Source: Burkholderiaceae bacterium
GTDB lineage: Bacteria > Pseudomonadota > Gammaproteobacteria > Burkholderiales > Burkholderiaceae_C
DNA: 33,441 bases
Assembly (NCBI GenBank): GCA_028685665.1
Contig: JAQUDN010000013.1
Coordinates: 1-33,441, forward strand
Direction of reading: 5' to 3'
Position 1 is the stretch's first letter. Each line of letters starts with the position of its first letter. The notes under the pieces were generated by a model that was not told the DNA's origin, made no database searches, and worked only from the letters and a program-made list of their open reading frames with translations. Shown piece by piece: positions 1-33,441 of the stretch. Made by a program: the position numbers and the translations under genes.

Positions 1-137
1 GGCGTGTGCGGCCAGCCGAATGCGCCCCAGGCGCCGGCCGCCAGGACCAGGCCGCCGGCGGCCAGGGCCGTCCCGTGGGCGGTGGAGGGGGTGCGGGGGG
101 GCCGCGGGGGGCGGGAAGCGCGGGCACGGTGCGACAT
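1..137 (-). CDS. Possible N-terminus of a divergent membrane or secreted protein (partial)
   Basis: An open frame on the minus strand begins at an ATG at 137 and runs off the left edge without a stop, giving about 45 residues. It has a basic, proline-rich start (MSHRARASRPPRPP) followed by an Ala/Gly/Leu-rich hydrophobic stretch (LAAGGLVLAAGAWGAF) that could be a signal anchor. It is too short for the ORF track. No clear ribosome binding site precedes the ATG. A TAGGAT hexamer on the minus strand (203-198) could serve as a -10 box. In DNA this GC-rich, open frames arise by chance, so the call is tentative and the family is not recognised. Confidence 0.3.
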   Translation of the reverse strand, partial: MSHRARASRPPRPPRTPSTAHGTALAAGGLVLAAGAWGAFGWPHT

Positions 138-317
138 GGTCAGGCCAGAAGATCGGGGGGCGGGCCGCCGGGATGGCCCCGGCCCCGTGAGGTCGGCATC
201 CTAACGCCGGCGGGCCGCGGCGGCGCGCGGCTACACTCGCCCGGCGGCGAAACGGCGCTTTCCTGCCTTGGCCTGGCATCGCTGACACCCCGACTGGCTC
301 TGCACCTTCCACCCACC
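138..317. promoter_or_regulatory. Upstream region of the gsp operon
   Basis: This stretch of very GC-rich DNA lies before gspE. The clearest promoter-like element on the + strand is TACACT at 232-237, a fair -10 box, but no convincing -35 lies 16-18 nt upstream. If the minus-strand frame at 1-137 is real, this is a divergent promoter region. I see no RNA gene or strong dyad here. The supplied ORFs that cross it (6..2048 upstream of codon 105, and 140..943 on the minus strand) look like open-frame extension and a shadow. Confidence 0.25.
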
Positions 318-2048
318 ATGACCCTCTCTCTTTTGGCCTCCCCGATGGACCCCGTCCCTGTAGCACGTCCGCCTGCGCAGCGCCTGGGCGAGCTGCTGGT
401 GCAGGCCGGCAAGCTCGGTGCCCGGGATCTGGAGCGGGCGCTGAACGCCCAGCAGGAGCTGGGCGGCATGCTGGGCCGGGTGCTGGTGCAGTTGGGGCTG
501 GTGTCGGAAATCGATGTCGTCCAGGCCCTGTCGCGCCAGCTGGGCGTGCCCCATGTGGCAGCCGATGCGTTTCCCGACCTCCTGCCCGAGGTGCCGGGCT
601 TGCTGGCCGACTTCCTGCACACCCATGCGGTGTGCCCGCTGGCGGTGCAGGACGGGCAGCTGCAGGTGGCCATGGCCGTGCCCCAGGATGCGTTCGTGCT
701 CAAGGCCCTGCGCCTGGCGACGGGCTTGTCGATCCAGCCGCACATCGCCACCGATGCCGACATCGAGCGCGCCCTGACGCCCCCGGTGGACGAAGAGGCC
801 GCAGAGGAGGGCGAGGGCGGCCTGGGCGATGGGGATTCCGGCGATTTCGTCGAGCACCTCAAGGACCTGGCCAGCGAGGCCCCGGTGATCCGGCTGGTCA
901 ACGCCATCATCGGCCGGGTCACGGACTTGCGTGCCTCCGACATCCACCTGGAACCCTTCGACGATGGCCTGCATGTGCGCTACCGCGTGGACGGTGTGAT
1001 CCACGCCGGCGAGCTGGTGCCGCCGCGCCACAGCGCCGCCGTCAATTCGCGCGTCAAGCTGCTGGCCCATCTGGACATTGCCGAACGCCGCCTGCCGCAG
1101 GACGGCCGCATCAAGACCCGCGTCAAAGGGCGCGAACTGGACCTGCGTGTCTCCACCGTGCCCACCGTGCATGGCGAAAGCGTGGTCATGCGCGTGCTCG
1201 ACCGGGCCAGCGTGCGCTTCAGCCTCGAAGACATGGGCTTTGCGCCCGACACGCTCCAGCGTTTCAATGCCTTGCTGGCCCGCCCGCACGGCATCCTGCT
1301 GGTCACTGGGCCCACGGGTTCGGGCAAGACCACCACGCTGTACGCCGCGCTGTCCAAGCTCGATGCCGACACGCAAAAGATCATCACCGTTGAGGACCCG
1401 GTCGAATACCAGCTCGAAGGCATCAACCAGATCCAGGTGCATGCGCAGATCAACCTGAGCTTTGCGAATGCGCTGCGCTCCATCCTGCGCCAGGACCCCG
1501 ACATCATCATGATCGGCGAAATGCGCGATGGCGAAACAGCCCAAATTGCCGTGCAGTCCGCGCTGACCGGGCACTTGGTGCTATCTACTTTGCACACCAA
1601 TACGGCAGCCGGTGCGGTGATCCGCATGCAGGACATGGGGGTCGAGCCCTACCTGATCACCTCGGCCGTGAACGGTGTGCTGGCCCAGCGCCTTGTGCGC
1701 ACGCTGTGCGGGCATTGCAAAGAGGCCTATGTGCCTCTGCCCGAAGAAGCCGCCAGCACGGGCCTCGACCGTTTTGCGGCGCCTGACCAGCCGATTTACC
1801 GCGCCGTGGGGTGCGAGCATTGCCGGGGCTCCGGTTACCGGGGCCGCACCGGCATCCATGAACTGCTGACGCTCGATGAGCCGATGCGCAGGGCCATCAT
1901 CGACGGGCGCGATGCCAACACGCTGCACACGCTGGCGTCCCAGAGCGGCATGCTGAGCCTGCACGAAGACGGCTTGCGCAAGGTGGCGGCCGGCCACACC
2001 AGCCTGGACGAGTTGTCCCGCGTCACCCAGGACCAGACCGATGCCTGA
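318..2048 (+). CDS. gspE: T2SS assembly ATPase GspE
   Basis: GspE is the cytoplasmic hexameric ATPase that powers pseudopilus assembly in type II secretion, docking to GspL and GspF. From the ATG at 318 it is 576 residues, usual for the family. The ORF track extends it to base 6, but that N-terminus is low-complexity Gly/Arg/Ala. An ATG at 345 is an alternative start. The N-terminal T2SSE domain (RLGELLVQAGKL) is followed by the ATPase core. Visible motifs are Walker A GPTGSGKT at 331-338, a Walker B region (DPDIIMIGEMRD), the His-box segment STLHTN, and a tetracysteine zinc motif formed by CGHC (464, 467) and CEHC (499, 502). The zinc motif favours GspE or a close PilB relative over PilT. 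The stop overlaps gspF by 8 nt. First gene of the operon. Confidence 0.95.
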   Translation: MTLSLLASPMDPVPVARPPAQRLGELLVQAGKLGARDLERALNAQQELGGMLGRVLVQLGLVSEIDVVQALSRQLGVPHVAADAFPDLLPEVPGLLADFLHTHAVCPLAVQDGQLQVAMAVPQDAFVLKALRLATGLSIQPHIATDADIERALTPPVDEEAAEEGEGGLGDGDSGDFVEHLKDLASEAPVIRLVNAIIGRVTDLRASDIHLEPFDDGLHVRYRVDGVIHAGELVPPRHSAAVNSRVKLLAHLDIAERRLPQDGRIKTRVKGRELDLRVSTVPTVHGESVVMRVLDRASVRFSLEDMGFAPDTLQRFNALLARPHGILLVTGPTGSGKTTTLYAALSKLDADTQKIITVEDPVEYQLEGINQIQVHAQINLSFANALRSILRQDPDIIMIGEMRDGETAQIAVQSALTGHLVLSTLHTNTAAGAVIRMQDMGVEPYLITSAVNGVLAQRLVRTLCGHCKEAYVPLPEEAASTGLDRFAAPDQPIYRAVGCEHCRGSGYRGRTGIHELLTLDEPMRRAIIDGRDANTLHTLASQSGMLSLHEDGLRKVAAGHTSLDELSRVTQDQTDA

Positions 2049-3300
2049 TTTCCTCTGGAAAGCCGCCTCGGCCCGGGGGCAGGTGCAAGAAGGCCGCCTG
2101 ACCGCCGCCAGCGTGGCCCAGGCCATGCAGCAGTTGCGGGCCCAGGGCCTCACGCCCCTGCGCGTCGAAGACGCGGCCTCGGCGGCCAGCCTGTCGGCGG
2201 CGGCAGACGGTCCCAATCCCTTTGCTGGGGCCGTGCAGGCCGCCAACCACCGCAAGGCCAAAGGCCCGGTCACCCCGGTCGATGTGCAGGCCCTCACTTC
2301 CGAGCTGGCCATCATGCTGCGTGCCGGGCTGGCGCTCGACAACGCCCTGCGCGTGCTGATCGAAATGAGCCACAAGCCCTCGGTGGCCCAGCTGCTGCAG
2401 GGCATTCTCGACTCCGTCAAGGGCGGAACGCCCCTGAGCCGCGCGCTGGCCGAGCACCGGGCGCTGTTCGGGGATTTCTACATCAATATGGTGCGTTCGG
2501 GCGAAGCCAGCGGGCAGATGGCCGGCGTGCTGGCCCGCCTGGTCGAGCACATGGAGCGCCAGCGCGCGCTGCGCGACAACATCATCTCGGCCACCATGTA
2601 CCCCGCCATCCTCCTGGGGGTGGCGGTGCTCTCGCTGGTGGTGATGCTGGGCTTTGTGGTGCCGCAGTTTGAAAAGCTGTTCACCGACATGGGCGATGCG
2701 CTGCCCCTGCCGACCCGCATCGTCATGGCCCTGGGCCAGGGGTTCAGCCAATACGGCCTGCTGATCGGCCTGGGGGCGTTTGTGATGTTTCTGGGGGCGC
2801 GCCGCTGGCTGCGCTCGCCGGGGGGGCGCCGCTGGTGGCAGGTGCGCCTGCTGCGCCTGCCCATCCTGGGCCGCTTGGGGCTGCAGTACGAGCTGACCCT
2901 GTTTGCCCGTTCGCTGGGCACCTTGCTCGGCAACGGGGTGCCTTTGCTCACGGCCTTGAACATCGCCACCGAAACCGTGGGCAATGCCGTGCTGCGCGAA
3001 CCGCTGGTGAAGGTGGCCCCCCGCGTCAAGGAAGGGGCCCGGGTGGTCGACGCCGTGGCCGCGACCGGTGTCTTCGAGCCCCTGGCGATCAACCTGATCC
3101 GCGTGGGCGAGGAAACCGGGCGCATCGGTCCGATGATGCTGGAGCTCGCAAATATATTGAACCGCGAGGTCGAAATCGGCATCAAACGCGCCCTCACCTT
3201 GATCGAACCCGTGCTCATCCTTGTGCTCGGCGTGCTGATCGCCTCGATCATTGTCTCGATCTTGCTGGGCATCATGTCCATCAACGACCTCGCGATATAA
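2041..3300 (+). CDS. gspF: T2SS inner-membrane platform protein GspF
   Basis: GspF is the polytopic inner-membrane platform protein that couples the GspE ATPase to pseudopilus growth. The 419-residue product has the two repeated cytoplasmic T2SSF domains (around 70-195 and 270-395) and three hydrophobic segments. These include ILLGVAVLSLVVMLGFVV after the first domain and LILVLGVLIASIIVSILLG near the C-terminus. The ATG lies inside the end of gspE (8-nt overlap), which implies translational coupling. Length and layout are normal for the family. The final codons overlap a TATAAT hexamer described separately as a possible promoter for gspG. Confidence 0.95.
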   Translation: MPDFLWKAASARGQVQEGRLTAASVAQAMQQLRAQGLTPLRVEDAASAASLSAAADGPNPFAGAVQAANHRKAKGPVTPVDVQALTSELAIMLRAGLALDNALRVLIEMSHKPSVAQLLQGILDSVKGGTPLSRALAEHRALFGDFYINMVRSGEASGQMAGVLARLVEHMERQRALRDNIISATMYPAILLGVAVLSLVVMLGFVVPQFEKLFTDMGDALPLPTRIVMALGQGFSQYGLLIGLGAFVMFLGARRWLRSPGGRRWWQVRLLRLPILGRLGLQYELTLFARSLGTLLGNGVPLLTALNIATETVGNAVLREPLVKVAPRVKEGARVVDAVAATGVFEPLAINLIRVGEETGRIGPMMLELANILNREVEIGIKRALTLIEPVLILVLGVLIASIIVSILLGIMSINDLAI

Positions 3301-3319
3301 TTTTTTTTTGTTCAGGAAG
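3296..3319 (+). promoter_or_regulatory. Candidate internal promoter and RBS before gspG
   Basis: A perfect TATAAT (3296-3301) spans the gspF stop codon and is followed by a run of nine T residues. A Shine-Dalgarno AGGAAG (3314-3319) sits 5 nt before the gspG ATG. No good -35 hexamer lies 16-18 nt upstream, so promoter activity is uncertain. An extra promoter would make sense because GspG is needed in larger amounts than the other components. AT-rich sequence is rare in this operon, so the cluster stands out. Confidence 0.35.
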
Positions 3320-3324
3320 CTCTC

Positions 3325-3765
3325 ATGGTCAATCGTTTCAAGCGCATGCGCAAAGCCCCCGCAAAGGGTTTCACGCTGATTGAACTGCTGGTGGTACTGG
3401 CCATCCTGACCCTGCTGGCGGGCTTGGTGGGCCCCCGTGTCTTGAGCCAGTTCGGTGGTGCCAAGACCAAGACAGCCGCCCTGCAGATCGCCGACATCGA
3501 CAAGGCCCTGGAGCTGTTCAAGCTCGATGTGGGTCGCTACCCCTCCAATGAAGAAGGCCTGGATGCGCTGCTCAAGCGCCCCGGCGGCGCTGCCACCTGG
3601 ACCGGCCCTTACCTCAAGAGCGCCTCGGTGCCCACCGACCCCTGGAGCCGTCCTTACCGCTTCGCCAACCCTGGCCCCAACGGCGGCATCGAGATCCTGT
3701 CCCTGGGCGCGGACGGCGCTCCCGGCGGCGAGGGTGAAAACGCCGACGTGCGCAACAACCCCTGA
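3325..3765 (+). CDS. gspG: T2SS major pseudopilin GspG
   Basis: GspG is the major pseudopilin that polymerises into the periplasmic pseudopilus. The 146-residue precursor has a short basic leader ending in KG, then FTLIELLVVLAILTLLAGLV, the class III (prepilin peptidase) signal with Glu at +5 and N-methylation at Phe+1. The C-terminal part (DPWSRPYRF, then a Gly/Asp-rich loop ending GEGENADV) matches the calcium-binding loop region of GspG. The start is supported by AGGAAG 5 nt upstream. It is the only early gene in the operon not overlapping its upstream neighbour. No prepilin peptidase (gspO/pilD) is in the window, so processing must depend on one encoded elsewhere. Confidence 0.95.
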   Translation: MVNRFKRMRKAPAKGFTLIELLVVLAILTLLAGLVGPRVLSQFGGAKTKTAALQIADIDKALELFKLDVGRYPSNEEGLDALLKRPGGAATWTGPYLKSASVPTDPWSRPYRFANPGPNGGIEILSLGADGAPGGEGENADVRNNP

Positions 3766-3791
3766 TTTTTTCTCGCTCGAAAGGCCTTTCG

Positions 3792-4241
3792 GTGCGGCGT
3801 GCGCGCGGCTTCACCCTGGTGGAGCTGCTGGTGGTCCTGGCCATCATGTCCTTGCTGATCGGCCTGGCGCCCCTGGCTTACCAGCGCTTGCGCGAATCCT
3901 CCCAATACCGTGACGTCCTGCGCACCATGATGTCGGACATGCGATCGGCCCGGCAGCAGGCCTTGTCCTCGCGCACCGAGGTCCGCTTTGTGCTGGACCT
4001 GGGTCGGCGCAGCTACGGGGTCGAGGGCCGTCCCGTGCGCCAGGTGCCGGAGGCTTTCCGGGTGCAGGCTGCGGTGGCGGGCATCGAATTGGCGCCCCAG
4101 GGCGTCGCGGCCATCCGTTTCTTGCCCGACGGTGGGGCCACGGGCGGCAGCATCGACATTGCCCGGGCGTCCGGCGGCGGTGTTCGCCTGCGGGTCGATT
4201 GGCTTTCGGGGCGTGTCACCCAGGAGGCCTTGCTGCCATGA
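3792..4241 (+). CDS. gspH: T2SS minor pseudopilin GspH
   Basis: A minor pseudopilin of 149 residues starting at a GTG (3792). The precursor has a very short leader (MRRARG) and then FTLVELLVVLAIMSLLIGLA, a clear prepilin peptidase signal with Glu+5. The rest fits the GspH globular domain, with an early segment of the YRDVLRTMMSDMRSARQQAL type followed by beta-strand-rich sequence. GspH joins I, J and K at the pseudopilus tip. No ATG in this frame would keep the leader, so the GTG start is well supported. The stop overlaps gspI by 4 nt (ATGA). Confidence 0.9.
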   Translation: MRRARGFTLVELLVVLAIMSLLIGLAPLAYQRLRESSQYRDVLRTMMSDMRSARQQALSSRTEVRFVLDLGRRSYGVEGRPVRQVPEAFRVQAAVAGIELAPQGVAAIRFLPDGGATGGSIDIARASGGGVRLRVDWLSGRVTQEALLP

Positions 4242-4660
4242 GGCCGTCCCGGCGCAGGCTCCAGAGGGGCTTGTCCTTGCTGGAGGTGCTGGTGGCGTTT
4301 GCCATCATGGCCATCGCCTTGGGCATGCTCTACAAAACCATGGGCAGCAGCGCGCGCAGCATCGGGGACGCCGGGCAGTACCAGCGTGCGGTGCTGGTCG
4401 CCGAGTCGTTGCTGGCGGCGCGCGATGCGGTGGCGCCCGAGGGCTGGAACGAGAGCGGGGAGTCGGCCGGCATGGGCTGGCAGGTGCGCACCGAACCCTA
4501 TCCCACAGCGGCCAGCCGGGCCAACCCCGACATGGTGCCGCTGCATGCCCTCTATATGACCGTGCAGTGGACCGAGCGGGGCTTGCAGCGCCAAGTGCAG
4601 TTGCAGACCCTGCGCCCGCAGCGCACCCGGCCGGCAGGCCCCCCGGGGGGGGCGCGATGA
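4238..4660 (+). CDS. gspI: T2SS minor pseudopilin GspI
   Basis: A 140-residue minor pseudopilin. The ORF track begins at 4199, but the ATG at 4238, inside the gspH stop, gives the expected leader MRPSRRRLQRG before the signal LSLLEVLVAFAIMAIALGML with Glu+5. GspI nucleates the I-J-K tip complex of the pseudopilus. The conserved region QYQRAVLVAESLLAAR after the helix is typical of GspI. The stop overlaps the gspJ start by 4 nt, so the two are coupled. Confidence 0.9.
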   Translation: MRPSRRRLQRGLSLLEVLVAFAIMAIALGMLYKTMGSSARSIGDAGQYQRAVLVAESLLAARDAVAPEGWNESGESAGMGWQVRTEPYPTAASRANPDMVPLHALYMTVQWTERGLQRQVQLQTLRPQRTRPAGPPGGAR

Positions 4661-5337
4661 CCGCGCGTTTCTCGAGGGCATCGGGGCGGGCGCTGCGGGG
4701 TGGCGGCTTTACGCTGCTGGAAATCCTTGTCACCCTGGCCTTGCTGTCCTTGCTCTTGCTGGGCATGGCGTCGTCGCTGCGCACCATGGCCCAGACCGAA
4801 GAGCGTGTGGACCAGCGCCTGGGCCAGGCCGACGAAATGCGCGTGGCCGTGGGCTTTGTGCGCACCACCCTGGGCCGCGTTTCCATGCGCCCGACGGGGG
4901 CGCCACCCCAGGAAGGGGTGAGCCCCTATGGGTTTGTCGGCCAGCCAGACCATGTGGCCTGGATCGGCATCATGCCGGCGCGGCACGGGGCCGGTGGGCG
5001 CTACTTCTTTCGCCTGGGCCTGGAGGCCGTTCAGGGCCGTTCTGCCTTGGTGATCCGCTTTGTCCCTTGGTCGGATGCCCCCGCGTTTCCCGATTGGGCG
5101 CAAGCCGAGTCCCGGGTGCTGGTGCAGGACGTGCTGGGTTTGGCGCTGACTTACGAAGATGGGCGCCAGTTCGAGCCGGCATGGCAGCCCCTGTGGCAAC
5201 GCACCGACAGCCTGCCCGAGCGGGTGCGCATCGATCTGCAGACCCGCACCGGGGTGTGGCCGCTGTGGGTCGTGCCCCTGCGCACCCTGCCGGCCAGTGC
5301 GCGTGGCACGGGCCGTTTTGCGATGGGACCGGAATGA
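4657..5337 (+). CDS. gspJ: T2SS minor pseudopilin GspJ
   Basis: A 226-residue minor pseudopilin, the largest of the tip group apart from GspK. The ATG at 4657 gives a leader (MTARFSRASGRALRGGG) before FTLLEILVTLALLSLLLLGM, a prepilin signal with Glu+5. The listed ORF from 3988 in this frame is an artefactual extension through gspH and gspI. The body carries the GspJ pattern of a helix (LRTMAQTEERVDQRLGQAD) followed by a beta-rich globular domain. It overlaps gspI and gspK by 4 nt each. Confidence 0.9.
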   Translation: MTARFSRASGRALRGGGFTLLEILVTLALLSLLLLGMASSLRTMAQTEERVDQRLGQADEMRVAVGFVRTTLGRVSMRPTGAPPQEGVSPYGFVGQPDHVAWIGIMPARHGAGGRYFFRLGLEAVQGRSALVIRFVPWSDAPAFPDWAQAESRVLVQDVLGLALTYEDGRQFEPAWQPLWQRTDSLPERVRIDLQTRTGVWPLWVVPLRTLPASARGTGRFAMGPE

Positions 5338-6197
5338 GCGCGCGCAGGCCCAAAGCCCCTTCAGCGCGCCGTGGCGTGGCCTTGATTGCCGTGCTCTGGA
5401 TCGTCGCTGCGCTCAGCATCATCGTCACCGGCGTGGTGTACGCCGTGCGGGGCGAGCTGCGTCAGGTGTCGGTGGCCCGGCAGGCGGTGGAGGCCGTGGC
5501 GCTGGGCGAGGCCGCCATCACCCTGGTCTTGCAAGACATGCGTGCCGCCCCCCAGCGGTCGGCGGCCCTGGCGCGCGTGGACACGGTGTTTGCGAACCGG
5601 AGCATTCCGGTCGAGGTGATGCCGCTCACGGGCCTGATCGACGTCAGCAGTGCGTCCGAGGCCTTGCTGGCCCAGCTGTACCGGGTGGCGGGCGGTTTGC
5701 CGCAGGCCCAGGCCCAAGCCCTGGCCGCGGCGACCCTGGAAACCCGCAACCAGCGCGATGGCCGGGGGCGTCCCCTGGGCTTCGAGGCGGTTCAAGACCT
5801 GGTGCGCGTACCGGGCATGGCGTACGACCTCTATGCTAGACTTTTGCCGCTTATCACCGCCGAGTCACAAGGCGCCGGCCAGGTCAATGCCCTGGCGGCC
5901 CCGGCCGATGTGCTGACGGTGCTGGCCAACGGCAATGCGGAGCGTGCGGGGAGCCTTGCCACAGCACGTGCCACGAACCCGCAAGGCACGGTGGACACCA
6001 CGGCCCTGCAGGCCGAGTTTGTGGCCAACACTTCTTCCTCGCGTTACCGCTTGATGGCCTATGTGCCGACCGCAGACGGTGCCACGGTGGCCGTCTCGCG
6101 GAGCGTGGACCTGCGGCCCGACAGCCGCGCGGGCCTGCCCTGGCGCTTTTTTCATGCAGAACACTGGACCATCGTCCCGCCTCGCCGGGGTTTTTGA
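5334..6197 (+). CDS. gspK: T2SS minor pseudopilin GspK
   Basis: GspK caps the pseudopilus tip. From the ATG at 5334 the product is 287 residues, a little shorter than the usual 300-330. The leader MSARRPKAPSARRG precedes VALIAVLWIVAALSIIVTGV. As expected for GspK, the +5 Glu found in other pseudopilins is absent (here Ala). The large middle domain contains a helix-rich part (TGLIDVSSASEALLAQLYR and a following Q/A-rich helix), consistent with the alpha domain inserted in GspK. Start overlaps the gspJ stop by 4 nt; gspL follows after 9 nt. Confidence 0.9.
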   Translation: MSARRPKAPSARRGVALIAVLWIVAALSIIVTGVVYAVRGELRQVSVARQAVEAVALGEAAITLVLQDMRAAPQRSAALARVDTVFANRSIPVEVMPLTGLIDVSSASEALLAQLYRVAGGLPQAQAQALAAATLETRNQRDGRGRPLGFEAVQDLVRVPGMAYDLYARLLPLITAESQGAGQVNALAAPADVLTVLANGNAERAGSLATARATNPQGTVDTTALQAEFVANTSSSRYRLMAYVPTADGATVAVSRSVDLRPDSRAGLPWRFFHAEHWTIVPPRRGF

Positions 6198-6206
6198 ATA
6201 CTGACC

Positions 6207-7304
6207 ATGTCCTCCACTTCCCCATCCCCGCGGGCTTACCAGGTGGACCTGCGCGTCCTTTGGCAGGGCCTGCGCCAGTCTTTGAAGGGCTTGCCGGATT
6301 CGGCCTGCCTGTCCTGGCTCACGCCCGACCTTCCGGTGCGCGTGCACCACGCCCACGGAACCGAGGCCGTCTGGCGCGGCGGGCGGGCTCTTGGCGCCTT
6401 TCCCAAGCCGGTGGCTTTCGAGGCCTTGGAGATTCCGGACGATCTGCTGCTGCGGCGCACGCTGGCCATGCCCGATCTGGCCCCTGCGCAAATCGCCGAG
6501 GCCGTGGCCCTCGAAATCCACAGCGCCAGCCCCTTCGCGCCCGAAGACACCGTGGGCGGCTTTGCCTCCCGTGCGGCACCCGCTGGCGGGCTGCACATCG
6601 ACATCGTGCTGGCCTCGCGCAAGCAACTGAGCGCCTATGTCGAGGCCCAGCAGGCGCGCCTCAAGGTCCCGGCCACCGCCGAGGTCTGGGCTTTCAGCCC
6701 TGCGGGCGCCCCGGTGACCCTGCCGGGCTGGGGCGAAGCCCGCCGCACGGGGCAGGCCGTTCTGCGCCGCCGCCTGGGGTATGGCTTGCTGGCCAGCGCC
6801 CTGGCCCTGGCCTGCGCCATCGCCATCACCCCCACAGCCCAGTTGCGCCTGCGCGCCATCGAGGCGGTGTATGCCTATGACGATGTCTTTGCGCGCACCA
6901 AACCCCTGGTGGGCCAGCGCGAGGTGTTTGTCCGCACCGTCGAAGAGCTCGACACCGTGCGCGGCCTGCTGACCGAGCGCGCCGACCCCCTCAAGGTCCT
7001 GGAGCTCCTGACCAGGGTGCTGCCCGACGACACCTCGCTGCAAACCCTCCAGCTCCAGGGCCTGAAGGTCACCCTGCTGGGCTTGACGGCCAACGCCGCG
7101 GCGTTGATGCAGTTGCTGGGCTCCCAGGAAGGCATCAAGGACGTCAAAGCCCCTTCGGCCGCCACACGCAACCCGGGCGCGACCGCCGAAGTCTTCAATA
7201 TCGAGTTCCAGCTCGACCCTGCGGTGTACGGACTGGCCGTCGTGCCGGCGCCGGCCCCCGATCCGGCCGCTCCTGCCGAGCCTGCCCCGGCCCGTCCGCA
7301 ATAG
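6207..7304 (+). CDS. gspL: T2SS inner-membrane protein GspL
   Basis: GspL is a bitopic inner-membrane protein that links the GspE ATPase to the periplasmic platform. The 365-residue product has a cytoplasmic actin-like half (around 1-180), one transmembrane segment (LLASALALACAIAIT near 195), and a periplasmic PilN-like coiled/ferredoxin-fold half. The tail is Pro/Ala-rich (APAPDPAAPAEPAPA). The sequence is divergent from E. coli-type GspL, and the call rests partly on position between gspK and gspM. The same E-to-D gene order is known from the Xanthomonas xps operon, in which L follows K. Confidence 0.85.
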   Translation: MSSTSPSPRAYQVDLRVLWQGLRQSLKGLPDSACLSWLTPDLPVRVHHAHGTEAVWRGGRALGAFPKPVAFEALEIPDDLLLRRTLAMPDLAPAQIAEAVALEIHSASPFAPEDTVGGFASRAAPAGGLHIDIVLASRKQLSAYVEAQQARLKVPATAEVWAFSPAGAPVTLPGWGEARRTGQAVLRRRLGYGLLASALALACAIAITPTAQLRLRAIEAVYAYDDVFARTKPLVGQREVFVRTVEELDTVRGLLTERADPLKVLELLTRVLPDDTSLQTLQLQGLKVTLLGLTANAAALMQLLGSQEGIKDVKAPSAATRNPGATAEVFNIEFQLDPAVYGLAVVPAPAPDPAAPAEPAPARPQ

Positions 7305-7347
7305 GCCCCCACGGCATGCGCTCCGACTGCACCACCAAGCCCCCGCT

Positions 7348-7896
7348 ATGAGACTGACTTTTCCCAAAGAAACCGCTGCCGTGCTCCTGCTGGCCTGCGC
7401 CGTGGCGCTGCCGCTGGCCATCGGGGGCGTCTATGTCTACCAAAAACACCAGTGGGCCGAGGCCCGCATGGCCGAGCTGGCGCCCCGCCACGCCCGGCTG
7501 TTGGGCATCGAGGCCCAGCGCGACAACCTGGCCCAGGCCCAGGCCGCAGCCCAAGAGCGTCTGGCGCTGTATATCTACCCCGCCGACCAGGATGCCAATA
7601 CCACCGGCAACGAGGTCCAGCAGCGCGTGCGCAGCCTGCTGACCGCCGCAGGCCTGCAAATTGCCAGCAGCCAGGTGCTGCCGCTCAAGGAAGAAAAAAG
7701 TTTTGAACGCATTCCGCTCTCGGTGCGTGCCGAAGGCGAAATGCTCGCCGTGCAAGGCGCCCTGGCGGGTCTGGCAGAACAAAAACCGGCCATTCTGGTG
7801 GATGCCATGGTGGTCCAGGGCTACGGTGCCCCGGTCAACGGCGTGCAGCGCTTGTCCGTGCAGTTGAGCCTGTCGGTGTTGCGGAGCCGTTCATGA
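7348..7896 (+). CDS. gspM: T2SS inner-membrane protein GspM (T2SSM_b type)
   Basis: A 182-residue protein with one N-terminal transmembrane segment (AAVLLLACAVALPLAIGGVY), a coiled stretch (AQRDNLAQAQAAAQERL), and a periplasmic ferredoxin-like domain. This is the layout of GspM, which partners GspL in the inner-membrane platform. The sequence fits the divergent subfamily found in Xanthomonas- and Burkholderiales-type operons better than the classical GspM. A 43-nt gap separates it from gspL, and its stop overlaps gspN by 4 nt. Confidence 0.85.
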   Translation: MRLTFPKETAAVLLLACAVALPLAIGGVYVYQKHQWAEARMAELAPRHARLLGIEAQRDNLAQAQAAAQERLALYIYPADQDANTTGNEVQQRVRSLLTAAGLQIASSQVLPLKEEKSFERIPLSVRAEGEMLAVQGALAGLAEQKPAILVDAMVVQGYGAPVNGVQRLSVQLSLSVLRSRS

Positions 7897-8540
7897 AGCG
7901 CCACGCCATCGCCTTGTTGCTCGGACTGAACGGTGCCCTCGCGCTGGGCCTGGCGGCCCTGTGGATCGGGCCCGATGGGCAGGTGCAACACATCCACTGG
8001 ACCGCTCCCGAGCCGGTCAAGACCGACTACACCCAGATGCTGGTGCCCCTGCCCGAGCGCAGCCGGGTCGATACCAGCCGCTTCTTGGTGCTGCTCGAAC
8101 GCCCCTTGTTTGCCCAAACCCGCCGCCCACCCCCTCCGCCACCGCCGCCCGCGCCCCCTCCGCCGGTCGACACCCTGCGCACCGCCCGCCTGTTGGGGGT
8201 GCTGGAGTCGGGCCCCACGGGCACGGTGATCTTGAACCTGGACGGCAGAAACCGCCGCGTCCGCCTCAAAGAGGCCATCGAGGGCTGGACGCTGCAATCC
8301 ATCCAGGGGCGCAGCGCCACCTTCACCAACCGGGGCGAAACCCGCATGCTGCAATTGATGCGCGGCAACGTCTCGACTTACACCGGCCAGCCTTTGGCAC
8401 CCCCTCCGGCCCCTCCGCCTCCCGCGCCTGCGGCCAATGCCCCCCAGGCGGCTGCCCCCGCGGCCTCTGCCCCACCGCCTGCGCCGGCCCCTGCACCCGC
8501 TGCGGGCCGCAGAAGCCGCTTTTCCATGGGGCCAGGGTAG
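7893..8540 (+). CDS. gspN: T2SS GspN/GspC-like inner-membrane protein
   Basis: A 215-residue protein with an N-terminal transmembrane helix (AIALLLGLNGALALGLAALW), a Pro-rich linker (PPPPPPPPAPPPP) and a compact beta-rich domain (TARLLGVLESGPTGTVILNL) resembling the homology region of GspC/PilP. A second Pro/Ala-rich stretch forms the tail. In Xanthomonas-type operons the protein encoded between M and D (XpsN) is thought to take the place of GspC, linking the inner-membrane platform to the secretin. No separate gspC is seen in the window, which supports that role here. The RPLF motif before the linker is typical of the GspC homology region family. Confidence 0.8.
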   Translation: MKRHAIALLLGLNGALALGLAALWIGPDGQVQHIHWTAPEPVKTDYTQMLVPLPERSRVDTSRFLVLLERPLFAQTRRPPPPPPPPAPPPPVDTLRTARLLGVLESGPTGTVILNLDGRNRRVRLKEAIEGWTLQSIQGRSATFTNRGETRMLQLMRGNVSTYTGQPLAPPPAPPPPAPAANAPQAAAPAASAPPPAPAPAPAAGRRSRFSMGPG

Positions 8541-8587
8541 CGAGAAGCCTGCCTGGAGCCATCCTTTACCGCTTTCCTTTTGCTGCC

Positions 8588-10900
8588 ATGACACCCTATC
8601 GCCTGTCCCTGATCTTCGCGGCCCTCGCTGCAAGCCAGACCGTCCTTGCCCAGAACCCGCCGCCCCCGCCGACGCAAGCGCCCCCAACGGCCCCCGCAGC
8701 GGCTCCGGCGGCCGTAGCGGTGCCAGACGCCCCGTTCAAGACCGACTACGCCAAGCCCGAATCGGGCAAATTCGACCCCAGCGAGCCCCGCATCATCCGG
8801 GGCACCGACAAGGTCCTGGCCCCCGGCAAGACCGTGGCCCCGTTGGAAGGCCCGCCGATCGCCTTCAACTTCGAGGAAGCCCCCATTGCCGAGGTGGTTC
8901 GCACCATCCTGGGCGACATCCTGCGCGCCGACTTCGTGCTGCACCCCCCGCTGACCGGGGCCGTCACCCTGTCCACCCGCCAGCCCGTGCCGCCCGACCA
9001 GGCGGTCTTCCTGCTGGAAAGCGCCCTGTTTGCCAACGGCCTGGCCCTGGTCCGCGATGCGCGTGGCACCTACCACGTTGGCCGCCCCGACGCCCTCAAG
9101 CACCTGGGCGCCGCCCTGCGCCAGGCCAGCGCCGGCCCCTTGCCCCCGGGCTCGGGCGCCATCGTTGTGCCCCTGCAATACATTGGCGCCGCAGAAATGG
9201 CCACCATCCTGCGCCCCATGCTCCCGGGCGATGCCCTGGTCCGTGTGGACAACGTGCGCAACCTGCTGGTGCTGGCCGGCAACCGCACCCAGGCCGAAGC
9301 CTGGCTCGACCTGGTCGCCACCTTTGACGTGGACCTGCTCAAGGGCATGTCGGTGGGCGTGTTCCCGCTCAAGCACGCTTCGCTGAAAGAAGTCGAGGCC
9401 GCCCTGCGCCTGATGGGTCCGGGCGGGGCCACCACCGCACCGACCCCCGCCGCCGGAACTGCGCCGCAAACTCCCGGCGCCGCCCAGCCTGCCGCCCAGT
9501 TTTCCCTGTCAGAGTCCAATCCGCTGTTCGGTGCCTTGCGCATCCTGCCGATCGAGCGGCTCAACAGCATCCTGGTCGTCACCCCCCGGGCGGCCTACCT
9601 GGACGAGGCCCGCCGCTGGATCGAACGCCTGGACCGCCCCAGCGACAACAGCGCCGAACCCCAGCTGTTCGTGTATTCCGTGCAGAACGGCAACGCCCGC
9701 CATCTGGCCACCGTGCTCAGCGGCATTTTTGGCGATAGCCGCCAGCAGGCCACCGCCAGCTCCACCGGCGTGGCGCCCGGCCTGACCCAGGGCATCGCCT
9801 CCGCCGGGGGGCTCGGCGCCACCTCGTTCGCGGGCGCCACCGGCTCGACGGGGCTGGGCATCCGCTCGACCACCGCCCCCGCGTTCGGCGCGGCCACACG
9901 CCAGACCACGCCCGGCTCGCAAGCCCCGGTGGTGGCCACTTTGGGCAATCTGCGCGTCATGGCCGATGAAATCAACAACGCCGTGCTGGTCTGGGGCAGC
10001 CGCGTGGAATACAACAAGATCGAGGCCGCCCTCAAGCGCCTGGACCTGCCGCCCACCCAGGTGCTGATCGAGGCCAGCATCATCGAAGTCACCCTGAGCG
10101 ACGACCTCAAGTACGGCCTGGAATGGTCCTTCAGCGACAGCCGCAACACCACCGGCTATACCGGCACCGGGGTGCTCAGCGGGATTGCCGGCGGCGCCTT
10201 GAACACGCCAGCGGCCGGTTTCTCCTACAGCCTGCGCAATCCGCTCGGACAGGTGCGGGCCGTCTTGAACGCCCTGGCGCAAAAATCGCTGGTCAAGGTG
10301 ATCTCCAGCCCGTCCCTGATGGTGCTGGACAACCACACCGCCACCATCTCGGTCGGCAACCAGCAGCCTGTCAAGGCCGGCGAAACCACCAGCGCCGAAG
10401 GCACGGTGCGCTCCACGTCCATCCAGTACAAGGACACCGGGGTCAACTTGATGGTGACCCCCTCGGTCAACGCCGGCAACATCGTCACGATGCAGGTGGA
10501 CCAGACCGTGACCGACGTGGGCGCCATTGACGACGCCACCGGGCAGCGCGCGTTCCTGCAGCGCCAGATTGGCAGCAAAGTCGCGGTGCGCTCGGGCGAA
10601 ACCCTGGTGCTGGGGGGCTTGATTCGCGACAACGCCACCTCCGGTAAGTCGGGCGTGCCCTACCTGCAGGACGTGCCCGTGGTGGGGGGGCTGTTTGGCA
10701 CCAACACCGTGGTGGGGGCCCGCACCGAACTGCTGGTGGTGATCACGCCCCGCGTGGTGCGCTCCGACCAGGAAATGCGCGACGTCAGCGCCGAGCTGCG
10801 CGAACGCATGCGCGGCCTGTCGGTCGACCGCAAGCCCTTGCCGGTGACCGTGCCGGACACCGCCCCCTCGGCCGAGAAGCAACCATTTCAGTCCCAGTAA
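8588..10900 (+). CDS. gspD: T2SS outer-membrane secretin GspD
   Basis: GspD is the outer-membrane secretin forming the export gate. From the ATG at 8588 it is 770 residues; the listed ORF from 7961 is an extension through gspN. It has a signal peptide (cleavage likely after SQTVLA), a Pro/Ala-rich linker, N0-N3 periplasmic domains (IAFNFEEAPIAEVVRTILGD begins N0), and a secretin core. Core motifs include VLIEASIIEVTLSDDL, ISSPSLMVLDNHTATI, YKDTGVNLMVTPSVN and VPYLQDVPVVGGLFG. A Gly/Thr/Ala-rich insert around 390-440 falls in N3, where such variable loops occur. The C-terminus continues about 40 residues past ITPRVVRS, where an S-domain would bind a pilotin. Confidence 0.95.
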   Translation: MTPYRLSLIFAALAASQTVLAQNPPPPPTQAPPTAPAAAPAAVAVPDAPFKTDYAKPESGKFDPSEPRIIRGTDKVLAPGKTVAPLEGPPIAFNFEEAPIAEVVRTILGDILRADFVLHPPLTGAVTLSTRQPVPPDQAVFLLESALFANGLALVRDARGTYHVGRPDALKHLGAALRQASAGPLPPGSGAIVVPLQYIGAAEMATILRPMLPGDALVRVDNVRNLLVLAGNRTQAEAWLDLVATFDVDLLKGMSVGVFPLKHASLKEVEAALRLMGPGGATTAPTPAAGTAPQTPGAAQPAAQFSLSESNPLFGALRILPIERLNSILVVTPRAAYLDEARRWIERLDRPSDNSAEPQLFVYSVQNGNARHLATVLSGIFGDSRQQATASSTGVAPGLTQGIASAGGLGATSFAGATGSTGLGIRSTTAPAFGAATRQTTPGSQAPVVATLGNLRVMADEINNAVLVWGSRVEYNKIEAALKRLDLPPTQVLIEASIIEVTLSDDLKYGLEWSFSDSRNTTGYTGTGVLSGIAGGALNTPAAGFSYSLRNPLGQVRAVLNALAQKSLVKVISSPSLMVLDNHTATISVGNQQPVKAGETTSAEGTVRSTSIQYKDTGVNLMVTPSVNAGNIVTMQVDQTVTDVGAIDDATGQRAFLQRQIGSKVAVRSGETLVLGGLIRDNATSGKSGVPYLQDVPVVGGLFGTNTVVGARTELLVVITPRVVRSDQEMRDVSAELRERMRGLSVDRKPLPVTVPDTAPSAEKQPFQSQ

Positions 10901-10917
10901 ACCTCGAAGGAGTTCTT

Positions 10918-11376
10918 GTGAGCCAGCCCCATTCCCTTGTTTCCTCTCCCTTGCGCGCGGGCCTGCTGACGGCGGCCGTGCTGGTGGCCTCCCTGCTGGG
11001 CGGCTGTGCCGTCAACGGCGCGGGTTCTGCGCCCGCAGCCCAGGCCCCCGCCAAGGCCGAAGACGCCGTGCGTGACCGCGCCCAGGCCCGCTGGAAACTG
11101 CTGTTGACGGAAGACTTTGACAAAGCCTATGCCTACCTCACACCGGCCTACCGCAACGTGAACACGGCCAGCGCCTACCGTGGCCGCTTTGGCAACGGAG
11201 CCAAGTGGATGGGCGCCGACGTGAAAAGCGTCGAATGCCCCACCGAAGACCGCTGCCTGGCCGTGATCAGTCTGCAATCCCTGGTGGTCGCACGCGGCTT
11301 CAGCGGCCCCATCACCACCACGCCCACCGAAACCTGGCTCAAGGAAGACGGCCAGTGGTACTACTACCAGAACTGA
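10918..11376 (+). CDS. Small lipoprotein after gspD, candidate secretin pilot or accessory
   Basis: A 152-residue protein starting at a GTG, with AAGGAG 5 nt upstream. It has a lipoprotein signal: a hydrophobic segment (LLTAAVLVASLL) and lipobox LGGC with Cys30 as the lipidated residue. After an Ala/Pro linker comes a domain with many aromatic residues (FDKAYAYLTPAYRNV, then TETWLKEDGQWYYYQ) that resembles a small alpha+beta, NTF2-like fold; this fold is a guess. It lies 17 nt after gspD and precedes a terminator-like repeat, so it is probably the last gene of the operon. Pilotins are small lipoproteins that direct GspD to the outer membrane, but I do not see identity to a known pilotin family. 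Confidence 0.75.
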   Translation: MSQPHSLVSSPLRAGLLTAAVLVASLLGGCAVNGAGSAPAAQAPAKAEDAVRDRAQARWKLLLTEDFDKAYAYLTPAYRNVNTASAYRGRFGNGAKWMGADVKSVECPTEDRCLAVISLQSLVVARGFSGPITTTPTETWLKEDGQWYYYQN

Positions 11377-11381
11377 TCTGC

Positions 11382-11432
11382 AAAAAGAGGAGCTGCCAGC
11401 GCTTGCTGGTAGGGCGCTGGAGCCCTTTTTGA
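11382..11432 (+). repeat. Comamonadaceae-type intergenic repeat, copy 1 (terminator-like)
   Basis: The sequence contains AGCTGCCAGCGCTT and then GGCGCTGGAGCCC followed by a T run. CCAGCGC and GCGCTGG pair as a perfect 7-bp inverted repeat, extended by weaker pairing, and end in CCTTTTTGA. It lies 5 nt after the lipoprotein stop and could end the gsp transcript. The same AGCT..AGCGCTT...GGCT..AG.CC..TTTTTGA scaffold recurs at 12215-12259, 14160-14206 and, on the other strand, 31429-31477. Confidence 0.65.
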
Positions 11433-11595
11433 TGCCTGTGCGTGCATCGCGTTCATGGCCATGGGATATGGCCAGAAATTGCCTATCGGCACTCTGACAC
11501 ACATCGATGGCAGGCTTGGATTTAGCTACGCTGCCGCCTGGTTAGCCCACAACGGCCCTGTGCCGTTGTCGAATGCGCAGGCGCCGTGACGTTAC
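11433..11595. other. Intergenic stretch with one hairpin
   Basis: This region between the gsp operon repeat and the hipA remnant has no supported gene. It contains a perfect 8-bp hairpin, ACAACGGC (11549-11556) with GCCGTTGT (11562-11569), around a 5-nt loop and without a T tract. It may hold eroded sequence left by loss of hipA, but no HipA-like peptide can be read in any minus-strand frame. Confidence 0.4.
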
Positions 11596-11661
11596 TCAAA
11601 GCTGGCTAAACGCCCCAATCCGCATATTCCCCGCATAGAGATGCAGCTTGTAGTCATCCAT
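11596..11661 (-). pseudogene. Truncated hipA remnant (21 codons)
   Basis: An ATG at 11661 overlaps the end of the upstream hipB-like gene by 8 nt (ATGGATGA), as in many hipBA operons. The reading MDDYKLHLYAGNMRIGAFSQL looks like the first strand-turn-strand of HipA (compare the general pattern of a short polar start, then Leu-x-Val-x-Leu, a turn, and hG.L). It ends at a TGA after 21 residues. The two other frames downstream show no continuation of HipA, so this is not a simple one-base frameshift; the toxin body appears deleted. The call depends on recognising a short N-terminus, so some doubt remains. Confidence 0.55.
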
Positions 11662-11965
11662 GCGAGGGTTCTGCGCCGTCTGATGAGGCCGCCAGCGCGA
11701 ACTCCAGCCGTGGAAGCTCGCGCGTCGGCACGACCACCATGCGCAAGCCCAGACCCTCCAGCACGCGCATGAGCTTGTCCACCGTGATGGGTTTTCCGTT
11801 TTCGAGGCGCGAAAGCACGTCCGCAGAAACCTGGCTGAGTGCTGCCGCATCGTCAATCCGCATCCGGCTGCGGGCACGCTGGTTTCGCACCAGTTGGCCC
11901 AGGTCGTGCAACGACCGAACCAACGGAGACGTGGTGTCATTGGGAATGGGGAGGGTTCTGGCCAT
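11654..11965 (-). CDS. HipB-like XRE antitoxin/repressor (orphan)
   Basis: A 103-residue DNA-binding protein with one helix-turn-helix of the XRE/HipB type around 35-75 (AALSQVSADVLSRLENGKPI, then TVDKLMRVLEGLGLRMVVV). The turn and recognition helix pattern SxVSxxxLSRLENGK is typical of HipB antitoxins, which neutralise HipA and repress the operon. Its stop overlaps the start of a hipA remnant. It therefore appears to be an orphan antitoxin that may still regulate its own promoter or others. Upstream lie repeated half-sites of the CAATAGTTAC type, described separately. It is on the minus strand, opposite to the gsp operon. Confidence 0.8.
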   Translation of the reverse strand: MARTLPIPNDTTSPLVRSLHDLGQLVRNQRARSRMRIDDAAALSQVSADVLSRLENGKPITVDKLMRVLEGLGLRMVVVPTRELPRLEFALAASSDGAEPSHG

Positions 11966-11981
11966 TTTTATTCCGCCTTTC

Positions 11982-12071
11982 CGGAACTATGCCTGAATTT
12001 TGACTTTCATGGCAATAGTTCTGTTATGACGTAACTATTGCCGGAGACAGGTAGATTCGCCAATAGTTACG
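11982..12071 (-). promoter_or_regulatory. hipB-like promoter with repeated operator half-sites
   Basis: Three strong copies of one half-site are present: GGCAATAGTT (12011-12020), its inverse AACTATTGCC (12033-12042), and CAATAGTTAC (12061-12070). The first two form a perfect 10-bp inverted repeat with a 12-nt spacer. The last pairs with GTAACTATTG (12031-12040), extended to 11 bp by an outer C-G pair. A degenerate fourth copy, GGAACTATGCC, starts at 11982. On the minus strand TTGCCA (12015-12010) and CATAGT (11991-11986), 18 nt apart, make a plausible promoter whose -35 overlaps the first half-site. Autorepression by the HipB-like protein is the natural inference. Confidence 0.65.
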
Positions 12072-12192
12072 GAAAAACGAAATTAAATCAGCCTTGCACT
12101 CCACCGCAAGAGCCAAAACACGAAACTGCTGACCGCTTGAGTGGACGGTTCACCCTAAAACACCCACAAGCCCGCCATGTGCGGGCTTTTTT
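12000..12192 (+). ncRNA. Possible short + strand transcript, promoter to terminator
   Basis: On the plus strand TTGACT (12000-12005) and TGTTAT (12022-12027), 16 nt apart, could be a promoter facing away from the hipB-like gene. A strong intrinsic terminator lies at 12168-12192, so a transcript of about 155-160 nt would fit between them. No open frame of note is present in it. The terminator has no other + strand gene to serve. I see no known RNA family, and the promoter is inferred from short hexamers only. Confidence 0.25.
12168..12192 (+). terminator. Intrinsic terminator
   Basis: AAGCCCGC and GCGGGCTT form an 8-bp perfect stem with a 5-nt loop (CATGT), followed by a T run on the plus strand. 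It has no annotated + strand gene upstream. It may serve the possible short RNA at 12000-12192, or be a relic of a lost gene. Confidence 0.85.
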
Positions 12193-12386
12193 ATCCTCAA
12201 TTCGCTATTGAATTAATAGCTATTTCGGCTGGATTTCATTGGATCAGAGCCGTTTTTGACCATGAAAGTTGGCATGAGGCACTGGGTCTTGTCCGCCGAT
12301 TCGGCGCCGCCTCAGCCAACTGGGAAAAGCGCGCCGAGTCTTCTTGCAGACCACTCGTTGGTAGGAAGCCTTGCGTTGCGAGACGG
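12193..12386. other. Intergenic stretch after mqsA
   Basis: Between the terminator and the mqsA stop lies repeat copy 2 (12215-12259) and about 125 bases in which I see no gene, dyad or RNA signature. The small frames of the ORF track here (12177..12455, 12256..12486) overlap mqsA in antisense and look spurious. Confidence 0.5.
12215..12259 (+). repeat. Intergenic repeat, copy 2 (diverged)
   Basis: The element starts AATAGCTATTTCGGCT and ends AGAGCCGTTTTTGA. It keeps the ends of the family (AGCT near the start and AG.CC..TTTTTGA at the end) and similar length, but the central AGCGCTT is degraded. The inverted pairing is weak. It lies between mqsA and the hipB-like operator region. Confidence 0.5.
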
Positions 12387-12788
12387 TCAGGCGGTTCGGA
12401 CTTCGCTCAACAGTTCAGGGTGGCTATCCAGCAGTTTGAGCAGCTTGACCAATGACAGCGGCGGCTTGGTCTTGCCGTTCTCGTAGCGCGAGAACGCATT
12501 GACGCCACCACCGAAGAGTTCGGCCGCCTGTCGCTGGTCGAGATCGAGTTTTCTGCGCACTTTGGCGATGTACTCGGGATCGACGTAAGCCGCATTCACT
12601 TGGCGCTGGAACAAGCCCATCCATTCGCTGTAGCGGTTGCCATGCTCACGGTTCAGGACGACTTCACCGCACGCAGGGCAAAAGTCGCCCGTTACTGCGG
12701 GGATGGTGGTGACTTCGCCCTTGTAGGTGTAGGGCATGTCGCGCGTGTCATGGATCAGTTCCGCTGCGCCGCAGCAGGGGCATTTCAT
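12387..12788 (-). CDS. mqsA: MqsA antitoxin (zinc and HTH)
   Basis: MqsA is the antitoxin of MqsR and the repressor of the pair. The 133-residue product has a zinc-binding N-terminal domain with Cys3, Cys6, Cys37 and Cys40, the same positions as in E. coli MqsA. A linker follows, then a C-terminal helix-turn-helix with GGGVNAFSRYE, in which Asn97 and Arg101 match the DNA-contacting residues of the E. coli protein. The track starts two codons earlier at 12794, but AAGGAG lies 8 nt before the ATG at 12788 and only 2 nt before the other, and E. coli MqsA also starts MKCP. The gene follows mqsR with a 2-nt gap. Homology is strong over the full length. Confidence 0.95.
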   Translation of the reverse strand: MKCPCCGAAELIHDTRDMPYTYKGEVTTIPAVTGDFCPACGEVVLNREHGNRYSEWMGLFQRQVNAAYVDPEYIAKVRRKLDLDQRQAAELFGGGVNAFSRYENGKTKPPLSLVKLLKLLDSHPELLSEVRTA

Positions 12789-12790
12789 GG

Positions 12791-13093
12791 TCATAGCTCC
12801 TTGAAAGAAACGATCAACACGTCATCAATGACGGTTAGTTTGAGATACACCTCATCGCCGCTTCCTGCCTTGGTGCGGTACACATCTTGCCAAATACGAT
12901 GGTCCGCATGGGTCGTCATGCTCTTGTAAAAGTTGGCAGTCGTGAGCGACAAGACTACAGCGCACATTCCAGCCAAGTCGCTGATGCCCACTTCACGCGC
13001 CCCATTGAAGGCACTGGCGGTAGCTCTCACTTGACCTGCCTCGATCAAGGCTTTGACGACTGGCAGCTTGCAGTGAGGGATGCCTTTTTCCAT
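12791..13093 (-). CDS. mqsR: MqsR mRNA interferase toxin
   Basis: MqsR is a RelE-fold endoribonuclease that cleaves mRNA, mainly at GCU/GCA-type sites in E. coli. The 100-residue protein matches it end to end: it starts MEKGIPHCKL, contains NFYKSMTTHADHRIWQDVYR, and ends VLIVSFKEL. Lys57, Gln69 and Tyr83 correspond to the E. coli catalytic residues Lys56, Gln68 and Tyr81, so it is probably active. The gene precedes mqsA, so the toxin is first, as in E. coli. No Shine-Dalgarno is visible, and the predicted -10 box ends 6 nt before the ATG, so the message may be leaderless or nearly so. Base composition is less GC-rich than the flanking operons, suggesting transfer. Confidence 0.95.
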   Translation of the reverse strand: MEKGIPHCKLPVVKALIEAGQVRATASAFNGAREVGISDLAGMCAVVLSLTTANFYKSMTTHADHRIWQDVYRTKAGSGDEVYLKLTVIDDVLIVSFKEL

Positions 13094-13099
13094 GCGCTT

Positions 13100-13134
13100 A
13101 TTACAACCTAATAGGTGAATTTATCAAATAGGTT
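13100..13134 (-). promoter_or_regulatory. mqsRA promoter with MqsA-type operator
   Basis: On the minus strand TTGATA (13127-13122) and TGTAAT (13105-13100) are 16 nt apart, a good sigma-70 layout. The near-palindrome AACCTAATAGGTG (13105-13117) lies between the boxes and reaches the -10. The known MqsA operator is AACCT-N3-AGGTT, so only the last base differs. A second AGGTT half-site lies at 13130-13134, overlapping the upstream edge of the -35. Repression by MqsA at this site is strongly suggested. Confidence 0.75.
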
Positions 13135-13215
13135 GGTGACGGAGTTCGGGTCGGTTCGAGCCTGGCCTGCTTTATTTTCCCCATGGCTTCCAGCGACACA
13201 GGCCCACCCCGCCCG

Positions 13216-14127
13216 TCAGTGCGCAGTGGGTGGGGGCCCAAAGAAGCGTGGGGCTTCGCCCCAGAAATGCCAGGCGGCGCTGTCTTGTGCCAGAAGTGTT
13301 TCCAGGTGCTGGAAAACGGCCGGGACCAGCGTGTCCAGGCTGTCGTGCAGGCCCAGGGGGCGCACGTGCAAAAAGCGTTGGCCCGTGTGGGTGTCCAGGC
13401 CCGTCCAGTACACCGTGACCGGAATCTTTTGTTCCACGGCCAGGCGCAGCAGGGCTTTGGGCACCTGGGTTGCCATGCCTGCGATCACCACGGGCACGCT
13501 GGCCGCTACCTGGTCTGAGGGCACATCCACGGCCGCCATGACCTGTTGCCCCTGGCGCAGCGCACGCAGGGCCGGGCGCAGGCTGGCGGACACGTCCAGG
13601 GGGGCGTGGGCCAGGGCCTGCTCCACCTGCCGCGTCCGGGCTTTGACATAGCGGTGCAAGACCGGGCGGCCGGCAAAATGCGCGCCCTCCATCGCCGCCA
13701 CCAGGGCGTGTGCCTGCAGGCCACTGCGGCGCGCATGGCGCAAGCCCCACATGCCGGCACCCCAGTGGAAGGTGCAAAAAATACCGGCTTGGTCGCCCGC
13801 AGGCCAGGTGCCCTGTACCGCCAGGTGGCGGCGCATCCAGGCATCCGAGCGGGTCAGGGCCAAATACAGATCGGCGTGGTCCACCAGGGTCACCAGGCGG
13901 CGCCGGGCCAGCCAGGCGGGCGCTTCGGCCTCGGTGCATTGACCGCGCAAACGGGCCTCGCGCAACGCGGCATGGCAGGGCGCGCGGTACAGCCAGTCCC
14001 AGCGTGCCAGGCGCTTGAACACGGCAAAGCACACGCGCCAGGGCAGCACCGCGGCCAGGCCGGGCAGCAGCACCAGTTCCAGGGCATCGCGGACATGGGT
14101 TTTCCAGTGGCGCAAGAGGTTCAGCAT
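13216..14127 (-). CDS. LpxL/HtrB-like lysophospholipid acyltransferase family protein
   Basis: A 303-residue protein starting at the ATG at 14127 (the listed ORF extends to 14226 through a repeat). It resembles the LpxL/HtrB late acyltransferases that add a secondary acyl chain to lipid A: an N-terminal hydrophobic part (LVLLPGLAAVLPWRVCFAVF), a catalytic region (FCTFHWGAGMWGLRHARRSG) and a C-terminal half ending SAAWHFWGEAPRFF. The family active site is H-x4-D/E. Here His121 is followed by WGAG and then Met126, so the acidic residue is not in the expected place. Either the register differs or the protein is a divergent or inactive relative. It sits between TA modules; a link to the envelope genes downstream is inference. 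Confidence 0.6.
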   Translation of the reverse strand: MLNLLRHWKTHVRDALELVLLPGLAAVLPWRVCFAVFKRLARWDWLYRAPCHAALREARLRGQCTEAEAPAWLARRRLVTLVDHADLYLALTRSDAWMRRHLAVQGTWPAGDQAGIFCTFHWGAGMWGLRHARRSGLQAHALVAAMEGAHFAGRPVLHRYVKARTRQVEQALAHAPLDVSASLRPALRALRQGQQVMAAVDVPSDQVAASVPVVIAGMATQVPKALLRLAVEQKIPVTVYWTGLDTHTGQRFLHVRPLGLHDSLDTLVPAVFQHLETLLAQDSAAWHFWGEAPRFFGPPPTAH

Positions 14128-14159
14128 CCGGGGTCCAAGGGGATTTGATGACTCATATT

Positions 14160-14206
14160 TTGATAGCTGGTAGCGCTTTATTCTATTGGGCTGGAGGCCA
14201 ATTTGA
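14160..14206 (+). repeat. Intergenic repeat, copy 3
   Basis: Reads TGATAGCTGGTAGCGCTTTA and ends TGGAGGCCAATTTGA. It carries the full family scaffold (AGCT, AGCGCTT, GGGCTGGAG, CC, TTTGA). It lies between the acyltransferase start and the hipB stop (3 nt from the latter). Confidence 0.65.
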
Positions 14207-14209
14207 GGC

Positions 14210-14521
14210 TTAAACCCCTTGGCCATCTTCCGGCGGTGCAGGGTGCTTGGGGCCCACGGTCAGTTTCAGGCCCAGGATGCCCAGTACCCGGTTCATTGTC
14301 TGCACCGTGCCCTCGCTGCGCTCCTGCTCAATGTCTTGCAGGGTGCGAGTTCCCACCCCCGCAAAGTGCGCCATCTCCGCCGTGGTCAGGCGCATGGTTT
14401 TCTTCAGGTGGCGGATGGCCTGGGGCAGCGTCCATTCGGGGTGGGCCAGCACCTCCTCGATGGCCTGTTTGCGCAGGCGCACCTGCTCGACCACTGACAG
14501 GGTTTTGTAGCGTTTGTCCAC
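14210..14521 (-). CDS. hipB: HipB-like XRE antitoxin of the reversed hipAB pair
   Basis: A 103-residue protein with a basic N-terminal helix region (1-35) and a HTH domain around 36-90 (LKKTMRLTTAEMAHFAGVGT, then RTLQDIEQERSEGTVQTMNR). This is the XRE/HipB type of antitoxin. It is the second gene of a pair: hipA ends at 14528, so the gap is 6 nt. The usual order is hipB first, so here antitoxin synthesis depends on reading through the toxin gene. The recognition helix is not closely similar to the other HipB-like protein in the window, so cross-talk between the two is not obvious. Confidence 0.75.
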   Translation of the reverse strand: MDKRYKTLSVVEQVRLRKQAIEEVLAHPEWTLPQAIRHLKKTMRLTTAEMAHFAGVGTRTLQDIEQERSEGTVQTMNRVLGILGLKLTVGPKHPAPPEDGQGV

Positions 14522-14527
14522 AGGGGG

Positions 14528-15871
14528 TCACTCCGCGTGCCGCAGGGCGCGCAGCTCCTGGATCCGTGCCCGCAACGGCGCCAGCAAGTAGGCATGCACC
14601 TCCGGGAGCAGCCCCAGCGCTGGCCCTTCGGAAACGATGCGCTCCAGTCCGGGCAGCATCGCCTGCAGGCCTGCGACGATGGCATCCCTTCGCAGCAACG
14701 GGGGGGCGCCCTTGCGGCGCTTGCGGGGTGGGTCCATGCCCTCTGCCAAGGCACAGAGTTGGTCTATCACCCCATTCCAGTCCGGTTGGCCCCCAGACTC
14801 GCCCTCCCAGCGAATGCGTCGGGCAATGCCGTCCGGGTGCAGGTACATCGGCGCAAAGTCGAACAGCGGCGTCAGCGCAATCCTGCCATTCAAGTCCCGT
14901 TGGACCGCGGTGTTGCGCGCATGGTTGTCCTTGTTGCCCAGCGCCAGGTTGGCCACATCGCGGCGCAGGTATTCGATGATTTCGGCCTCCGGGTGCGTGC
15001 AGTGCCGCAGCAGTGCCGCGCACACCTGGTTGTGGCTGGGCACTTTGTCAAACCCTGGCATGCCCGTCAGGCTGGCGATGCTCTCCTGGGCCAGGCGCAC
15101 CGTGCGCCCTTGCTGCACACGCCGGTCAAAACGGGGAATGAACAGCGCCCGCTCGCGCAGCGTCAGCGGTGCGTGAACCCGCAGGCCCAGCAACGATGCC
15201 AGCGCCATATACGGTGCTTCGAGTGCCAGGATCTGCGCCAGCTGGGGGTTCGGTCCCCGACCAAACTTGATGAGGTAGTGCGCCAGGGCCTCGGTATCGG
15301 GGAGCGTGTGGTCCAGGTAGAGCAGGCCGTCCTTGGCGCGGGTCAGCAGGATCTTGGGCCATTCCCCCTGCACCCCGGACGATCCCGCCACAAACAGGCC
15401 ATGCGATGCCAGGTGCTCTGCAAAGTTCTCGCTGCGGGCTGCGACCTCGGCATCGCTGAAGCCCTTGCGAGGCCCGGTTTCCAAAGCCAGGAATTCAGCC
15501 GCCTCCTTCACCCGCAGGTGGCCGATCGGGTTGCCTGCGCCGGACAGCAGTAGGCGCCAATCGGCACTTGCTTCTGCCCCGGCGGGCAGGCCCAACCGCC
15601 GCAGCATCTCCTGGCGCCCAAAGCCCTGCGGCAGCAGGTCGATCAGGAACACGGGCCAATGGGGGCGCGACAGGGTTTCCAGCCCCACGGGCCACTGCGC
15701 CGTCAGGGCATGGGCATCCCTGGCCCCAGGATGGGCAAAAGCCCATTCCACGGCATAGCCTGCATAGGATGGGGTGCGCCAACCTGCGCGGGAATCTCCC
15801 AAAAGCTGGACCGTGGCCGCGTCGTGCCACTGGCCATGCGCATGGAGCTGGATGGTGCACGCAGAAGTCAT
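14528..15871 (-). CDS. hipA: HipA-family serine/threonine kinase toxin
   Basis: HipA toxins are kinases that phosphorylate translation factors, glutamyl-tRNA synthetase in E. coli. The 447-residue product has the HipA layout: N-terminal subdomain (1-110 or so), an ATP-binding loop region (LFVAGSSGVQGEWPKILLT), RFDR near 245, the catalytic loop GNKDNHARNTA near 310-320 and the metal-binding segment LFDFAPM near 336-342. The conserved catalytic Asp and Asn are present, so it looks active. The SSG of the loop contains Ser residues where HipA autophosphorylation occurs in relatives. It is transcribed before hipB. A TATCGATA dyad (15885-15892) lies 14-21 nt upstream and may be an operator. Confidence 0.85.
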   Translation of the reverse strand: MTSACTIQLHAHGQWHDAATVQLLGDSRAGWRTPSYAGYAVEWAFAHPGARDAHALTAQWPVGLETLSRPHWPVFLIDLLPQGFGRQEMLRRLGLPAGAEASADWRLLLSGAGNPIGHLRVKEAAEFLALETGPRKGFSDAEVAARSENFAEHLASHGLFVAGSSGVQGEWPKILLTRAKDGLLYLDHTLPDTEALAHYLIKFGRGPNPQLAQILALEAPYMALASLLGLRVHAPLTLRERALFIPRFDRRVQQGRTVRLAQESIASLTGMPGFDKVPSHNQVCAALLRHCTHPEAEIIEYLRRDVANLALGNKDNHARNTAVQRDLNGRIALTPLFDFAPMYLHPDGIARRIRWEGESGGQPDWNGVIDQLCALAEGMDPPRKRRKGAPPLLRRDAIVAGLQAMLPGLERIVSEGPALGLLPEVHAYLLAPLRARIQELRALRHAE

Positions 15872-15978
15872 TTGCGCAGAATTCTATCGATACTGAATCG
15901 AATCTGGCATCGACTTTGTTGGTTTTTCGTGTAAACGCTCTGGATTAAATGGTGGCGAGGGTGAGCGGTCAAGGTCCA
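15872..15978 (-). promoter_or_regulatory. Upstream region of hipAB
   Basis: This AT-richer gap between the XRE antitoxin stop and hipA holds the palindrome TATCGATA (15885-15892) and a related ATCGAATC nearby, which may be operator half-sites. On the minus strand TAGAAT (15889-15884) is a possible -10 box, but the -35 is weak. No terminator is evident after the upstream TA pair, so read-through is possible. Confidence 0.35.
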
Positions 15979-16299
15979 TCAGGCAAACACGACATGGGTC
16001 TGCCCTTGTGGCTGGCTGCGAGGTGCTTTGCGCACCACGATCTCCACGTCTCGGCCTAAGCGGTTGAGGCATTCGATCATCTTGGCCTCGCTGATGCCAC
16101 GAAACTGTCCCCGTAGCAATCCTGACAGCTTCGGTTGCGGCACACCCAAAATTTCAGCGGCCTGCTGCTGGGTCAAATGCCTGTGGCGAATGATGTCCCC
16201 GATTTTGCTCGCCAGTCGTGCTTTGACGAACATCGCTTCAGCCTCTGGCATCTCCAGATCGGCATAAACGTTTGCGCTGCTTTCTTCGATGTCGATCAT
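15979..16299 (-). CDS. XRE-family antitoxin (HigA/Gp49-partner type)
   Basis: A 106-residue protein with a HTH of the type that pairs with HigB/Gp49-like toxins (HLTQQQAAEILGVPQPKLSG, about 42-61, then LLRGQFRGISEAKMIECLNR). The LTQxxAAxxLGVxQPxxSxLxxG pattern is characteristic of this antitoxin group. It starts inside the end of the toxin gene (4-nt overlap), so the order is toxin then antitoxin as in higBA. The short acidic N-terminus (MIDIEESSANVYADLEMPEA) and the C-terminal tail probably contact the toxin, but this is inference. Confidence 0.85.
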   Translation of the reverse strand: MIDIEESSANVYADLEMPEAEAMFVKARLASKIGDIIRHRHLTQQQAAEILGVPQPKLSGLLRGQFRGISEAKMIECLNRLGRDVEIVVRKAPRSQPQGQTHVVFA

Positions 16300-16655
16300 T
16301 TCTGTGCTCCTAAACTGGATTCAATGGCTTTCAGGCGTGACTTGACCAACTCCATGTCAGGTTTGGGTGTGGCAATGCCCTGCGTGGATTTTTTCTGGAA
16401 GCAATGAACGACGTACACCGCCTCGGCATAGCGGACGGTGTAAACCGCACGGTAGGCATCCCCTTGGCAGTCTTCCACGATCTCTAGAACCCCTGCGCCC
16501 CCAAAGCCTTTGAGGGGTTTGGCATCGGGATGTTTTTGTCCCGCTTGGGCCAGATGCAGGGCATAGCCGAAAACATCTTGCACCTCCTCTGGCATGGCCA
16601 TGAGGTCCTTGCGGCTGGAAGCGACCCAGCGCAGTGGTTTGAGAGGCGTTGACAT
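16296..16655 (-). CDS. RelE/HigB-type (Gp49-like) toxin
   Basis: A 119-residue protein of the phage-derived Gp49-like/RelE toxin group, which cleave ribosome-bound mRNA in characterised members. The listed ORF begins at 16733, but the ATG at 16655 (MSTPLKPLRWVASSRKDL) gives the usual compact N-terminus. Typical features are VFGYALHLAQAGQ, then HPDAKPLKGFGGAGVLEIVE and YRAVYTVRYAEAVYVVHCFQ, followed by KKS. The basic and aromatic residues of the last motif are the expected active-site region. It is translationally coupled to the XRE antitoxin. A CATAAT hexamer 8 nt upstream of the ATG suggests a very short leader. Confidence 0.85.
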   Translation of the reverse strand: MSTPLKPLRWVASSRKDLMAMPEEVQDVFGYALHLAQAGQKHPDAKPLKGFGGAGVLEIVEDCQGDAYRAVYTVRYAEAVYVVHCFQKKSTQGIATPKPDMELVKSRLKAIESSLGAQK

Positions 16656-16733
16656 GTGTGAATTATGCCCAAGTGGATATAAAACTGCCCCGATTCGTGG
16701 GGGCGTCAAGCCGCTGGCAGCGCTTTGCCCCAA

Positions 16734-18026
16734 TCACTCCCACCGGTGGGGCAAGCGGAGCAGGCCCGGGGTGCTGCGCGGGTCCACATGCCTAAAGTTG
16801 GCGCAGTGCAGCCACTGGTCATACACCACCAGCCCTTGCCGATCAAACAGGTAGGCGCTGACGACGTACTCGCCCGAATGCAGCGGCAGATCGGTGAAGC
16901 GCAGGCGGGCTCGCCACAGGCCGGCGCCCAGGGGGGTGGGGGCAACGCCATCCTGCAAGGTGCCTGCGGTGGTGATGCCCGGGCCATGGGCCTGTTCCAG
17001 CATGATCCCCACATGGGGGCATTCCTCGCCCAGGCCTTGGGCGGTGACGGTGATCACCAGGTCTTTGGCACCCAGCAGAGGAGCTTGTTCCGGCGCGCCC
17101 GCCTCCAGGTCGGCCAGTTCCACGGACACAATGCCTGCGAGGGTGCTGGCCGGCAAGGGCGGTGCAGCGGGGGGCTCTGCGGCCTCTGCCAAAGTGCCTG
17201 CGCCTGTCTCGTCGGTGCGGGGCTCGGCGTTCGCAGGGGAGGGGGCCGCGGCCAGGGCGGTGTGTTTGTCTGCCAGGTCTTGTGCGCGCACATGGGCTTC
17301 GTAAGACGCCAGCACGCTCTCGGTCTCGCCAAAGGCCCGTTGCTGGCCTTGGTCGAGCCACAGCACCACATCGCACAGCTGGCGCACATGGTAGAGGCTG
17401 TGGGAGCAAAACAGGATCGTGCAGCCGTTGCGCCGAAAGGCGTCAATGCGTTCGACGCATTTCTTCTGAAAATGCTGGTCGCCCACCGCCAGGGCTTCAT
17501 CAATGATCAGCAGATCGGGCTCAATGGCCGTGACCAGCGCGAAGGCCAGGCGCACCGCCATCCCGGAAGAATAGGTCTTGACCGGCCGGTCCAGCGCATC
17601 GCCCAGTTCGGAGAACGCAATGATCTCCGGTTCGAGTTGCGCCATCTGCTCGGCCGAAATCCCGATCAGGCTCCCGCCGAAGTAGAGGTTCTGCCGCCCC
17701 GTGAAATCCGGATGGAATCCCGCACCCAATTCCAGAATGGCCGTCACCCGGCCCGAGCGTTGCACGCTGCCCGTCGAGGGCTGCATGGTGCCGGCCAGCA
17801 ACTTGAGCAGCGAGCTTTTTCCGGCGCCGTTGTTGCCCACCACGCCCAGGCAGGCGCCGCGCGGCAGGCTGAATGACACATCGCGCAAGGCCCAGTGGCT
17901 GCGGTGGGTGGGGCGGCCCGTCAGCAGCGCTTTCAGGCGCTGGCGTGGCGAGGCGTAGAGCTTGTATTCCTTGCCCAGGTGCGACACGGTCACCGTGGGG
18001 CTTGGGGTAGGGGCCAGAGCGGTCAT
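16734..18026 (-). CDS. wzt: Polysaccharide ABC exporter ATPase (Wzt-like) with C-terminal domain
   Basis: The nucleotide-binding subunit of an O-antigen/capsule-type ABC exporter. From the ATG at 18026 it has 430 residues. The ABC domain covers about 1-250: Walker A GNNGAGKSS, signature YSSGMAVRLAFA, Walker B DLLIIDEALAVGD and the switch His (FCSHS). An Ala/Pro-rich linker (about 270-315) precedes a C-terminal beta-sandwich-like domain of about 120 residues (SVELADLEAGAPEQAPLLGA to RHVDPRST). Such Wzt C-terminal domains bind the modified end of the finished glycan before export. The start overlaps the wzm stop by 4 nt. The upstream extension in the ORF track is artefactual. Confidence 0.9.
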   Translation of the reverse strand: MTALAPTPSPTVTVSHLGKEYKLYASPRQRLKALLTGRPTHRSHWALRDVSFSLPRGACLGVVGNNGAGKSSLLKLLAGTMQPSTGSVQRSGRVTAILELGAGFHPDFTGRQNLYFGGSLIGISAEQMAQLEPEIIAFSELGDALDRPVKTYSSGMAVRLAFALVTAIEPDLLIIDEALAVGDQHFQKKCVERIDAFRRNGCTILFCSHSLYHVRQLCDVVLWLDQGQQRAFGETESVLASYEAHVRAQDLADKHTALAAAPSPANAEPRTDETGAGTLAEAAEPPAAPPLPASTLAGIVSVELADLEAGAPEQAPLLGAKDLVITVTAQGLGEECPHVGIMLEQAHGPGITTAGTLQDGVAPTPLGAGLWRARLRFTDLPLHSGEYVVSAYLFDRQGLVVYDQWLHCANFRHVDPRSTPGLLRLPHRWE

Positions 18027-18817
18027 AGCCAATCTACCAGTTGATCGCGGCTGCGGCGCAGCAAGACATCCAGTAGCACCGCGCCCGTTGCCAGCCAGGC
18101 CAGCGCACCCACCCAGACGGGCCAGGCCGGCCAGGCGCCCTGCAGCAGCAGGGCCTGGTAGCCGCTGACCCAGGCCGTCATGGGGTTGAGCCACAGCACC
18201 CAGCGCCAGGCGGCGGGGAACATCTCCATGGGAAACAGCACGGGCGAGGCAAAAATGCCCAAAGCCAGGGCAAAGCTGACCAGTTGAACCGTGTCGCGCA
18301 GTGCCGCCGCCAGCACCGCCAGGGCGGTGCCCCACAGCATGCACAGCAGCCACTGCAGCAGCAGCAGGACGGGCAAGGCGACCAGGGCCCCGGAAAAGTG
18401 GTGCTGAGGCGCATAGGCCAGAATCAGCAGCAGCATCAGGGGCGCAAACACCAGGCCGCTGGCCAGCACCGCCCGCACGGGAAACAGCAGGGGCGGCAAC
18501 GCGTTCTTTTGCAGCACCCCACCGGCCTCCACCAGGCTGCCCATGCCCCGGGTGAGGGCGTCGGCAAAGGCCATCCAGGGGAGCATGCCCACGATCAAAT
18601 AGGCGCCCACGGCCTTGGTGGGCGCGCCTTCACCCAGGCGCATGGCAAACACCACATCGAACACCAGGTAGTAGGCGGCCATGGTGAGCAGGGGCTGCAC
18701 ATAGGCCCAGGCCACGCCCATGGCGGTGCCCGCATAGCGGGCCGAAATATCGCGGCGGGTGAGCACCCAACACAGGGCGCGAGAACGCCAGAGGGTTTGG
18801 ACTTCGTGCCAGAGCAT
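18023..18817 (-). CDS. wzm: Polysaccharide ABC exporter permease (Wzm-like)
   Basis: The membrane subunit of the same exporter, an ABC-2 type permease of 264 residues when started at the ATG at 18817 (MLWHEVQTLWRSRALCWVLT). It has an amphipathic N-terminus (RRDISARYAGTAMGVAWAYV is the typical Wzm entry motif) and about six hydrophobic segments, including MLLLILAYAP and LLLLQWLLCMLWGTALAVLA. NPMTAWVSGYQALLLQG near the end is another family motif. The track extends the frame to 18919 through a low-complexity stretch. Co-transcribed with wzt. Confidence 0.9.
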   Translation of the reverse strand: MLWHEVQTLWRSRALCWVLTRRDISARYAGTAMGVAWAYVQPLLTMAAYYLVFDVVFAMRLGEGAPTKAVGAYLIVGMLPWMAFADALTRGMGSLVEAGGVLQKNALPPLLFPVRAVLASGLVFAPLMLLLILAYAPQHHFSGALVALPVLLLLQWLLCMLWGTALAVLAAALRDTVQLVSFALALGIFASPVLFPMEMFPAAWRWVLWLNPMTAWVSGYQALLLQGAWPAWPVWVGALAWLATGAVLLDVLLRRSRDQLVDWL

Positions 18818-18930
18818 GGGGCGGGCGGGGCGTGAACCACAAAGAAAAAAACCCGCCATCCCCACAAGACAGGGCGACGGGGCGGCGGTGGGGTGCCCAA
18901 GGCAATCCCCGCCCGCCATGGCGCGCGGGT

Positions 18931-19878
18931 TTACTGCGCGGGCTTGTTGCCAGCCGCTTTGGACTGTTCTGCGATGAAGGCTTGGAGGGCTGTGTCATTG
19001 CCCTTGGCCAGGCCTTGCAGGCGGTCGATTTCCTTCATGCGCACATTCTGCTGGGCCTTGCCACTGGCTTCGGCACGCAGCTGGTCTCGCACTTCTTCAA
19101 ACGGCTTCACGCCGGCAGGCTTGCGTTCTTCGAGGCGAATGATGTGCAAGCCAAAATCGCTTTGCACAATACCGCTGAGTTGTCCGGGCTGCTGCAGGGT
19201 GTCGATGGCCTCGTCAAAAGCCTTGACCATGCGGCCCTTGGCAAAAAAGCCCAGGTCTCCACCCTTGGCGGCGCTGCCGGGGTCGGCGGACTCTTTCTTC
19301 GCCAGTTCTTCAAAGTTGGCACCGGCTTTCAGGTCGGCCAGGATTTTTTCGGCCTTGGCGCGGGCTTCGGCATCGCTGCCGCGCACCAGAATGTGGCGAG
19401 CGCGGGTCTGGGCGGGTTGTTCAAAGCGCTGGACCTCGGCCTTGTAGATGGTTTGGGCCAGTTTGTCGGTGGCTGGGTCATCGGCCTGCAGAGCGCTTTT
19501 GGCAATGTCCACCACGCGGGCTTCGGCCAGGATGGCTTCTTGCTGGGTTTTGAGCAAGGCCACCACGTCGGCGCGCTTGTCCATGCCTTTTTGGACAGCC
19601 TCTGCGGCCAGTGCGCGGCGCAGGTAGAGGTTGCTGATCAGCTGGCGCAGCATATCGGGCTGGCCCAGCACGCGGGTGCGCACATCGGCGGGCATGCGGT
19701 CGAGCTCGGCTTGCACATCGCTGCGCAGCACCTTGACGCCGGCGCCTTCCAGCAGCGCTTCGTTCTTGGTTTGGCTCAGGGCCGGGGTACAGGCCAGTGC
19801 GGTGGCCAGGGCCAGGCTGGCGGTCAAGGGCGACAAGGCGACACGGGCGAAGCGAAAGGAGGTGTGCGTGTTCAACAT
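18931..19878 (-). CDS. Periplasmic parvulin-type peptidyl-prolyl isomerase
   Basis: A 315-residue exported protein. The N-terminus has a signal peptide (LTASLALATALACTPALSQ; a Cys lies in it but not in a good lipobox). A SurA/PrsA-like helical region follows (about 40-155), then a parvulin domain (TRARHILVRGSDAEARAKAE, about 158-177, with FEELAKKESADPGSAAKGGD and LGFFAKGRMVKAFDEA) and a helical tail. It probably assists folding of periplasmic or outer-membrane proteins. It lies downstream of the S-layer-like gene on the same strand and beyond its terminator, so it is probably on another transcript. A chaperone role for the surface protein is plausible but only by position. Confidence 0.9.
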   Translation of the reverse strand: MLNTHTSFRFARVALSPLTASLALATALACTPALSQTKNEALLEGAGVKVLRSDVQAELDRMPADVRTRVLGQPDMLRQLISNLYLRRALAAEAVQKGMDKRADVVALLKTQQEAILAEARVVDIAKSALQADDPATDKLAQTIYKAEVQRFEQPAQTRARHILVRGSDAEARAKAEKILADLKAGANFEELAKKESADPGSAAKGGDLGFFAKGRMVKAFDEAIDTLQQPGQLSGIVQSDFGLHIIRLEERKPAGVKPFEEVRDQLRAEASGKAQQNVRMKEIDRLQGLAKGNDTALQAFIAEQSKAAGNKPAQ

Positions 19879-19906
19879 GCGGTCAAGATCAAAGAAAAAA
19901 GTCGAG

Positions 19907-19925
19907 AAAAAAGGGCCTGGGCCCT
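19907..19925 (-). terminator. Weak second terminator-like hairpin
   Basis: On the minus strand AGGGCC and GGCCCT pair around a 2-nt loop (more likely 5 bp with a 4-nt loop), followed by six T. It lies between the main terminator and the isomerase start, only about 30 nt before the latter, so it might act as an attenuator in the isomerase leader or as backup termination. Confidence 0.4.
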
Positions 19926-19942
19926 CAATCTAAGCAACAAAT

Positions 19943-19973
19943 AAAAAAGGCGGGGATTGCTCCCCGCCTTTTT
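19943..19973 (-). terminator. Strong terminator after the S-layer-like gene
   Basis: AAAAAGGCGGGGA and TCCCCGCCTTTTT form an 8-bp GC-rich stem with a 4-nt loop, flanked by A and T runs on both sides, so it can act in both directions. It lies 23 nt beyond the stop of the surface-protein gene. A strong terminator fits a highly transcribed gene. Confidence 0.9.
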
Positions 19974-19996
19974 ATATTACAGAGCTAATCCGAAGA

Positions 19997-21682
19997 TTAG
20001 TTGTAACGGTGAGCCCAGGCACCGCCCAGGTTAGCACCGCGGGTCTTGGCAGCAGCGAAGCCGATGACTGGCAGACCGTTGTTCACACCAGGGCGAACTG
20101 CATTGGCCAGACCAGGCGTGGTGATACGGAACCAGCCGTCAGCGTACGATGTGTTGATCGTTTGTTGGGCCAGCGAAGCACTCAGAACAGCGGATGTTGC
20201 GTTGTTGAAGGACAGCACAGACACTTCACCGCACAGGTTCACAGCAGAGCCAGGAGAAACCACGAAGGTTGTCTTGGTGTTTTCTTCGCGGTCAAAACCA
20301 CGCAGGCTGTTTGTAGACACACAGATACGGTTGCGATCTTCCGACAGGAAGACGTTGCCGTTTGCGCCAGCGCGATAGTTCGCAGCGGAGTTAATCTCTG
20401 GAGTAGTAGCTGTAGCAGCCACGAAGAAATCGGTGGTCATTGCATCGTTCGAAATGATCGAAACGTTGGTGCGAGTGAAGCCAGCGACCAAGTTGGTAGC
20501 ACCTGCGTTGTAGTCCATTGCAACTGCATAACGACGTGTGGGCATGGAGAACACCCAGTCAGTTGCGAAGTTGACAGCACTGTTAGTCAGGAATTCGTTG
20601 GTTACAGCTTGCACGCTCAAAGTGCTTGCCAGCAGTTTGGCTTGCTCAGCTGGTGCAGAAGAACCAGCAGGAATACCAACGCGGTTCAGCGCATAAGGTG
20701 TAGACAGGTCTGGGAAGTCATAGCTTGCAGCACGGACAACACCACCAGCCAACAGCGGATCAGCAGTCAACTGGATTGCTTGTTGCTGAGCCAGATCGGC
20801 ACTAGTTTGGGGGGACCAAACCAAGTTGGCTTGTGCGTTACGGGTAACACCACCAGTAGCGTTAATGGCCAAGGCTTCAATGGCAACTGCTTCACCGGAG
20901 ACGGATGCGCTGTCAGCCAGATTGACGATGGTCCAGTTAGCGAACAAACCGCCGGTAGGCCAGCTATAACCGCGAACCAGAGGGTCGTTTGCCGAACCAG
21001 CCACGTTCGACAGAGCGTTTTCTTGACGATCCATCTGAGCAGACGAGCAAGGAGCAACACCGTTCACGTGCTTGATGGCGTTGTACAAAGAACCCGTAGT
21101 CAGGTTGACAGGAATGTCAGCCATGTTCAGGATTTCGATGTAGCCTTCACGGGTTTCGTTCTTGGCATTAGCGCCTTGACGAACGCGAAGTGTCTTGAAC
21201 TTGCCACCGTCAGCTTTGATGTCTGCAGCGCTTGGCAGTGTGCAGCTCTTGTCATCGGTCACCAGACGCGAAACGCCATCTGCATCGACGGCCACGTTAG
21301 CTGTCCACATGTCACCAGGCGACAGGTAGATGGTGATGTCGAACAAGTCGTCGGAGTTCGAAGCACCGCGATAGCGCAGCTTCACTGCCTTACCGTTGTT
21401 CAGGTCGGTGTTGACGATGTTCAGCAGGGATGCGTTGCTGGATTGGGTCGTGAAGTAAGGCACGAACAGGATGTGACCTGTGCCATCAGTGTTGATTTGC
21501 AGGTCATTTGCTTGGCGAGCAACAGCAGCGGCTGGCAGGCTACCAAATGCAGCGTTGCTGTAAGCCAGACGGCCGCCAACAGCAGTGATGTCAACAGTGT
21601 TTGCCACAACTTGTGCGTTAGCACCGCCAGCGATGCCACCAACCATGGCAGCAATGCTCAATGCAAGAAGATTTTTCTTCAT
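19997..21682 (-). CDS. Secreted S-layer-like surface protein, probably abundant
   Basis: A 561-residue protein starting at 21682 (GGAG 7 nt upstream; the ORF track begins 13 codons earlier). It has a classical signal peptide (MKKNLLALSIAAMVGGIAGG then ANA|Q) and a mature part rich in Ala, Asn, Thr, Ser and Val, with only four Cys. The C-terminus ends AWAHRYN. I recognise it as the type of large secreted surface protein found in Comamonadaceae; NpdA, the S-layer protein of Delftia nanopods, is a possible relative, but I cannot confirm that. The gene is AT-richer and uses a narrower codon set than its neighbours, a sign of very high expression or a distinct origin. Function otherwise unknown. 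Confidence 0.7.
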   Translation of the reverse strand: MKKNLLALSIAAMVGGIAGGANAQVVANTVDITAVGGRLAYSNAAFGSLPAAAVARQANDLQINTDGTGHILFVPYFTTQSSNASLLNIVNTDLNNGKAVKLRYRGASNSDDLFDITIYLSPGDMWTANVAVDADGVSRLVTDDKSCTLPSAADIKADGGKFKTLRVRQGANAKNETREGYIEILNMADIPVNLTTGSLYNAIKHVNGVAPCSSAQMDRQENALSNVAGSANDPLVRGYSWPTGGLFANWTIVNLADSASVSGEAVAIEALAINATGGVTRNAQANLVWSPQTSADLAQQQAIQLTADPLLAGGVVRAASYDFPDLSTPYALNRVGIPAGSSAPAEQAKLLASTLSVQAVTNEFLTNSAVNFATDWVFSMPTRRYAVAMDYNAGATNLVAGFTRTNVSIISNDAMTTDFFVAATATTPEINSAANYRAGANGNVFLSEDRNRICVSTNSLRGFDREENTKTTFVVSPGSAVNLCGEVSVLSFNNATSAVLSASLAQQTINTSYADGWFRITTPGLANAVRPGVNNGLPVIGFAAAKTRGANLGGAWAHRYN

Positions 21683-21782
21683 GTAGGAACTCCAGTTAAA
21701 AATTGAAAGCGCAACTACCAAGATTGATTACGCTCTTTGATGGTAGCACAGGCCTACGGGCCCACCGTGCCCGCGCCCCCCA

Positions 21783-21810
21783 ATGGTAAAAGAGTGTTTT
21801 GAAAAAACAA
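21783..21810 (-). promoter_or_regulatory. Possible promoter of the S-layer-like gene
   Basis: On the minus strand TTGTTT (21810-21805) and TACCAT (21788-21783) are 16 nt apart. The -10 is weak. The leader would be about 95 nt and contains a dyad (CTACCA at 21746-21741 pairing with TGGTAG at 21720-21715). A long structured leader is common for abundant surface-protein messages. Confidence 0.3.
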
Positions 21811-21970
21811 CAATGACCGTTGGGCGACGCAACAGGCTCATACAAATAAGCCAGTTAAAGCGGCGGTTGGCTCGGGTGGAGGGCAGTTTAGCCCAAGGCC
21901 CCAAGCTGGTAAACGGATACCCGGGCTCAAGGGGGGTTGTGGGTGAAGACTGTGGTTTTTTCACACGTCT

Positions 21971-24900
21971 TTAACGCCGGTGCCCGAGCAGCCAGTTCTT
22001 GACCTGCCGCTGCCAGTGGGCCGGAATGGACCGCGCCACGGTGCGCAGGCCGGGCGCGCTGCGCAGGCGCACCAGCAGGCTGACCAGTCCCTGGCGCCGG
22101 GAGGCCGAGGGCTGTGGAGCCGGTATCCAGGCGGCCAACTCCAGTGCGCGAGGGGCGTTGGCGGTGGGCAGCGCGTGCAGTCCGTGTGCGTAGTCTTGTG
22201 CGTAGTTCCAGGGACCGATGCGTGCATCTTCCGGCGTGCCGGGCGCTGTTTGGGGGGGCGTGGGTGCCGAGGCAAGGGGGTCTGTGACCGCAAAATGCTG
22301 CGCACGCAGGGCGGTGAACCACTCGACCCATTGGGCGGCAGGCGTGTTCCAGGCGTGCACCCAGCTCCAGGGGCGCCCGGCCAGCCGTTCGGCAAAAGCG
22401 CCCAGGTCGGGGGCCACGATGGGCAGTCCTGCCTGCAGACAGGCGCTCAGGGTGTAACTGTAGGTTTCGGGCCATTGGGCTGGAAACCACACCACATCGG
22501 GCTGCAGCCATTCGAGCAAGCTGGGCAGGTCTTCGTCTTTGTATTGGCCGTGCACGGTCAGGCGCGCGCGCGGCGGGCCTTGGAGGTGGCGGTAGCCGTA
22601 GCCGATCAGGTGAAACTCCAGCGGGACCTTGCGGCGTGCGGCTTCTTGGGCCGCGTCTTCCAGCAGGTCCGCACCCTTGATGGTGCTGAGGGCTCCGATC
22701 ACAGCGATCTTGAGGGGCGCTCCCTGCGCCAGGGGGCGGGGTGTGGGCGTGGGCAGCGCGGCGGGGTCCGGCAGGTCGGTGTGCGGCGCCAGGCGGATGT
22801 CGGCTTGGGGTGCAAAGCGGGCCATGCGGCGGGCGGCATCCCGGCTGGGGACCAGCACATGGCGGGCACCCTGGACGAAGGGTTCGTGGTTGCTGCGCCA
22901 GGTTTCGATGGTCACGCCGCCCGGGGCGGGCGATTTGCGCAGGCATTGGCGGCATTGGTCCAGGCCTTTTTCTCCGCAATAGGCCTGGGTGTGGTCGGTC
23001 AGGGAGATTTGGGGGCAGTAACTGTAGTAGTCGTGTGCGGTGAAGTCGTAGGTCACGCCCAGGCGCGCGGGCAGTTGGCGCACGGCTTCGCTGTGGCCCA
23101 GCAAGTGGTGGTAATGGATATGCTGCACGCCCAAGGTGCGCAGCAGTTGGACCAGGCGTTCTTCCTGTGCCGGCAGTTCAAAGCGCAGTTGCAGGGCTTC
23201 TTGTGCGCCGGGCAGGCCCAGGTGCACGGCCCCGTCGCCTGCGGGGGTCAGTTGCAGAAATCGGGCATGGTCTTTCAGGTGCGAGGCCAGTTCATGGGCA
23301 TGGCGCACGGTGCCGCCCGCGCGGTCATGCAGCACGGCCAGCACGACCGGCAGATGGGCTGCTTGCACGCGGGCCAGGTCCAGTGCCATGCGCCAGGGTT
23401 TGGCGGGGTCGGCTTGGACGAACTGGTGGACTGCGGTTTCGTACGACGGGTGCAGTCGGCGCAGGGTTTCCATGGCGGCGAGTTCGCGCGGGCTTTTGCT
23501 GTCGCCAAAGCTGACGCCGCCGGTGTGCAGCACGAAGGTGTCGAGCGCGTGCAGATTGCGCCACCCTGCGTTGGCGGCGCGCTGGCAGAAGTCGTTTTCT
23601 TCGCCATAGCCTTTGCCGAAGTGCTCGGTGTCAAACAGGCCGACATCGGCCAGGCAGTCGCGGCGGATGTACATGCAAAAGCCTACCCCGGTGGGCACAT
23701 CGACGACAGCCCCCGGGTTGGTGCGTGCACACAGGGCGTCGAGCTGCGCAGTGTCCATGCCCAGGGGCAGGTCGTTGTCCTGGCAAAAGCGCGGGTAGCT
23801 GCAAATGGTGGCGTTGTTCGAGAAGGGGGTGACCGAGGCCACGCGCCGGTCGCTGTAGGCGGCCCGCTGGATGCGGTCGAGCCAGTCGTTGGCGACTTCG
23901 GTGTCGCTGTTCAGGAGGAGTACGTCGTGGCGATCGCTCAGGGCCATGCCGCGGTTGACGGTGCCCACAAAGCCGAGGTTGGTCTCGTTTTCCAGCAAGG
24001 TGATGCGCGGGTCTTCATCCGCCTTCGCGCGCAGCCAGGCGGTGACTTCCGGTTCCGGGCTGGCGTCGTTGATGACGACCAGGCGCCAGGGGGTCTTGCA
24101 GGGGCTGGCCAGTACCGATTCGATGCACTGCCGGGTGTCTCCGAGGCCCCGGTACACAGGGACGATGATGTCCACGGGCTCTGGGGATGCGGGCATGGCG
24201 TGCCGCAGGGGCGTGTGGGGGGATGCAGCCCCTTGCCGCGTGCGGCCCAGCTGCCGGTCGATCCACATCTTGGTGTGCACCAGGGGGCGTGTGGCGCGGA
24301 ACACGGTCGAGTTTTCAATGCCTTGCAGGTGATCGATCAAATTCTGGCGTTCGCGCTGGGCCGTACTGAGTTGGCTGTGCAGCAGCTGTTGTTGTTGCTG
24401 CAACTGGCTGTTGTGCGTCGCTGTTTTTTCCTGGGCCTGTTGTGAACGCTCTATTAAGAGATGGGCTTGCTCCAGCTGGACCTTGGCTTGCTGCAGCTGG
24501 GCTTGTCCCCGGACCTGGATCTGGTTCCGTTCCAGGCAGCTTTGTTCTAACTCGAAGTCTTTCTGTTGGAGTGCTTGAGCCAAGTTTTGGGCCTTCTCGT
24601 ACAGTGGGCCGACCGTCTGCTCAAGAGCGAGGTAGTCGGCCGACATGGGCCAGCCCACCATGATGTCCAGCTGGGCGCCTGGGGTTTGCATGCTCTGGCG
24701 GAGCACGTCGGGGGGAATGGGCAATTCGAACCAGGGATCGTCGCCTGCCAGCAAGAGCAGGGCGCAGTCGGATGCGGTGGGCAGGGGGGGGCGCCACAGA
24801 ATCTGCTGGTGTGCCGTGTTTTCAAGGGCTTGGACGCTGTCGGTGGCGGCGTCCCATTGCCATGGCACCTGGCCTTGGGCGTCGCGCAGGAGCAGGCGGT

Positions 24901-25840
24901 GCAGGTGCAAAAAGCCGGGGCGGTCGGCGGGGTCCAGTCGCAGCCGGGGGGCTTCTGTGCCGAGCAGGCAGGGCAATTCGAAGCGCAGCACTTGGCGGTG
25001 CTGGCCTATGACACCGGCTTGGGACAGTTTGTGGTCTTCGCTGAAGCCTTCGTTCGTGCCGACGTAGAGCTGGGCGGTGAAGAGGGCCTGGGCGGGCTCC
25101 CTCGGTGTGGTGGGAGCGCCTGTTTCCACGGGGGCGTTTCCTGCCGCCTGCCGGGGCCGTGCGCTGCCAATGAACTGGTAGGTCAGGGCGTCTGGAACGG
25201 CCAGGAGGTAGCGTGACACGGCCGGGGGCAGGTGGTCAAAAGCGATCTTGAATTCGGACTCGGGCAGTTCCCGGCGGATGGTGTCGAGCGGCGCGAGGTC
25301 CCAGTCTTGCTCCGCCATGAACCGGGCGAGCGAGCGGCGCGTGAAAAAGCGCAGGTGGGTGCGGTCGAGCAGGCCTTCGTCACGGTAGCGGAATTCCCCG
25401 TGCAGCAGTTCCGCCAGCAGCCCGCAGTAGGCTGCGTTGGGTACCGAGATCAGCAGTTGCCCCCTGGGGGCGAGCAAAGTGCGGCAGGCGGCCAGGATTT
25501 TTTCGGGTTGGCGCAGGTGTTCGAGCACGTCGGCACAGACGATGGCATCGTATCGCTGCCCGGCAAACAAGGCGGGCAGGTCCACTTGTTCCAGATCGGC
25601 GATTTCGACCCTGCGGTAGTGGCACCGGGCATGTTCGGCTTCGGCGGGGCTCCAGGTGACGCCGTCTGCGATGCACTGGCGGGTGTTTTTCAGGAACGCA
25701 CCCAAGGCGCCACTGCCACAGCCCAGGTCGAGCAAGGTGGAGCCGGGATCGATCAGGTGGGCCAATACGGAGAGGGAAGTTCTTTCGTGGGCCTGGATGT
25801 TGCGCAGATACACATGCAGCGCCTCTTTGGATTGCGTCAT
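21971..25840 (-). CDS. Multidomain methyltransferase / coiled coil / GT2 / GT4 fusion
   Basis: A 1289-residue protein with at least four parts. (1) A class I SAM-dependent methyltransferase at about 1-200, with LLDLGCGSG at 36-44. (2) A spacer region of about 240-400 with beta-rich sequence. (3) A Gln/Glu/Leu-rich coiled coil at about 405-512. (4) A GT2 domain at about 555-790 with VDIIVPVYRG, LLLNSDTEV and GYGEENDF. (5) A GT4-like domain at about 860-1210, with KIAVIGALSTIKG near 1045 and a sugar-nucleotide segment near 1130 (PETYSYTLSACLQAGLPIVA). It probably assembles and may cap a surface glycan. The order differs from WbdD but shares the methyltransferase plus coiled-coil idea. It is divergent from the next gene, 86 nt apart. 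Confidence 0.85.
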   Translation of the reverse strand: MTQSKEALHVYLRNIQAHERTSLSVLAHLIDPGSTLLDLGCGSGALGAFLKNTRQCIADGVTWSPAEAEHARCHYRRVEIADLEQVDLPALFAGQRYDAIVCADVLEHLRQPEKILAACRTLLAPRGQLLISVPNAAYCGLLAELLHGEFRYRDEGLLDRTHLRFFTRRSLARFMAEQDWDLAPLDTIRRELPESEFKIAFDHLPPAVSRYLLAVPDALTYQFIGSARPRQAAGNAPVETGAPTTPREPAQALFTAQLYVGTNEGFSEDHKLSQAGVIGQHRQVLRFELPCLLGTEAPRLRLDPADRPGFLHLHRLLLRDAQGQVPWQWDAATDSVQALENTAHQQILWRPPLPTASDCALLLLAGDDPWFELPIPPDVLRQSMQTPGAQLDIMVGWPMSADYLALEQTVGPLYEKAQNLAQALQQKDFELEQSCLERNQIQVRGQAQLQQAKVQLEQAHLLIERSQQAQEKTATHNSQLQQQQQLLHSQLSTAQRERQNLIDHLQGIENSTVFRATRPLVHTKMWIDRQLGRTRQGAASPHTPLRHAMPASPEPVDIIVPVYRGLGDTRQCIESVLASPCKTPWRLVVINDASPEPEVTAWLRAKADEDPRITLLENETNLGFVGTVNRGMALSDRHDVLLLNSDTEVANDWLDRIQRAAYSDRRVASVTPFSNNATICSYPRFCQDNDLPLGMDTAQLDALCARTNPGAVVDVPTGVGFCMYIRRDCLADVGLFDTEHFGKGYGEENDFCQRAANAGWRNLHALDTFVLHTGGVSFGDSKSPRELAAMETLRRLHPSYETAVHQFVQADPAKPWRMALDLARVQAAHLPVVLAVLHDRAGGTVRHAHELASHLKDHARFLQLTPAGDGAVHLGLPGAQEALQLRFELPAQEERLVQLLRTLGVQHIHYHHLLGHSEAVRQLPARLGVTYDFTAHDYYSYCPQISLTDHTQAYCGEKGLDQCRQCLRKSPAPGGVTIETWRSNHEPFVQGARHVLVPSRDAARRMARFAPQADIRLAPHTDLPDPAALPTPTPRPLAQGAPLKIAVIGALSTIKGADLLEDAAQEAARRKVPLEFHLIGYGYRHLQGPPRARLTVHGQYKDEDLPSLLEWLQPDVVWFPAQWPETYSYTLSACLQAGLPIVAPDLGAFAERLAGRPWSWVHAWNTPAAQWVEWFTALRAQHFAVTDPLASAPTPPQTAPGTPEDARIGPWNYAQDYAHGLHALPTANAPRALELAAWIPAPQPSASRRQGLVSLLVRLRSAPGLRTVARSIPAHWQRQVKNWLLGHRR

Positions 25841-25926
25841 TCCGGAATTATGACAACGCTGGCGCGGTCCTCCGTGGACCGTCTGTCAGGGGCACGGGGG
25901 CTCAGGGCTGTAACAATAGTGCTCTC
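25841..25926. promoter_or_regulatory. Divergent promoter region between the GT fusion and GT2
   Basis: This 86-nt gap separates two divergent glycan genes. It holds a 6-bp hairpin (CGGTCC at 25865-25870 with GGACCG at 25876-25881) and, on the plus strand, TAACAATAG about 10 nt before the GT2 start, a plausible -10. No good -35 box is visible for either direction. Confidence 0.35.
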
Positions 25927-26709
25927 ATGACACTCTCTTCCCTTGCTGCACCGGGCGCGGTGGTCTCTGTGGTCAGCCATGGCCATGGGCTGCTGGTTCA
26001 GGCCTTGCTGGCCGATCTGGCGCGCTGGAGTGCGGCCTCGGTGCGGCGTGTCGTGCTGACGCAGAACCTCCCCGAGCCCGAGCCTGTCCCTCCGCCGGGC
26101 GGCTGGCCTTTTGTCTTGACCCTGATCAAAAACCCACGCCCCTGTGGGTTTGGTGCCAACCACAACCGGGCGTTGGCGGGAGCGACCGAGCCGGTGGTCT
26201 GCGTGATCAACCCCGATGTGGCCCTGGTGCCGGGACGTGATCCCTTTGCCGCCTTGGTCCAGGCGGCTTTGCAGCCCGGTGTGGGTTGCGCTTACCCCGA
26301 GCAACTGGACGCGCAGGGCGTCCCCCAGGACTGCGAGCGCGAGTTGCCGACGCCCACGGCTTTGTGGCGGCGCCATGCGCGGTGCGCTGCCGAAACCCGG
26401 GTCGACTGGGTCAACGCCGCGTGCATCGCACTGCCCGTGGCGGTGTGGCAGCAACTGGGCGGGTTCGACGAAACCTATTTCATGTACTGCGAGGATGTCG
26501 ATCTCTGCCTGCGCCTGCGGCTGCAGGGCTGGGCTTTGCAGCGCGCACCTGTGCAAGTAGTGCATGCGGGCCAGCGGGCCAGCCACCAGCACTGGCGCCA
26601 TCTGCGCTGGCATGTCCGCAGCCTGTTCCATTTGTGGCGCTCCCCGGTGTATGCACAGGCCCGGCGCCTCTTGCTGCGCAGCGACGCGGGTACCATCGGC
26701 GCCTCATGA
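25927..26709 (+). CDS. GT2-family glycosyltransferase
   Basis: A 260-residue glycosyltransferase of the GT2 (rhamnosyltransferase-like) kind. It has a short N-terminal Rossmann-type part (VVSVVSHGHG), a sugar-nucleotide binding stretch (NPRPCGFGANHNRALAGA), a D-x-D-like motif (CVINPDVALV) and the C-terminal acceptor segment WQQLGGFDETYFMYCEDVDL with the ED motif. It would transfer a sugar to a lipid-linked acceptor in the cytoplasm. The stop overlaps the next gene by 4 nt. The substrate cannot be told from sequence. Confidence 0.85.
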   Translation: MTLSSLAAPGAVVSVVSHGHGLLVQALLADLARWSAASVRRVVLTQNLPEPEPVPPPGGWPFVLTLIKNPRPCGFGANHNRALAGATEPVVCVINPDVALVPGRDPFAALVQAALQPGVGCAYPEQLDAQGVPQDCERELPTPTALWRRHARCAAETRVDWVNAACIALPVAVWQQLGGFDETYFMYCEDVDLCLRLRLQGWALQRAPVQVVHAGQRASHQHWRHLRWHVRSLFHLWRSPVYAQARRLLLRSDAGTIGAS

Positions 26710-27806
26710 TCTGGTTGTCCGTGGTGGGTTTTTTGGTGGCAGCACTGGCTGCAGGGGGCATCGTGCGCTGGGTGCGAGGCCATGCTGCCGCCTATGGCAA
26801 AGGCATGCCGCAGCGCTTTCACCTGGGGGATGTGCCCCGCTTGGGTGGGGCGGCGGTGCTGCTGGGCTCGGCGGTGAGCTGGGTGTTGGGTGCGGTGCTG
26901 GCCTGGCTGGGCGATCCGGGCTCCTTGCGCCTGGGGGGCTGGGTGTGTGCCTGGTTGATTTCCGTCTTGCCTGCTGCGCTGGGCGGTATTGCCGAAGACG
27001 TGACCCAGCGGCTGTCGGTGCGTTACCGCTTGCTGCTGACGGGTTCGTCGGCCGCCCTGGCGGTGGCTTTGCTGGGGGTGGCGGTGCCGCGCCTGGGGCT
27101 GCCCTGGTTGCAACCCTTGCTCGATTCGATGCCCTGGCTCGGGGTCGGTCTGGCGGTGTTGGCCGTCACGGGCATGCCCCATGCCTTCAACATCATTGAT
27201 GGCTACAACGGCCTGGCAGGCATGGTCGCGCTCATCGTGTGCCTGGCGCTGGCCCATGTGGCGCTGCAGGTGGGAGACCGGGCGCTGGCGGCCCTGCTGG
27301 TGTCCACCGCGGCCGCCACGGCAGGGTTTCTGGTCTGGAACTACCCGCGCGGCATGCTGTTTGCCGGCGATGGCGGGGCGTATGTGTGGGGGGTGGTGAT
27401 TGCGCTGGCCAGCATTTCCCTGGTGCAGCGCAACACCGAGGTTTCGCCCTGGTTTCCGATGCTGCTGCTGATCTATCCCGTCTGGGAGACGGTGTTCTCG
27501 ATCTACCGCAAGCTGGCCCGCGGGGTGTCGCCCGGCGTGGCCGATGCGCTGCATTTTCACCAACTGATCTATCGGCGCATCGTGCGCGGGGTCTTCCACG
27601 ACGATGAGTCGCGCCGGGTGTTGATGCGCAACAACCGCACATCGCCCTATCTGTGGGGCTTTACCTTGCTGACCGTGGTGCCGGCCGTGCTGTTTTGGCG
27701 CAACACGGGGGTGTTGATGGCGTTTTGCAGCCTGTTCGTGGTGAGTTACGTGCTGGCCTACTTGGCCATCGTGCGTTTCAAAGTGCCCCACTGGCTGCGG
27801 CGCTGA
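26706..27806 (+). CDS. WecA/MraY-like undecaprenyl-phosphate sugar-1-phosphate transferase
   Basis: A 366-residue polytopic membrane protein of the MraY/WecA superfamily, which starts glycan synthesis by moving a sugar phosphate onto undecaprenyl phosphate. It has about 10-11 hydrophobic segments and conserved polar motifs: NIIDGYNGLAGM near 162, LFAGDGGAYVWG near 220 and HFHQLIYRRIVRG near 283. The Asp-rich and His motifs are the Mg2+ and catalytic sites of the family. It starts inside the GT2 stop. It probably supplies the initiating step for the glycan made by the neighbouring GT genes and exported by wzm-wzt; the sugar is unknown. Confidence 0.85.
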   Translation: MIWLSVVGFLVAALAAGGIVRWVRGHAAAYGKGMPQRFHLGDVPRLGGAAVLLGSAVSWVLGAVLAWLGDPGSLRLGGWVCAWLISVLPAALGGIAEDVTQRLSVRYRLLLTGSSAALAVALLGVAVPRLGLPWLQPLLDSMPWLGVGLAVLAVTGMPHAFNIIDGYNGLAGMVALIVCLALAHVALQVGDRALAALLVSTAAATAGFLVWNYPRGMLFAGDGGAYVWGVVIALASISLVQRNTEVSPWFPMLLLIYPVWETVFSIYRKLARGVSPGVADALHFHQLIYRRIVRGVFHDDESRRVLMRNNRTSPYLWGFTLLTVVPAVLFWRNTGVLMAFCSLFVVSYVLAYLAIVRFKVPHWLRR

Positions 27807-27886
27807 CCCGCCGGACGGTGTTTTCTCGTCATGGGGATGGGGCACAATTTGCGCCTCTTTGATTCACTGCCGGATGGCGCGACTCC

Positions 27887-28777
27887 ATGACCCCACTTCT
27901 TTCGATGGCCCCCCGCGACAAGGCTGAAATTCTGGCCCAGGCGCTGCCCTACATTCGCAAGTTCCATGGCAAGACCATGGTGATCAAGTACGGCGGCAAT
28001 GCCATGACCGACCCCGCCCTGCAAAAAGCCTTTGCCGAGGATGTGGTGCTGCTCAAGCTGGTAGGCATCAACCCGGTGGTGGTGCATGGTGGCGGCCCGC
28101 AGATCGAGACCGCGCTCAAGCGCCTGGGCAAGGAAGGGGCCTTTATCCAGGGCATGCGGGTGACCGATGCCGAAACCATGGAAGTGGTGGAATGGGTGCT
28201 GGCCGGCGAAGTCCAGCAGGACATCGTAGGCCTGATCAACCAGGCCGGCGGCAAGGCCGTGGGCCTCACGGGCCGCGACGGCGGCATGATCCGTGCGCAC
28301 AAGCTGCGCATGCTGGACACGCAGGACCCGACCAAGGAACACGACGTGGGCCAGGTGGGGGACATCGAGTCGATCGATCCCTCGGTGGTCAAGGCCCTGC
28401 AGGACGACCAGTTCATTCCCGTGGTCAGTCCCATCGGCTTTGGCGCGCAGAACGAGAGCTACAACATCAACGCCGACGTGGTGGCCGCCCGTCTGGCCGT
28501 GACCCTGCAGGCCGAAAAGCTGTTGATGCTGACCAACATTCCGGGCGTGCTGGACAAGCAAGGGGCTTTGCTGCCCGAGCTGACCATGGAGCGCATCGAT
28601 GCCCTGGTGGCCGACGGCACCATCAGCGGCGGCATGCTGCCCAAGATCGCCGGTGCCCTGGACGCTGCCAAGGCGGGCGTGAAGGCCGTCCACATCATCG
28701 ATGGCCGCGTGCCGCATGCGCTCTTGCTGGAAATCCTGACCGAGCAGGCGTTCGGCACCATGATCCGCGCGCAGTAA
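27887..28777 (+). CDS. argB: N-acetylglutamate kinase ArgB
   Basis: ArgB phosphorylates N-acetylglutamate, the second step of arginine synthesis. The 296-residue protein has the amino acid kinase signature KYGGNAM near 35, HGGGPQIE near 70 and the C-terminal [20 protein letters not shown] segment. It is longer than the arginine-insensitive E. coli enzyme (258), with an N-terminal extension and helix ([20 protein letters not shown]) typical of arginine-inhibited, hexameric enzymes, so feedback inhibition is likely. ATG 27905 is an alternative start. It stands alone, without other arg genes nearby. Confidence 0.95.
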
Positions 28778-28842
28778 GCCCGCTGCGCAGGGGGGCACTG
28801 CGGCTTGCCGCCGTGCAATCCCCGCCCCGGCTTCAAAAAATC

Positions 28843-28894
28843 TTGCCAGGGCCGCTATCTTTGTGCAAAATAGAACGAACGTTCGTTTTATTTT
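28843..28894 (+). promoter_or_regulatory. TetR promoter with 28-bp operator palindrome
   Basis: TTGCCA (28843-28848) and CAAAAT (28866-28871), 17 nt apart, form a good sigma-70 promoter. The palindrome AACGAACGTTCGTT (28874-28887) is perfect, and it extends to 28 bp (28867-28894) with one mismatched pair (28873/28888). Its centre falls at the predicted transcription start, so a bound repressor would block the polymerase. It ends 2 nt before the TetR start codon. This is a typical autoregulatory TetR-family operator. Confidence 0.8.
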
Positions 28895-28896
28895 GT

Positions 28897-29610
28897 ATGG
28901 CCACTTCTTCCTCCCCCCCCACCCGCGCTCCGCGCGCCGCCACGAGCGCCGGTCGTGCCTTGCACAAAGGCCAGCAAACCAAGGCCGCCATTGTCGAGGT
29001 GGCGCTGGGCCTGGCCACGCACATTGGTTTGGAGGGGCTGTCGATCGGTGCGCTGGCCGAAGCCATGGGGATGAGCAAGTCCGGTGTCTTTGCGCACTTT
29101 GGTTCGCGCGAAGAGCTGCAGATTTCCGTCATCCGCGAGTACCACGCGCGCTTTGAAGAAGAGGTGTTCTTTCCGGCCCTGGCCCAGCCTCGGGGCCTGC
29201 CGCGGCTGCGGGCCATGTTCGATCTGTGGATGCAGCGCTCGTCCATTGAGGTCGATTCCGGCTGCATCTATATCAGTGGGGCTGTCGAGTTCGACGACCG
29301 CCAGGGCCCCGTGCGCGAGGCCCTGGTCCAGTCGGTGCGCACCTGGCACGCGGCCATGCGCCGGGCGATTGCCCAATGCCAGGAGATCGGCGACCTCAGC
29401 GCGAGCGTCAGTCCCGATCAGATGCTGTTTGAAATCCACGGCCTGATCCTGGCCCTGCACTACGAAGCCCGTTTCCTGCAAGTTCCCGCTGCCATGGAGC
29501 ACGCCCTGACCGGCCTGCAGAACATCCTGGCCCGTTATGGCAACCCGGCCCGCCCAGCGGCGGGCGCCCCCTCTCTTTCCCTTCCTTCCCCCACCCTTTC
29601 CCAGGAGTAA
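28897..29610 (+). CDS. TetR-family regulator of the fatty-acid operon
   Basis: A 237-residue TetR-family repressor starting at 28897 (ATG; the track gives a longer frame). A low-complexity N-terminus (1-27) precedes the HTH at about 30-75 (KAAIVEVALGLATHIGLEGL, then SIGALAEAMGMSKSGVFAHF). The rest is the ligand-binding helical part, ending LTGLQNILARYG. No Shine-Dalgarno is seen; the operator lies just before the start. The acyl-CoA dehydrogenase follows after 3 nt with its own AGGAG, so they share a transcript. By context the ligand is probably an acyl-CoA; this is inference. Confidence 0.9.
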   Translation: MATSSSPPTRAPRAATSAGRALHKGQQTKAAIVEVALGLATHIGLEGLSIGALAEAMGMSKSGVFAHFGSREELQISVIREYHARFEEEVFFPALAQPRGLPRLRAMFDLWMQRSSIEVDSGCIYISGAVEFDDRQGPVREALVQSVRTWHAAMRRAIAQCQEIGDLSASVSPDQMLFEIHGLILALHYEARFLQVPAAMEHALTGLQNILARYGNPARPAAGAPSLSLPSPTLSQE

Positions 29611-29613
29611 GCG

Positions 29614-31410
29614 ATGCCCACCTACACCCCTCCGCTGCGTGACATGCAATTCATCCTGCACGAAATGCTCGATGTGACCACCGAACTCAAGACCCTGGCG
29701 CCCCACGCCGAGATCGATGCCGAGACCATCAATGCCGTGCTGGAAGAGGGCGGCAAGTTTGCGGCCGAGGTGGCTTTTCCGATCAATATCAGCGGCGACA
29801 CCGAGGGGTGCGTGCTCGACAAGGCCACGCACGAGGTCCAGACGCCGAAGGGCTTCAAGGAAGCCTATGCGCAGTACGTCGAGGGCGGCTGGCCGGCGCT
29901 GAGCTGCGATCCGGCCTATGGTGGCCAGGGCTTGCCCTTCGTGGTCAACCAGTGCTTCTATGAAATGCTGAACTCGGCCAACCAGGCCTGGACCATGTAC
30001 CCCGGCCTGTCGCATGGCGCCTATGAATGCCTGCACGCCCACGGCACCGAGGCCCAGAAGCAGTTGTACCTGCCCAAGCTGACCAGCGGCGAGTGGACCG
30101 GCACGATGTGCCTGACCGAGCCGCACTGCGGCACCGACCTGGGCCTGTTGCGCACCAAGGCCGAGCCCCAGGCCGACGGCACTTACAAGATCACCGGCGC
30201 CAAGATCTTCATCAGCGCCGGCGAACACGACATGGCCGCCAACATCGTGCACCTGGTGCTGGCCCGCCTGCCCGACGCGCCAGCGGGCAGCAAGGGCATC
30301 AGCCTGTTCGTGGTGCCCAAGTTCCATGTCCATGCGGACGGCAGCCTGGGCGCGCGCAACCCGATTTACTGCGGTGGCCTGGAGCACAAGATGGGCATCC
30401 ACGGCAATGCCACCGCGCAGATCGTCATCGACGGCGCCACCGGCACGCTGGTGGGCCAGCCGCACAAAGGCCTGGCCGCCATGTTTGTGATGATGAACGC
30501 CGCCCGCCTGGGGGTGGGCAACCAGTCGCTGGGCCTGACCGAAGTGGCGTTCCAGAACGCTCTGGCCTATGCCAAGGACCGCGTGCAGATGCGCAGCTTG
30601 AGCGGCACCAAGGCCAAGGACAAGCTGGCCGACCCCATCATCGTGCACCCCGACGTGCGCCGGATGCTGCTGACGGCCAAAGCCTATGCCGAAGGGGGCC
30701 GTGCCCTGCAGTGCTTCTGCGCGCTGCTGCTCGACAAGGAACTGAACCACCCTGACGAGAAAGTTCGCAAGGACTCGGGTGAACTGCTCGCGCTGCTCAC
30801 CCCCATCGTCAAGGCCTTTGTCACCGACAACGGCTACGAAGCCACCACCCTGTGCCAGCAGGTCTTTGGCGGGCACGGCTACATCAAGGAATGGGGCATG
30901 GAGCAGCATGTGCGCGATGCGCGCATCAACATGATCTATGAGGGCACCAACACCATCCAGTCGCTGGACCTGCTGGGCCGCAAGGTGCTGGGCAACAACG
31001 GCGCCACGCTGAAGAAGTTCGGCAAGCTGGTGGCCAAGCTGGTGGAAGAAGAGGGCGTGAACGAGAAAATGGCCGAGTTCATCAACCCGCTGGCCTACCT
31101 GGGCGAGCAGATGACCAAGTTCACCACCGAGATCGGCTTCAAGGGCCTGCAAAACCCCGACGAAGTGGGCGCGGCTGCCGTGGACTACCTGCGCGTGGCC
31201 GGCCACCTGGTGTTTGCCTACTTCTTTGCCCGCATGGCCCAGGTGGCGCTGCGCGAGATCGCTTCGGGCAACACCGACCCCTTCTACCCCGCCAAACTGC
31301 AGACCGCGCGCTTTTACTTCGCCAAGCTCTTCCCCGAGACGGCCACGCTCATGCGCAAGGCGCGTGCGGGCAGCAAGGTGCTGATGGACACCGATCTGGC
31401 CCTGGCCTGA
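29614..31410 (+). CDS. Acyl-CoA dehydrogenase (FadE/DmdC-like)
   Basis: A 598-residue flavin-dependent acyl-CoA dehydrogenase, longer than the ~380-residue short type. It has a N-terminal all-alpha domain with an extra segment (PTYTPPLRDMQFILHEMLDV), the FAD-binding middle domain (GTMCLTEPHCGTDLGL near 163) and the C-terminal domain, with a segment MIYEGTNTIQ near 440 that holds the expected catalytic Glu. An additional C-terminal acyl-CoA dehydrogenase domain (about 470-595) completes the layout. It performs the first step of beta-oxidation on an undetermined acyl chain. AGGAG lies 6 nt before the ATG. Confidence 0.9.
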   Translation: MPTYTPPLRDMQFILHEMLDVTTELKTLAPHAEIDAETINAVLEEGGKFAAEVAFPINISGDTEGCVLDKATHEVQTPKGFKEAYAQYVEGGWPALSCDPAYGGQGLPFVVNQCFYEMLNSANQAWTMYPGLSHGAYECLHAHGTEAQKQLYLPKLTSGEWTGTMCLTEPHCGTDLGLLRTKAEPQADGTYKITGAKIFISAGEHDMAANIVHLVLARLPDAPAGSKGISLFVVPKFHVHADGSLGARNPIYCGGLEHKMGIHGNATAQIVIDGATGTLVGQPHKGLAAMFVMMNAARLGVGNQSLGLTEVAFQNALAYAKDRVQMRSLSGTKAKDKLADPIIVHPDVRRMLLTAKAYAEGGRALQCFCALLLDKELNHPDEKVRKDSGELLALLTPIVKAFVTDNGYEATTLCQQVFGGHGYIKEWGMEQHVRDARINMIYEGTNTIQSLDLLGRKVLGNNGATLKKFGKLVAKLVEEEGVNEKMAEFINPLAYLGEQMTKFTTEIGFKGLQNPDEVGAAAVDYLRVAGHLVFAYFFARMAQVALREIASGNTDPFYPAKLQTARFYFAKLFPETATLMRKARAGSKVLMDTDLALA

Positions 31411-31557
31411 TTATTGGCCAAAAATGGCCAAAAATGGCCTGAAGGCCCTGGATTCAAGCGTTAATAGCTCTGTTTTTAATAGCTAATCGCCCCAGGGCCG
31501 CTTCCTCTTTTGCACCGGCTTGCCCGCAGGGGCCCGGTGCCTTGCCTGGAGACACGC
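31411..31557. other. Intergenic gap with repeats
   Basis: The gap between the dehydrogenase and the next gene starts with a short tandem repeat, GGCCAAAAAT twice then GGCC (31416-31439), leading into repeat copy 4 on the minus strand (31429-31477). The remainder is GC-rich and unremarkable, with a GGAG at 31548-31551 as the next gene's ribosome binding site. Confidence 0.6.
31429..31477 (-). repeat. Intergenic repeat, copy 4
   Basis: Read on the minus strand it runs AAAAACAGAGCTATTAACGC then TTGAATCCAGGGCCTTCAGG and ends CCATTTTTG. It keeps the family scaffold (AGCT, CGCTT, GGGC, AGGCC, TTTTTG). It lies just after the dehydrogenase and could act as a weak terminator or a processing site. Confidence 0.6.
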
Positions 31558-33441
31558 ATGTCCCGATTCCAAATCAAGAAAGTCGCCGTACTCGGCGCGG
31601 GCGTGATGGGTGCGCAGATTGCGGCCCACCTCGTCAATGTGAAGGTGCCCGTCATCCTCTTTGATCTTCCCGCCAAGGAAGGCCCCAAAAACGCCATCGT
31701 CACCCGGGCCATCGAAGGCCTGAAAAAGCTCAAACCCGCCCCGCTGGGCGTGGCCGAGGATGCCGTGCTGATCGGCCAGGCCAACTACGAAGAGCACCTG
31801 GAGCAGCTGCGCGGCTGCGACCTCATCATCGAGGCGATTGCCGAGCGCATGGACTGGAAGCGCGATCTCTACGCCAAGATCGCGCCCTTCGTCGCGCCGC
31901 ACGCCATCGTGGCCTCGAACACCTCGGGCCTGTCGATCACCCAGCTGGCGCAAGCGCTGCCCGACAGCCTGCAGTCGCGCTTTTGCGGCATCCACTTCTT
32001 CAACCCGCCGCGCTACATGGCGCTGGTGGAACTGATCAACACCCCCACCACCGCGCCCGAGGTGCTCGACCAGCTCGAAGCCTTTGTCACCAGCGGCCTG
32101 GGCAAGGGCGTGGTGCGCGCGCACGACACGCCCAACTTCATCGCCAACCGGGTAGGCATTGCCGGCATGCTGTCCACCATGAAAGAGGCCGAGAACTTCG
32201 GCCTGAGCGTCGATGTGGTGGACGACCTCACCGGCAAGAAGCTGGGCCGGGCATCGAGCGGCACCTTCCGCACCGCCGACGTGGTGGGCCTGGACACCCT
32301 GGCCCATGTGATGAAGACCCAGCAAAGCCAGCTCAGCCCAGAGACCGATCCCTTCCATGCCAGCTTCGCAACGCCTGCCGTGCTGCAAAAGCTGCTGGAA
32401 CGGGGCCACCTGGGCCAGAAGACGAAGGCGGGCTTCTACAAGAAGGTCGGCCGCGAGGTGCTGCGTTTTGAGCCCGAGAGCGAAGACTACGTGCCCGGGG
32501 GCCAGAAAGCCGACGAGGTCTATGGCCGCATGCTCAAGAAACCGGCGGCCCAGCGCCTCAAGCTGCTGCGCGAGGCCGAGGGCGCGCAAGGCCGCTTCCT
32601 GTGGGCCATTCTGCGCAACAGCTTTCATTACGCCGCGGTGCACCTGGGCACCATCGCCGACAACGCCCGCGATGTCGATCAGGCCTTGCGCTGGGGCTTT
32701 GGCATGCAGCAGGGCCCGTTCGAGCTGTGGCAGGAGGCGGGTTGGCTCGAGGTGGCCCGCATGGTCCAGGAGGACATCGACGCGGGCAAGGCGCTGTGCA
32801 GGGAGCCGTTGCCGGCCTGGGTGTTCCAGGGCCCCGTGGCCGACGCCGGTGGCGTGCACACCGCGGCGGGATCGTGGAGTGCTTCTGCTCAGAAATTTGT
32901 AGCGCGCCACGCTTTGCCCGTCTACGAAAAACAGCATTTCCCTGAAAAACTCCTGGGCGAATCCTTGCCCGACTACCGCACGGCGGGCAAGACGCTGCAC
33001 GAGGACGATGCCCTTCGGCTGTGGACGCTGGATGGTGCCGTGCTGATCGCCAGCCTCAAGACCAAGATGCATGCCATCAGCCCGGATGTCTGCGAGGGCC
33101 TGAACCTGGCGGTGGAGCTGGCCGAGAAGGACTACGAGGGCATCGTCATCTGGTCGGGCGACGAGCCCTTCAGCGCCGGGGCGGACCTGCAGGCCCTGAT
33201 GCCCGCCTTCATGATGTTCGGTGTCAGCGCCATTGAAAGCGCCGAAGCCGAGATGCAGAACACCCTGTTGCGCCTGCGCTACGCCAGCGTGCCGGTGGTG
33301 TCGGCGATTCGGGGGCTGGCGCTGGGCGGGGGCTGCGAGCTGGCGGTGTACTCGGCCCGCCGCGTGGTCCATATGGAAAGCTATATCGGCCTGGTGGAAG
33401 TGGGCGTGGGCCTGGTGCCCGGCGCGGGCGGCCTGACCTAC
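31558..33441 (+). CDS. 3-hydroxyacyl-CoA dehydrogenase/enoyl-CoA hydratase fusion (partial, 3' end missing)
   Basis: An open frame of 628 codons running off the right edge; it is absent from the ORF track because it has no stop in the window. The N-terminal half is a 3-hydroxyacyl-CoA dehydrogenase: the NAD-binding fingerprint GAGVMGAQIAAH (13-24), CGIHFFNPPRYM near 148 and a C-terminal dimerisation domain with GFYKKVG. The C-terminal half, from about 475, is an enoyl-CoA hydratase (SGDEPFSAGADLQ near 530, GLALGGGCELAV near 586, GLVEVGVGLVPGAGG at the edge). This order is the reverse of FadB but known from FadN-type proteins. ATG 31558 has GGAG 6 nt upstream. It follows the dehydrogenase in a beta-oxidation operon. 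Confidence 0.92.
   Translation, partial: MSRFQIKKVAVLGAGVMGAQIAAHLVNVKVPVILFDLPAKEGPKNAIVTRAIEGLKKLKPAPLGVAEDAVLIGQANYEEHLEQLRGCDLIIEAIAERMDWKRDLYAKIAPFVAPHAIVASNTSGLSITQLAQALPDSLQSRFCGIHFFNPPRYMALVELINTPTTAPEVLDQLEAFVTSGLGKGVVRAHDTPNFIANRVGIAGMLSTMKEAENFGLSVDVVDDLTGKKLGRASSGTFRTADVVGLDTLAHVMKTQQSQLSPETDPFHASFATPAVLQKLLERGHLGQKTKAGFYKKVGREVLRFEPESEDYVPGGQKADEVYGRMLKKPAAQRLKLLREAEGAQGRFLWAILRNSFHYAAVHLGTIADNARDVDQALRWGFGMQQGPFELWQEAGWLEVARMVQEDIDAGKALCREPLPAWVFQGPVADAGGVHTAAGSWSASAQKFVARHALPVYEKQHFPEKLLGESLPDYRTAGKTLHEDDALRLWTLDGAVLIASLKTKMHAISPDVCEGLNLAVELAEKDYEGIVIWSGDEPFSAGADLQALMPAFMMFGVSAIESAEAEMQNTLLRLRYASVPVVSAIRGLALGGGCELAVYSARRVVHMESYIGLVEVGVGLVPGAGGLTY

Follow-up and report, generated by a model that had tools for sequence, protein, structure and literature searches.

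A probable NpdA-type S-layer gene, its conserved leader and its neighbourhood in a Comamonadaceae bacterium related to Simplicispira

The gene at positions 19997-21682 of the window (the whole stretch of 33,441 nucleotides that we analyzed) very probably encodes an NpdA-type S-layer subunit of a Comamonadaceae bacterium of soil or water related to Simplicispira, judged from its homologs and its setting. The first-pass annotation had suggested an S-layer or NpdA protein; homology and neighbourhood bear this out and place the product in the NpdA S-layer family, which now extends to another lineage. The gene and its export signal are as follows.

19997..21682, minus strand: npdA-type S-layer protein gene, 561 aa, ATG start, intact frame (from homology and alignment)
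21614..21682, minus strand: signal peptide, codons 1-23, MKKNLLALSIAAMVGGIAGGANA (judged by eye; highly conserved)

Family membership and the predicted protein

In the published accounts, Delftia (strain Cs1-4), Paracidovorax citrulli (strain AAC00-1) and further Comamonadaceae have NpdA as their S-layer protein; the P. citrulli and Delftia members form an S-layer where tested, and an SDS-resistant oligomer of high apparent mass is reported for both (PMC3110197, PMC10765051). The second source also includes Simplicispira psychrophila, with S-layers seen by cryo-EM, in its list of npdA carriers, and describes a Simplicispira arrangement in which the T2SS (gsp) genes lie downstream of npdA on the opposite strand (PMC10765051). 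Of 401 Comamonadaceae genomes, 53 carry npdA homologs; those of full length are about 39-62% identical to the window protein in the best segment. The best named relative is the sole npdA-like gene of S. psychrophila DSM 11588 (57-65% identical, in a match spanning residues 1-561, with 57% in the best segment and 62-63% in alignments). The homolog of Comamonas odontotermitis, another organism on the published list, is 38.5% identical and annotated as 'cell surface protein'. Tested for further traits of the family, the window protein has a signal peptide (recognized by eye) and no conserved domain, and its gene is linked to a T2SS, with gsp genes at 6-10900, downstream and on the opposite strand, as published for Simplicispira. 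The NpdA assignment rests on the listed organisms, the spread of the family and synteny, rather than on direct alignment with the reference sequences WP_011797163 or Delftia NpdA. In the host genome (a fragmented assembly, about 88% complete) npdA is single copy. One homolog, L100, was tried as the P. citrulli NpdA and set aside: taken with a 25-aa signal peptide its mass is 52,399 Da, only a near match to the published mature 52,394 Da.

The signal peptide is among the best-kept stretches of the protein (majority residue 0.75 over residues 1-23, compared with 0.15-0.71 in mature segments). Four cysteines (147, 212, 454 and 484), present in almost every linked ortholog, and a large number of Asp/Asn positions are near invariant in the ortholog alignment, and the C terminus is conserved, with a WxHR(F/Y)-like end. 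AlphaFold2, run on an alignment from which one plasmid-collection sequence had been left out, gave a mostly beta model (mean pLDDT 83, pTM 0.89). Searches of Pfam, NCBIfam and PDB sequences with the 561-aa protein returned no relative, and a fold search with the model against the PDB and viral models returned nothing at E<=0.001; the only resemblances, to jellyroll or galectin-like beta-sandwiches, were weak and we do not interpret them.

A variant of the S-layer assignment, compatible with it, is that the protein builds just one of two stacked S-layers. S. psychrophila has two S-layers, an inner NpdA-like one and an outer one apparently made of another protein (PMC10765051), but a single npdA-like gene, so that its second layer is probably another protein. 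No candidate for a second subunit was found within the window, and we regard the two-layer variant as unlikely. In another genome (G360), the main npdA has close to it a further long open frame (L096:10192-12777) whose similarity to NpdA is about 44%; it is a possible candidate for a second S-layer protein.

The conserved module, leader and terminator

Glycan-export, PPIase and T2SS genes had been pointed out around npdA. These neighbours are real, and across relatives they form a conserved module consisting of the T2SS, npdA, the PPIase, the Wzm/Wzt O-antigen exporter and a methyltransferase-glycosyltransferase. The features of the locus outside the npdA frame are listed below.

6..10900, plus strand: T2SS cluster (gspE, F, G, pseudopilins, L/PilN, M region, D), downstream of npdA
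13216..14226, minus strand: gene without a known family, kept behind wzt at loci of the Simplicispira type (68% identity to the L031 copy)
16734..18020, minus strand: Wzt-type ATPase with a Wzt_C carbohydrate-binding domain, start approximate
18023..18919, minus strand: Wzm-type ABC-2 membrane subunit of a polysaccharide exporter (domain search, synteny)
18931..19878, minus strand: PpiC/parvulin-type peptidyl-prolyl isomerase, conserved beside npdA (domain search, synteny)
19944..19973, minus strand: intrinsic terminator after npdA, perfect 13-bp stem and U-tract, in the npdA-PPIase gap
21680..21739, minus strand: conserved 5' leader of ~60 nt (model R1, 62 positions), ending at the start codon
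21690..21693, minus strand: Shine-Dalgarno GGAG (leader comparison)
21708..21734, minus strand: predicted 5'-proximal leader hairpin, arms 21727-21734 and 21708-21715, AGCGUAAU/GUUGCGCU
21740..21745, minus strand: probable extended -10 element TGTGC-TACCAT, position conserved across orthologs (ortholog comparison)
21971..25840, minus strand: methyltransferase-GT2-GT4 protein, 1289 aa, probably for O-chain polymerisation or capping
25837..26631, minus strand: unknown gene; about 43% identical partners adjoin the methyltransferase-glycosyltransferase gene in several loci

GspD lies close to npdA at 44 loci, of which 42 hold the PPIase, 39 Wzm/Wzt and 32 the methyltransferase-glycosyltransferase, counted within the stretch examined at each locus; several of these stretches end at contig ends. 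A search of 61 relatives for the methyltransferase-glycosyltransferase protein (E<=1e-100) found it in six of the seven genomes that carry the npdA leader and in one of the 54 others. The main text of PMC10765051 makes no mention of the linkage to PPIase, Wzm/Wzt or methyltransferase-glycosyltransferase genes; its supplementary figures may already draw the module. In C. odontotermitis the whole module lies on one 373-kb replicon filed as a plasmid (L042, NZ_CP083452.1), so that its genes may be mobile together.

In the window the interval from gspD to wzt (11596-16733) contains three toxin-antitoxin sets: MqsRA at 12387-13093, a HipA-like set at 14528-15871 and an HTH/Gp49 pair at 15979-16733. 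In S. psychrophila the corresponding interval is only short. Further afield, the small Campylobacterota plasmid pNitYY0826_PLS of Nitratiruptor (L158) encodes, near PPIase and prepilin-type genes, a protein weakly related to residues 51-190 of NpdA, a hint of a wider association of SLP, PPIase and T2SS genes.

The suggestion of a possible structured leader was followed up by folding and by comparison. The 291-nt region upstream of npdA folds better than its shuffles (z -2.4; four of 200 shuffles did equally well), and comparison with relatives delimits the conserved leader of ~60 nt. Upstream of the linked orthologs we found a -10-like TGTGCTANNAT, followed by GCGTAATCAATCKTGGTAGTTGCGCTTACCAACTTTTTAACTGGAGT; no -35 was found, and a sigma-70 consensus scan of the npdA upstream region gave no canonical promoter. 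In the alignment of the proposed leader hairpin 87.4% of cells are paired, a value that none of 500 shuffles reached and that compares with 28-54% for slid partners; double (compensatory) changes are few. RNAalifold on the raw, unrefined leader alignment gave no consensus fold, and an Rfam search with the leader matched no family. The Shine-Dalgarno sequence is predicted in many orthologs to pair with an upstream AACUU, weakly in the window. Mean pairing in orthologs was 0.83, compared with 0.75 in shuffles (P 0.01), and 0.51 against 0.63 in the window's own sequence; sequestration is tentative because it is not favoured there.

Model R1 found one site in each of seven genomes among the 61 relatives, all at npdA. 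At the loci of unlinked paralogs it gave no site at E<=0.01 and one marginal site at 0.09. Its match in G036 lay near no homolog then known; it sits at a contig end and opens a new npdA reading frame, while the matching C-terminal part of npdA, with PPIase, Wzm and Wzt behind it, lies at the start of a different contig, so that the module-linked npdA of this genome is split. Two contigs of the same genome begin with the same npdA 3' end (L153:1-298 and L154:1-298, 99% identical over 298 bp), with the PPIase after one only, a pattern suggesting that the S-layer gene was recently recombined or duplicated.

The strong terminator noted downstream of the gene is likewise present, with its perfect stem and U-tract, and perfect-stem terminators follow 48 of 51 linked npdA genes. 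Together, the leader, the -10-like element and the terminator predict that npdA mRNA is short and abundant and that few transcripts run on into the PPIase and exporter genes. Neither leader nor terminator is mentioned in the accessible text of PMC10765051, and the leader is the freshest part of our findings.

Codon use, base composition and paralogs

The first-pass annotation had described npdA as AT-richer than its flanking genes and as using fewer codon types, and had proposed a check against ribosomal protein genes. The base composition is as described: GC is 0.542 and GC3 0.56 in npdA, compared with GC 0.63-0.70 and GC3 0.73-0.89 in neighbouring window genes. The claim about codon types fails as a raw count, since npdA uses 49 codons and most neighbours 44-59, but stands relative to base composition: the effective number of codons is 37.6, inside the neighbour range, whereas ~59.7 is expected from the GC3 of the gene. 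Compared with a reference of 10 ribosomal protein genes of the same genome (rplB, rpsS, rplV, rpsC, rplP, rpsQ, rplL, rplJ, rplA and rplK), relative codon use of npdA correlated with r=0.85, against 0.57 with the neighbours; the annotation had named the opposite, a codon use differing from that of ribosomal protein genes, as pointing to transferred DNA, and it is not seen. The log-odds of a ribosomal over a neighbour codon model was +303 bits; 1000 simulations of the npdA protein from neighbour codons reached a maximum of -69 bits. Of the 561 codons of npdA, a single one (0.2%) belongs to the eleven that ribosomal genes avoid; the share of these codons is 0.3% in ribosomal genes, 4.3% in neighbours and 4-13% in the small AT-rich genes located at 11.6-16.7 kb, for the most part toxin-antitoxin genes. 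In the log-odds and avoided-codon tests the rpoB row and the ORF at 31483-33372, which is probably not coding, were corrected or omitted. The other AT-rich stretches of the window, at about 11.8-13.2 and 15.8-16.8 kb, contain toxin-antitoxin genes with the opposite codon signature.

The same bias recurs in relatives. Beyond base composition, codon bias exceeded the neighbour mean in 49 of the 51 module-linked npdA genes with measurable neighbours; in 43 it also lay above the neighbour maximum. Linked npdA genes had a median codon gap of 0.32, and 24 unlinked ones 0.11, a difference whose P of about 1e-9 is overstated because sequences of related genomes are not independent, while its direction is consistent. 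Tandem or scattered npdA paralogs (L048, L131, L132, L049-L052 and L055, with several in G019 and G036) are without the leader, T2SS linkage and strong codon bias, and are possibly silent or variant S-layer copies. Leader, codon bias, terminator and module are thus marks by which the main S-layer gene can be told from paralogs in draft genomes.

Codon bias of this kind reflects selection for expression, not function, and an abundant surface protein that forms no lattice would look alike. The protein could be an abundant secreted T2SS substrate or an adhesin of the NpdA family, a reading that draws on the assignment of function from homology only and on the expanded paralogs of G036 and G019, which imply that not every family member need be an S-layer subunit. 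We consider this very improbable. The window gene is single-copy, module-linked and codon-optimised, unlike those paralogs; the P. citrulli and Delftia members tested form an S-layer, and one-copy S. psychrophila has an NpdA-like layer (PMC10765051, PMC3110197). Recent transfer of an AT-rich gene with the base and codon use of a foreign donor is scarcely tenable: a GC of 0.54 in a locus of about 0.65, and nearby toxin-antitoxin genes that suggest uptake of AT-rich DNA, would favour it, but the codon preferences are those of host ribosomal genes, with rare codons at 0.2% and not the 4-13% of the toxin-antitoxin genes, most linked orthologs show the same deviation despite different genome GC, and synteny is kept across the family. 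We reject horizontal transfer as an explanation of the AT bias on the grounds of codon use, with the toxin-antitoxin genes of the window as a contrast. Since codon use is ribosomal-like and the avoided codons are almost absent, AT richness of npdA is linked to expression and is no foreign signature. We conclude that the odd base composition most likely marks extreme expression, abundance being read here from codons, and not foreign DNA.

Proposed working and comparison with known systems

For an S-layer subunit, the locus suggests the following course. A strong promoter would yield a short mRNA with the conserved hairpin first and the strong terminator last, an order that is observed at the level of the elements; npdA would then be transcribed highly and largely apart from the downstream PPIase, wzm and wzt. 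The observed ribosomal-protein-like codons would support very high translation. The signal peptide would take the chain across the inner membrane, where the neighbouring parvulin and two probable disulfides may aid folding. The T2SS at 6-10900 is the putative exporter, by linkage; a second GspG gene lies on another contig of the host genome, so that another T2SS could serve the npdA protein. The lattice would be held on O-polysaccharide, for whose synthesis and export the adjoining methyltransferase-glycosyltransferase and Wzm/Wzt would be responsible; assembly of the S-layer protein of Delftia Cs1-4 is LPS-dependent (PMC3110197). The recurrent link between an S-layer gene, a T2SS and an ABC-exported O-polysaccharide makes export and anchoring of NpdA testable by single-gene deletions.

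More speculatively, the leader may be an undescribed cis-acting RNA common to Comamonadaceae S-layer genes, with a hairpin and, in many species, a sequestered ribosome-binding site, present only at the main module-linked locus, also where a genome has many npdA paralogs, and setting or sensing S-layer synthesis; leaderless paralogs would then be silent or minor copies, swappable into the expression site. We hold this proposal as a tentative one, with the odds somewhat against it. In practical terms, the leader might be used to drive strong expression or as a handle on S-layer regulation.

Compared with the described NpdA family, the window protein is alike in size class, signal peptide, lack of a known domain, T2SS linkage and organism group. 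The gene resembles family members as a main copy that appears strongly expressed, and its S. psychrophila ortholog has the matching gsp arrangement. A similar layout is known outside the family: the A-layer locus of Aeromonas salmonicida holds vapA, the sps T2SS and wzm/wzt together, and its layer is tethered by LPS (PMC4483657). Both loci thus combine an S-layer gene with the genes for a T2SS and for an O-antigen exporter of the ABC-2 type, but in A. salmonicida the S-layer genes sit between wzm and wzt. The likeness is one of locus layout, and neither profile nor fold searches matched NpdA to a PDB chain. For the leader, the nearest parallel is that of E. coli ompA, in which a 5'-terminal hairpin stabilises the mRNA of an abundant envelope protein. 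The npdA leader likewise has a predicted hairpin near the 5' end of an mRNA that would encode an abundant envelope protein, but differs from the ompA type in having no Rfam match and in a conserved loop and ribosome-binding-site context that are specific to npdA.
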